From Tubulanus polymorphus (Eukaryota; Nemertea; Palaeonemertea; Tubulaniformes; Tubulanidae), in the NCBI RefSeq assembly GCF_964204645.1, contig NC_134030.1:7810278-7874277 (forward strand): a stretch of DNA of 64,000 bases. Reading direction: 5' to 3'. Below, in pieces: positions 1-64,000 of this stretch. A program made the position numbers and the translations under genes. The notes beneath the pieces are model-generated. The model ran no database searches, was not told the origin of the DNA, and saw only the letters and a list, made by a program, of their open reading frames with translations. The first letter of the stretch is position 1, and each line of letters starts with the position of its first letter.

Positions 1-447
1 AAGTTAGGTTAGTCACTAGGGGTTAATGTTGGCGTCGAGCGCCTAGTTTGGACTCATAGGTCTGTTCGAGTTGACGCCTAAACTGAGATATAGTTTCAAC
101 TTGATATTGTGAGTTTAATCTTCGAACTTACCATAGTTAAACATAGTCAACTGGTTATTTGTCCATATAGATATCACGTAGTTAGAAAACATAGAACGTA
201 GCGTTAGACCAGTGTTGACGTACAAATATACAAGTAAGACGTACAAGTATTTGCTGAATTGTAGATGTACTAATTTGATATTTTCGGAAGGCCCATGTAA
301 CCAATTTGACAAATGAATTGTAGATGTCGATTTTCGCATCGACCTTTAAGCCTCCATCAATCTGTTTGATGATCATAGCTACGTATTTGAAAAAAAAGCT
401 TTATCTGAAAGGAGACCATTATTTACATTTGAGAGGTTAAGCTAGGA

Positions 448-720
448 TTAACAAGGCATAAAGTTATAGCTAGGACTAATTTTTAACGTTTTAACATCGT
501 TTATAGCTGTTTGAACTTCTTTTATTGTAATGGGTAAATCCATATCACGAGATGGCTCTCGTGAATAATCACTTAGCTTCAAATGGGGTGTATAATGATT
601 ATTAAGGAGTGGCAGTGAATCAGTAGCGCTTTTTTTAGAATGGGCCCAGACCTTTACAGTGAAAAAATGCCTGCAGTTGTAAATAGAGGAGTTTAAATGA
701 TACATAGTACAAAATACAAG
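448..720 (-). mobile_element. LINE reverse-transcriptase linker fragment
   Basis: An open minus-strand stretch reads DLPITIKEVQTAINDVKTLK, which has the shape of the linker just upstream of the reverse-transcriptase core in non-LTR retrotransposons (pattern: T-x-x-E-V-x-x-A-I-x-x-K-T). The upstream part of the same frame is AT-rich and low in complexity, and a stop follows the motif, so this is a dead fragment. Family assignment is inferred from one motif only. Confidence 0.4.
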
Positions 721-955
721 TACATAAATTAATAACAAAATAAATTTTAAAAAAAACCAATAAATAATGAATAGTAAATAATACAAGCACATGAATAAAT
801 GGATAATATAAAAAAATAGATTAAAAATAATAAACAACATTACAAACAAACAACAAATTAATATTCTATTTACATGAAAAGGCATTTTTTCAAATATTTA
901 TCAACAAGGTTCTTAATTTATCGAACAACCTTCCCTAAGTATAGTGAAAACCCGA

Positions 956-1103
956 GATCTTTTCTGTTGTTATTCAAAGCATTCTATCGGACTCAGTTAT
1001 TGTAATGAACAAAACAAATAACCATAAACCTTAACTAAATCGAACACACTTAAAAAAAATAACTGATATGATAGAATGCTTTGAATAACTGTGATGAAAG
1101 ATC
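956..1103. repeat. Short foldback (MITE-like) element
   Basis: The two ends are inverted copies of each other over about 45 bases. The left arm contains TTATTCAAAGCATTCTATC and the right arm contains GATAGAATGCTTTGAATAA. Only an AT-rich spacer lies between, with no coding potential. The shape is that of a non-autonomous DNA transposon or simple foldback repeat; the family is not recognised. Confidence 0.55.
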
Positions 1104-1980
1104 GACCCTCCTTGCAACTAGCCGCGCTCAATCACTGCTGTGACTTTTGATTATTATACTGGGGTAGACTTACTATCTAAAATCTGGTACATAAATTTCA
1201 CTTTTTAGAAAGAATGTAAAACAGCTATTAACTAAAGTTATTGATGTTATTGATTAGTAACCGATTGTATAATTATGTTGATCTTTTGAAGCTGCCAGAA
1301 AAAAAAAACATCAGAATACTTAGTATTTAATGTCAAGGTGTTTGGACATCTTTAAGACAAGGGAAAGTGGGCAAAATTCTAGTTCTCTAGTGAAAGTAAT
1401 GATTAGTTGATACTTAGATTTCCAGAGTGAATCTGTATGTTCAATCTCTAGTTTTAATGCTTTTATGTTGGAGACTGTTATTGTAACACAGTTTGCATGT
1501 TTGGAAATTAGGAACTTGCATGATGATTCCTCGATTAAATTATTAGTATTGTGTGAAAAAAACGATGTACATTTTCATCATTTGTGTTGAAACTTTTAAG
1601 TTGTCCAGTTTTGTAGCAACAATTCCACTGTGGTGCTTTTCAGTGGTTCATAAAATACTGATTTAGTTAAGGCCTAAAATAGCAGGAGCATAGAATAAAA
1701 GGAGCAGTTGCTTGATAGGCTAACTTGAGGATACAGTACTAATTGGTCAATTTTCCTAGCTTTGTTTTGATTATCGGTTTAACCGCATCTGTGTGCCTGT
1801 CATATCTGGACAAGAAGAATTTATGATCTTTATATAGAGTTGTATTTATATCTACTATCCAAGTTGAATAATACAATTAAGAAGTTACTGAATACCGCAG
1901 CTTCGCCAATCAAACCATATTTATATGAAGATACTTGATTTATCTTAAATTATCACGAAGAAAAACCTTTATAATAGTTT

Positions 1981-2235
1981 GCAGGGTTTGATCTAAGGAA
2001 TAAATGCCACTTCACCTTGGGGCAAGCATATGTAATATCACTTGCCCCCTCAAGAATCAACTTGCCCTACGAGCAGTCCAATTGTGACACAATCATCCCT
2101 TGCATCGAGTGGGATAAAAGCTTTGAGACATAGAATTACACAAGCCTGGTGGACAAGTGATAATGATAACCTACATGCCCTAATGAAAATATACTTGTCC
2201 CGGGCAATTGGACTAGTGCTTAGATCAGACCCTGC
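1981..2235. mobile_element. MITE with GCAGGGTYTGATCTAAG termini
   Basis: The left end GCAGGGTTTGATCTAAG is matched, inverted, by the right end CTTAGATCAGACCCTGC (one mismatch). A CAGGG start is typical of hAT-type DNA transposons, but I could not see a clean 8-bp target duplication, so the superfamily is a guess. An 83-codon open frame inside (2042-2293) overruns the right end and looks fortuitous. Confidence 0.5.
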
Positions 2236-2685
2236 TTTGTTTCAAATGTCAAATGTAACATTTGTGAAATATAAGCTAGTTGATAATGTTTGAAGAAATC
2301 TCTTAAAAATGAGGAAAATTTGGCAGTTTTTAGTTTTCTTGTAATAATTAAGATTAATAATTAGTTAACCTTACGCTTTCCGGAGTGAGTGAATTTGTAG
2401 GTTTAATGTTTTTATTTTGAACTGTTTTTAAATAACTCATTTAGCGGGTATAATTGCTGTGTAAGAATAAAACGACATACATGATCGTCATTCATGTAAA
2501 AACTTTTCTTCTTTAATTACGTGTATTGCAACTATATGTATTTTCACTGTGGTGCTTATCAATGGTTCATAAAATACTATTTTCATTAAGGCCCTAATGG
2601 ATCAAAGTATACAATTCATTGTGAATTTTTCTCATTTTCCTATTGATGCAAATTGTATAAATCAGCTTTAGTGGAAATGTATCGT

Positions 2686-3209
2686 AGATTAGGTCGATTA
2701 GCTATTATGCGCATTTGTGAGCCAAAGTGTTTAGGCTAATCGGTACATTTGTGAGACGATTTACATAAACTGATTTGGCAAATTCTCCTAATCATCCCAG
2801 GAGGTGTTTAGGCGATTCGATTAGACCGGTTTTCAATCAAAAATTAAAATGGCGGAGTGAATTCTTCTTCGTTATATTGTTCAACAGTTTTTTCAACATA
2901 ATCATTAATCCGCGGTTTTTTATAGATACTTTTTGTATGTTTAATTACTTCTGTTTCAAAAAATATACTAAAACTCGTAGGGCATAACAGATTATTTCTG
3001 ACTGCTGTAATCTTCCCATTTTTATTTTGGTCTGGGTATTTGTCAGTTTTCAGCAGCTCATTGATAATAAGAAGCGCTGAACTCTTTTTCTTGTTGTCCA
3101 TGGAGGCAGCCATGTTACCTAATCAAAGGAACTAAACTGCTCATTTGTGGACCAAAGCTAATCAAATCAAAATTGCACCTTATCGCACTAGCTAATCAAA
3201 ACCTAATCT
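2686..3209. mobile_element. TIR element (AGATTAGGT...ACCTAATCT)
   Basis: The left end AGATTAGGTCGATTAGCTA is mirrored by the right end TAGCTAATCAAAACCTAATCT with small gaps. Inside, on the minus strand, is an 89-codon open frame (3113-2844) beginning MAASMDNKKKSSALLIINEL. It could be a remnant of a transposon-encoded protein or chance; no family motif is recognised. Confidence 0.4.
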
Positions 3210-3450
3210 ATTCAGCTCACAAAAACGCCTAAAGACTTCGAAATACCTTACATGTAACATGGTTTTTAAGTTAGTACTATGGTAATAGTACTATCAAAAT
3301 TTGAGAAAATAAGCTAAAAGTTAATAATATATGTGATGATATGTGATATGTTAATGATATGTGAAAATAAAATGATGTAAAAAATGTATATCAGATTGAT
3401 TACTTAATCCTACGCTTTCCAGAGTATTTGGCCAGGTTTATCTCTGGTTT

Positions 3451-4540
3451 TAGTGCGGGGAGCCATGGACAATTGAGTCCATGGTTGGGCCATAGACTTT
3501 TTTGTTTTTTTCTATGGTTGGACCATGGGCGTAAACTCTCGTTTATAGTTTATACGCCTATGGTGGTTGGACTAGTTGTTTCTGAAAGTCCACGTGTTTG
3601 AGGAGCTTACATTATAATTCCTCGAGCATGGCATTTTTTATAAATGTTGTATGAGAATGAATATGATTGATTTTAAAATTTGTCATTCATTTAGTTAAGT
3701 TTTGATATAGCAAATCCTGGATTGAGGCCTATTGTTTAACTAGAGATAAACTGATTTAATGAAGAAATTAAATCGATTTAAAGAGTTAAACCTGAAACTC
3801 CTGTGTTTCATTCTCGCAATCTACTTCTTTTTTTCAACCGAAAAAATAATCCCACCAACTGGTCTGCCGACAAGCCTAGATGCGATTATATCAATAGCAC
3901 AAAACCATACGCTCCGACACTGGCCCGTTGACGGTTGTTGACGCTCAACTCGCAACTGGCAAATACATTGTACTAAAGCAACTGGCAATGTTGTTTCAGT
4001 GCGTCCATATAAAGAGGTTCCGCTGTATAATTTTCTACCTAGTAACACCACCTAGTGGCCGGCGACGTAAATAAAAAACCGAATAAGCGCTAGTATATTA
4101 TATATAGTGAATGAATTAATACTCCTAAATCGTGTAGAATGGCGAGAGTAAAAAAGAGAATGAATTAATACTCACGAATCGATGCTACAACCTACTGACC
4201 GGAAATGTATCGTACCGCCGTTTTTTTGTTTTATAGGTTGCGCAAGCGCACATGAAAATAAGAATCTTATTTTAATCTTTAATGAATAAACGTAGTCCTG
4301 ATTTGTCGTCTAAAATTTACATCGGAATTCAGCTTCGCGGGCTCTGGGGTTTTTTAACACCAAAAATCCTGATATGCTAAGTTTGTTTTATTTTGTATAA
4401 ACTGCAATAAAAGATTTTTCTCACTTCGTCGATCTTTCCGTCGTTAAGAGATTTATTCATTGTCTTTCGAGGCGTCGACAAAAACCTCTTTAATCCTATT
4501 TGAGTCAAGGAAAAGGGATTTCCAGCGCCTTCACGGCTGA
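3451..4540. other. Non-coding DNA upstream of gene A
   Basis: I see no gene here. A small hairpin lies near 3462-3485 (CCATGGAC and GTCCATGG) beside further CCATGG/TATGGTTGG repeats. This stretch has no counterpart upstream of gene B or C, so it lies outside the duplicated unit, whose shared sequence starts at about 4560. Confidence 0.4.
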
Positions 4541-4559
4541 AAACATTCAGACAAAGCTT

Positions 4560-4893
4560 GCGAAATGCGTCTTACATTGTCTTACAAACTCCAAAGCAAA
4601 CATATTCGAACAATGCGCGCATTCAAATTGCACGCCGAAAAAAGACTCCGGGAATGACCTGGCACCTATATCCGTACTGGGTTTTCCCAGTACGGCAATG
4701 ACGCGTTTTAAGATAGTACTGTATAAAGCATACAAGTGTTAGTCGACAGTTAGTTGTAAACCGGACACGATCCGGTTCGTAAGCGCGCTGCCAGCTTATT
4801 GAAAATAACATATCACATATACCGCCATGAAATAATTAGGCATAAGCAGAGAAACCGGGAAAAACGAAATAAAAGAAACATAGAAAAGAAAAT
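4560..4893 (+). promoter_or_regulatory. Promoter-proximal region and 5' UTR exon, gene A
   Basis: This block is shared (diverged) with 21960-22251 and 45350-45655 in front of genes B and C, including the core GTCGACAGTT. It ends in a GTAAGT donor after 4893 and is separated by a short intron from the exon carrying the ATG (acceptor ending at 5044). TATAAA at 4722-4727 sits about 25-30 bases before the conserved GTCGACAGTT, so transcription may begin near 4750. B and C lack that exact TATAAA. The exon start is not defined by sequence alone. Confidence 0.45.
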
Positions 4894-5053
4894 GTAAGTA
4901 TTTGTAAAACTTCTCTAAGTTTGCAGAATATTCTTCTAGGCATTTGATTGTGCTTAAAATGTTGTCAATGTCTTTTTACAAATAAAATGATTTATTTCAT
5001 TCGTCTAAATTTCTAAATCCGAAATTTATTATGTTGTTTGTTAGAAAGAAAAT

Positions 5054-8000
5054 ATGAAGATCGCAGAATTTATAATTGTTACTTCCGTCGTACTAACTGG
5101 ACTTATTGATTTAGTATCAAGGTAGGTAAAAGCCTTTTATTTGAATATGAATATTCTTTTGATAAAAACATTTTTTTTTTCAATAAGAACGAATTTTTGG
5201 CGATGAAAATACGTAAAGTAAACACGATTCTTGTATGATTATGGAGATTGTTGTAATTGTAATTGTAATTGTTTACTACTAGAAACTGGGTCTAGTTCAT
5301 AGGTCAATGGTTAGAGTAAACCAGTGGATAGTTGACATAGTGACAACTAAAAGTTCTTTGAATAACTGGCCCCAGTGGTGGATTGTGAGACTTGTTTTTT
5401 AGTGCCCTTCTCTATTTTGTCGGCAAAGATAGTTGATGCATTTCAGTGCCGTAGTACCCCTAATATTGCCTTTGTGGCCATCAAAGACAGTGTCCTTTCG
5501 GGACGTGACAAGTTCTTCAAAATTGGCCTCTGGATCACTCCTGAATATTTCTTCAATCTATGGTGATTTAATTTTTTTCTCATCGCGAAAATTATGCATA
5601 TCTGATGAGATCTTTTAATGTTTTAGTTTGAAATTTCTCCCTGAAACACTGTTTGTTCAATATGAGTAAAACGCGCACAGGCAACAAAGGTTTTCTATGA
5701 CTAACAGCAGACTACAATAAGTATATCCTCTTCAACGTACAATTCCGGTTGCGACCTCGTATAAATACCACGCTTGTCCTAAATAGCTCGTTTTTGAAAA
5801 CAAAAATATTTATCGCGAACGATGATGCTTTATTTTCGCAAACATTAAAATTCCTATTTGTCCCCTAGCTACTCGTTTCCAGTAATTCGGCAACATGATA
5901 GGGGCCGCAAATTAGAATATCACCGGACAAAATTGGAATAATGCGGATGCGACCGCAAATCGATACCTGGTTATACATTGTTATGAAACCGGATATCATT
6001 TTGACAGCACTGATTCTATGAATGGTATATAATAAAAAACTATAATTTGAATAGGATTTCAAACACAATGCTAAACGGATCGTGATTTTTGAAAAATACT
6101 TTTGTAACGTAATTATGCCCGCAGTAAGGGTCGTTTTTCGAAAACCGAATAAAGCGGACATTTTTGGTTTCAAATGAACCCAAGTCAGACTAAACGTGGT
6201 TACGGATATTATTGTCTCCTCTCATTCCAAATTAGTTGAACATAAAGCATTTGAAAGTGACTCTTATTCTTTTGACAAAATACACCTTATTTTGCAATCG
6301 ATGATCCCCGGGTATTTGTTTTTCAATGATTTTAGCGACACTATTTCTCCATTGCATGTGTTTTTTTTTATCGCAGTAAAACGTGTTCGTACGGCTGTCA
6401 GGAGGCCTACCAGGTCCGAGAGAGATACACGGAAAAATGTGGAAAATTTGGCTGGAGGCGTTGCACAAGATACAGGTATATATACACGAACTGTACAGTC
6501 TTTCACATTCCACAGTCGTTTCAATATGTGCACGGTTATTTTATTGATATTAACAGTCGTAACATCTCAGACTTTTGAATTGGAACATTTTTTTGCAGAA
6601 CGGTAACTCGCTATCGTCCATCTACCTGTTATAAATGCTGTGACGGTTGGGCCGGTAGCGGTTGTAATACGCGTAAGTTTATCTACACGTGTCCATTCAT
6701 TTCAATTGAGCATCAATTTCATAGAATTTACATTTATGCGTAATGTGTCTAAACACAATTTTCAGCTCTCTGCCCGCAAGGATGCCAAGGACGTGGTTCG
6801 TGTAGTCAACCTGGAGTTTGTGCTTGTCATACGGGATATTCACCGCCGCGTTGTAACGGTAACATCTTATTAATACCGATAATATAATAATGATAATAAT
6901 ATATCAATTTCCACTAAATATTACAATACATCATTATACGTTATAAAAAATGAAGTTAAATGAAATACTTTCGCAGTTTGAATATTTGTGCTCGTCGATT
7001 AAAAAGATGATTATCAGTTTGATCTAAACAGGTCCGCATTCTTTTTCATCGCAGCAAATCTTATATTATACGATTCAATTCGGAGGCACTTCTAGATAAA
7101 AGGTTTCTTAGAATCAAGTATTTCCGTCTTGTACGTATTGTCTGACGCAGGTGATAGCCTGTTATTATTGAAGTGGCTATAAATGTCCTATTGATATTTA
7201 TCAGCCCGTCCTTGTACTGACATAATTACGATTAAGCTGTGATAATAAACTAAGTTGAATAATAAGTCACGATGGTTGATACGTAAATACTTATTTTCAA
7301 GAAATATGTATTTCGTTCATTGAAATATGACATCGGCTATATACGATTCAACGAATTTTGCCCCTTACACCTTTTTTACCCGGAGCCCCCTAATTCTCGA
7401 ACATATATGATCTCAGAGATAAATCTCTTGTGGAGTTCGTAATCAGTTTATATCTATGTTATCCCTGTACAATAGCGTGGACGGTAAATGATGAGTCAAT
7501 GTGAATGAATAATGAGCACGGGCGGGTTCTGTAGATTTCTGTTCTTCTCATCAATAATTCGTTCATTGAAAAGCTTTTGTTTTTTTTCAGACATAAACGA
7601 ATGCGCACAAAATAACGGTGGCTGTCAATATCGATGTGTCAACACTGTCGGTAGCTTCGACTGTAAATGTCAAACCGGATTTCAACTGAAATCTGACAGG
7701 CGGACTTGTACACGTAAATATGCATTCGTTATTCGAGCGTTGTATTGAATAATACCAATTAGTATTCGTTTGTGAGAACGTTTTTCCGTATTGCCAGCCA
7801 GTATCATAAATACTTGCTTCCTCGAGATACTACACTAAACTATCTATCTTATACACAGTCTATAAGGAGGAATTCAGTCTCAATATTCAAGTGCTTTTCG
7901 GACTGCGTGAACTGTGTCATCATTAAGTTTATTGGTGATAAGCGAAATACATTAAAAACGCATTTGACCTATCTTTCATAGCGGTGTGTTTTTCATCGAC

Positions 8001-11000
8001 GACATGTCCTAACGGCGGAAAATGTGAGAGACCAAATTACTGCTCTTGTCCGGTCGGATTCAGCCAACCAAAATGCGAAGGTAAAAGAATTATCAAATTC
8101 TATAAACGAATCTTCTTACACTATACATGTCTGTCGTAGAGATTTCCATGTCATTTTTTCCTGCTCTTCGTAGATATCAACGAGTGTTCAAAAAATAACG
8201 GCGGATGTCAGCATACTTGTATCAACAACCTTGGCTCGTTTAAATGCGCTTGTAAACCAGGCTATCTGCTGCAGTCAGACGGCAAAACATGCATCGGTAC
8301 GAGTTCAGTTACATCAAACTAGGACACATTATTCAACCACTACCATTGTAGCTGTAAACAAGTGATAAAACATACAAATATTCGATAGATGAGGAAAATT
8401 ATTGTACATTACTGTTAGATATAATGATCCTAATGAAAATATGTTGTATATCATTTTCGTTATCAGATATAAACGAATGTGACTCGTATAATGGAGGATG
8501 CAACCATATTTGTACAAACACGCCTGGTAGTTACGAGTGCTCGTGCAATTCCGGGTTCCAACTCGATACAGACGAACGAACTTGTCTGGGTACGTAATTT
8601 CTCGGGGAGCTACAACGATCTTCCCTCCTATCATGGTTATCACCATTATGATGTTTTAAATCAAGTCATGTTAAAAAGTAGCTTCATCACGTAAAACGAG
8701 TTTACTTGATGAACCTACTTTTTACATACTAGCAGCGAAAGCTCGTACCTCAAATATATCTAGTTTCAAATACTATTTCTCTTAACGGTTACCGCTTCAA
8801 ATATCATTAGATCCCTTTCTTTCTTTCAACTCGACACAGACAAACGAACTTGTCTGGGTATATATTTTCTCAGGGATCTGCAACGATCTTTCCTCCTACC
8901 ATGGCGATTGTGCCATTAAGGGCCCACGTCTTGAAATGCAAAAATCCATTCTTTTCAAAACTAATTCTAATCTTTCATTTATCTCAATGTCATGTTTTAA
9001 GTATCAGTGTATCTTGATTCATATAGATATCGACGAATGTCTGGCCGATAACGGAAACTGCGCGCAAATCTGCAACAACAGCATTGGGTCGTACTCGTGT
9101 CAGTGTCGGGATGGATATACATTAGACCCGGACGAAAAAGGTTGTACAGGTAACTATCAACAAAACTCGTGTCGGAAAAAGGGTACAAGGATACCGGCTA
9201 CGCCCGTAAGCGGGAATCTGAAAAATTATATCTGAAATTATATAGAAAATGGATTTTGTATTCAATGAATATCCGTGTTCGATAGATATCGACGAATGTT
9301 TAGTGGAAAACGGCGGATGTTCCAATACGTGTGTAAATACAAACGGATCTTACCACTGCGTCTGTCCAAGCGGCTTCAGGTTAGATGAAACCGAACGCGT
9401 ATGTCAGGGTGAGTATGCTATTTGAGTTTTAGATTGCTTTTACAATCATACACGGAACCAATGTCCTAAAACTTAATTTTCTCGATGATCATTACTCAAA
9501 ACTGGCGTTTAATCTCTTTGAAAAACGCATTTTCAGATATCGATGAGTGTAAAGAATTAAACGGGGGTTGTGCACACGACTGTCGTAATTCTATCGGTTC
9601 ATACTCGTGTCATTGTCGCACTGGATACCGTCTGAATGATGTTGACAGAAGATCATGCGATGGTAGGTGTAAAAATTGTCAAAATATGTCCAGTTTTCTC
9701 ATAACTGTTAAAGAGGAAAACTTCATAATTGCCTTGAAATGTTGATCTGGCGTTTTATCCATAGATGTTTATCTTTCGGCTTGTTTTACCTTAGTCTGAG
9801 ACGATTGGACAAAATTAATCCAAGCTCCCTCCTCTTTCAATCATATCCTGTCGAAAATCCAATTAGTATCCGTATATGATATTATTATTTGTAAATTGAA
9901 AACCTCCTAGATATTGATGAATGCGCTACAGAAAACGGAGGGTGTAATCAAATCTGCACAAACAGTCGCGGGTCTTACACTTGTTCCTGTAATGAAGGAT
10001 ATATCCTTAGAGACGACCGTACGACATGTGAAGGTACAAAGCCATTTACGCATTGATGATATTGATTTAAACTATCAATATATTCTATGAATATGTATGT
10101 TCATACGAATCGAAATTAAAAGTTTTGCCAAAAATTTTTTTTCAGATATAGACGAATGCAAAGTTTTTAACGGTGGCTGTGAACAAATATGCAAAAACCT
10201 GCCCGGATCATTCCTTTGTAAATGTCAGCCTGAACTCATCCTTAGCGAAGATAAGCAGACTTGTGTTGGTAAGTTGGTCAAAAATGTCTTGTGCAAAAAA
10301 AACTGAAACAAACGGTAGTGTGTTCTCTACATTTTATGTTAAATCTTTTTAGAAAAGGATTTTTGCGCTGATAATAACGGTGGATGTCAACATACCTGTA
10401 CCCGCATAAGTGGAGGACGTACGTGTTCCTGTAATATAGGCTACGAGCTGCAACCTGATGCCAAAACATGTTCAGGTGAGAATAGTAGCCATTTACTTTC
10501 TTTGCATATCGGAAAAATGTTCACGTCTCAAGTGGTCACGATGTCCCTGGGTCCAGTTCCACAGTTCCGAGTTAAGCTTTAACTCCGAGTAAACTCATCG
10601 AAAATGAACTAGCTCCAATTCCTTTTTTGACCTATTACTATCTAAAATAACGTTTATTCTTGTACATTTACCAGACAAGAACGAATGTTTAGAAGAAAAT
10701 GGCGGTTGCTCTGACGTATGCATTAACAAAGACGGCTCATATCAATGCCAATGTAAAAATGGCTTTGCTCTTGACGATGACAAGAGGACATGTAAAGGTA
10801 TGTATTTCGCTCGATCATAATCATTGTGACGTATATTGCCAACTTTCCTGATTATTCACTACGGTTACAGATGTCGACGAATGTTTGACTGGTAATGGTG
10901 GTTGCACCCAGCAGTGTGAAAATACAGTCGGTTCGTTCAAATGTAGCTGTCGCAAAGGTTTCCACTTGAAAGGGACATCTGATTGTGAAGGTAAATGAAG

Positions 11001-14000
11001 TATTTAACTATGATTTCGTATTGTATCTAGGGAAACATGTAGATAGTGTTAAAGGTGTTTATTACTATCCCGCTCGAAAATCCTGAACGCATTTCCGCGA
11101 TGCTCAGTGCTTTTGATACTCTTTCCATACAGATATAAATGAATGTCTCGTCAATCTGGGTTCTTGTGAAGAACAGTGCACGAATACGGTGGGAAGTTAT
11201 ATTTGTAGTTGTTCAGGAAATAAGACACTGGACTCAAACGGTAGAACCTGTTCAGGTAAGAAAGATCGATGTGGTTGATAATCATTTATTTTCATTCATC
11301 CGTTATTGATTCATTAGTGCAGGAACGATTACAATTATAACATAATTAGTAGTGGAATGTATGAAGATGTTGACACCTTGTGACATTGCAATGAACGTTT
11401 ATTATAGATGGAGATGCTTGCATTGGGGTCACTGTGTGCCAGCATAAGTGTGTTTCCGAACATGGAAAATGGCACTGCGATTGTAATGAAGGTTATCAAC
11501 TCAATACTGCTGACCAAAAATCATGTTCCGGTAAGACATTCCTGTAAGTCCATTAATTGATATCAACATAGACATCTTAATAAATCCCTTAATCATTATT
11601 GTATGTTTTGTATTGAAGACATAAATGAATGCGCGACCAACAATGGGAACTGCAGTGAACTTTGTATAAACGAACCTGGCAGCTTTAGGTGTGACTGTAA
11701 CATAACAGGGCAACAACTTAATCCCGATAAACGGACATGTAAAGGTAAGACATATTCAAATCGAATTGCTTAGGACGTTTCTTCTATTCTATTGTTAGCA
11801 TGTATTCGTTTCGATTCCATGGCTCCCAATTCATTAATCTAATATGCATGTTAAATTATCAATAATTGTTTCAGATCTCTGCAATCCGAATCCTTGTCTT
11901 CACAAAGGCGTATGCACTATTGCCGAAGACACATTCAATTGTAGCTGCCCAACTGGTTTCACTGGTACTACATGTCACCGAGGGTTGGTGACCGTAGATA
12001 TGCCTGATGTTGTAAACAGCGATACTCCAAGTCAAATGATCGTTCACGCTAAGCCGAATAAACAGTTAATCGTTAGACCTGTTGGAAAGAATCTGATATT
12101 TTCACCAATTGAAGCTGTAATCAAATACCCCAAAACCTCGGCCATATTCAACGTCATGTCAAAGGCGCAAGGGAAGCATCCGCTGGATTTGATTCTCTCC
12201 GGAATAGACTCACCGATATTTGGACTCGCTCCTGGGTTAGGAGAGCTGGTACTTCTTGCAGGCGATGTTTTTACACGCTTACGACTTCCGAGAAAAACTC
12301 TACCCAAAGGATGCTTTAAGATCGACATAGCAAAGTGTCCAGATGGCACGAAAAAACTGACATTTTCCCTGTCCTCAAGTTCACCGTGGTATCGTCTGAA
12401 ATCGAATCCTAACGTATTGTTTACATTCGGAATCGTGTTTGCCGAAAGCGGAAAATTAGCAATACCAGTATCATTAATCGGTCTACAAGTAGACGAATCG
12501 AACAACGGATTCAAAATGGCATTTGCTAGTTCGAATCTGAAAGCAGACGATGGCCATGAAGTACCGGTACCCGACAGAGAAAACTGCTTAGAGATCCCAC
12601 TGTCTTCGAAGGATATTCGCGAGCTCATGTACAGCAATGCGTTTGCTCGACAGTATTTGTTGTCGCTGTACGAACACCTGCCAGCTTGGATACGTCTGAC
12701 AGAGAAAGACATGCCTCTTTTGACAGTCGCTGATATGAAAGCAGACCTCATGCTCGGCAAAGACACACAGAAGCTGTTATCTTGTCAAGGGGCCCCAATC
12801 CACGATGATCGCTACTACAGCGTTTTCCAATTCCAATCTGGTGCTTCGATGTCCATTCTGAACAAAACAGTGAATCTTTTTTCACCATTGAAAGGCAAGA
12901 AATTTTGTCTTATTGTCGACATATGCAAAGATGCCGCCCGCACCGTGGTACTAATGCTTCCACCAGGATCGCGTGATATCTTAGACGGCCTTGATATAAC
13001 TAACGGATTGAAAATCAAGGTCAAAGGAATTGGCCTCAGTCTGACGAGAGACTTAGCGGTGCGACTTCGACCTAAGAGTGTTCGAGTTTGGACCGGTGAT
13101 GAAATAATTCCTTATCCGTAAGATTTTTTTTTGTTATGACCAGTCTTATTAGTATTTTCGCCCTATTACAAAATTTTCACAGAGGCTTTCTCTATGCACA
13201 CTTTCAGTGTTGATCCATCTGCTAGCCTTTGGTTGGCCGGAGAATTCATCTATCAGAGAAATGAGTCCTCTACGCAAATCGCAGCAAATGCCGACAGCCA
13301 ATTTTACGCCGTGATACCATCGCCTAAAACAGTACGTGAAACCTCTCCTCTGATTTATCAATACATTATAGCATTATATTCAATTACATTCAATATAATA
13401 TCATATTCTTTCGTAGCTTCTGACGCACGTGTTTTTACAAGAATGGCACAGCTATCTAAAACTCGACGCCGTACTGAACGTGACTGTGAATTTCAAGCTG
13501 TTTGAAAAACCTCGCTCGCTGCATTTCCCATCAGCTGCTGTACTCGACTCATCGATGTACGCCTCGATCGGTGGTATGTAGAATGAGACGTTCTAAGATG
13601 ATCGGAGATGAGTTGTTTATTGAATCAATAATGACTCATATAACTTCTATCGTCTACTTCTGTTTCAGGGCTGGCTGAGAGAAAGATGTGCGCCCCCAGA
13701 GCCAATCCTTCGGGCATTTTCTTCGCCATGGAACTTGAAGTGAACCCCTTCAGTTTCATTCCAGTCATCGGGGAGTTTGCCGTCACCAATCGCCACATCG
13801 CCTATGCATTTTTAACGTACGATCCTCGTAATGCAATACTGACAGCAAAACCGATCAACATAGGCCGCGATATCCTCGATCTGAAGACAAGAGCATCGCG
13901 TATAGCGAAGTCCATTAAAGACCACGCCAAACAACTGGTGGCTGAAGCGACCGCTGCTGGAAAACAGTTCTACGACAAATTTGAGAACCATGTCGATATG

Positions 14001-17000
14001 CTAGAGGCAAATCTATCGAAAATGGTGGAAGAAATCAGTTTTTTCAATCTGCCTAAGCTTAGTGATGCACTTGCCTTAATCCGTCAATTTGTGAAGGACG
14101 TGGAGTTATCGTTTGAACATTTCACGGATGCACTTAAGATGCCGATCAAAACGGCTATAGAAGGTGTCATCAATTCGATCAAATGGGAAGTAGCAGACGT
14201 TAAGTACAAAGTTGAAATGTTGCAGAGGAGAATCATGCAGCAGGTGACCGACGTGGTGAACAAAAAGTCTGGCTGGGGTTTGAAATATCGAACAACAATC
14301 GAAGTGTTCAGTATTGAATTTGGGGCGATGGATTTAGAAGTGGTGTACTCGACGAATTTCCTCGGTGAATGCAGCCGTTACAAAAGAGTCTACGAGCTTC
14401 TGAAAGGTGAACCAGCACTACGAGGTCTCGCCATATTCCACATTAGATTACAGATATATTGGTGGCTTAGTGTAAATGTTGGTGGCGGTTTTGAATTGGC
14501 GATGGGAACTGAAAGTAAAAATTTCATCATCCGTTTCGCCGGTCGTTTGAAAATATTTGAAGTGATCCGCTCAGAAGTAGACGTGTACATCAGTAAGGCT
14601 GGGCTCACCACTGGTGCAGAATTGAAAGCATGGGATCTGTTTCGAGTTCGGTTGATCATCAGTTCTACGGTAAATGTTCCATGGAAGAAGATAAATGTAA
14701 GAGCTGAAGTCTGGTTTTTGCCCGGTGGCGACAACTCCTTCGAAGGAAGTCTTTCTGAGGCGATAATCGACGTTGCTAAAAGGATTGGAAATGAAGCTAA
14801 CAAGAGATTGACACAGGCGCAAGAAATCTTCGATATAGCGGTTGCGAAGTTGTCCAAAGCTCAGAAATGGCTCGATAAGAAAAAAGCCGAAATGGATAAA
14901 GCGAAGAAAGTGTTCGATTCTGCCGTTAACGAATTGAAACGACTTGAACGGAAAGTTGAAGATCTGAAGCGACCGTTTGAGAAAGCCATGTCTAAGCTTG
15001 AGAGTGCACAGAATAAAGTGAATAGGATTTGCCGAATCAGGAGTTGTAAGCGGATCTGTATTCCAGGATTTAAATGTCGCAAAAAGTGCATTAAGAAGTG
15101 GAGAATCAGAATTTGTTATCCAAGATGTTCTAAAAGTAGCTGTATGATAAGCATTCCGAATGTAGTGTGTTTAACGGCTAATGCAGCCTGCAGAGTCGTC
15201 CGGAAAGCAGCCTACCTTGCACTGGGCGTAGCGAAACTTACCGTTCGTGGAATTATAGGCACCATGGACGTCGCAAGAGCTGGAGTACGCGTTACTGCTT
15301 TTGCCGTAGACAAGTCCAGAGTTATAGTAGATGTAGCTAAACTTCCGTTAGATCTGGCAAAAGTGTCGCTAGAAGCAGTCAAAGTTTCGTTCAAAGCGAG
15401 TAAAGTTGCACTTGAAGGCGTAAAAGAGGTTGTTAAAGGCGCTATAAAAGTGTTTATATTTATTACGAAGAATCTGCCGATAGACGTGAAAAAATGTGGG
15501 TTCTCTGCTCAACTATCCATCATGGACCAGTACGTGTTCGATGTTTCGTGTGAGTTGAATATCTTTAAAACTGGCTGGCATACAGCAAGATTTCGCGTCA
15601 ATTTCAAGAATCCAGTTGCGACCATTTGGGAGGCTGCGCGTGGAATGGTCAAGGGCCTCGTAAACGTTTTAAAAATCGGAAAACGCCGCAAACGAGATTT
15701 GTTATTCCGAGCAAGCATGCAGATAAATCGAGTCCGTCGCAGCGTTGAAGATGATTCGGGCTTCGAAGATCTTTTGACGAATAAAACTTTACCGTTTACT
15801 GACACTGCATTTGATAAGAATACATCGACTGGTAATGAAAAAGCGGAGGATTTGAAGGCGACGGATTTACGTATTGCTTATTTCAGAAATAGATGCAAAC
15901 AAGTTACTGAGGTCGATTCGTACCTCTCATCTGTGGTTGCATTCCTGAACGGAATCTCAAAAGAGATAGTCACTGATCTGGAGAATTCGACAACGCCAAC
16001 CACGCCGGCACCAACTGATGAGCAACCGACGCAGGCGGTTACTCTTGAATCACTCGGTATCAACACGACGGAAGCGATAGAAAAATTCAATATGACACGC
16101 GAAGAGCTTGATGCTATGCTACAAGAGGCATTGGAAAGTGAAGAGATAGCGGCTACACAAAATATGTCGGACTCATTAGCATCTGAAACAGGCGATGATC
16201 CGAATCAATCGGATAACTATCCGTTACTAGATTCGTGGAAAGCAGAAATGGAAAACGTGACCAGTGATCGGTATTCGACATCCGTGTGCAAAGGATTCGC
16301 CGATTGTGTCTTGGTGAAATTTGGAGAACTGTACGATTTATATTCTGGAGTTGATTCGCGATTAAAAGATCGAGCAAACCAGGCAAAACTTATCATCCCA
16401 GAAGTAGAAGAAATGCTCCTACACTTGCTGAATACAAATCTGAGCATGACAGTTACTGAAATATACAACTCAACGTCAAAGATCCTCGAGTTTTTGGATG
16501 AGTTGAGAGCTACAAATCCATTTTGTGTGGAACCTCCGCAGATCAAGGTATCTCCTCGTTCTAAGGTAGTTCTTGAGGGTGCACCGTTGGTGTTGAGTTG
16601 TCGTGCTTCAGATGGTATTGTCTGGCTCAAAGATGGTATCGTTCTTAATACAACTGCTGATGATCTGCGTATAGAAAAAGCAAGTACTGACGACACCGGT
16701 AATTATCAATGCCAAACTGGTAATATCGTGGCAAATATTACTTCAGTTGTTGCTGCTGTTACCATAGAAAATCCACCGACTATAACTAGACAACCTCCGG
16801 TATCAGTTTCTGTTCCCGAAGGGTTCGAACCTGCAGTGAAACTGGATTGCGGTCTAACCGGCATACCAAAACCTGCGATAAAATGGTGCATTTCGAATAA
16901 CGAAGACATTAATCGTCGTTGTATCGAAAGCACTGGCGATCTGGTCATTAAGAAGCCTTCGTTTAAGGATTCCGGTATGTACTGGTGTGAAGCCCGGAAC

Positions 17001-18376
17001 ATTCACGGTAATGTTACTTCAAGAAGATCGACGGTAGTAGTGCGAAAAATACTGTTAGGCTCTCCGGCAGCAAAGATGACGTTTGGATACTTCTTGAAGA
17101 CATCGGGGGCAAGGTGGAAACGATCATTGACCAACGAGCAAATATTGCACCGCGCTTTCGCTACGTCGATTATCAGCAACGTAGCCGTGCCAGGCGTCAA
17201 ACTGGAATTACTAAACAACAACCTTACGATGAGCTACCAACTTCTTAAGCCGATTCCTGACATGACCGGTAATTCGATAAGTTACGCTAATCTGTCCGTT
17301 ACATTCGAAAACGCGCGCACGGCGATGCGTTCGGCTATTGACAATTTGAGAAAAGCTGTAGAGAATGAAGATGTGACAGCCACGTTTCCACAGAAGACAT
17401 ACGTTGCTGATCGTAGCACACTCGTCATGTCTGACGTATGGACGTACTGCCGGGCAGGATATGAACAAAGCAATCATCAAGTGTACCTCTGCGGTAGGTA
17501 AAATGCATGGTTATCTTCCCATTCCGTATATCCGCTACGTTAGTTACGATACTTCGCTTATATTAGTGAACGTATTTAAATTGGTCATCTTTTGTTTTTG
17601 TAGAGGCGTGCCCCGTCGGGCAGTATCGCGCAGATGAGATGCCAACGTGTAGAAAATGCCCCGACGGTACATCCACTAAAGATCAAGCGTCGTCCTCATT
17701 AACATCGTGTCAAGGTATACTTAGCCCTAGAGAGAAGCAAAGGTTTTGATTAAGCTATTAAATGGATAAGAATAATTATGATCCGTGAAATATATCACAT
17801 TGACGGCTTTTAGTCATCAGTGGAGATATTTGGTGTATATAGTCAAGATGTTTTGGTACACATTGGAATGAACAAACAATTTCGATTCAGAACTTAACTG
17901 TTTCTGTACGTATATCTTTTCAGATCCCAGCAAGATATGTTGTCCAAATGGATCGGTATGTGCCTGTTATTCCTTCTCTGTAATTATTTTTTTTTCAAAA
18001 CCAATAGATGAATTTGTATTTCTTTATGTTTCTTTATATAGAATATAGCACTTTACATTGGCCTTGGTTTAGGATTTGGATTGCTGTTAATGTTAACTAT
18101 TATTGGTAAGCATGATTAGATGCGGTTTATATGACGTATTGTCGGTGTGATTGCAATCATCACGTTTGAACTGAGAAATTGCACGTAGGATGCTATATAA
18201 AGATATTTAATTATACTTTTCCAGGAACTGTGGCGTTTGTACTGAGGAGACGTCACAACAAAACTCGACATTTGTCATTCACAAACGAAACGCAAGAACA
18301 ACCGACTATCATGAACAACCCTACGTACGAAGCGACGAACTTCGAACTTACCGAATCAAAAACAACCGACTTTTAG
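5054..18376 (+). CDS. Giant EMI/EGF/Ig receptor, copy A (intact)
   Basis: Type I membrane receptor of 2621 aa, read as 27 coding exons: 5054-5121, 6377-6475, 6599-6672, 6766-6858, 7591-7713, 7982-8080, 8174-8296, 8467-8589, 9027-9149, 9286-9408, 9537-9662, 9911-10033, 10146-10268, 10353-10475, 10675-10797, 10871-10990, 11133-11255, 11408-11530, 11619-11744, 11875-13117, 13208-13331, 13417-13573, 13669-17493, 17604-17714, 17924-17955, 18042-18105, 18225-18376. The sum is 7866 nt, divisible by three, with no internal stop. The start [17 protein letters not shown] is a signal peptide conserved in copies B and C. Order: EMI (about 23-80), EGF modules (81-760), unrecognised region (760-1230), helical and Cys-rich region (1230-2180), two Ig domains (2180-2350), GCC2/GCC3 (2500-2540), TM (2551-2571), tail with NPTY. 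EMI plus NPxY recalls CED-1/Draper/MEGF10, the calcium-binding EGFs and GCC2/GCC3 recall SCUBE/SVEP1. Ligand and function are unknown. Confidence 0.85.
5122..6376 (+). other. Intron 1 of gene A
   Basis: This 1255-base intron separates the signal-peptide exon from the EMI exons. It is much shorter than the same intron in B (2649 bases) and C (3658 bases) and lacks their TTCGTTTTTGC-rich block. On the minus strand, about 5395-5545 is an open stretch of some 50 codons (containing [16 protein letters not shown]) that I cannot assign; it may be a repeat-derived scrap. Confidence 0.4.
6377..6672 (+). CDS. Gene A: two exons of the EMI domain
   Basis: Exons 6377-6475 and 6599-6672 encode about 58 residues with the spacing of an EMI domain: [23 protein letters not shown], then [17 protein letters not shown]. 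The CC-x-G-W-x-x-x-x-C ending is the usual EMI signature. In EMILIN, multimerin and MEGF10/Draper proteins, EMI domains lie at the N-terminus and serve in protein-protein contacts or multimer assembly. The exons join in phase 2, then phase 1 into the EGF array. B and C carry the same two exons. Confidence 0.75.
6766..11744 (+). CDS. Gene A: EGF exon array (16 one-exon modules)
   Basis: Sixteen consecutive exons of 93-126 nt each encode one EGF module, and all begin and end in phase 1, so any exon can be added or lost without breaking the frame. Fourteen are calcium-binding EGFs with the D-[IV]-[ND]-E-C start and the N-G-G-C core; the first (6766-6858) and third (7982-8080, [14 protein letters not shown]) are plain EGFs. 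A seventeenth module opens the next exon ([14 protein letters not shown]). Calcium-binding EGF tandems form stiff rods in fibrillin, fibulin, Notch and SCUBE. One module (10353-10475, [11 protein letters not shown]) departs from the usual DxxEC start. Confidence 0.85.
8825..8857 (+). pseudogene. Fossil 3' end of an EGF exon inside an intron
   Basis: About 33 bases repeat the last part of exon 8467-8589 (code for FQLDTDxRTCL), followed by a decayed copy of its donor and downstream intron (CTGCAACGATCTTTCCTCC). There is no acceptor or 5' half, so it cannot be spliced in. At two positions it matches the copy C exon (52434-52556) rather than the adjacent copy A exon. Confidence 0.6.
11875..13573 (+). 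CDS. Gene A: unrecognised extracellular region (3 exons)
   Basis: Exons 11875-13117, 13208-13331 and 13417-13573 encode about 508 residues. The first 37 or so are an EGF module; the rest (starting [13 protein letters not shown]) matches no family I know. It is beta-rich in appearance with few cysteines and several conserved-looking blocks ([35 protein letters not shown]). Copy C has the same exon at 62685-63924 with about 30 differences in about 377 aligned residues (counted by eye). Copy B lacks it. For the second exon the acceptor at 13207 is chosen because the nearer one at 13180 leads to a stop. Confidence 0.7.
13669..17493 (+). CDS. Gene A: 3.8 kb exon with helices, Cys patch and two Ig domains
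   Basis: This single exon gives about 1275 residues. In order: an alpha/beta stretch ([15 protein letters not shown] onward); a long charged coiled coil ([20 protein letters not shown]); a basic Cys-rich patch ([20 protein letters not shown]); a repeat of K/V/A-rich amphipathic helices ([20 protein letters not shown]); a beta part; a basic site GKRRKRD near residue 1900 that fits furin cleavage; an acidic Thr/Asn-rich spacer; two I-set-like Ig domains (VLSC, VWLKDG, TGNYQC; KLDC, IKWC, SGMYWC); and a C-terminal part with [11 protein letters not shown] leading into the GCC2/GCC3 exon. Only the Ig parts are recognised with confidence. Confidence 0.75.
17604..18376 (+). CDS. Gene A: GCC2/GCC3 module, TM helix and NPTY tail
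   Basis: Exon 17604-17714 encodes a Cys module of the GCC2/GCC3 type ([19 protein letters not shown], then [10 protein letters not shown]) as in SCUBE and SVEP1. Exon 17924-17955 is an 11-residue linker ([11 protein letters not shown]). Exon 18042-18105 is the membrane helix ([20 protein letters not shown]). Exon 18225-18376 is a basic stop-transfer (LRRRHNKTR) and a roughly 50-residue tail with MNNPTYEA. NPxY binds PTB-domain adaptors and endocytic machinery in other receptors. The tail ends at TAG 18374-18376. Confidence 0.8.
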
Positions 18377-18689
18377 TACGATAATCCATGATAAACTCTA
18401 CATATATTATTCCAGAGTATTTTACACATCGACCAAAGTTTTATTTGTACATATTTTAAGTAAACGGATTTGATCTCTAGGAGAAAACATTGTGCTTATT
18501 TTCAAATCAGACACTTAGCAGCTCACTTTAATTCGATGGAGCTTTAAAGACATCAAGTCCAGTAAAGAATTCGTATATACATCATTCGCAATGACATCAT
18601 ACGACTATATACATACCGTAACATTGTACCATCCTGATGAAAATATTTCATTTTCTGTTGTGTATTTATAAGAAATTGTGTGATATGTA

Positions 18690-18695
18690 AATAAA
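18690..18695 (+). promoter_or_regulatory. PolyA signal, gene A
   Basis: AATAAA lies 314 bases after the stop codon of gene A, in the AT-rich tail between this gene and the convergent pburs gene. It is the first good AATAAA on the plus strand after the stop. Confidence 0.5.
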
Positions 18696-18780
18696 TATAT
18701 AATTTTTTAGTATCGAAAGCGATATGATTGTTTCGTAGTATGGATTTCATTTCACGCCATCCTCGCCATTTCACGTTCCC

Positions 18781-18786
18781 TTTATT
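18781..18786 (-). promoter_or_regulatory. PolyA signal overlapping the pburs stop
   Basis: On the minus strand the stop codon runs straight into the signal: TAAATAAA. The hexamer AATAAA occupies 18786-18781 and shares its first base with the stop codon, so the pburs 3' UTR would be only some 20-30 bases. In the unit B pseudogene the same site reads AATTAA. Confidence 0.5.
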
Positions 18787-19321
18787 TACGCTGAACATTT
18801 TAGGCAACCACATTGCGATGGTTCCATGTAAGAAAATTTAACATATCCAGGAATATTGTTTCCTAGCCTGTCCAAACACCCCTCTAAATTCACTGACCGC
18901 TTCACTATCTCGTGTTCACGACAACAGAGGCAACGCTGTGGAAATGGAATAAAAGATGATGGATATGTTAAAGGATCATCCATTTTCGGGACACGTATAA
19001 TCATAGTTTTGTGAGCCGAGAAATTTCCAAGAACGCAGGATTTTAAAAAAACCATTCATGATTACTTACCTTTCTGAAACCAGAGTGATGAGTAACACTT
19101 GGCCAGACCTGTGACACGCAGCGTCCTTCGCACTTTTTTACTGCCACTGTACCAATACAACTGACCGGAATTTCGACGCCGTTTTGCGGATGCATGATTA
19201 TTTTCGGTACTGAGATCTCGGTGTCCATCAATAGACAGGATCCACGTTCACGAGACGCTAGTACCACTCCTACTAACAACACCGACATTGAGCAGACGAT
19301 TAGCTGAGATACCAATGTCAT
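18786..19321 (-). CDS. pburs: Partner of bursicon (bursicon beta) precursor
   Basis: Two exons on the minus strand: 19321-19070 (84 codons) and 18935-18786 (49 residues plus stop), joined in phase 0, giving 133 aa. The intron has GTAAGT at its start and CCATTTCCACAG at its end. Residues 1 to about 22 form a signal peptide. The mature part holds 11 cysteines in the bursicon-family spacing: VKKCEGRC, SQVWPSV, GFRK joined to RCLCCRE, and the end CGCLKC. In arthropods this cystine-knot subunit pairs with bursicon alpha to activate the LGR2/rickets receptor for cuticle tanning, and homodimers act in immunity; in molluscs and annelids its role is poorly known. The alpha subunit gene is not in the window. 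It is convergent with receptor gene A, about 400 bases apart. A splice acceptor-like TATTACAG just before the ATG hints at a 5' UTR intron. Confidence 0.9.
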
Positions 19322-21890
19322 CGTGGATTCTGTAATATACTAATTTTCATCAGTTTAAAGCGGCCCACGAGAATGTAAAAATGATATTATAAAATATATT
19401 CGAATACAGTTTGTGTATCCTCAAATTTGCGATATCGATTGTAAATCATTGAAATGAGCGAAAAGATAAAACGTTGAATTTAAAGGAAAATATTGTGGAA
19501 TATTGAATCTATCCACGTGTACGCGTATTGTCAACATGTGTGACATTCATTGGCCGTCAAATTGGTGACTTTCTACTTCAGTTATTCACTCAGGCTTGAC
19601 GGCCATTATTACACTGTGACACACTGTCTATCGATGATGCGTTATTTTTTATGTTCGTTAAATACTCAAACCTAAGACTTATGAATATTGATCTACAAGT
19701 TCACGAAGTATTTTTTGTCTTGTGAAACACTTGAATTTAGTCAATCTTCCGTTGCGAATCCTATCAAGAAAATATGTACGATATAATTTGAAAAACCATT
19801 TGACAACCATAGAGACAGACCATAACAACTCGTTCAACTCGTCCCCGCTTATGACAATGATTAGTTCTGATACTTAATCCTAATCGCCATGACTTTCATA
19901 CGCCGAGGACTTGATGTAATTAATGAATAATGTAACAGCGTTCTATACTAGTCTACGACTGTTAACCTCAACTGATTTTTCAATCGAGGATTTAGTTTCC
20001 CGTTTTAACTTGAAAACCACTCCCTTCTGCAGAAATCCTAGATTTGTCCTTTGTAAGTGTATCTCGCCTATATTAGATGATAGGTAAAAATGATACTTTA
20101 GTAGTTATGTCACCATTGTGTTGATCGCTATCGTATAAAGAGAATCGTAACGAGAGAAATCCCACAATAACGAAGCCAAGATTGAACAATTCTATATCAG
20201 AATGATTGTATTTGAGGAGCGACGTTCATCATCATTCACGGATATTGTGTATCTTCTCGTCTAAAGAGAATCGTTTACTTTCCGTCGTAAATAATTGATT
20301 GTAAAACCGAAACGGGCAATTAACAAGTCCACAATGGATATGGTTACCACAATGGATATGGTTACCGAGTCAGAGGATCTTTTATGGATTCAGCAATTAC
20401 TTGCAAGGCGCTGCTATTTCACCGTATTTAGCTCGCTAGTTCATTTGGTTTTTTTCTTGTATTAGTTTTGTTTACTTCTTAAAACATTTATTTATTGGTG
20501 TTCATCATTTTCTTGTCTATGAATAAATAGATGATTTTGGATTTAGGTATGTGTTCTAAGTTCGCATTCTCCTCGTAAAATTGCCCTTCCAAGTACATTC
20601 ATGTAAACGATGGAGTACACTGAATTTATTAGTTTCTGACATGATATGGACATATCGTTCATTGATTTGATTTTATTTTATTTTATTTTCATGTAAAATT
20701 TTTACAGAATTAATGGATAAACCAATACATTAAAATTGTAATAATATTAGATGAGGGACTGCTTTGAAGCAATAGTTAGCTTATACAAGAAAGCAGCCCT
20801 AGAAAAGAAGATATATAAGATGAAATGAAAAAGAGTAGAAAAACGACATAATACCGATCATAATACAACGTATTGACATTAAAAGACAAAAGAATGATTG
20901 AGATTGAACATATGTCCCTTAACGATTTAGATTACGCGGTAATCTGTCGTAGAATTGAATCAAACGAATTGAGTAATCATATCATTCATGTGTGACATGT
21001 AAAAAAAGCTATAAGGAGATGTTATATTTTTCTTTGTAAATTAAGATCTAAATATGAATATAATATAATAGAATTCACATATCAGTTGCATATCGGCTTA
21101 TGATATTCATAAATGTTATGCATACTATACATAATGTGACATTCAAATGAATTTAAAAAGCTATCATACTGAGAATCATACAGAAACAATACGCAAACTT
21201 CTACGACAACACGCAAGACGATATCATTTTTACCTGTTCGAGGAGATCTTCTTTGTCCTCCTTTGTTAGCTTTGGCAGAGTGGCTGTGTGTATGTCCGTG
21301 CGCGTGTAAGGTATGTCTGACGATAAGTGTGTTCTGTTACCGACGCCGTGTGACCAATAGATACGCCGCATTGGCATTGAAGGACTTCAATGTTTTATCC
21401 AAACAGTTGTACTAAAACAATCGCCTTATGAGAGCCGTCTTTGATATCTTTATTTCTGTCAAGGAAGTTGTAGATTCATCGCCAGTCGCCACTGTGTCCG
21501 AGTGAATTGAATTGTTTGAATCTTTCGAATTCGTTTTAAAGAAATCATTAATCCAAACATAGCTATATTTACCACACATATTACGCCAAATGGTACAAGT
21601 TCAGAAAATTGTTGGCACGAAACACAAAGCTAATTGCATGACTAGTAATTTGGTCAAAATAAGTTGAGTTTTGGCTCCGTAATCTCCCATAGGAAATTGG
21701 ATCCTAAAGCAACGATATGTGGCCCTTCCGGGTAGTTCTCGTGGAAAGAAATTATGGCCGGTTACAAAATGCAGAAAAAATGCATTGAAAACCGATAGAG
21801 AAAATAAATTGTTTTTCATTCCAGGATAGTTTGAAATACTGCGGACTTATTTTGCAGAATGCGGATTCTATTTTCATCATTTGTGACTAC
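19322..21890. other. Intergenic DNA between pburs and gene B
   Basis: No gene is seen. Much of it aligns with 35481-36632 and 43100-43930 in unit B, including a block around the phrase GGTTACCGAGTCAGAGGATC (20353 on) and another at 21300-21420. The alignment shows it is part of the duplicated unit. It includes one retroelement-tail insertion (20663-20880) and a 16-base tandem doubling near 20333-20364. Confidence 0.5.
20663..20880 (-). mobile_element. LINE 3'-tail-like insertion, unit A only
   Basis: Unit B at about 36360 reads straight across this site (ATCGTTCATTAAAAGACAAAAG), so about 210 bases are inserted in unit A. Read on the minus strand the insert ends in repeated AAAATAAAATAAAATCAAATC, the microsatellite-like tail typical of CR1/L2-type non-LTR retrotransposons. 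No coding sequence remains. Confidence 0.5.
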
Positions 21891-21892
21891 TA

Positions 21893-21935
21893 TTAAGGGG
21901 TTACTTTTTCAATCCCTTAGCCAGGTTATCTCTGT
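21893..21935 (+). repeat. Unit junction sequence shared by B and C
   Basis: The block starting TTAAGGGGTTACTTTTTC occurs here and at 44897-44940, in both cases after the same downstream tail of the previous unit and just before the next receptor promoter. It is absent ahead of gene A. It marks the head-to-tail join of the tandem units. Confidence 0.6.
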
Positions 21936-21959
21936 CGAAGAAGTGTAACAATATACCTC

Positions 21960-22251
21960 ACGAAATATTTCTTACATTGCAGAAGAAAACACATTGGAAC
22001 AACGCGCATTCAAATTGTATGAAAAAGAATAACACTTGGCACGCACCTCAGGACTGGGTTTTCCGAGTTCGGTAATGACTCCTTTTAATAGCACTTTATT
22101 AAATATGATTATTTGTCGACAGTTTAGTTATAAACTCGATGCAAACCAGTTCGGTAGATTGAAAAATAGCATATCATAAATAGCTGCGAAATAAATTTGG
22201 CAAATGCAAAAATCGAAAAAGGCGAATTAAAAGAAATTGGGAAAAGACATT
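21960..22251 (+). promoter_or_regulatory. Promoter-proximal region and 5' UTR exon, gene B
   Basis: It aligns with the matching regions of genes A and C, including TTTGTCGACAGTTTAG and CATATCATAAATAGC. It ends at a GTAAGT donor after 22251; the next exon begins after CTATTAG at 22396, nine bases before the ATG. There is no clear TATAAA; CTTTATTAAAT lies at the position of the gene A TATA box. Confidence 0.45.
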
Positions 22252-22404
22252 GTAAGTATTTCTTAAACTTTCCTAATGTCCTTCTAGGAATTTCTTTTGC
22301 TTACAATTTTGCCTCTGTCTATTCTACAAACACTGGTAAGATTATTGATTTCATTCGCAAAATTCTAATACTGGAATGAATGTATTTTCTATTAGAAAGA
22401 TAAT

Positions 22405-25400
22405 ATGAAGATCGGTGAGTTTCTCATCCTCACTACCGTAGTACTTACCGGACTCGACATACATTTAGTTTCAAGGTAGGTAAGAATTCCTTTAAATAAG
22501 AACCAATTTTCGGCTGAGAAAATAAAGTGAAACTAGGTAATGGATATAGTTGTGGTCAAGATAAATATCTTAATGATATGTTCCGCGAGCCCATACTGTA
22601 ATAAACTCTAAGTTCCTTCGTAAACTAGCCAAGTGTATTTTCTTATTTCCATGGGTTGCTCGCAAGCGCCAGCTTGACTGACTTGTTAAGAAACACGATA
22701 AATTTCGTTTAAAGATCAAGTGTAGCCCACAATAGCTTGACACCGTTTAGACACCGTTCATAGGCTGCTGAAAATTATATTTTGTATTCGTTTTCGCGGG
22801 GTAGAAAAACCAATCCTTTCGTTTTGCTGCTTATGCGTCCTAGCAAAAAATGAACTTTTCGTTTTTTATAGGCCTCAAAAAACGAAAATTGATTGAAAGA
22901 TTCGCTTTTGCTATATCATTTTTCCTTTTTTTGCACCACAAATTTCATTTTTGCGCGGCATTAACGAAAGTTCGTTTTTGCTATAAGGGCGCAGAAACGA
23001 AGGTTCTGTTGTAGCGCTATAAGTTTCGTTTTGCGTTTTTCCATTATCGAGGTCATAATAAAAATAATTCACGAGGCCCTCATCAACCACGATACTTATC
23101 ATCCTCCATAATTGGCGCTTTTCCAAAATTCCATTTAATCATATTCAGTCAAATGTAAAATTAAATTCAAGCTTTAATTCAAGCTCATTTTGGTTTTCTC
23201 GCGCGAGAATTCAAAACATTTTGGTTTTCTCACTCGAGAATTCGAAAAGTTTGGTTTTCTCGCGCGAGAAAACAAAAAACGGGCCATTGTAAAAAATTTA
23301 TATCCAGCTTCTAGCCAGTCAGAAAAATTTTTCAAACCAAAATGTTTAGTTTTCTCGCGCGAAAAAAACCAAAAGTTTTGAATTCTCACGCGAGGAAAAC
23401 CAAACTTTTTGAATTCTCGCGTGAGAAAACCAAAAAACGGGCCAACATGAAAATTTTTTTATCGTTGCTTTAGCCGTACAGAAAATTTTTTAGTATGGCC
23501 CAAATCAGCCACCATACAAAATGTGTGTGACGTGCATAATTTTCATATATAGATTTGAAAAAACAGCTTTTGCTAACTGTGTTATTCCAATCAAAGATAT
23601 TGGTGACAAACATTCATTCTTTCTTGACAACCTTTCATTCACCAGACATACTGCGTAGTTCATGTTATCCTTCTATTGTGCAATGATGTTGTCTACATGC
23701 ATAACTCAGACGCTCAGACGACTGTGGCGTTCAAAATACTTCCTGCTTCCAGGGTGCGAACATTCTTCGGTTCATTGGAAAAACCGACAAATATTATTTT
23801 GTTATTGGAAAATAATACAAGACTACTTTTTACCCCTCAGGGCACGGAGGGATATTGTCTGGAATACTTGTTCCTATATTATGGGTGCAGTTTCTGAAGT
23901 AGGCTAATCGTTTTGATATGTTGTGCGTCGTCTAAAGCACTCTTTTGATTTTGGTGTTAGTCACATGTAGAATGGCTGAATAGCAGCAATATTGGATCAT
24001 AAAAATACACGGTTCCGATCTTACAGGGTGCAGGTTTTCACATATGGTGCATGGTAAAAGCTTAAGAATCCCCTTAATGTTTGTGTTAGTTGGTGTTAAT
24101 CGCATTCAAAATGGCTGACTAGTGGCCATATAGGATTATAAAAAATGTACTGTTCCCACGCTAAAGCGTGCAATTTTTTAAGTAGAGTGATTCGATTTGA
24201 CACACGTGGTGTATGGAGTATAGCGAAGATAAAAGCCCCTATTGATTTTGATGTAAATCGCATGGGATGCTATGAAAACAGTTTCCACCGTACAGGGTGC
24301 AGTTTTTGAAGTGGAGTATTTTACTTTTGACTTATGTATACACTTTACTTACCTATGATGGCATTTGTTGATGCCTAAAGGCACTTCGCCATCAATAAGG
24401 TACCGTCCTGTCGGTTCTTCAACAATTTTTTAAGTTCTTCTCAGCTGTAGATAATTAGTTTAGCCTCTGCCAATGTGTTGCGATGCCAGGTCATCTTTAA
24501 TCTACCTCTGTTCCGTCTTTCCCGTGGCTTGTTTTGTTATACTAGCCTTTGGATTTCGCAGGGAGTGACATATCAATTTCCATTTTCTTCGTGTGATATG
24601 TTTTTCTAAAGAAATGTGTTGCGCTATGTCTCATAATTCTTGGTTGGTAGCGTAGTGGAACCAGTGAATTTGAAAATTCAGGCAGTGGTTAACAAATACG
24701 TGTTTCTTCGCCAACATCTTCTTGGTGGTTGTCCATATTGCCTCTGAGCTAGTAGAACTGATTCGGCATTTTTACAACAGTGATATGTTACTAAGTAGCT
24801 AACAAGATACATGCTACACTGTTCCTCTGATTGGTAAACCACTCTGCCAGTAGCAATTTTTTTGTTATAACAAAATGCCTGAGATCGGTTTTTCAAACGC
24901 CGAATGAAGCGGTATTCATTTGTTCAAACATAACAAAATGGATCCTTTTAAATGATGTGATACGCATAATACATTTTTTGTTCATCGTTACAAATCAAGA
25001 AGATACCCATATGTCTATAAATATGTCTATGGTTTTGATGTTAGCTTCGTATTGCAACCGATCATATCCATATTTCTATATTCATCGTACAATACAATTT
25101 TTTTTCATTGCGCATCTTTCGTAGTAAAACGTGTTCGTACAGCTGTCAGGAGGCCTATCAGGTGCAAGAGAGATACAAGAAAAAATGTGGCATATTTAAC
25201 TGGAGGCGTTGCGTAAGATACAGGTATACACGAACTGTCAGTCTTTCACATTCGACAGTCGTTTCAATATCTCCGTTACTTTTGATAAAAAATTCATAAC
25301 ATTTCTGACTTCCAATTATAACTGTTTTGTCACAGAACTGTAACTCGATATCGTCCATCCACCTGTTATAAATGCTGTGAGGGTTGGGCCGGTAGTGGTT

Positions 25401-28400
25401 GTGATACACGTAAGTTTATCTACACGTGTTTCAATTTAGCACGAAAATATTCGTATACTGATTATAGTTGCAATATGCGAAAACGAATTTCAGCTCTTTG
25501 TCCACAAGGATGCCAAGCGCGTGGTTCGTGTAGCCAACCAGGAGTTTGTTCTTGTCATGCAGGATATTCACCACCGCGTTGTAACGGTAAGATCTTATAA
25601 CCTTCTTTCACCTTCCACAGTGTATTTGCTAATCGATTGAAGATGATTTTAAGCTAGCCCTAGGCCTACATTTTTATCCATTAAAGCAATGTTTTTAGCC
25701 CACTTGGGACTTATTCGAGCGGGCTATTGCGTTCACTTCATATCCGTACATTAGACAGAATCAGTTATTTTGGGAAGTTTTACAGATGCGTCGATGGATT
25801 TGGTTGGATGGTTTTTACATGTATCTACCCTAGACGATTCTGAAAGCTGGGGCCGTCCTGTGACCTTTTTTCGTACCCAAAAAGGTCATTCTTGTTTGAA
25901 TTCCGAGCCCAGTTTGTCTTTTTCATTGACATTTCTGATGGTATGCCACGCATGAAAATGGCTAGTTTCTCATCACTTTCATTTTTCACGCGCGTCAGTG
26001 AAAGATGAAAATAAGAATCTGCAGAAATCTGTTTTCGGAAAAAGTAAAACAGTCCTGCTCGCGTCCCATGTATTTTTCACGGTCGCTACTCAATTGTTAC
26101 TGTGGCATAGGTGAGCATTTCTGGAACGAAGTGCTTTCCATCCTGATTCAAGGTCGTTGACGCCTAACTTTCCCCATTTTAAATGCAAAATGTACCATGT
26201 TGACAGAGAATATCGGATTTTAGCTACCCTGCACGATTTAGTAAAAATGAGAGCACGCAGACTCGTAGCGTAGCGTACTTGCCACCCAGCTTGCCAATCC
26301 AGCGGTCGGTTCAAGAACTTTTTGATTACTGCGAGCCTAACCCTAACCTTCCCCTTACCCTCTAGATCTTCACCCTAACATTGGACCCTAGTACAGTGAT
26401 TGAAAATGCCACTATATTGTTTTGTATACTACCGTGAATTGTACCAAAAACTGAGGAATTATCTTTCAACATGGTACTCGACATACTCGCCTCATCTCTT
26501 TCCAAATTTGGAATAAGGCTTTTTATTTCCCTCTTTTTAAAAAGTGAGGTAATATTAAAACCTGTGTCCCTCGTCATATTTCCGAAAACCCAATAAGTTA
26601 ATTTTCGCATGGTCTTTTAGAAGGGATCTTTAACATATCATACAAGGTCATTGTTTTTTGTGTGTGGTCACCAAAGGGCGTCGAATAGCGAAATAAATCT
26701 GTATTTCCGTTTTATATGTATTCCTTACGTCGTATTTCCTCAAAGCCTCCTCCCAGAGGATTTGCTCGCATATGATTGTTTTTGTGAAATCAAATTGCAT
26801 GTATTTTGTATTTATGAAAAAAATACATTTTCTTTATGTATTTTTGATGATATCCGAAAACGGATAATATAAATGATAACTCAAGTGTGAATACAAATGA
26901 TCAGTTAAAATCAATGAATGTTAAGCTTATCAACTTGGGGCGAGTTATGTTGGTTTCTGTTCTTCTTGTCAATAATGTTCGTTCATTGATTAGTTTTTTG
27001 TTGTTATTTTTCATTTCTTAGATATAGTTGAATGTGCGCAAAATAACGGTGGCTGTCAACATCGATGTGTCAACACTGTCGGTAGCTTCGACTGTAAATG
27101 TATAGCCGGATATCAACTGAAATCTGACAGACTGGCCTGTGCACGTAAATATATATTCGTTTGGATAATGAAATTCTTGTTATTTCAAGTTTATCATCAT
27201 TGTTACTTATTACTTTCTTGGAAAACCGTTTTTACGGTTTTAACAACTATTAGTAATACTTGCTATCTGACTTACTCCAAAAAAATTAGATACTAAACTA
27301 TCTGACCCTATGCTAAATCCGAAGAAGAATTCGGTCTCAATTTCAAAGTAATTTTGAGACTGTTTGGGACTAGTTAAGCCCATTGGCAATTAGCGATAGC
27401 CACTAAAACATAATTGACCTGTCTTTCATAGCGGTGTGTTTTTCATCGACGACATGTCCAAACGGTGGAAAATGCGAGAGACCAAATTACTGCTCTTGTC
27501 CGGTCGGATTCAGCCAACCAAAATGCGAAGGTGAAAGAATTATAAAATTCTATAAATGAATCTAATTACACTATTCATGCCTATCGTAGCACTTTTCTAT
27601 ATGTTATTTTTTTCCTGCTCTTCGTAGATGTCAACGAGTGTTCAAGAAATAACGGCGGATGTCAGCATACTTGCATCAACAGCCTCGGCTCGTTTAAATG
27701 CGATTGTAAACCAGGATATCTGCTGCAGTCAGACGGCAAAACATGCACCGGTACGAGTACCTTAGATCAGAAATAGGATCCCGTTATTCAACCTCTGCAA
27801 TTGTAGATGTTAGCAAATAGTCAAACATACAAATATTCCATAGTCGATGACATTTACATTATTGAACATAATGATATCTATAATAATAATTCATCTTCAA
27901 AATAAAAAACAATAACTTAACTAACTATTATAATTATTACTATTCTATTAGAATTCTAATATTTCTAATTATTAACTAGAATACTTCATATTACAATTAG
28001 ATTCGAATAACAAAAAAATAACATCAAATAGATATTAAAATCTAATATTTCTTAGTTAACAACTAGAATTCTTTAAAACATGATCCTAATGAAAACACGG
28101 TGTTTATGATTTTTTCATATATCAGATATAAACGAATGTGACTCGTATGATGGAGGATGCAACCATATTTGTACAAACACGCCTGGTAATTACAACTGCT
28201 CGTGCAATTCCGGGTTCCAACTCGATACAGACGAAAGAACTTGTCTGGGTATGTAATTTTTAGGGGAGCTGCAACGATCTATCGCTCCTTTCAAGACTTT
28301 TGTGCCATTGGGCCAAGGTTTTGAATACCAAATAAGTCCTTTTAGATCTTATTCTTGAAATATCATTCGAGGACGGCTGTGTTTTAAGTACCGGTATCTA

Positions 28401-31400
28401 CATTACATTCGAACGGATTAGTCGAAATAAAGATAACGTCCGTGCGCACGAATGGAAATAATTATTTTTTCGTATGTCTCCTCCGAGGTTCCGTAAACTT
28501 ACCACACATACCGATACCCCCCATAATTGGGAATCTGAGCTTTAGTTTCAATCGAATATATCGTATATGTCACTTACTCTGATCTCGTCTCATTTAATTT
28601 CGTGCATACTTTCCCTTCATTTCGCATATAAATCCATGTTTCTTTAGATATCGATGAATGTTTAGTGGAAAATGGTGGATGTTCCAATACGTGTGTTAAT
28701 ACTAACGGATCTTACCACTGCGTTTGTCCAAGCGGTTTCAAGTTAGATGAAGCTGGACGCGTATGTCAAGGTGAGTGTACTATTTTAGTTTTAGATTGTT
28801 ACCATTTAATTTTCAGATTATTTTCAAAATCACACATGGAAGTGATTACTACGAACTTGAAAAACACTTTATGTTCATGATCATCTATATTTTAAACCGG
28901 TGTTGAAGTACCTTAAATTACGTTTTTTCAGATATCAACGAGTGTTCAAGAAATAACGGCGGATGTCAGCATACTTGTATCAACAGCCTCGGCTCGTTTA
29001 AATGCGCTTGTAAACCAGGCTATCTGCTACAGTCAGACGGCAAAACATGCATCGGTAGGAGTACTGTTACATCAAACTAGGACCCCGTTAAGCAACTACC
29101 ACGATATTATTCTATAGCAGTAAACAAACAGTTAAAAACACAAATATTCCATATTCGAGGATAATTACGATTATGTTTTATCAGATATAAACGAATGTGA
29201 CTCGCATAATGGAGGATGCAACCATGCTTGTACAAACACGCCTGGTAGTTACAACTGCTCGTGCAATTCCGGGTTCCAACTCGATACAGACGAACGAACT
29301 TGTCTGGGTATGTATCATCTTGGGGACCCGCAATGATGTTTCCTCTTATCACGACTATTGTTCCAGGGCCTATGTTTTGAAATACAAAAATGAAAAAGGT
29401 TTTTGAATCTTATTCTTCAATCAAATATCACTCGATCACCTCCTGTCGTGTTTTAAATACCGGGAATAGGTGTATCTTAATTGTTACAAATAACGATGAA
29501 TGTCTGGCCTGTAACGGAAATTGCGCACCAATATACAACAACAGCATTGGGTCGTACCCGAGACGTGTGGCATGACTAATAGCTTGCCTTTGTCAATAAC
29601 ATTTTGATGGTTACGATTCTAAAAGGGATATTCAACATATCAGACACGATCATTGGTTTTTTATATGATCAACACAGGGCGTTGAATAGCGAAATGCTAA
29701 GTTTTTCTGTATCGTATCCGGCATTCCTACGCCATATTCACTAAGAGCGTCAGAATTATTGGTAATATTTGTTCACATATTATGTTTATCTGAAATTAGA
29801 GTTGCATTTTTCATCTGCCATGAAAAAATACATTTTCCAAAAAGGGATGATACAAATGATGACTCAAAATAAAAGAATGATGAGCTTATCAACTTGTAAC
29901 GAGTTATGTTGATTTTAGTCCTTCTTATCAATCACTGGTTCATTGAATAATTTTTTCTCGTTGTTTTTCATTTCTTAGACATAAACGAATGCACACGAAA
30001 TCACGGTGGCTGTCAACATCGGTGTGTCAACACAGTCGGTAGCTTCGACTGTAAATGTATAGCCGTATATCAACTCAAATCTGATAGACGAACTTGTACA
30101 CGTAAATATTCACTCGTTTGAATAATAAAATAACCATTTTGATTTTCAGTATATAAGGTTAGAAACTTTCTTGTATTCCTGGTGATTATTAAAAATCAAA
30201 TCATAAAATTTTTTGAAGTTTTTGAGGTTTATTACCCCTAACCCTCTAATTCCCTTAAACCCTTACCTCGTAATTTCTTACCCTCTAAACCCTTACCCAC
30301 TAAGCCCCTACCCTCTAAACACCTACCTTTTCCCTCTAAACTCTTAACCATAACCCTACAAACTTTAATCCTCTTAAACCTAACCCGCTAAACCCAAAAC
30401 AATTCCCCTATGATCTCTTATGTTTTATACACTTACCCTATCAACTCTAACCCCCTTTACCTGTACCCTCTAAACTCTGAACCCTTCCCACTGAACTCTA
30501 AGCGCCTATACACCCTCTAAACTCCAATCGTCTAAACCCATACCACCTAAGTCCTTACCCTCTTAATCCAACCATATAATTCCTTAACGGCCAAACCCAA
30601 ATAACTGCTCTCGCACAAGAAAACGTTTTGAATTCTCGCGAGAGAACAAAGAAAAAACGGGCCAATATAAATTCTTGTATCGTGTATCTAGCCGTACAGC
30701 AATGTTTGTAGTGTGGCACGAATCAGCCGTGTATCAGTTTTTGAAAATGGCCCATAGGATTTGGTCGGAACGTCAAATGCTCATTTAGTTATATGACACC
30801 GTAAAAAGTGTTACAATACTGTTTATATACATATAAGCATATTTAAGAGGTTCTTAGTGGATCGATGTGCACTACGTCATCAAAATATCGGGGCTTAACT
30901 GGTTGCCGGTGAATTCAATTTAACTGTCGATTTATTCAAATCTAAAATAATTGACCCTTAATATCATATAATTTTGTATGATATTATTATTGATTATCAA
31001 CAATATCAAGCAATATTTGTTATTTTTCAAGGCGTAAATAAATCTTATTTATTTCTTTATATTGTGGGGTTTCACTTCAGGATTAGACAGTCAATTTTCT
31101 ATGAACCAGCATTAAAAACTTTTTGATTTGACCTATCATTCGTAGCGGTGTGTTTTTCATCGACGACATGTCCCAACGGCGGAAAATGCCTGAGTCCAAA
31201 TTACTGCTCTTGTCCGCTCGGATTCAGCCAACCAAAATGCGAAGGTGAAAAAATTATCAAATTCTATAAACGAATCTTATCACGCTGTACATGTCTGTCG
31301 TGGAGATTTCTATATTAGTTTTTTTTCTGCTCTTCGTAGACATCGACGAGTGTTCAACAAATAACGGTGGATGTCAGCATACGTGTATCAACAACCTCGG

Positions 31401-34400
31401 CTCGTTTAAATGCGATTGTAAACCAGGATATCTGCTGCAGTCAGACGGCAAAACATGCACCGGTACGAGTACCTTAGATTAGAAATAGGATCCCGTTATT
31501 CAACCTCTGCAATTGTAGATGTTAGCAAATAGTCAAACATACAAATATTCCATAGTCGATGACATTTACATTATTGACATTATTCTAAGATATGATGATC
31601 CTAATGAAAACACGGTGTTTATGATTTTTTCATATATCAGATATAAACGAATGTGACTCGTATAATGGAGGATGCAACCATGCTTGTACAAACACGCCTG
31701 GTAGTTACAACTGCTCGTGCAATTCCGGGTTCCAACTCGATACAGACGAACGAACTTGTCTGGGTATGTAATTTCTAGGGGAGCTGCAACGATCTATCGC
31801 TCCTTTCAAGACTTTTGTGCCATTGGGCCAAGGTTTTGAATACAAATAAGTCCTTTTAGATCTTATTCTTGAAATATCATTCGAGGACTGCTGTGTTTTA
31901 AGTACCGGTATCTACATTACATTCGAACGGATTAGTCGAAATAAAAATAACGTCCGTACGCACGAATGGAAATAATTATTTTTTCGTATGTGTCCTCCGA
32001 GGTTCCGTAAACTTACCACATATACCGACACCCCCCATAATTGGGAATCTGAGCTTTAGTTTTAATCGAACATATCGTATATGTCACTTTCTCTGATCCC
32101 TTCATTTCGCATATAAATACATGTTTCTTTAGATATCGATGAATGTTCAGTGGAAAATGGTGGATGTTCCAATACGTGTGTTAATACTAACGGATCTTAC
32201 CACTGCGTTTGTCCAAGCGGTTTCAAGTTAGATGAAGCTGGACGCGTATGTCAAGGTGAGTATATACTAATTTAGTTTTAGATTGTTACCATTTAATTTT
32301 CTGATTATTTTCAGAATCACACATGGTGATTACTTAGAACTTGAAAAACACTTTATGTTCATGATAATCTATATTTTAAACCGGTGTTTAAGTACCTTAA
32401 ATAAAGCTTTATGAACGAGTGTTCAAGACATAACGGCGGATGTCAGCATACTTGTATCAACAGCCTCGGCTCGTTTAAATGCGCTTGTAAACCAGGCTAT
32501 CTGCTGCAGTCAGACGGCAAAACATGCATCGGTAGGAGTACTGTTACATCAAACTAGGACCCCGTTAAGCAACTACCACGATATTATTCTATAGTGAACA
32601 AACAGTTTAACACACAAATATTCCATAATCGAGGATAATCGCGATTATGTTTTATCAGATAGGAACGAAAAATTGAAAAACTTAAAAAATTTCAACGTTG
32701 GCCGTGAACAAATATGCAAAAACCCGCCGGTTCATTCCTTTGTAAATGTCAGCCAAAATTAGTCCTTGGCTGAGACTTGCGTTGGTAAGTTTTTGCGGAA
32801 AGTAAAAGATTTTGAGAAAAACAAAACAAAAACAAAAATGTTAGGAAAAACAAAAATTGTATCAAGTAGAAATCTGTCTCGGTTGATTTAGTTGTTACGT
32901 CTCAAATCATGTCAAGTGACAGCGGATCATTTATCAATAAATGTACATAATGCAATAATAATGTAGGCCCATTGATATAAGAACAATTGGGTCGATTGGA
33001 CACGAGTGCGGTCTTTTTGGCCTGTATTCCGAGACCTGTAGCTTCATAATAGTTAGCCATTTTTCATTGAAATTGATGGTAGCTACACTTTTGGAAGGGA
33101 CCTCAAACATATCAGATGGGTTTTTCGATCCATCAATTGTAACGCATTCGGCGGTCATCTTAGTGTCATCACACCTCATGGAAAAACTTACAGGTTTCAA
33201 CTTAAACTATTGATGTTGGCATGTCATAAGGTAGATCTTCTCACACAGAATGGGGATCGCCCAGTTTTGGTTTTCATATATGGTCACTAGGATACGTTGA
33301 ATTGTGGAATTACTTAGGATTTTATTACCTGTGCATATTTTGTAACTGCAAAATTGCATTGAATGACATTTTCCATGATTGCGGTGGGGTCATTGAGTTC
33401 TGTATATGTACACCAGGGGCGTTGAGTATTAAAACTGTCAGATCGTGGAGCATTTCAAACCACTTCCAAATGGGCACGGTCTCCCTGGACCCCTAGTTTC
33501 TGTATTTCGGAAAGATTTTCAGTATCGCACGGATGAGATACTAACGTGTGTCCCAATGGTACTACCACTGAAGATCAAGCGTCATCCTCGTTTACATCGG
33601 TTTCGACGTGGCTCTTAAATGAATCGGAACAATTAGAATTAAAGAAAAATATCACATTGATGGCTGTTAGTACTCAACAATGGAGATATCCTTTCAACAC
33701 ATTTGATTTGATTTGAACACTTTATTTTTCAAATATAATTTACAGCATAGCGCACATAAAGCATAATACAAAATACAGTAAATTAAACCTGGAGGGGCCT
33801 GTAGAAACTAAGGAATAGTTTGTATAAAACAGGTCCCTCAAAAGAGAAAATAAGAAAAAGAGAAAAGAGAAAATAGACATTAAAGTAGACAAACTATTTG
33901 TGGCTGACACGTTCTCTTATATGAAATCATCTATATTTCAGGTCCCAGTAAGATATATAGTACAAATGGACCGGTATGTACCTTCCCTGAAACATTTTTT
34001 CTTGAAACAGATATAGGTGAACGTGTATTTATTTTTTTTCTGATATAGAATTTTGAACTCTACATTGGCGTTGGTCTAGGATTTGGATTGTTGCTTCTGA
34101 TAACTATTGTTGGTAAGTATGATGAGATGCACATGATGCATTGTCATTGCGATTGCTTCCCTAATATCAAATTTTACAGGGGCGAATCTAGGGTTTTTGC
34201 TGTGGACCAACAAAATGATTGGTATCTTTTGAAAGGGTACCTCAACGATTCGACCACCGATGGCGTGTAGTCAAAACGGGGGTTCAAATTCCGAAGAGCG
34301 GTGGCACTGAACTATTCTGAGATGCCCCTAGAAACGTTGGCGTTAATATTTTGTCAACATTTTTGAGGCATGTCAGAAATTTTGAGGGACCATGAACTGT

Positions 34401-34575
34401 ATCCAACCTTGTTTTATCTAAGAAACCAGGATGCTTTATAAAGATAGTTAAGTGTATTTTTTCAGGAACTGTGACATATATATTGAGAAGACGTCGCGCA
34501 AAAGCTCGATCCCAAAACGAAATAAAACATGAACCGGCTGTTATGAACAACCCTGTGTACGAATCAATAAAGTAA
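22405..34575 (+). CDS. EMI/EGF receptor, copy B (shortened, partly decayed)
   Basis: Surviving exons: 22405-22475, 25125-25223, 25336-25409, 25494-25586, 27022-27144, 27432-27530, 27628-27750, 28126-28248, 28648-28770, 28932-29054, 29185-29307, 29979-30101, 31146-31244, 31340-31462, 31641-31763, 32133-32255, 33942-33973, 34049-34112, 34466-34575. They total 1971 nt, which is in frame: 656 aa with signal peptide ([17 protein letters not shown]), EMI, 13 EGF modules, TM helix ([18 protein letters not shown]) and a tail ending [10 protein letters not shown]. The large exons, Ig domains and GCC2/GCC3 module of copy A are gone or wrecked, and the linker's two cysteines have become Tyr and Ser (KIYSTNG). 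Four further exon copies are dead and would have to be skipped. It may be an expressed short receptor or a pseudogene; the intact frame over 19 exons and retained NPVY favour at least recent function. Confidence 0.55.
22476..25124 (+). other. Intron 1 of gene B
   Basis: A 2649-base intron with no gene. 22770-23110 aligns with copy C 46130-46480 (rich in TTCGTTTTTGC). 23175-23520 is a foldback element absent from C. 23590-23900 aligns with C 47190-47420 and provides empty sites for two MITEs present in C. The rest is AT-rich with no visible structure. Confidence 0.5.
23175..23520. repeat. Foldback element made of TTCTCGCGCGAGAA palindromes
   Basis: Six or more copies of the palindrome TTCTCGCGCGAGAA (with variants such as TTCTCACGCGAG) occur, most within GGTTTTCTCGCGCGAGAA contexts, in two arms that each end in AACGGGCCA. 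Copy C lacks it (compare 46500-46550). A broken piece of the same repeat is at 30604-30730. Frames on both strands here are repeats, not genes. Confidence 0.6.
25587..27021 (+). other. Intron 4 of gene B
   Basis: A 1435-base intron without recognisable genes. Its last part (26600-27020) aligns with copy C 50890-51320 and, in a second version, with 29630-29978 of gene B itself, showing that the intron was carried along when the EGF cassette doubled. A short telomere-like string (GCCTAACCCTAACC) is at 26334-26347. Confidence 0.4.
29491..29575 (+). pseudogene. Dead EGF exon copy 1 in gene B
   Basis: It matches the 9027-9149 exon of gene A (module [12 protein letters not shown]) but reads [11 protein letters not shown] then [11 protein letters not shown]. 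The AG acceptor is lost, a cysteine has become Tyr, and a TGA follows at the end of the readable part. The 3' half and donor are gone. Confidence 0.7.
30225..30600. repeat. Degenerate telomere-like CCCTCTAAACCCTTA repeat
   Basis: About 375 bases of irregular tandem CCCTCTAAACCCTTACC-type units, related to but not identical with the (CCCTAA)n animal telomere repeat. It sits in an intron of gene B between a duplicated exon (ends 30101) and the next (starts 31146). It is followed directly by the TTCTCGCGAGAG foldback scrap. Confidence 0.6.
30604..30730. repeat. Broken copy of the TTCTCGCG foldback
   Basis: The sequence GAATTCTCGCGAGAGAAC, then AACGGGCCA and CTAGCCGTACAG repeats the right arm of the element at 23175-23520 together with its right flank (TAGCCGTACAG at 23472). 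The left arm is missing. Confidence 0.5.
32411..32531 (+). pseudogene. Dead EGF exon copy 2 in gene B
   Basis: It repeats the 28932-29054 exon ([14 protein letters not shown]) closely, and the donor GTAGGA is intact, but the acceptor CAG and the first codons have been replaced by CTTTATGAACGAG. Using the nearest upstream AG (32405-32406) gives a TGA in the required phase, so the exon cannot be used. Confidence 0.7.
32659..32784 (+). pseudogene. Dead chimeric EGF exon at a deletion join
   Basis: The left part (TTATCAGATA, GAACGA) resembles the start of the DINECD-type exon (29185), the right part (GGCCGTGAACAAATATGC to TTGCGTTG before GTAAG) resembles the gene A exon at 10146-10268. Stops interrupt it. 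It marks where a deletion fused two different EGF exons and removed what lay between. Confidence 0.65.
33517..33611 (+). pseudogene. Remnant of the GCC2/GCC3 exon, gene B
   Basis: It matches gene A 17620-17714 from TATCGCACGGATGAGAT to AGATCAAGCGTCATCCTCG. The 5' part with the first cysteine and the acceptor is replaced by unrelated sequence, and the donor end is destroyed (TCGGTTTCGACG). It is not usable as an exon. Confidence 0.7.
33690..33905 (-). mobile_element. LINE 3'-tail-like insertion, gene B only
   Basis: Compared with the gene A intron near 17830-17900, about 200 bases are added here. On the minus strand the insert ends AATAAAGTGTTCAAATCAAATC, a tail like that of the unit A insertion at 20663-20880 but with a different body. 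Non-LTR retrotransposon origin is inferred from the tail. Confidence 0.45.
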
Positions 34576-35069
34576 CTTACCGAATCAAAAAATCTTTTAG
34601 AACGATAATCTGACTAACTCAAGATATATCAATTCCAGATTATGTCTTTTCTTCGATTTGAAAGTTTCATTTTTATATACTTAAAGGAAACGTCTAATTA
34701 GTAAAGCAATTCGCACACGATATATCGTACCGTTTTATTTATACACATTATATTAGTAGCAGGATTTGATATCCAGGAGAATAGATTACACTTACTTGTT
34801 TCAAATCGGACGTTTAGCACACTTTAATTCGATGGAATTTTTGGAGTCCAGTTTTGAATTCGTACATAATTCGCAATGACACCATGATATCACTATACCG
34901 TACCATTGTACCAGTCTTACGAGAATATTTTATTTTCTGTTTTATATTTATTAGAAATCCTTGTGATATTTAAGTAAATATATAGTTTTTTTAGTATCGA
35001 AAGCGATGTGATTGTTTCGTAATATGGATTTAATTTCTCGCCATCCTCACCATTTCACGTTTCCTTAAT

Positions 35070-35480
35070 TTACGCTGAACATTTTAGGCAACCACATTCC
35101 GACGGTTCCATGTAAGAAAATTTTACGTATCCAGGAATATTATTCCCAAGTCCATCCAAACACGCCTCTAAATTCACTGACCGCTTCACTGTCTGGTGTT
35201 CACGACAACAGAGGCAGCGCTGTGGAAATGGAATAAAAGATGATGGATATGTTAAAGGATCATCCATTTTCGGGGCACGTTTAATCATAGTTTTGTGAGC
35301 CAAGAAATTTCCAAGAACGCAGGATTGAAAAAAAATCCATTCATGATTAATTACCTTTCTGAAACCAGAGTGATGAGTAACACTTGGCCAGACCTGTGAC
35401 ACTCAGCGTCCTTCGCACTTTTTAACCACCACTGTACCAAAAAAACCGACCGGAATTTCGACGCCGTTTTGCGGATGCAG
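35070..35480 (-). pseudogene. Partner-of-bursicon pseudogene (unit B)
   Basis: Exon 2 (35219-35070) is intact in frame (RCLCCREHQTVKRSV to CGCLKCSA). Exon 1 survives only from 35480 to 35355. In it the codon after CEGRC-equivalent Arg has become TGA (35405-35403), the conserved SCIG is GFFG, and everything upstream including the signal peptide, start codon and promoter is deleted (equivalent to 19197-19652 in unit A). The polyA hexamer reads AATTAA. It retains the intron with GTAATT donor, so it arose by DNA duplication, not retroposition. Confidence 0.88.
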
Positions 35481-36632
35481 TGTTCGTTAAAATGTTCAAA
35501 CCTAAGACTTTTGAATATTGATATACAAGTTCACGTAGTATTTTCTTGTCTGCTTGTGAAACATTTGTCCTTTAATTTTATCAATTTTCAATCCTGTCAA
35601 GAAAATATGTGCGATATATTTGAAAAACCATCTGTATTAGAGACAGACCATCACAAGAAACGTTCAACTCGTGCATGCTTATGACAATGACTAATTCTGC
35701 TACTTAATCCTAATCGTCATGACTCCCATACGACGAGAACTTGATATGATTAATTTGACTAATGTAACAGCGTTCTAGTCTGCGACTGTTAACCTCAACT
35801 GATTTTTTAATCAAGGATTACTCAAATTGTTTCCCGTTATAACTTTAAATCACTCCCTTGTGCAGAAATCCTTTGATTTGCCCTTTGTAAGTGTATCTCG
35901 CCTATTTTAAGATCATAGGTAAAATGATAATTCAGTTGATAGATACGTCACCATTGTGTTGATCGCTATCATAAAAAGAATCGTTCACTTTCCGTCGTAA
36001 ATAATTGATTGTAAAACCGAAAACGGGCTATAAACACGTCCAAAATGGATATGGTTACCGAGTCAGAGGATCTTTTATGGATTCAGCAATTACTTGAAAG
36101 ACGCTTCTATTTCACCCTATTAAGCTCGCTAGTTTGTTTTTTGTTGTATCGTTTTGATTTACTTATTGAAACATTTATTTAGTGTTCATTATTCTCGCGT
36201 CTATTTCTACGTCCATATGAATGAATAGATGATTTATGATTTAGGTATGATTTAGGTATGTGTTCTAAGTTCGCATTCTCCTCGTAAAATTGCCCTTCCA
36301 AGTTCATATATGTAAACGATGGAATACACTGAATTCATTACTTTCTGACAAGATATCGTTCATTAAAAGACAAAAGAATGATTGAGATTGAACATACGTC
36401 CCTTAACGATTTCGATTACACGGTGATCTGTAAGTCCTAGAATTGAATCAAACGAATTGAGTAATCATATCATTCATGTGTGACATGTAAAAAAAGCTAT
36501 AAGCAGATGTTATATTTGTAAATCTAAGATCTAAATATGAATATAATATAATACTATTATGATATCAACGGCTTATGATATTCATAAATGTTATGCATAC
36601 TATACATAATATGACATTCAAATGAATTTATA
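35481..36632. other. Intergenic DNA of unit B
   Basis: No gene. It aligns along its length with 19650-21150 of unit A, minus the retroelement tail of that copy. The alignment stops abruptly at 36632, where the large insertion begins, and resumes at about 43101. Confidence 0.5.
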
Positions 36633-36864
36633 TATCCGTTTCCCCAGTGACATCAACTCGTCCTATGTATACTCGTCCACTATAGAGTATGCTTTGCAGT
36701 CGGGGCGGGGTGGAAGTTACATTTATGAAGAGCGAAAGTGTATCCTAGACGGGTCATGACCAGGAGAACTATGTACACCATGATCTCTGGATGTAGTCGA
36801 CCACTTAACCTGACCATGGCAATCCCGTCATCTATGTACTGAGAGTTAGCTAGCTTAGCTAGAG

Positions 36865-38534
<1,670 letters not shown>

Positions 38535-38567
38535 TCGTTCCGCGTTATTATTATTTCCGACGCTTTC

Positions 38568-39525
38568 CTATTCCATATCGAGGGTGGCACGTGCCTCGCG
38601 CAAGGCATCACTCACGTCACCGACATCGCTATTGTGCCTCTGTTCGCGATCGATAACAATCTGGCTGTCCAGCCCGTTCTTATTAAGTCTGGATGGGGGT
38701 GTCGTTGAATCTTTCTCATTGAATTGGAACAAGCGGTTGTTCAGGTAAAGTTTGTCTCCAATGAAATGAAATTTATCACCTCTGGTAATTGCCTCCTCCA
38801 CAACGTTGTTGTACGCTTTTCTACGTTCTCGGATTTCTTTAGGGACTTGTTGGGCGATTCTAAGACCACGAGATTTCAGAAGTGCGGATTTTCCACGAAT
38901 TTCTTCCCTATCAGATTAAAAGTGGAACTTAACGACAATCGGTCGCACAGTTCCAGCACTATATTTTCCGACACGGTGTGCACGTACAAACTTTATTCTG
39001 TCACGCGCATCATTTATTCCAGCCTCCGACGTTAAAATGTTGTAGATTCTATCTGCCACGATTTCATCTTTTTCCTCCTGCACGACGAAAAAGAGGAGGT
39101 TATCCCTCATAGATCGTGATTGTAAGTCGAGCACGGTATTGCTCAACTTCACGTTTTCCATGCGTAAACGGCCAACTTCGGCGGTCAATGTACCGATTTT
39201 TTCATTCGTGATTTTGTAATCAGTCGACAGTTGGCCATATTTTGTGCACAGATTTTCCATTGCCTTTTCGATTGGCTCCAACCGATTTAATTTCGTTGAC
39301 ATGTCGCTCAACATAGCAACAATATCACCGAGACTCGCATTGCTGTCATTTCCGCTGTCTATATTAGGCTTATCACCGTGATCACTCGATTCGGATGAAC
39401 AGTCACCTATGTCACCAGTACATTCTGGATTCTTGTTAGGGGTCTTTTTCTGATCACGACGTTTTACCGCGGTAACATCAGATCCAGACTTATTGCGTTC
39501 TTTTTACCATTTCCACCAACCATAG
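38568..39525 (-). pseudogene. LINE ORF1 (coiled coil, L1-ORF1-like), broken
   Basis: From an ATG near 39522 the frame is shifted soon after; the main part reads a coiled coil (IEKAMENLCTKYGQLSTDYK) and then RSMRDNLLFFVV, the start of the RNA-binding domain common in L1-like ORF1 proteins, ending after IVVKFHF. A further frame break near 38915 leads to the C-terminal part (ERRKAYNN, EEAITRGDKFHFIGDKLYLN). ORF1 proteins bind LINE RNA in the cytoplasm. Two or more frameshifts make it non-functional. Confidence 0.65.
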
Positions 39526-39661
39526 TGCACGTCCACAGTACCAATGATGCGATATAACGAAAAAATCCACAAAAAAACTTACACCGGACCACCTTAAACC
39601 AACTTTTAAGCGGAGCTTCGGAAATGTGTTTGTGTCTACACCGCCATTTTGATATCCATAT

Positions 39662-40369
39662 CTAATAGGTAAAAACCCACCCTCCGAAAGTAAAACCAAA
39701 ATATTTTCGACTCGCTTTTTTGACGAGGACGTGATCGTATCCTGATTTCTCGTCAAGAGTGAACATGAGCGTATCTTCAAAAATCAACTTTGGCAGGTGT
39801 TTTAAAGTTTCGAGGGAAAAAGGTGAATCTTTTATCCAGAGGTTTAGAAAACGTTGATCATGACAAAGTCTAGGTTTCGAAGGCTCAATTGTGAGGGGAA
39901 TTATCAGAGTGGGCATTTCGCATTCACCCAAACGGCCCAAGAGTGAAATGGATCCATTTACTATCCTTTGATTTATGGTCTCTATAATGAATTTTGGATG
40001 TTGACTGCAGATCTTATTATTTTGTAAAAATTCTGTAGGGGGCAATGGTGAGTTGTATGGTTTCCCTTTGAAGTTCCCTTTGAACGGTTGGAAAAAATCG
40101 TGGATATCAACACCATCCCTTATCCATGAAATGATCGTCTCCGCTAGCGGGTGGTCATAGAGTATTTTCACCCATTCATCCACGTGGTTTGAGAGTTCGC
40201 CAGCTATGAAGTAAGAGGGGTCCCTTAAGGGAAGTTCACCAAGTCGCACGGTTTTAGGGTGAAAGTACAATTCCTCTGCAGAGATTGTTTTACCCGAAGA
40301 ACCTGGGATTTTCCCTCCTAGGGTAGTCCATTTCGGATATCGGAGATCATCCTTCGGAAAAAGGGGCAC
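39662..40369 (-). pseudogene. DIRS-like reverse-transcriptase fragment
   Basis: An open frame of 235 codons carries retroelement RT features: KPRLCHDQRFLNLWI, then FTLDEKSGYDHV and RKYFGFTFGGWVF. The LDxKSGYxHV...FGF pattern is seen in DIRS-like (tyrosine-recombinase) elements, which is inference from pattern. The frame ends where the LINE begins (about 39660), so the catalytic YxDD part, RNase H and recombinase are missing. The LINE appears to have inserted into, or been joined to, this element. Confidence 0.55.
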
Positions 40370-40714
40370 GAAATTTAACTCTCTTTCCCAGGCTGGGATG
40401 GTTCAAGATTGCGTCTGGAGAAGAAAATAGCACAGAAGCGATTCTAACAGAGCTGCCAAGCTTTACTAATGAACTTCATCGAATAACAGAACACAAATGT
40501 GTCAAAGATGATGATTAGAAATTATTGATACTTTCATGGATGAAAGGCGGGATTGCGGGACAAAAATCATCTGAATACGGTGAAGCGATATAAATACTGC
40601 TAAACGGGATCCAGTATTCCCCTTCATAGATTACACGCTAGAAAAATGGAAACAAGAAATTAATATTACTGAGACGATAAACATCTAGGGGAATTATTTC
40701 ACCTGGGCTACTTA

Positions 40715-41393
40715 TTACTCATTTGATTTTTGTTCCGCAATCTTGGCTTTCTTCATCTTTTCACAACTTCGGTAAAAGTGGTCGTGTGCACCACAAAAAT
40801 AGCAAGATGTGCGGCCCTGATTGGCGTTAGTCATCCTGTAACGGGGGGTCCCATATCCACCCCTGAAGGGCCTCGAAGGGCTATAAAGGTTCAAAAGTGG
40901 GGACTGTAATCTCCTCTGGGAATCCTTTTCATCATCATTATGGGAGGATTTTTTAGGGTTTTTTAGGCATTTTTGCATGATGCGCATAACTCTTCCCGTT
41001 TCTGATCCCCCTAAAGTGGCTAAACAAAAGTTTCCCACATCGACTTTCGATTTGTCTTTTTTCCGCCTGTCTAAAAACCGCTGAGTAAAGTCCGGCATCC
41101 TTGTGCCCCTCCTCGCGGGCCGTGGAGGCAAGATCTTCTAAAGCCGCGATGATGAGGCAGTCACTCGTGTCCCCCTGACAAGACAAACTCCGGACTCTTT
41201 TTAAGGCAGAGTTGACACGTTGTTCGGAATTTGACTGTATTAAGTCAGAGAGTTTTCGTTTCAATACCTTAACTTCCGGGTATGCAACGGGGTCATTCGT
41301 GGGGGCTTCCTCGTCTTCAACATCTTCTACCATTTCACATCTTGTGCAAGTAGAGGTGGATGCAACCGCCATGGGGGGTTCTCCGGTCTGCAA
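40715..41393 (-). pseudogene. gag-like frames with a CCHC zinc knuckle
   Basis: Two overlapping minus frames (41393-40953 and 41131-40715) appear to be one gag-like protein broken by a frameshift near 41120. The second part ends with CYFCGAHDHFYRSC, a CX2CX4HX4C zinc knuckle, typical of retroelement nucleocapsid-like proteins. It lies just upstream of the RT fragment on the same strand, so it belongs to the same element. A further short frame (41785-41543) may be its N-terminus or a separate small ORF. Confidence 0.6.
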
Positions 41394-42733
41394 AGATAAT
41401 ACACACAGGAGGTTTGACTATGACGAGAGGGGAAATTAAAACCCACTCTAAACCCACCTTTTTGGATTTCTTGCCCTTGCCTTTTCTTTTCCCACTAATG
41501 CCGTCCTCCTGTAGGGGTTGGCCCGGCGGGGCTCCAAATTCATTAGCATGCACCACCGCAAAGTGCAAGTTTCTTGCCGTTCTGGTCGTTAACCTCGAGG
41601 TTGGCAAGGTCCAGAATCTCAGATATTGATTCTCCAGTTAACTTCTTGAACCACAACGCTGTTTCCTCTGTCTGAATATCCGGCGTCCCTTTCAATATCC
41701 TGATGACAGGTAGCAGGTTAGCACCCTTAAGTGTGTGCCCCTTCTTTAAGGTGCAAGACATCTGAAAGTAGAGACGAGGAAACAATATAAATATCGAACC
41801 AAGCTGGAAGAGATTCGACCTGGGGCAACTGCCACCCCCAGTAAAACTATTAATAGAAGAAATTACATGAAAAAGAGCTAGGAAAATTCACAACAAAGGG
41901 GGTGGGAAGCCCCAGGTCGATCTCACGTGAACGAAGTCCACAAGGGTATAAGTCACCCCGAGAACGACGAGGAAAATCCCAGAAAGTAAGAAACGATAAT
42001 TTACCTTCAAGCACGGATTCTCTGTGATTCAACAGCACAATCAAAAGCGCAGAAGTGAGTGACACAACTCGGGACCGGCTGGAAAATTTATACTTTGTGG
42101 ACAATGCAAACCACTACCCCGAAACAGAAATGCGGGCTGTGAGACACGTCAAATGGAACGGAAAATCCGCTTAGTGAATTCACACGTCAGTTCGATTAAA
42201 ATGCAAGACTCTAGTGGTGCCGTTCTTGAAGCTCATTTCCTTTCCTGAAAGGCGTTCGAAAACTCTTAAATTTATAACAATGTAAAGCCGCATATAAAGA
42301 GGGGTGAGGGGATTTGGTTGACTGCAGTGGTAAACGGCCAAGGGCCGGAACATCGCGATGCCACAAAAAGGGGGGGGTGCGAATCGAAACAAAAGATTCG
42401 CGGTCTCACTATCGGCACTAAATGAACAGCTTAAAATGCAACGCGAGGCACACCAAATATGACGTAGACGGACGATAATAGACTCAAACGAGTGTCGCTT
42501 CAGAAAATCCTTGAATGTTTATGAGTTCCCGTGCACTAAAGGTTATACAACTAAGGGGTTAACCGCTAAGGGGTTAACACGAGCCTAAGGTCAAGAACAT
42601 ATAGACCAAGCTTGTACCGAAAGAATTTCCTGTACACCGAAGTTACATATTCCTTCTGCATTCTTAAACGCTAAAATACGTCAACTAATCTAGGAAACGT
42701 CGGGCATAACGGTACAATACCGATAGCAAATAG

Positions 42734-42968
42734 CAAACCTCACTAGCTGGCGCACGAATACCAAACCTCACTAGTTGGCGTAGAAAACTATGAGCCCAAC
42801 CTCACTAGTTGGCGCACGAATACCCAACCTCACTAGTTGGCGTAGAAAACTATGAGCCCAACCTCACTAGTTGGCGCATGAATACCCAACCTCACTAGTT
42901 GGCGTAGAAAACCATGAGCCCAACCTCACTAGTTGGCGCACGAATACCCAACCTCACTAGTTGGCGTA
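42734..42968. repeat. ~60-bp minisatellite (CCTCACTAGTTGGCG)
   Basis: Eight copies of CCTCACTAGTTGGCG alternate with two spacers (CACGAATACCCAA and TAGAAAACTATGAGCCCAA), making about four units of some 60 bp. It lies close to the right end of the composite element, in the position of a 5' untranslated or terminal region of the gag-bearing element. Confidence 0.85.
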
Positions 42969-43100
42969 AAAACTTATGAAAATAGGCAAAGAAAAAATAA
43001 AAGAGAGCTCACCCGAAAAGCAGACTGAAGGGAAGGACGTCTTCAGGCAAAGTGTGTAGTGTCAGGTTATTACATTGGTGTCGCTGATGTCACTGAGAAA

Positions 43101-43930
43101 CTGAAAAGCTATCATACTGAGAATCGTGTGTTTGTCCGCGTGTAAGGTATGTCTGACGATAAGGTGTTCTGTTACTGACGCCGTGTGACCAATAGATACG
43201 CCGTATTGGCATTGAAGGACTTCCATGTTCTATCCAAACAGTTGTACTAAAACGAGTAAGTTTGAAATACCTAATCGAACCCTTCCCGATCATCTGCTGA
43301 ATTGGAAATCTACTGCTATATTGAATCACAACGGCAATTAATAAATGAAACGTGTTTTTCTTTTCTTTAGAAGGCTTCGTTCGTCGCACAATTAATGAAA
43401 ACATTTAATGACGAGTCCAACACAAAATTCCCACATATCATTGAATGTTCAAATTGAAGGAAACCACACCGAGGAATAAAATGGAACATGCGGTCTATTG
43501 ATGCGAGGACTGTAAAGGAAGTTGTAGATTCATCGCCAGTCGCCGCTGTGTCCGGCCGAGTGAATTAAAATGTTTCTTTCGAATTCATTTTCAAGAAATC
43601 ATTACTCCAAACGTAGCTATATTTACCACACATATTTCGTCAAATGGTACAAGTTCATAAAATTGTAGGCACGAAATAAAAAGCATTGCATGGCTACGTT
43701 TTAGTCAAAAAAAGTTCGAGTTTTGGCTCCGTAATCTCCCATAGGAAATGAGATCCTAAAGCAGTGATATGTGGCCCTTCCGGATAGTTCTCGTGGAAAG
43801 AAATTATGGCCAGCTACAAAATGCAGAAAAACATTAATTGAAAACCGATAAAGAAATAAATTTTGTTTTTCATACCAGACTCGCAACTTATTTTGCAGAA
43901 TGCGGATTAAATTTTCATCTTTTTGTGACT
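43101..43930. other. Right part of unit B downstream DNA
   Basis: It continues the alignment with unit A (21150-21890) after the insertion, including ATAGATACGCCGTATTGG and the AT-rich block before the unit junction. No gene is seen. Confidence 0.45.
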
Positions 43931-43984
43931 ACCGACGTCTAACTTCAGCAACGGACTTTTTGCGCGTTGCCAATTTCACAAAAA

Positions 43985-44458
43985 CTGAAAATTCAAACGA
44001 TTGAATTTATGTGTTAATACCAGTTTATTTTACGTCTTAATCAGTTGGATAGCAGGCACAGAGTGTATGATAATTAGTTACAGTATACACAGAATAGAAT
44101 CGAATATTATACTACTTGATTACTTATACTTCATCAGATCGTAACTGAGATTGTCCTACAATGACTTTTCTTTAACTACATACTTAATACAAAGGCCTAT
44201 TTCTACAAACAAATAATCATTAGCTGTCATTTTAGATTAAATACCTAATCTATAAAAATTGACTCTCAGTACCTAATTTACGTAATACATAAAGGTCTGA
44301 TATCTCAGCTAAGCCTAGGTACACATTTATGCCAAAACATATGTAAAATTTAACTATGAAAAATTGAGGTAACTCACCTGAAAATTCAAACGATTGAATT
44401 TATGTGTTAATACCAGTTTATTTTACGTCTTAATCAGTTGGATAGCAGGCACAGAGTG
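43985..44458. mobile_element. 81-bp direct repeats flanking 312 bp (TRIM-like?)
   Basis: Two 81-bp direct repeats at 43985-44065 and 44378-44458, apparently identical, begin CTGAAAATTCAAACG and contain a TG...CA span (TGAAAATTC to AGCAGGCACA). They lie in a 43933-44892 insert that is absent from the A-B junction. The layout would fit a very small LTR-type (TRIM) element, but no matching target duplication is seen, so a local duplication is equally possible. Confidence 0.5.
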
Positions 44459-45349
44459 ATCAAATCTGTGATGCCAAAAACCAAGTTGATTAAGACACTC
44501 CCATCAAGGAATTAGTGACCACAACTTCTAGCGATTGGTTCATCCAAATCTTAGTGACATATTAAGACACTAATTACCTGATGAGAGCTAAACTAGTTGC
44601 GAGGGCAGGTTAGTTGAGAATTGTTTATATTGCTATTACATCACTTATTCAAAAATAGTGCCAGTTCGCTGGGCAGACAAAATACTCACTAAACAAGACA
44701 GCCTACTTGAGCTGCCAAAACGGTATCCGGGTAAAAGTGACAAAGACTAAGGGTTAGATCCATTAATGGACATAGGAAAAATCTACAAATATGTTTTCTT
44801 AGCTACAAATGACCTGGCAAAATATTGATTACAATATTTAAACATAAAAACACAATCCGCAGTTCCAGATAAAAATACTCCTTGCTAAATAACTATTTAA
44901 GGGGTTACTTTTTCAATCCCTTAGCCAGGTTACCTCTGCTGAAAAAGCGTAAGTTCCTTCGTACGTCTTGGACTATCTCAGCGAGATTCGGAAGGAGCAG
45001 TCTCATGCACGGCTTGCTTCTAAGTACTCAAGCAACTCCAATTTTTTTTCCATCAATATTTGCTGTTTTGATGAACGTTTGACTCACATCTTTTGATTTG
45101 GGCTTTGGGATGATCTCGGCTTGTCTTTTTGGTGTGCTTGGTGAGGTCACACGAGAGGTCCCGATCATAACCTCGTAACAGCGAACTAGGATACAACGAT
45201 TTATCGGATATAAAAAATATAGATTTTTTCCACAACACAATTTGAATGACTTAATACTGGATGTAACCAACTATAGGTTATAACGGGCGGATTTTCTGGT
45301 CCCATGAAGTTCGCTGTCTAGGTTCCACCGTATAGTAAATAACAAAATA

Positions 45350-45655
45350 CCTCACGAAATATCTCTCCTATTGCAAAAGAAAACACATTGGAACAATGCG
45401 CATTCAAATAGTATAAAAAAAGTATCACTAGGCACATACCCCAGGACTGGGTTTTCCGAGTTCGGTAATGACTCGTTTCAATAGCGCTTTATCATATAGG
45501 ATTTGAATATCATTATTTGTCGACAGTTTAGTTGTAAACTGGATACAAACCAGTTCGGCAGATTGAAAAATAACATATCATAAATAGCTGCGAAATAAAT
45601 TCGGCAAATGCCAAAATCGAAAAAGCCGAATTAAAAGAAATAGGGAAAAGAAATT
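45350..45655 (+). promoter_or_regulatory. Promoter-proximal region and 5' UTR exon, gene C
   Basis: It aligns with 21960-22251 (close) and 4560-4893 (more distant). It ends at a GTAAGT donor after 45655; the coding exon follows the acceptor TATTAG at 45806. An extra 400-base block (44945-45340) lies upstream that has no match in unit B. No clear TATA box. Confidence 0.45.
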
Positions 45656-45815
45656 GTAAGTATTTCTTCAACTTTCCTAAGTTTGTATAATGTCCTTCTA
45701 GGCAATATTGCTTACGATTTTGCCTCTGTCTATTCTACAAACACTGGTAAGATTATTGATTTCATTCGCAAAATTCTAATGCTGGAATGAATGTATTTTC
45801 TATTAGAAAGATAAT

Positions 45816-48800
45816 ATGAAGATCGGTGAGTTTCTCATCCTCAATACCGTAGTACTTACCGGACTCGACATACATTTAGTTTCAAGGTAGGTAAGAATTC
45901 CTTTGAATAAGAACGAATTTTCTGCTGTGAAAATAAAGTGAAACTAGATTATATGGATATAGTCGTGGTCAAGATAAAGATTTTGATGAAATGTTCCGCA
46001 AGCCCTGTAATAAAATCTAAGTTCTTTTCGTAAACTAGCCAAGTGTATTTTCTTATTTTCATGGGTTGCTCTCAAGATCTTACTAGTTAAGAAACACGAT
46101 AACATTCGTTTAAGACACCGTACATAAGTTGCTGAAAATTATATTTATTATTCGTTTTCGCGTAGTAGAAAAACGAATCCTTTCGTTTTTGCTACTTTTG
46201 CACCCTAGCGAAAAACGAACTTTTCGCAAAAAAAACGTAAATTGATTCAGAGATTCGCTTTTGCTATATTATTTTTCCTTTTTTGAACCATAAATTTCAT
46301 TTTTTGCGCGGCATAAACGAAAGTTCGTCTTTGCTATAAGGGCGCAGAAACGAAGCTTCTGTTGTAGCGCTATAAGTTTCGTTTTGCGTTTTTCCATGAT
46401 CGAGGTCATACGAAAAATAATTCACGAGGCCCTCATCAACCGCGATACTTATCAGCCTCCATAATTGGCGCTTTTCCGAAATTCCATTTAATCATATTCA
46501 GTCAAATGTAAAATTGAATTCAAGCTTATTCCGAAATTTCGCCAATGATTGCGACTGAAGGCAAGATCCGAAGTATATATTCATGGAAACTGTATGTGTA
46601 ACAAAAAAAAAAATAATCATCCTGCAATATATTCCTGTTACGATTTAAACATCCCGAAGCAAATATTTGAATGACGTCTTCAACAAAAGTTATATTTTTC
46701 AATTGCGATTCTCAAAAATTATGATCATATTTGGTCGTAATTTTGAATTTTGGATTACAATTCAGCACAAATGTGTGACGTGCATCATTTTCATACATAG
46801 ATTTGACAAAAACAGCTTTTGCTAACTGTGTTATTCCAATCAAAGATATTAGCCGCGATCACACGAAGACGATTTGGCCCGAGCCAAATTTGGCCCGTGC
46901 CTAATTAGAGAGCGCGTTCACACGCAAACCATTCACTCGATACTAAACAATGCTCAAAGCGAAGCGGGTCATTTCCGGTACGAGTTGCTATTCAAACGCA
47001 ATCATTTGTCTCGTGCTAAAATCTGGCTCGGGCCTGGTCCGACGTTTTTGGTTGGGCCAAATTTGGTCCGGGCCAAATAGTCCCGGGCCCGTTTGGCACG
47101 CGTGTGAACAATTGTCCCGAACCAAAAACGCTCGTGGGATCGCGGCTGTTGGTGACAAACATTGCTTTCATTCACCAGACATACTGCGTAGTTCATGTTA
47201 TATATTTCTATTGTGCAATGTTGTTGTCTATATGCATTACTCAGACGCTCAGACGACTGTACCGTTCAAAATACTTCCCGCTTCCAGCTGCGAACATTCA
47301 TCCGTTCATTGGAAAACCGACGGAAATTATTTTGTTATTGGAAAATAATACAAGACTACTTTTTACCCCTCAGGGTGCGGAGGGACATTGTCTAGAATAC
47401 TTGTTCCTATACCATGGGCCAAATTCGGTTTTCGTATTTAGTCGACTAGTGGTCGGAACCAATAATCGAATGCGCTTTATTTCCGAACTATTTCTGGAAT
47501 ATAGTTCCGACTAACTGGACATTCGCTTTTACTTAGTTCGACTTTAGGCGACTAACTCCGATAACCGAACATCGGTTTTCGTAACTAGTCGAATAATGGT
47601 CGGAACTAATAACCAAACGCACTATGGGTCAGTCATAACGTATTTCACAGTGTCGGCCATCTTGGAAATGGGTCAGAACTATAGAGACCGTGCTCAATCC
47701 CGTAGTCGACCATTTCCGGACCATAGTTCCGACTAACGGACATTCGGTTTCGTTTAGTTCGATTATAGTCGACTAACTCCGATAACCGAAGTTCGCCCAG
47801 GGTGCAATTTTCATATATGGTGTAGGGTAAAAGCTTAAGAATCCTCTTGATGTTTGTGTTAATCGCATTCAAAATGGCTGACTGGTGGCCATATTGGATC
47901 CTAAAAATTGCACTTTTCCCACTCTAAAGGGTGCAAAGTCGTGGTCAAGATTGAGATTTTAATGGCATACCATGATAAAATCCCATAGCCCGTACTGTGA
48001 TAAACGCGGAAAATTCGTTTCCTGATTTTTCTAAAATCGTTTCTACATTTTCACATTTTGTCGATGTTTTATTAGCGACTTCAGTTAAAGTTTAAGTAAC
48101 TCAGTGACTGTAACTGCCAAACGAAGAAATTCCGTTTTTGGTAGTTAAATGAGGGCGCCAGAATGCCAGAACGCCGATACGAAAAAACCCTCAAATTCTT
48201 TCTAAAAACCCGTTTTGGCGAGCCACCAAAAGAAAGAAAAAGACGAACTTTCCGTTTTGGCTCGCCAAAAACAAAGAACTTTCTTTATGGCACAACGAAA
48301 GTTTGTTTTGGCACTTAAACGGAAAAATCTTTGTTTTGGCCCGCCAAAACAGAATTTCAGAGAAAATTCGACATGTTTTTTCGTTTTGGCGTTCTGATTT
48401 GCATACCAGGAACTTTACATTATGGAAGCCACCATAAATAACATACAGTGCGTAACCGAAAACGAAACGTCAACATTTTGTTTTTGCTCTATGCCTTTTT
48501 CGTTTTTTGCGCAATGAATTTTGTTTTGCGCACTAGCAAAAACCAACTTTCATTTTTGCTCTATTAATTCTCGCTTTTGCTACTGCACAAAAACGAAAAT
48601 CATAGAGCAAAACAAATTGGTTTTTGCGCCACGAATTTTCGCTAGAAGATTTTTCATATTATATAATTTTTCCTTTCTGCACCGTAAATTTCATTTTTGG
48701 AAACTTAAGTTTTTGTTTTCTACTCGACCAAATAATGCACGTGGCCCTTATTTTAAAATTCCAATTAATCATACTAGCTGGTTTTGATTCGATTTTATTT

Positions 48801-51800
48801 GAAAAATGGATGTGTTTCAAAAAATATTAATCATCTTGCTATACAGCAAGATAACATTATATTTGACAGATTTTGCTATCATTTCAGTCAAAGATATTGG
48901 TGGCAAACATTGTCTTCATTCACCAGCCAATTTTGTCCATAGCAAGCCATAAAATTTAGTTCTTGTTCATTTCTGTTGCGCATTTCATTCCATGTTTGTT
49001 CGTTCGTTTGGCTTTTGTTTGGCTTTCCCAAGACTATTGAATTATTCATTTAACCTCACGACGGGACGGCCTTTGATGTGTTGTCTGCCCACTGTAAGCA
49101 GCCGTCAGGACTCGAACCCACCTGTCACTCGGGACTGATAGTGGACGCAGCAACACCTGAGCTACCGAGGCCGCTTACGAAATGTCCAGATATCTAGACT
49201 TCTATAGACTTATATCTAGACTATATATAGACTTCTTGTTATTCATTTTCATTGCGCAATTCTATTGTCTACATGCATTACTCAGACGACTGTGGCGTTC
49301 AAAATACTTCCTGCTTTCTGGTTCGAGGATTCTTCGGTTCACAAAGTGCAAACTTATTGCCTGACTTCCGAAACTGGAAAGGATGTGCCACCACCTGAGC
49401 AATCGAAGCTGAATCGCGAACCGCTTTTATTTTGCGTCGCAAAAATGTTGAAGAGCAACTTTGCGAATCAAGCAAATACCTAGCGTTTAGATATCTTGAC
49501 ATTGCTTTGATGTTAACCTCAAAACAACTACAAAATATTTTCAGCGGGTTTTTCGGTAACAGATGCTCGTTCGCCTGTCCGCAGGCCTATCAGGTGCGGG
49601 AGAGATACACGAAAAGTTGTGGCTTATTTGGCTGGGCACGTTGCACAAGATACAGGTATACGCAAACTGTAGTCTTTCACAGTCACAGTCAACATGTTCA
49701 TTTACTTTGATATTAAATCGTAAAATCTTTAACTTCCTTTTATAATTTCAACAATGGTTTTTTGCAGAATGGTAACTCGCTATCGTTCATCCACCTGTTA
49801 TAAATGCTGTGCCGGTTGGGCTGGTAGTCGTTGCTATACACGTAAGCTTCAGCTGCGATCACACGAGCATATTTGGCCCGGGCCGAAAATGGCCTGGAAC
49901 AACTGCTCACATGGGTGCCAAATGGGCCCGAAAACGTCGGACCAGGCCGAGTCAAATCTTAGCACGGTACAAATGATATTGCGTTTAAATTGCAACTGAT
50001 TAGTAACCAGTGAGTAGTGCACGCGTGAACGCGCCCTCTAATTAGACATGGGCCAAATTTCACTCCGGCCTGACCCGTGCCAATTTGGTCTCCGTGTGAT
50101 CGCGACTCTTCCATTTATTTCAATTGAGCATCAATTTCATAGAATTTTCATTTATGCGTAATGTGTCTGAACGCAATTTTCAGCCCTCTGCCCGCAAGGA
50201 TGTCAAGGACGTGGTTCGTGTAGTCAACCTGGAGTTTGTGCTTGTCATGCGGGATATTCATCGCCGCGTTGTAATGGTAAGATCTTGTAACCTTTTTTCA
50301 CCTTTCACAGTGTATTTTCTAATCGATTAAAGATGATTATTGGATGGACTTGGGCCTGCATTGTTATCCATTTTAACATAGCTGTCTTTTGACAGAACAA
50401 AGATATAGTGAAATTTTAAAGACACCTCAATGGACTGCCTTGATAGTTTGTGCATACATGTATACCCTACACGAATTTGCAGTCCAGGCGAACTTCAGTT
50501 TTCGTAGTTAGTCGGTTAGGTGTTCGGAGCTAAGAAACGAATACACGGTCGGTCGAAGGGCATTTCACAGCTATCATGGAACTAGGTCCGAACTACTCAA
50601 TCCCGTGGTTGACTATTTCCAAACCATAATTCTGACTAAATGAAATTCGCCCTAAAAACTGGCCCAGTAGGATTAAATCAACGCTTTTAACATATTTTTG
50701 AACCCGAATGAAATTTCGAAGACATTTTTAATCAATTATTTTGAGCTTTCATACATTGTACCTCCTCCCCAGGATCCATCAGCGAAAGAAAATTTGTTCA
50801 TTTTTCTATGGCCTTTATTTTGCCCTTTGGTAATTTTGGCTTGAATTCCAAAACCTGTAGCTTCCTTATAGTATGCCTTGTCATTGACTTTTGGAAGGCA
50901 TCTTTAACATATCAGCCAAGTTCATTGGTTATAGTATAGTCACCAAAGGGCGTTGAATAGCAAAACAACTCAATATTTCCATATCATGGGTTCTATGATC
51001 ATAATTCATGCCATTTTTACTCAAAGCCTCACAATGTATCAATAAAAGATGCATCCTCGTTTATGTATTTTTGATGATATTCGAAAAAGAGATAATACAA
51101 AATGATAAATCAGCGTCAAACTATGGGTAGCTTATCAACTTGGGCCAATTTACGTTGGTTTTGCCCTTCTTATCAAACATTCGTTCATTGAATAATTTGT
51201 TTTTCATCATCAGCAACACGTCGGACGAATTGGAGGGCTGGGAAGGCCAATAGGTGTCCGGCTCATTTTGCAACTTTCTGGGTTTTCGAAATCCGATTTC
51301 GTTGTTTGTTATTTTTCATTTCTTAGACATAAACGAATGCGCACGAAATAACGGTGGCTGTCAACATCGATGCGTCAACACTATCGGTAGCTTCTACTGT
51401 CAATGTCACTTCGGATTTCAACTGAACTATGACAGACGATCTTGTACACGTAAGTATACATTCGTTTGAATAATCAAATTGGTATCTTCTTGAAAGAGCA
51501 TTCTTACTCTTCCATAACTTGCTTTCCGGCGTACTCCGAAAAACGATAAACTATCTGCTCCCATACTGAATGAAGAATTCGGTCTCATTTGTCATGTACT
51601 TCTTAGACGGTTTTTGACAGTGTTTTGTTAAGCCTATCAGCAATACCTATCCATCTTTTGTAGCGGTGTGTTTTTCATCGACGATATGTCCAAACGGCGG
51701 AAAATGCCTGAAACCAAATTACTGCTCTTGTCGAGTTGGATTCAGCCAACCAAGATGTGAAGGTAAAAGAATTATCAGTTTTCGACACGAATCTTATTAG

Positions 51801-54800
51801 GCCAGACAAAATATACCTTTGTTTCTCATCAGCCCATCTTGGAAAAGTGAAGAGGGTGGCAGGTTTTACTTTTTCCTCCCTTTAAAAAAGAGGGGAGTAA
51901 AAAAGCATTTTTCTATAATTCCAATAATTCTCACTTGCCAGAATAAGATTTGAGTAGGATCGCGAGGGTGGAAAAGAGAGGAAAACGGATTTCTGGAGGC
52001 GGGATGCACAATTTTATTTCTATTTTCTACTTATTTGGACGCGCGCGGAAAATTAAACTGGGGAGAATCAAGCTATTTCATTAATGGCCCTACGCTTTGC
52101 ATGTCTGTATTGAAGATTTCTACATTTTTTTCTCCACTTCGTAGATATCAACGAATGTTCAACAAATAACGGTGGATGTCAGCATGCTTGTATCAACAAC
52201 CGCGGCTCGTTTAAATGCGCTTGTAAACCAGGCTATCTTCTGCAGTCAGACGGCAAAACATGCATCGGTACGAGTTAACTGATACATCAAACTCGGAACT
52301 TATCATTCAACCTCAAATTTAAATAAATAGTTAAACACACAAATATTCCACAGTCGATGGAAATTACATTTTACGTTACAATTAGATATAATGATCCTTA
52401 TGAAAACACGGTGTTTATAATTTTTGTTATCAGATATAAACGAATGTGACTCGTACAATGGAAGATGCAACCATATTTGCACAAACACGCCTGGTAGTTT
52501 CGAGTGCTCGTGCAATTCCGGGTTCCAACTCGACACAGACAAACGAACTTGTCTGGGTACGTATCATCTCGGGGACCCGCAATGATCTTTTCCTCCTATC
52601 GCGTCGATTCTGCCAATGATCGCACACGTTTTGAAATACAATAATCAAGTGTTTTAGAACTAATTTCTCGAACCAAATATCATTCGGTTATCTTCTTCCT
52701 TGATTGATTGATGTAGATATTGATGACTGTCTGGCCGATAACGGAAACTGCGCGCAAATCTGCAACAACAGCATCGGGTCGTACTCGTGTCAGTGTCGAG
52801 ATGGATATACATTAGACCCGGATGGAACAGGTTGTACAGGTAAATATCGACTCGGTGCACCGGTGGTGTCCTGTTGAGAAACGAATATATTTTTCAAGAC
52901 CACGAAAAACATTTTGTCCCACGAAAGGTTATTTCGTTCCCACGAAAAACATTTCCTTCGAACGAAAAAGATTTTATCCATATTTATTTTCCACTGTGTC
53001 ACCTCCGGGGCTCCGTAACTCTTGATGACATCAGTGTTGAAAAAGATACTCAGATACCGACACTATGGTGGCTGATAAGTGCCATAAAAATATTTCCAGA
53101 GAAAAAATAATTTCGTCATGAAAAATAATTTTCCATCGAAAAATATTCGTGAGTGAAAATAATTTCGTCATGATACGGAAGCCCCTAGGTGACATACGAG
53201 AAAACTTTTTCACAATTTCGACTTTCGAAATTCGACATAACAAGTCGAATTTCGTGTTAATTAAGTCAAATTTCGAGTTAATTAAGTTGAATTTCGAGTT
53301 TTATTTTCATGTCGAATTTCGACTTATTAAGTCGAAATTCGACTTGATTAACACGAAATTCGACTTATTAAGTCGAAATTCGACTTATTATGTCGAAATT
53401 CGACTTAATTAACACGAAATTCGACTTATTATGTCGAAATTCGACTTATTAAGTCGAAATTCGACTTATTAAGTCGAAATTCGACTTATTATGTCGAAAT
53501 TCGACTTAATAAGTCGAAATTATGAAAAAAATTATCTCATATGTCACCTAGGGGCTTCCGTAGATTGAACATACTACAGCAAAAAATTCAAAATGCGGGC
53601 AGCGAATTTATTTTTCACAAGTGACCCGCGCATGCGCAGTAATGAAACCCGCGGCTATTGGATGATCCCAATCTTGATTGTCGATAGAAAATGGCGACTT
53701 TTTAAAAAGTCGTTCTATAGAGAGTCCAGAAAACGTAATTCGTAATGTCGTTTCAGGGCTTCCATAGTCCACAGCGTAAGTTTATGTTTATAGAGTCCAA
53801 AGGGTCGGAGTTAGGTTAGGTTTAGAGTAGGCTTAGGTTTAGGGCGAGGGTTTTAAGGGGAAAAACAATAGGTAAATGTAAAACATGTAAATATAGTTAA
53901 AAGTTGCTTAGCCGATACTCAAGCAGTGCGAGAATGTCAAATCCCATTTTTGATATCAACATCGCATTTTCTAAGACGCCTTAAACAGATTGAAAAACTG
54001 ATAAAGATAATTATCATAAGAACTATTTTGAGATTTCCTGCAAACATATTAATTGATGAGAAGTGAACTATTGTTCCGTTGATTCCTCGATGAAATAGAG
54101 CAGTATTCTATGCTGTTTCGATGGATGCATTCTGAATTCTAATTTGAAGTGCATTACTTATTGCTGTCACAGAACTAGACGTTTTTAGAAATTATTATTT
54201 TGGTTGACCTGACCTATGCATCAGTAGGCCTTCGTAGCTGGGTTTTATTTTTATTAAGGTAATGATGGGCAATTTATCATCGATTTTCAGTTCAACTCAT
54301 GCAGTGAATCCAACGGTGAATCTAAACAATAGTTGACAATTGTTATACAATTTGACTTATAAAAAGTTTTATTTTTGATGCAGTAATTGTTTATTTCTTT
54401 AAGTACGGTTATGTGTTTTTCTTTCGAGTATAGGTTCAGTTTTTTCATTCCATGTGGGTTTATCATTGTTATTGTTTACGTCTGGCGAAAGATATGGTCT
54501 CTAGTGAAAAATAAATTCGCCACGGGGGATACCGCACGGCCCTCACACATGAATCAGGGTACTTGGGTAGAGCTTTGGTTTTGATCCTAAAATGTCGTGA
54601 CGAGTCCTCCTAGTGACCTAATGTTAGGTAGGGTGAGATGGTGGTGCTGTCATCGAATCCATGTGAACACAAATTAGGGCCAAAAATATCATAAATTTTG
54701 TACTGTCAAAATCAAAATTAGGGCTCTTGATTTTGATTCCTCCTCAGACCTCCATCATCATCCTGTCATCTAGAAATAAATATTTTTGGTCAATGTAATG

Positions 54801-57800
54801 GACTCCGCAGATCAATAACAAGAAAATTAATTCTAATAAATTATTTGACGCCTGCGAAAAAATGTAGAATTTTTGGGATAAGCTAATGTGGAATTGCAAA
54901 TTTGAAATCGAAGTTTTGAAAAATTTGGGGAATTATGAGATTTGGCGATTGGGTATGTGATACGGAGGTGTTCTCGACTGAGTAGTGGTTTTCTATTGAG
55001 AATTGTCAATAATTGATAACTTGCGACCGACTTCATTCACTTTTGCCTCTAAACTGGTCTGCGCAACTCCATTGCCTCCATGGTTGAGGAAAAGGCTCGT
55101 CTGATGTCTGCGATCTACGGAGCCGTGTGTGGCCTAGCCAGCCGGCCCGGTTCCGGTTTAGCAGTAACTCGATAATGTCATTAAAAAAACTTGTTTATGT
55201 TATTCTGTATGAATTACGCATGTGTTTTGTATGTTGTATTTTCTTATTTTAAAATTTGTAACTTTTTTGACTTTGGGAATTTTATAGGTAACAAGGATCA
55301 ATAAAGAATTGAATTGAATTGCCACCTAATACACATGCCACATGCCATCAGAGGACGCGGAGCCGTATGTGAGAGCTTTGCTATTATAAATTGCTAATCT
55401 CATGAAATCTGCATACCCCTTATATCGAACATATTTTCTGTAACATTTGAATATTGAAATTATATGTTTACACATTTTTATATTGACGGCTTGTAGCCGC
55501 CGATGAAATTCACGCCGGCCTTACACAGATCGTAGATAGCTTCGTCATTCCACCAGCATTCCCATGTCAGGGTCTTTCAGACTTCCAAATCGTGTATACA
55601 TCCGCCATTTTGACCGAATAATCCGATTTACTTATCATTTCGATTTTTGTCTGCCGCTTCTGATATAATCATACATCCATTACTATTACAATACGTCTTC
55701 TAATGATATTCAATGCAATATAACATTTCGGCGTTCAAATAGAGCTCATTATATAATCACAGAAAGACATTCTACATCTTTGTCAATAATATTTTTCCAA
55801 ATAGCTTGTAGCTGTACACATAGACCTGTTACGTTTTGCACATCGTTTAACGGTTGTCGCTTGTAAAATGACGCTGAATTGTTAACATTGTTGGCGCTAT
55901 TGCACTTTCGTACCCCCCTCCCAAAAATGTTTATTTCAGCATATTTATTGTCAGGGAGGTCTAGGGATTCAAAATCAGTAACTTTTGACCCAAAAAACTT
56001 ACTTTTACTTGGTTAAATTTAGATATTTTGGGCCCTAAAGCGCGTGTAAAATCGCCGATTCGCGACGTCAACAACGCCATATTGGATGTCAATCAAAGTT
56101 TCTAACCGTCTACTGAAATGTCATGATATTAAAACTTTGCCAAAAAACCATGTTTTCATACATAACCATCTCTTAGAATGACGTGTATGTTTGCATTATT
56201 TTCATACTTAGCTATTGATCTAAAGATGTTCTGATGAAGAAAAGTTATATGCCCAAAAACGAAATTCTGCCAATTCAATTCAATTAAATTTATTGGGATA
56301 CATTTATTCAGATGTTTTTAGGTGGTAATTAGTGCGGAAACATGCCCGACCCGTCGGTTTGAATCGAGGAAATCGGCCCCAAATTATCAGAATTTTGGCT
56401 AGGAAAAAATTAATTCTTTTTGTCAAAAGTAATGTATTTTGACTCTACAGACCTCCCAACATTGTTTAGGTTTCATAATGGTAACGTTTTATAAGGCGTC
56501 AAAAAAGAGCCAAAATAACGTATACAAGGTCCCGTTCAACACACTACATACATAACGGTACAAACACTGCTGCGCCCGAAGTTGTATCGCAATCAATGTA
56601 AAGCGCGTGAAAGCGGGAAAATCTAAAATTATTTTTACACCAAAGATTTATGTAGACATAGGAAAATATTTCTGAGATGGAAATATTTTACTCACAAAAC
56701 ATATTTTGAAGGCGATTCATTTTTCACACCGAAATTATATTCACTCACGAAATATATATTTTTCGATGGAAAATTACTTTTCTTGACGAAATTACTTTTT
56801 GTCTGGAAATATTTGTTTGCCCCTTATCATCCACCATACGACACCGCTTATATGGGAATATGAGATTTAGGTATAATTGAACATACCTCATTATGTAATT
56901 TTCTCCATCCATGATTGTGAAAACTATATCCCTGCATAAATTTCGTTTTAAATGAATATCCGTGTTCGATAGATATCGTCGAATGTTTAGTGCAAAACGG
57001 CGGATGTTCCAATACGTGTGTTAATACAAACGGATCTTACCACTGCGTTTGTCCAAGCGGCTTCAAGTTAGATGAAACTGGACGCGTATGTCAGGGTGAG
57101 TATACGAACCATTTTACTTTCAGAATCACATATGGATCTGGATATCTTAGAATTCGATTTAAACTTTATATTCATAATGATCAAAACTGATTTTTTATCT
57201 CTGTGAATAATGCATTTTTCAGATATCGATGAGTGTAAAGAATTAAACGGAGGTTGTGCACACGACTGTCGTAATTCTATCGGTTCATACTCGTGTCATT
57301 GTCGCACTGGATACCGTCTGAATGATGTTGACAGAAGATCGTGCGATGGTAGGTGTCAAAATGTGTTTTCCTCAGTTTTCTCATAACCGTCAAGATGAAG
57401 TGAACTTCCTTTTTTGCATTGAAATGTAGTGTAGTAGTATAGTATACATTGATGAGGGGGCTTCACTAGCCCTTGCATCACGGGAAAATTTAGAGCTGGT
57501 AAGTCTACGAATAAGCATGTTTTCTACGGATAAACTACCGGATAGAAAACTTCCTTTTTTGCATATTCTTATTGTCGCTTTCGCAATCATATCCGATTTA
57601 TATCCATCTGCGTGTGTAATGACGTATTTCCATCAATTGAATACCTCCTAGATATCGACGAATGCGCTACGGAAAACGGAGGGTGTAATCAAACCTGCAC
57701 AAACAGTCGCGGGTCTTACACTTGTTCCTGTAACGAAGGATATATCCTAAGAGACGACCGTACGACATGTGCAGGTACAAATTCATTTATGCATTGATGA

Positions 57801-60800
57801 TACCTATTCATACTATCAACACATAAAATAACTTTAAACTTAAACTAATTTTCGTTAGATATAGACGAATGCAAAGTGTTCAACGGTGGCTGTGAACAAA
57901 TTTGCAAAAACCTACACGGCTCTTTCGTTTGTCAATGTCAGCCTGAATTCATCCTTAGCGTAGACAAACATACTTGTGTTGGTAAGTCGGTCTGAAAATT
58001 TTTAAGTCAATATGATCAAGATGACCTAAGTATCTTAATCTTCACGTGGCATTTCATCTCAAATCTTTTTAGAAATGGATTTTTGCGCTGATAATAACGG
58101 TGGATGTCAACATACCTGCACCCGCATTGGTGGTGGGCGTACGTGTTCCTGTAATGTAGGCTACGAGCTGCAACCTGATGCCAAAACATGTTTAGGTAAG
58201 AACATTAGTCATTAACTTCGTCGTCCGTCTGCCCATATGTTCGATCGTCTGTGCGTCTGCCCATAGATGGAATCCAGTTATTTTGGAATGTTTTGAAGAC
58301 GCTTAATGGATTTCTTCGATTGTGGTTTATACATGCATCTAGCCTAGAAACATCAGCCCAAAGGTTGGCTCGGTTAGAATCAAGTTTCAAGATTAATAGT
58401 CACCGACATCCGTACTTTAAAGCATTTTTTTCAGGGGGAAGTTTTGAAGACGTTAAAATCGATTATCTTGATCTTTCTAATGTTTGTATCCTCCAGGTCC
58501 GACCGATATAAGAAAAATGGTCGTTTAGACATGGTAGTCCCGTGACCTTTTTGTGTCACTTTGAACGGAATTCTGAGACTTTTTCCATCAATCGATTATC
58601 ACGCAATCTTAGTGTCATTAGTCCTCAATCGTAGATAGGGAAATTTTTTATTAAGAAAATTATCTCCAGGTTTTCTACACATTTTTTGATAATTGTTAGC
58701 AATGTCACATTGATACATTTTCTGACAATGAATTGGGGGGTCATCCAGTTTTGGTGGTTGTATATGGTCACCAGAGGACATTGAATTGTGAAATATCTTA
58801 GTATTTCCCTATTATTTTGGTAGCTATGCATACTGTTAACGTAGTTTCCTTGGACCCATAGTTTTCTAGGTCGTAAAGATTCTTTCCCTTTCAATTTCGT
58901 TTACAACCTCTTGCTATCTAAAATAACGTCTATTCTTGTACATGTACCAGACAAGAACGAATGTCTAGAAGGAAATGGCGGTTGTTCTGACATATGCATT
59001 AACAAAGACGGCTCATATCAATGCCAATGTAAAAAAGGTTTTACTCTTGATGATGACCAGAGGACATGTAAAGGTATGTATTTCTCTCAATCATAATCAC
59101 TGCGACGTTTATCGCCGACTTACCTGGTTAAATACGTTGGTTACAGATCTCTACGAATGTTTGACTGGTAATGGTGGTTGCACCCAGCAGTGTGAAAATA
59201 CAGTAGGTTCGTTCAAATGCAGCTGTCGCAAAGGTTTCCGGTTGATCGGAACATCTGATTGTGAAGGTAAATGAACTTACTAATTAGGGTTTTCTGTTAC
59301 ATCACAGAAAACCCTATTGAGATTCGCGTGTTTCTTATTATTATTATTTTATGTCACACTATTTTCACTAAAAGACCTAAGGCTTTGTTACCTTGCCGCT
59401 GTTGTCGATACAATCCGTATGATATCGTTCAGCTCACTGAGATCTACAAATACTCCGCGTTTTTTTTTTCACGAATCATTACAAAAGCACTGTTGGGCCG
59501 TAAATATCGAAAATTTAGCCCCATTCAATGGGGCAACATGTTTTTCGAGTCGTCATCCCGATATCAACCCGCAGGCCGATTGTCACTTCGATTATCAATT
59601 CAAGTATAAATGAACTAATTTATTGCCGCAGACTTCACATTCAGCCGCGGTCTGCAAACATTAATTTTAACAATAGCCCATTTTCCTCATCAAATCATAT
59701 TACAGATACACAGGAAATGTACTACTTTAGATTTTAAAAACCTGTCGAGTCGTAAACATCGACGAATCGGCGTGTGTCACTACATCGTCGTTCCGGGGAT
59801 CAGCTGCGAGTTTCTCCTCATCATGAGAATCTAATCGAGTACAAATTGATTTATTACTACCAGTGGTTTGGCTGCGGGTTTCAAGCAGTTAGTTTAAATT
59901 AACCGTGTATTTACTAAGATAAATCTTTAGTGTACCGGGGAGTCGTAGGCCTAAACTAAACATACCGAAGAGATATAGCAGAGAAAAGCTGTTGTGTCGA
60001 CGAGGTATCAAAATAAAAGAATATATTACTTTATTCGCACGCGGGCTTCAACCTCTATATCAATACCATCAATACTCTATATTTCCTACAGTACATACCG
60101 ATCATTGTCAAATGCACAATATAACACGTATATAACATATATGCAACAAGTATATAACACACTCCTATCCGTATGCTGGACTCACACTTGACTTCGCTGT
60201 GGGGGAAAGGAGATCGTTCGCTGTGTCGCTTGAAGTGTTTATCGAGTTTTACGCGACCTTAAGGCTTTAGGCCTACCGGTACTGACCTTAACTGTCTCAA
60301 ACAAACACAGTATAATTGTTGCGTTTATTAACGGACTCATTGGATTGAACTTCAAAACAAAATTTACGATATTTAGGAGGGTTGTCATTCGATAGGCCTA
60401 CGACCAATCTGTCCGCATGTTAGGCCTTCGCATATACATAGGCCTACATGCATGTTAATTAGTGATTAACTGGTTCTGACTTGCAACGATCAATCACAAT
60501 TATCAATTTTATTGCCAAAAATGACGATTTTTTTGAAAATTTCGTCTGAGCAGACAGCTTTATAAGCCAGACTTTTCATTTGAGTTTTTTCATCATAAAT
60601 GAAACTGGTATTTCATTAATTCCTAATGACTTAAGCCGGGCATAGGTCGGCCTTGCGACGGCTTGTGACTCACTGTGACGCCATTCACTGCGACCGCCAG
60701 CAACGATTGTGTCACAACGACTCATCGACCTACGCTCTCTTGCGACGGTTTGCGACTGTCAGCAACGCCAGTCACAAGGAGTCGCACGTGTTCTACTTTC

Positions 60801-63800
60801 TGCGACGCTACGACTGTCACAACCGACCTACGCGCTCTTGCTTTGGCAGAAACTAGTCGCACACTGTCGCTGACAATCGTATCGCAACCGACCTGCACCG
60901 AAACTTGCGATGCAACCCGAGGATCGCATCGCGTCGCAAGGCCGACCTACGTCCGGCTTTAAGTTACTGCGGAGCCCCATAAATATCTTTTTTTGTTCAA
61001 AAGTCCTTTCGCTTGAAAATTCTTTCGTCGGAACAAAATTCATTTCGTTCGAACCAATAATATTCTGTTCGATTGAACCAATTTGAAAAAATCGTTTGAA
61101 CAAAGTTGAAGAAACTTTTTTTCGTCCGAAAGGTTTTTCGTGGGAACAATCGTTCGATCGAGCAGAATCGTTTTAATTTGAACAGAACATTAAGTTTTTC
61201 GTTTGAACAAGTATATTGTAAAAAGTTTTTTTCTCCGAACCAAAAGTATTAAGCATTTCGTTCAATCAAACAGAATTGTTTTCATTCAAACATTCGTTCG
61301 AAAAAAATTGTTTTCGCTCAACCAAATTTTTTTGCCGGGACAAAAAGTTTTTCATTTCAACAATAACATAGCTTTTTATTCGAACACATTATTTGTCAGA
61401 ATGAAGAATGTTTTGGTTCAAACAAAAAGCGTATTGTTCAATCAAACAGAATTGTTTTCATTCGAACACGATTTTCTTGTCGGAACATTACATTTTTTGG
61501 TCAAACAGCGTGTTAAGGTCGTTTTGGAAATTTACTCAGTCTGGTATATTTTGGATTACTGTGTATGTCATTTGTCAGGACATTAAACAGAAGACGACTT
61601 AGGATACTACCTTGCGTGACTCCACTAGTTAGACCGACTTATTCCAAGATGAGGCGTTCCGTTGATTTCGGCCACAAGTTTTCGTTCAGAGATAACTTCT
61701 GAGCCATTTGAGCGACCTATCATTGATACTGTTTCCTAATAGCCTGTTTAGTAATGGCTGATGTTTAGTAATGGCAAATGCTTTGTCGAAATCGACCGTT
61801 GAACAGGATTCTAAGACTGTGCAGAATACCCAATATCGCTGCTTTGCAGCTATATTTTGTATTGTATCTATAGTAGGGTTATGTAGATTGAGACGTGTAA
61901 CTATTCTGTGAGAAATTCCGGCCTTAACCTTCACAACGCATTAGAAATTAAATTCTGCGCTAAGTGCTTTTGATTTTTCCACTCAGATATAAATGAATGT
62001 CTCGTCAATCTGGGTTCGTGTGAAGAACAGTGCACGAATACGGTGGGAAGTTATATTTGTAGTTGTTCCGGAAATAAGATACTCGATTCAAACGGCAGAA
62101 CCTGTTCAGGTTAGAAAGATTCAATCTATTCTGATTGACCATTCATCCTTTATTGATGGCGTCTTGACGTAGCAATAAACATGACATTCATTACAGATGA
62201 AGATGCTTGCGATGGAGTCACTGTGTGCCAGCATAGGTGTATTTCCGAACATGGAAAATGGCGCTGCGATTGCAATAAAGGTTACCAACTCAATAGTGCT
62301 GACCAAAAATCATGTTCCGGTAAGACATTTCCGATAGCCCATGAATAGATATTAATACGAATCTTCAGAAATTCGTTGAAAATTCTTTTTGTTTTGAAGA
62401 CATAAATGAATGCGCGACCAACAATGGGAACTGCAGTGAACTTTGTATAAACGAACCTGGCAGCTTTACATGTGACTGTAACATAGCTGGACATGTACTT
62501 AATTCCGATAAACGAACATGCAAAGGCAAGACATTCCTTAAAGACACATTCAATTCTCATCGATTTGCTTTAGAGGTTTCTAAGGGCTTATTCGTTTACT
62601 TGTGCAATGTATTTGTATCGTTCCCTCTAGCTCACATTCCATGAATCTAAAATATCTATATTGCAATATTTTTAAATGTTTCAGATCCTTGTGATCCAAA
62701 TCCCTGTCTTCATAAAGGCGTATGCACCATTGCTGCAGGTACATTTGATTGTAGCTGCTCGACTGGTTTCACTGGTAATACATGTCACCGAGGCTTGGTG
62801 ACTGTAGATATGCCTGATGTTGTAAACAGTGATACTCCAAGTCAAATAATCGTCTACGCTAAGCCGAAAAATGAATTAATCATTAGACCTGTTGGAAAGA
62901 ATCTGATTTTCTCGCCAATTGAGGTCGTTATTAAATATCCCAAAACCTCGGCCATATTCAATGTCATATCAAAGGCGCAAGGGAGGCATCGGGTGGATTT
63001 TATTCTATCCGGAATAGACTCGCCGATATTTGGACTAGCTCCTGGGTTAGGAGAGCTGGTCCTTCTTGCAGGTGATGTTTTCACTCGCTTACAACTACCG
63101 AGAAAAACTCTACCCAAGGGGTGCTTTAAGATCGACATAGCAAAGTGTCCAGATGGCACGAATAAACTGACATTTTCCCTGTCCTCAAGTTCACCGTGGT
63201 ATCGTCTGAAATCGAATTCCAACGTATTGTTTACATTCGGGATCGTGTTTGCCGAAAGTGGAAAGTTAGCGATACCGGTATCATTAATCGGTCTACTGGT
63301 AGACGAATCGGACAACGGATTCAAGATGGCATTTGTGAGCTCCAACCTGAAAGCAGATGATGGCCAGAAAGTATTAGGAGATAGGGAGAACTGCTTAGAG
63401 ATTCCGCTATCTTCGAAGGATATTCGCGAGCTCATGTACAGCAACGCGTTTGCTCGACAGTATTTGCTGTCGCTGTACGAACAGCTGCCAGCTTGGATAC
63501 GTCTGACAGAGAAAGAAATGCCTCTTTTGACGTTCGCTGACATGAAAGCAGACCTCATGCTCGGCAAAGACACACAGAAGCTGTTATCTTGTCAAGGAGC
63601 CCCAATCCACGATGATCGCTACTACAGCATTTTCCAATTCCAATCTGGTGCTTCGATGTCCATTCTGAACAAAACAGTGAACCTGTTTTCACCACTAAAA
63701 GGCAAGAAATTTTGTCTTATCGTCGACATATGCAAAGATGCCGCCCGCACCGTGGTACTAATGCTTCCACCAGGATCGCGTGATATCTTAGACGGCCTTG

Positions 63801-63924
63801 ATATAACTAACGGATTGAAAATCAAGGTCAAAGGAATTGGCATCAGTCTTACAAGAGACCTAGCGGTGCGACTTCAATCTAAGAGTGTTCGAGTTTGGAC
63901 CGGTAATGAAATTATTCCTTATCC
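45816..63924 (+). CDS. EMI/EGF receptor, copy C (3' part beyond window)
   Basis: Exons: 45816-45886, 49545-49655, 49768-49841, 50184-50276, 51327-51449, 51664-51762, 52145-52267, 52434-52556, 52717-52839, 56973-57095, 57223-57348, 57652-57774, 57859-57981, 58073-58195, 58951-59073, 59147-59266, 61987-62109, 62197-62319, 62400-62525, 62685-63924. The order matches copy A exon for exon: signal peptide, EMI, 16 single-exon EGF modules, then the EGF plus unrecognised region. No stop or frameshift was seen. The EMI exon is 12 nt longer ([15 protein letters not shown]). The donor after 62525 is GC (GCAAGA) instead of GT. The last exon ends in phase 2 before GTAAGT; by analogy the remaining exons (helical region, Ig, TM) lie past 64000. 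It is likely functional if the unseen part is intact. Confidence 0.8.
46851..47147. mobile_element. MITE, AGCCGCGATCACACG family, copy 1
   Basis: Inverted ends AGCCGCGATC and GATCGCGGCT bound 297 bases rich in TTTGGCCCGGGCCAAA-like palindromes. Gene B shows the empty site at 23595-23612 (CAAAGATATTGGTGACAA), so insertion happened after B and C separated, or was lost in B. A second copy is at 49851-50107. An ORF across it is a repeat artefact. Confidence 0.75.
47415..47799. mobile_element. MITE, GGGCGAACTTCGGTTTTCG family, copy 1
   Basis: The left end TGGGCCAAATTCGGTTTTCG is mirrored by the right end (CGATAACCGAAGTTCGCCCA). Inside are many GTCGACTA and GTTCCGACTAA motifs in both directions. 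Gene B shows the empty site near 23880 (CCTATATTATGGGTGCAG). A shorter, diverged copy is at 50485-50654. Confidence 0.65.
48030..48760. repeat. Low-complexity CGTTTTGGC / TTTTTGCTC region
   Basis: Irregular repetition of TTCGTTTTGGC, CCAAAACGAA and TTTTTGC motifs on both strands, without clear unit length. Related TTCGTTTTTGC motifs occur in intron 1 of gene B (22780-23050). No genes. Confidence 0.45.
49098..49174 (-). ncRNA. tRNA-like SINE head (not a functional tRNA)
   Basis: On the minus strand the sequence starts GCGGCCTCGGTAGCTCAGGT and holds a B-box-like GGTTCGAGTCC about 50 bases later. The first and last seven bases pair at six of seven positions (GCGGCCT and CGGCTGC). The D and T stems are poor, so this looks like the pol III head of a tRNA-derived SINE in an intron of gene C and not a true tRNA gene. 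Confidence 0.45.
49851..50107. mobile_element. MITE, AGCCGCGATCACACG family, copy 2
   Basis: Ends AGCTGCGATCACACG and CCGTGTGATCGCGACT are inverted repeats, and the interior repeats the GGCCCGGGCC-type blocks of the copy at 46851-47147 with some divergence. It lies in the short intron after the second EMI exon of gene C, just ten bases beyond the donor; A and B lack it. Confidence 0.7.
50277..51326 (+). other. Intron 4 of gene C
   Basis: A 1050-base intron. 50485-50654 is a shortened copy of the GGGCGAACTTC MITE family. 50890-51320 aligns with the matching introns of gene B. Nothing else is recognised. Confidence 0.45.
52852..53019. mobile_element. Diverged foldback element
   Basis: The right end GTGTCACCTCCGGGGCTCCG resembles the right terminus of the adjacent 53176-53560 element, and the left end (CGGTGCACCGGTGGTGTCCTG) is its imperfect inverse. 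The interior holds CACGAAAAACATTT repeats. It is an older relative of its neighbour. Confidence 0.4.
53045..56840. repeat. Inverted repeat pair spanning 3.8 kb
   Basis: The block at 53045-53165 (AAAATATTTCCAGAGAAAAA, then CCATCGAAAAATATTCGTGA) recurs inverted at 56735-56840 (TCACGAAATATATATTTTTC, GGAAAATTAC). Both lie inside the expanded intron. They could be ends of one large element or two copies of one repeat in opposite directions. Confidence 0.5.
53176..53560. mobile_element. MITE with perfect TIRs, TA target site and 20-bp palindromic satellite
   Basis: Perfect inverted ends (CGGAAGCCCCTAGGTGACAT on the left) are each flanked by TA, as in Tc1/mariner-type insertions. The interior, about 53230-53520, is a tandem array of a self-complementary 20-bp unit (AAGTCGAAATTCGACTTATT) with minor variants. 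The whole element can fold into one long hairpin. No coding sequence. Confidence 0.8.
58196..58950 (+). other. Intron 14 of gene C
   Basis: A 755-base intron, longer than its gene A match (199 bases). No repeats with clear ends and no coding sequence are recognised. Confidence 0.4.
60634..60958. mobile_element. PIF/Harbinger-like MITE with TTA target duplication
   Basis: Inverted ends of about 27 bases: left AGCCGGGCATAGGTCGGCCT, right AGGCCGACCTACGTCCGGCT. Both are flanked by TTA (60631-60633 and 60959-60961). A three-base TWA duplication is the hallmark of PIF/Harbinger. The interior repeats TGCGAC/GTCGCA in both orientations and has no genuine coding sequence. Confidence 0.75.
60985..61510. 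repeat. Degenerate TTCGTTCGAACAAA repeat
   Basis: About 525 bases in which TTTCGTTCGAAC, TTTTTCGTTTGAAC and their inverses recur every 20-40 bases. The frames that cross it (for example 61203-61586) are repeat artefacts. Confidence 0.55.
61560..61934 (-). mobile_element. LINE reverse-transcriptase fragment
   Basis: The minus strand reads [20 protein letters not shown] and [10 protein letters not shown], then, after a gap and frame break, [10 protein letters not shown]. These are the consecutive RT blocks D-x-x-K-A-F-D and G-V-P-Q-G-S of non-LTR retrotransposons. The copy has frame breaks and lacks the rest of the element. Confidence 0.7.
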
Positions 63925-64000
63925 GTAAGTTCCTTATCATTTTCCTTATCCGTGATTAATGTGATCAGTCTCATTAATAATAATTTCAATACAATCATAA

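Follow-up and report, generated by a model that had tools for sequence, protein, structure and literature searches.

A gene at positions 5054-18376 (plus strand) of the 64,000-nucleotide stretch of DNA analysed here, hereafter called the window, very probably encodes one real transmembrane receptor (copy A), in which standard animal receptor modules surround about 1,150 residues that are under selection, keep their cysteines between gene copies and match nothing in Pfam (at its cut-offs) or in the PDB. Spliced by reading frame, its 27 exons give one frame of 2,621 residues with a stop only at the end, and it appears to be an intact, duplicated animal gene whose product is laid out as a giant type I membrane receptor. 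An earlier note on this DNA had described a single-pass surface receptor whose domains stand in an unusual order, and this description is upheld by a signal peptide, one transmembrane (TM) helix, an NPxY motif and a second copy (copy B) that has the same order and is under selection. Beyond that note, we found a furin-type RRKR site shared by A and B, signs of gene conversion and a third copy that is decayed and lacks exons 20-23. What deserves follow-up is the unmatched middle. The features of copy A, all on the plus strand, are as follows.

5054..5121, plus: exon 1, start codon and signal peptide (splice model; hydrophobic stretch at residues 3-21)
6377..6672, plus: exons 2-3, EMI-like cysteine domain ending in CCDGW, residues 24-80 (Pfam EMI below cut-off)
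6766..11978, plus: exons 4-19 and start of exon 20, 17 EGF modules (splice model, Pfam, cysteines)
11982..13573, plus: exons 20-22, region U1, residues 756-1228 (no Pfam match at cut-off)
13669..15695, plus: first part of exon 23, region U2, residues 1229-1903 (no Pfam match at cut-off)
14748-15032, plus: coiled coil in U2 (heptad periodicity)
15030-15206, plus: basic cysteine patch in U2
15204-15536, plus: K/V/A heptad helix in U2 (heptad periodicity)
15684..15695, plus: furin-type site RRKR↓D, residues 1900-1903 (pattern scan; identical in A and B)
15696..16508, plus: acidic Ser/Thr-rich linker, residues 1904-2174 (composition, pattern scan)
15729-15740, plus: second site, RVRR in A and RFRR in B, then S, 15 residues after the first (pattern scan)
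16536..17024, plus: two Ig domains (Pfam Ig_3, two stretches)
17067..17493, plus: unnamed linker from Ig to GCC2/GCC3, end of exon 23 (no Pfam match)
17604..17714, plus: exon 24, GCC2/GCC3 (Pfam Ephrin_rec_like)
18042..18105, plus: exon 26, TM helix, residues 2560-2578 (hydropathy)
18225..18376, plus: exon 27, cytoplasmic tail and stop (splice model, pattern scan)
18317-18328, plus: NPTY in the tail, residue 2603 (pattern scan; one in copy A)

Gene structure and the second copy

Re-splicing reproduced exactly the coordinates, 27 exons, phases and 2,621-residue frame first reported. All 26 introns of copy A are GT-AG, but this count is no independent test, because the exon boundaries were set by eye to keep both the frame and GT-AG; the independent tests are the second copy and the long open exons. 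Exon 20 (1,243 bases, 413 codons) begins with EGF17 and continues into U1, and exon 23 (3,825 bases, 1,274 codons) takes in U2 as well as the two Ig domains. Since each of them spans a junction, two joints of the odd architecture are independent of splicing. Neither exon has a stop in frame, versus 8-31 stops in the other five frames of exon 20 and 19-98 in those of exon 23, and in 100 first-order Markov simulations of the 13.3 kb locus no frame stayed open for more than 193 codons (median of the longest stretch 130). Although the splice sites were picked by eye and the model is built from DNA sequence, a wrong fusion of two adjacent genes is highly improbable, since exon 20 alone links EGF17 to U1, exon 23 alone links U2, the linker and both Ig domains, and the same order and splice phases are repeated in copy B.

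Copy B lies downstream:

49545..64000, and on to 69529 beyond the window, plus: copy B, exon 2 onward (open frame of 2,607 residues)

It has 26 exons, its introns are of the GT-AG type in 24 cases and of the GC-AG type in one, and its frame of 2,607 residues runs without a break through the domain order of copy A; its first exon, which would carry the signal peptide, was not found. The GC donor belongs to the intron at 62526, where copy A has GT.

The two copies are 84.8% identical, with an overall dN/dS of 0.30. When the alignment was divided into eight segments, dN/dS ranged from 0.17 to 0.55 and the bootstrap 95% interval lay below 1 in all eight, the upper limits coming near 1 for the Ig segment (0.95) and the GCC-TM-tail segment (0.93); U1 had a value of 0.17 (0.12-0.25). 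Every one of the 148 cysteines in copy A is kept in copy B: 8/8 in the EMI-like domain, 102/102 in the EGF modules, 6/6 in U1, 14/14 in U2, 3/3 in the acidic linker, 7/7 in the Ig domains and 8/8 in the second linker with GCC2/GCC3. Cysteine conservation extends to the coiled coil and Cys patch, although identity there drops to about 62-71%. The TM helix and tail taken alone gave a dN/dS of 0.87 and 56.2% identity with 8 gap columns, a divergence that speaks against a constrained signalling tail beyond NPxY, while RRKR↓D is identical and NPTY/NPAY is kept.

Divergence between the copies is also patchy, dS being 0 at residues 1301-1400 and 0.93 at residues 1701-1800. The longest run of identical codons, 189 from residue 1232, compares with at most 44 in 2,000 shuffles, and window positions 13669-14268 are 98-100% identical to about 64477-65080 in 150-base steps, versus 65-72% in other steps of the same exon. 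The simplest reading of this pattern would be gene conversion between A and B, because protein constraint alone would not silence synonymous change.

The amino-terminal EMI-like domain and EGF modules

The protein had been thought to open with an EMI domain. An N-terminal EMI-like cysteine domain is indeed present, but Pfam did not confirm EMI itself: on a short N-terminal piece of copy A the model (PF07546) reached 12.2 bits against a cut-off of 25 (E 0.34, profile positions 23-69 only), it was absent from the Pfam matches to residues 1-308 at E <= 1, and the corresponding piece of copy B had no Pfam EMI match. In PMC11949838, EMI is described as a single, N-terminal domain with three disulfides; the domain here is N-terminal but has eight cysteines, and with its score below cut-off 'EMI-like' is therefore a fair name, EMI being unproven. 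A genome-wide profile search placed the EMI model at three other sites, two of them above cut-off. One of these two, a gene at C7:747805, has an EMI half above cut-off (25.3 bits) and, by eye, resembles EMI halves with a NIM-like EGF after them, making it a candidate for a true CED-1/MEGF10- or EGFL7-type gene.

The count of 17 EGF modules was correct: six cysteines are present in 17/17, and Pfam confirmed their type. Exons 4-19 are sixteen exons of 93-126 bases, each carrying one EGF in phase 1, and EGF17 opens exon 20. Over the run, Pfam reported EGF_CA in 13 stretches and FXa_inhibition in 14, with no laminin-EGF at E <= 0.1; by these matches most modules of copy A are predicted to be of the calcium-binding type, and the run as a whole of the calcium-binding/FXa-inhibition kind. 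According to PMC4073527, the Nimrod CCxGY motif precedes NIM repeats of the consensus CxPxCxxxCxNGxCxxPxxCxCxxGY. Compared with this consensus by eye, only the first of the 17 EGFs is close, two of its gaps being one residue longer, and the possible Nimrod-like features of copy A are this near-match and CCDGW.

The solved structures that best matched residues 25-151 were NELL2, adhesion GPCR E5 and then the EGFs of LRP4, with LDLR also scoring high. An EMI domain, a NIM-like EGF and then calcium-binding EGFs also begin MEGF6 and EGFL7, two proteins that the first description left out of account, and for the N-terminus these may be a more promising lead than CED-1. MEGF6 and EGFL7 are, however, secreted and are not known to have the middle, Ig domains, TM and tail.

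The unmatched middle

No Pfam family matched residues 756-1903 at its cut-off. The matches to U2 below cut-off are coiled-coil models (best DUF3584, E 0.0079, 14.2 bits versus 31), and we read them as suggesting a coiled coil only. Among PDB sequences, the best match to residues 748-1134 had an E of 1.5 by single sequence, with none up to E 5 by a two-copy profile; U2 gave at best 0.23 by single sequence and 0.36 by two-copy profile, and residues 1134-1228 gave none up to E 5. The coiled coil and K/V/A-rich helical repeat described previously are supported by heptad periodicity. In the coiled coil (residues 1595-1680) lag-7 identity was 17 versus a mean of 6.7, and in the K/V/A region (residues 1740-1850) 22 versus 8.9, values reached by 1/5,000 shuffles each.

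When the genome (267.8 Mb, 77 contigs) was searched with residues 748-1134 (E <= 0.001), both of the two scored candidates matched, and with residues 1229-1906 (E <= 0.1) two of 65 did; in each search these were copies A and B only. Residues 1135-1228 (exons 21-22) matched only A and B within 290 kb of the locus. In viral and prokaryote collections, searched with the U2-to-Ig alignment by two peptide patterns each, there were 36 and 93 pattern matches and 0 confirmed relatives. The earlier note had also called for structure prediction of the middle: models were made by AlphaFold without a deep alignment, and their pLDDT of 32.5 (residues 748-1133) and 41.7 (1229-1906) is too poor to support any fold. 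The low-confidence model hints, and only hints, that U2 may alternate strand-rich and helical stretches. A marginal hydropathy peak (1.63 versus a threshold of 1.6) occurs at residues 834-852.

A comparison of 11 segments for internal repeats (55 profile pairs) gave Ig1-Ig2 as the only real match. The va-b2 and b2-post matches were rejected, as they came from residues common to both query pieces.

One speculative reading, which we regard as unlikely, is that the middle forms a new class of extracellular assembly, its strand-rich and heptad-helix units oligomerising or touching lipid at the end of an EGF rod in a convertase-cut, two-chain receptor. If this were true, the receptor family would stand outside the CED-1, SCUBE and LRP kinds.

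From the cleavage sites to the tail

Four R-X-[KR]-R patterns occur in each copy. Besides the two sites listed above there are a RYKR inside U2 in both copies and a last site, RWKR / RQKR, followed by Pro in B; given the number of patterns and this Pro, the patterns alone are therefore no proof of cleavage. The acidic linker of 271 residues contains 50 D/E, 25 K/R and 51 S/T, with many N-glycosylation motifs.

The two Ig domains and GCC2/GCC3 named earlier were both recovered by Pfam, as two stretches of Ig_3 and as Ephrin_rec_like (PF07699, 27.8 bits versus a cut-off of 23.1), which we take to be GCC2/GCC3. A genome search with 331 residues of the Ig domains and following linker returned A, B and 28 weak matches, of which 26 stop inside the Ig part (query 1-191) and two extend to query 230, about 40 residues into the linker; a full match to the linker between Ig and GCC was found in A and B only. 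Hydropathy and pattern scans agreed with the single TM helix and NPTY tail previously assigned, with a TM peak at residues 2560-2578 and one NPTY at 2603. Copy B has NPAY at that place, and a pattern scan found no Yxx[LIVMF] in either tail.

Possible function

Following the earlier note, we infer a role in adhesion or engulfment. The most likely, though still tentative, reading of the whole is a convertase-cleaved adhesion or uptake receptor that uses its NPxY motif. A furin-like convertase would cut at RRKR↓D (1903/1904), and the long distal chain so produced would stay attached to a second chain that carries Ig and GCC2/GCC3 and is anchored in the membrane. Ligand would bind to the surface offered by the EGF rod together with the novel middle, and the coiled-coil part would join subunits. 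NPxY would recruit a PTB adaptor of the Ced-6/GULP or Dab type, through which bound cells, particles or matrix would be held and taken up. Precedents for parts of this scheme can be found in three papers: PTB adaptors bind NPxY in Megf10/Draper/CED-1 receptors (PMC8092387), NimA and PEAR1 show EMI-dependent adhesion (PMC13076899), and GCC2/GCC3 lies just outside the membrane in the molluscan receptor ApLRRTK (PMC4200351). If cleavage and uptake really work in this way, the protein would be a giant receptor of two chains, serving uptake or adhesion and constructed around an undescribed middle.

The product could instead be mainly a matrix or cuticle/shell-type structural protein, whose distal chain is freed by the convertase and whose TM part would do no more than anchor it during delivery. 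Runs of calcium-binding EGFs are characteristic of matrix proteins such as fibrillin, and the conserved RRKR↓D, the acidic, Ser/Thr-rich linker and the fast evolution of the TM and tail would suit such a protein. However, an anchor would not need all that A and B both retain, namely two Ig domains, GCC2/GCC3, a single TM and an NPxY, and we consider a structural role rather unlikely.

Relationship to known receptor families

The protein might also be endocytic, taking up lipoproteins or other soluble cargo by an LRP-like logic and binding lipid through amphipathic helices. This would account for the NPxY tail and the heptad V/A/K helices, and LRP4 EGFs and LDLR are among the top structure matches to residues 25-151, after NELL2 and adhesion GPCR E5. 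Such a role is improbable: over copy A, Pfam reported neither LDLa nor a YWTD beta-propeller, only the EGF modules being alike, and the Apolipoprotein match in U2 scored 11.3 bits against a cut-off of 90 (E 0.27) at residues 1299-1350, outside the K/V/A helices. With no LDLa or propeller reported, we did not file the gene under LDLR/LRP.

With CED-1/Draper/MEGF10 (and NimA/PEAR1) the protein shares an EMI-like head ending in CCxGW, an EGF-type ectodomain, one TM (a TM peak in copy A) and a cytoplasmic NPxY (NPTY in A, NPAY in B). It could thus be a true member of this engulfment family that has gained extra domains, and the first EGF, NIM-like against the consensus in PMC4073527, would fit. 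We nevertheless regard membership as quite improbable, because EMI is under its cut-off, the EGF run is of the calcium-binding/FXa type rather than an ectodomain of NIM or laminin-type EGFs, the tail has neither an ITAM nor a YxxL or other Yxx[LIVMF], and the gene at C7:747805 in the same genome combines an EMI half above cut-off with what looks by eye like a NIM-like EGF nearby. About 1,150 unmatched residues, the Ig domains and GCC2/GCC3 are further differences. It is the EGF type and the failing YxxL/ITAM-type motif that keep the gene from being filed under this family.

SCUBE/SVEP1 share with it a run of calcium-binding EGFs and GCC2/GCC3. In contrast to SCUBE, in which the EGF run and GCC2/GCC3 are followed by a C-terminal CUB in a secreted protein, Pfam found neither CUB nor sushi here, and Ig domains, TM and NPxY are present; the gene is not filed under SCUBE because the CUB and secretion features fail. 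The caution of the first description with regard to both CED-1/Draper/MEGF10 and SCUBE was therefore well placed. The Aplysia receptor ApLRRTK, as described in PMC4200351, is likewise a protostome receptor with GCC2/GCC3 followed by a single TM, but has an LRR ectodomain and an intracellular kinase.

The original statement that no known family has this order holds against Pfam, the PDB and a small set of word searches of the literature, among whose listed papers none concerned this domain order, although so few searches do not prove absence; the comparison covers these sources only. Orthologues deposited as uncharacterised animal proteins may well exist. Similar heptad-plus-strand segments may occur in uncharacterised invertebrate proteins. 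Standard modules are often shuffled in animals, and the order alone is therefore a moderate surprise.

The decayed copy and its surroundings

Three copies of the receptor, and no more, were found within 290 kb around the locus. The middle one is decayed, and each copy is followed by a small gene on the opposite strand:

25045..34590, plus: middle copy, decayed (EMI-like and EGF exons, tail match; GCC and TM remnants by eye)
18789-19252, minus: bursicon-beta-like Cys-rich small gene after copy A (Cys pattern)
35073-35480, minus: bursicon-beta-like Cys-rich small gene after the middle copy (Cys pattern)
70365-70830, beyond the window, minus: bursicon-beta-like Cys-rich small gene after copy B (Cys pattern; matches in three pieces)

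The GCC and TM remnants of the middle copy are damaged, as judged by eye, and tblastn (E <= 0.001) gave no match in it to U1, U2 or Ig, exons 20-23 being unmatched beyond the EGF. Tandem copies with putative conversion tracts, together with a decayed copy without the middle exons, offer a natural comparison for the role of the middle. Some EGF exons of the middle copy have been duplicated again (27.6-28.8 and 31.3-32.3 kb, 96-98% alike).

The cysteine pattern of the three minus-strand neighbours is presumably that of bursicon beta, and they had no Pfam match; the third (70365-70830) may be damaged. Between the copies, an ORF at 36868-38226 (minus strand) matches the endonuclease-reverse-transcriptase model Exo_endo_phos_2 at 25.5 bits, below its cut-off of 27.4, runs into a long TA-type repeat and resembles a LINE-like insert. 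Direct repeats with 92-96% identity precede the middle copy (22099-23174) and copy B (45503-46527) and probably belong to the duplicated unit. A tandem repeat with a 62-base period, of about four units or more, lies at 42674-42979.
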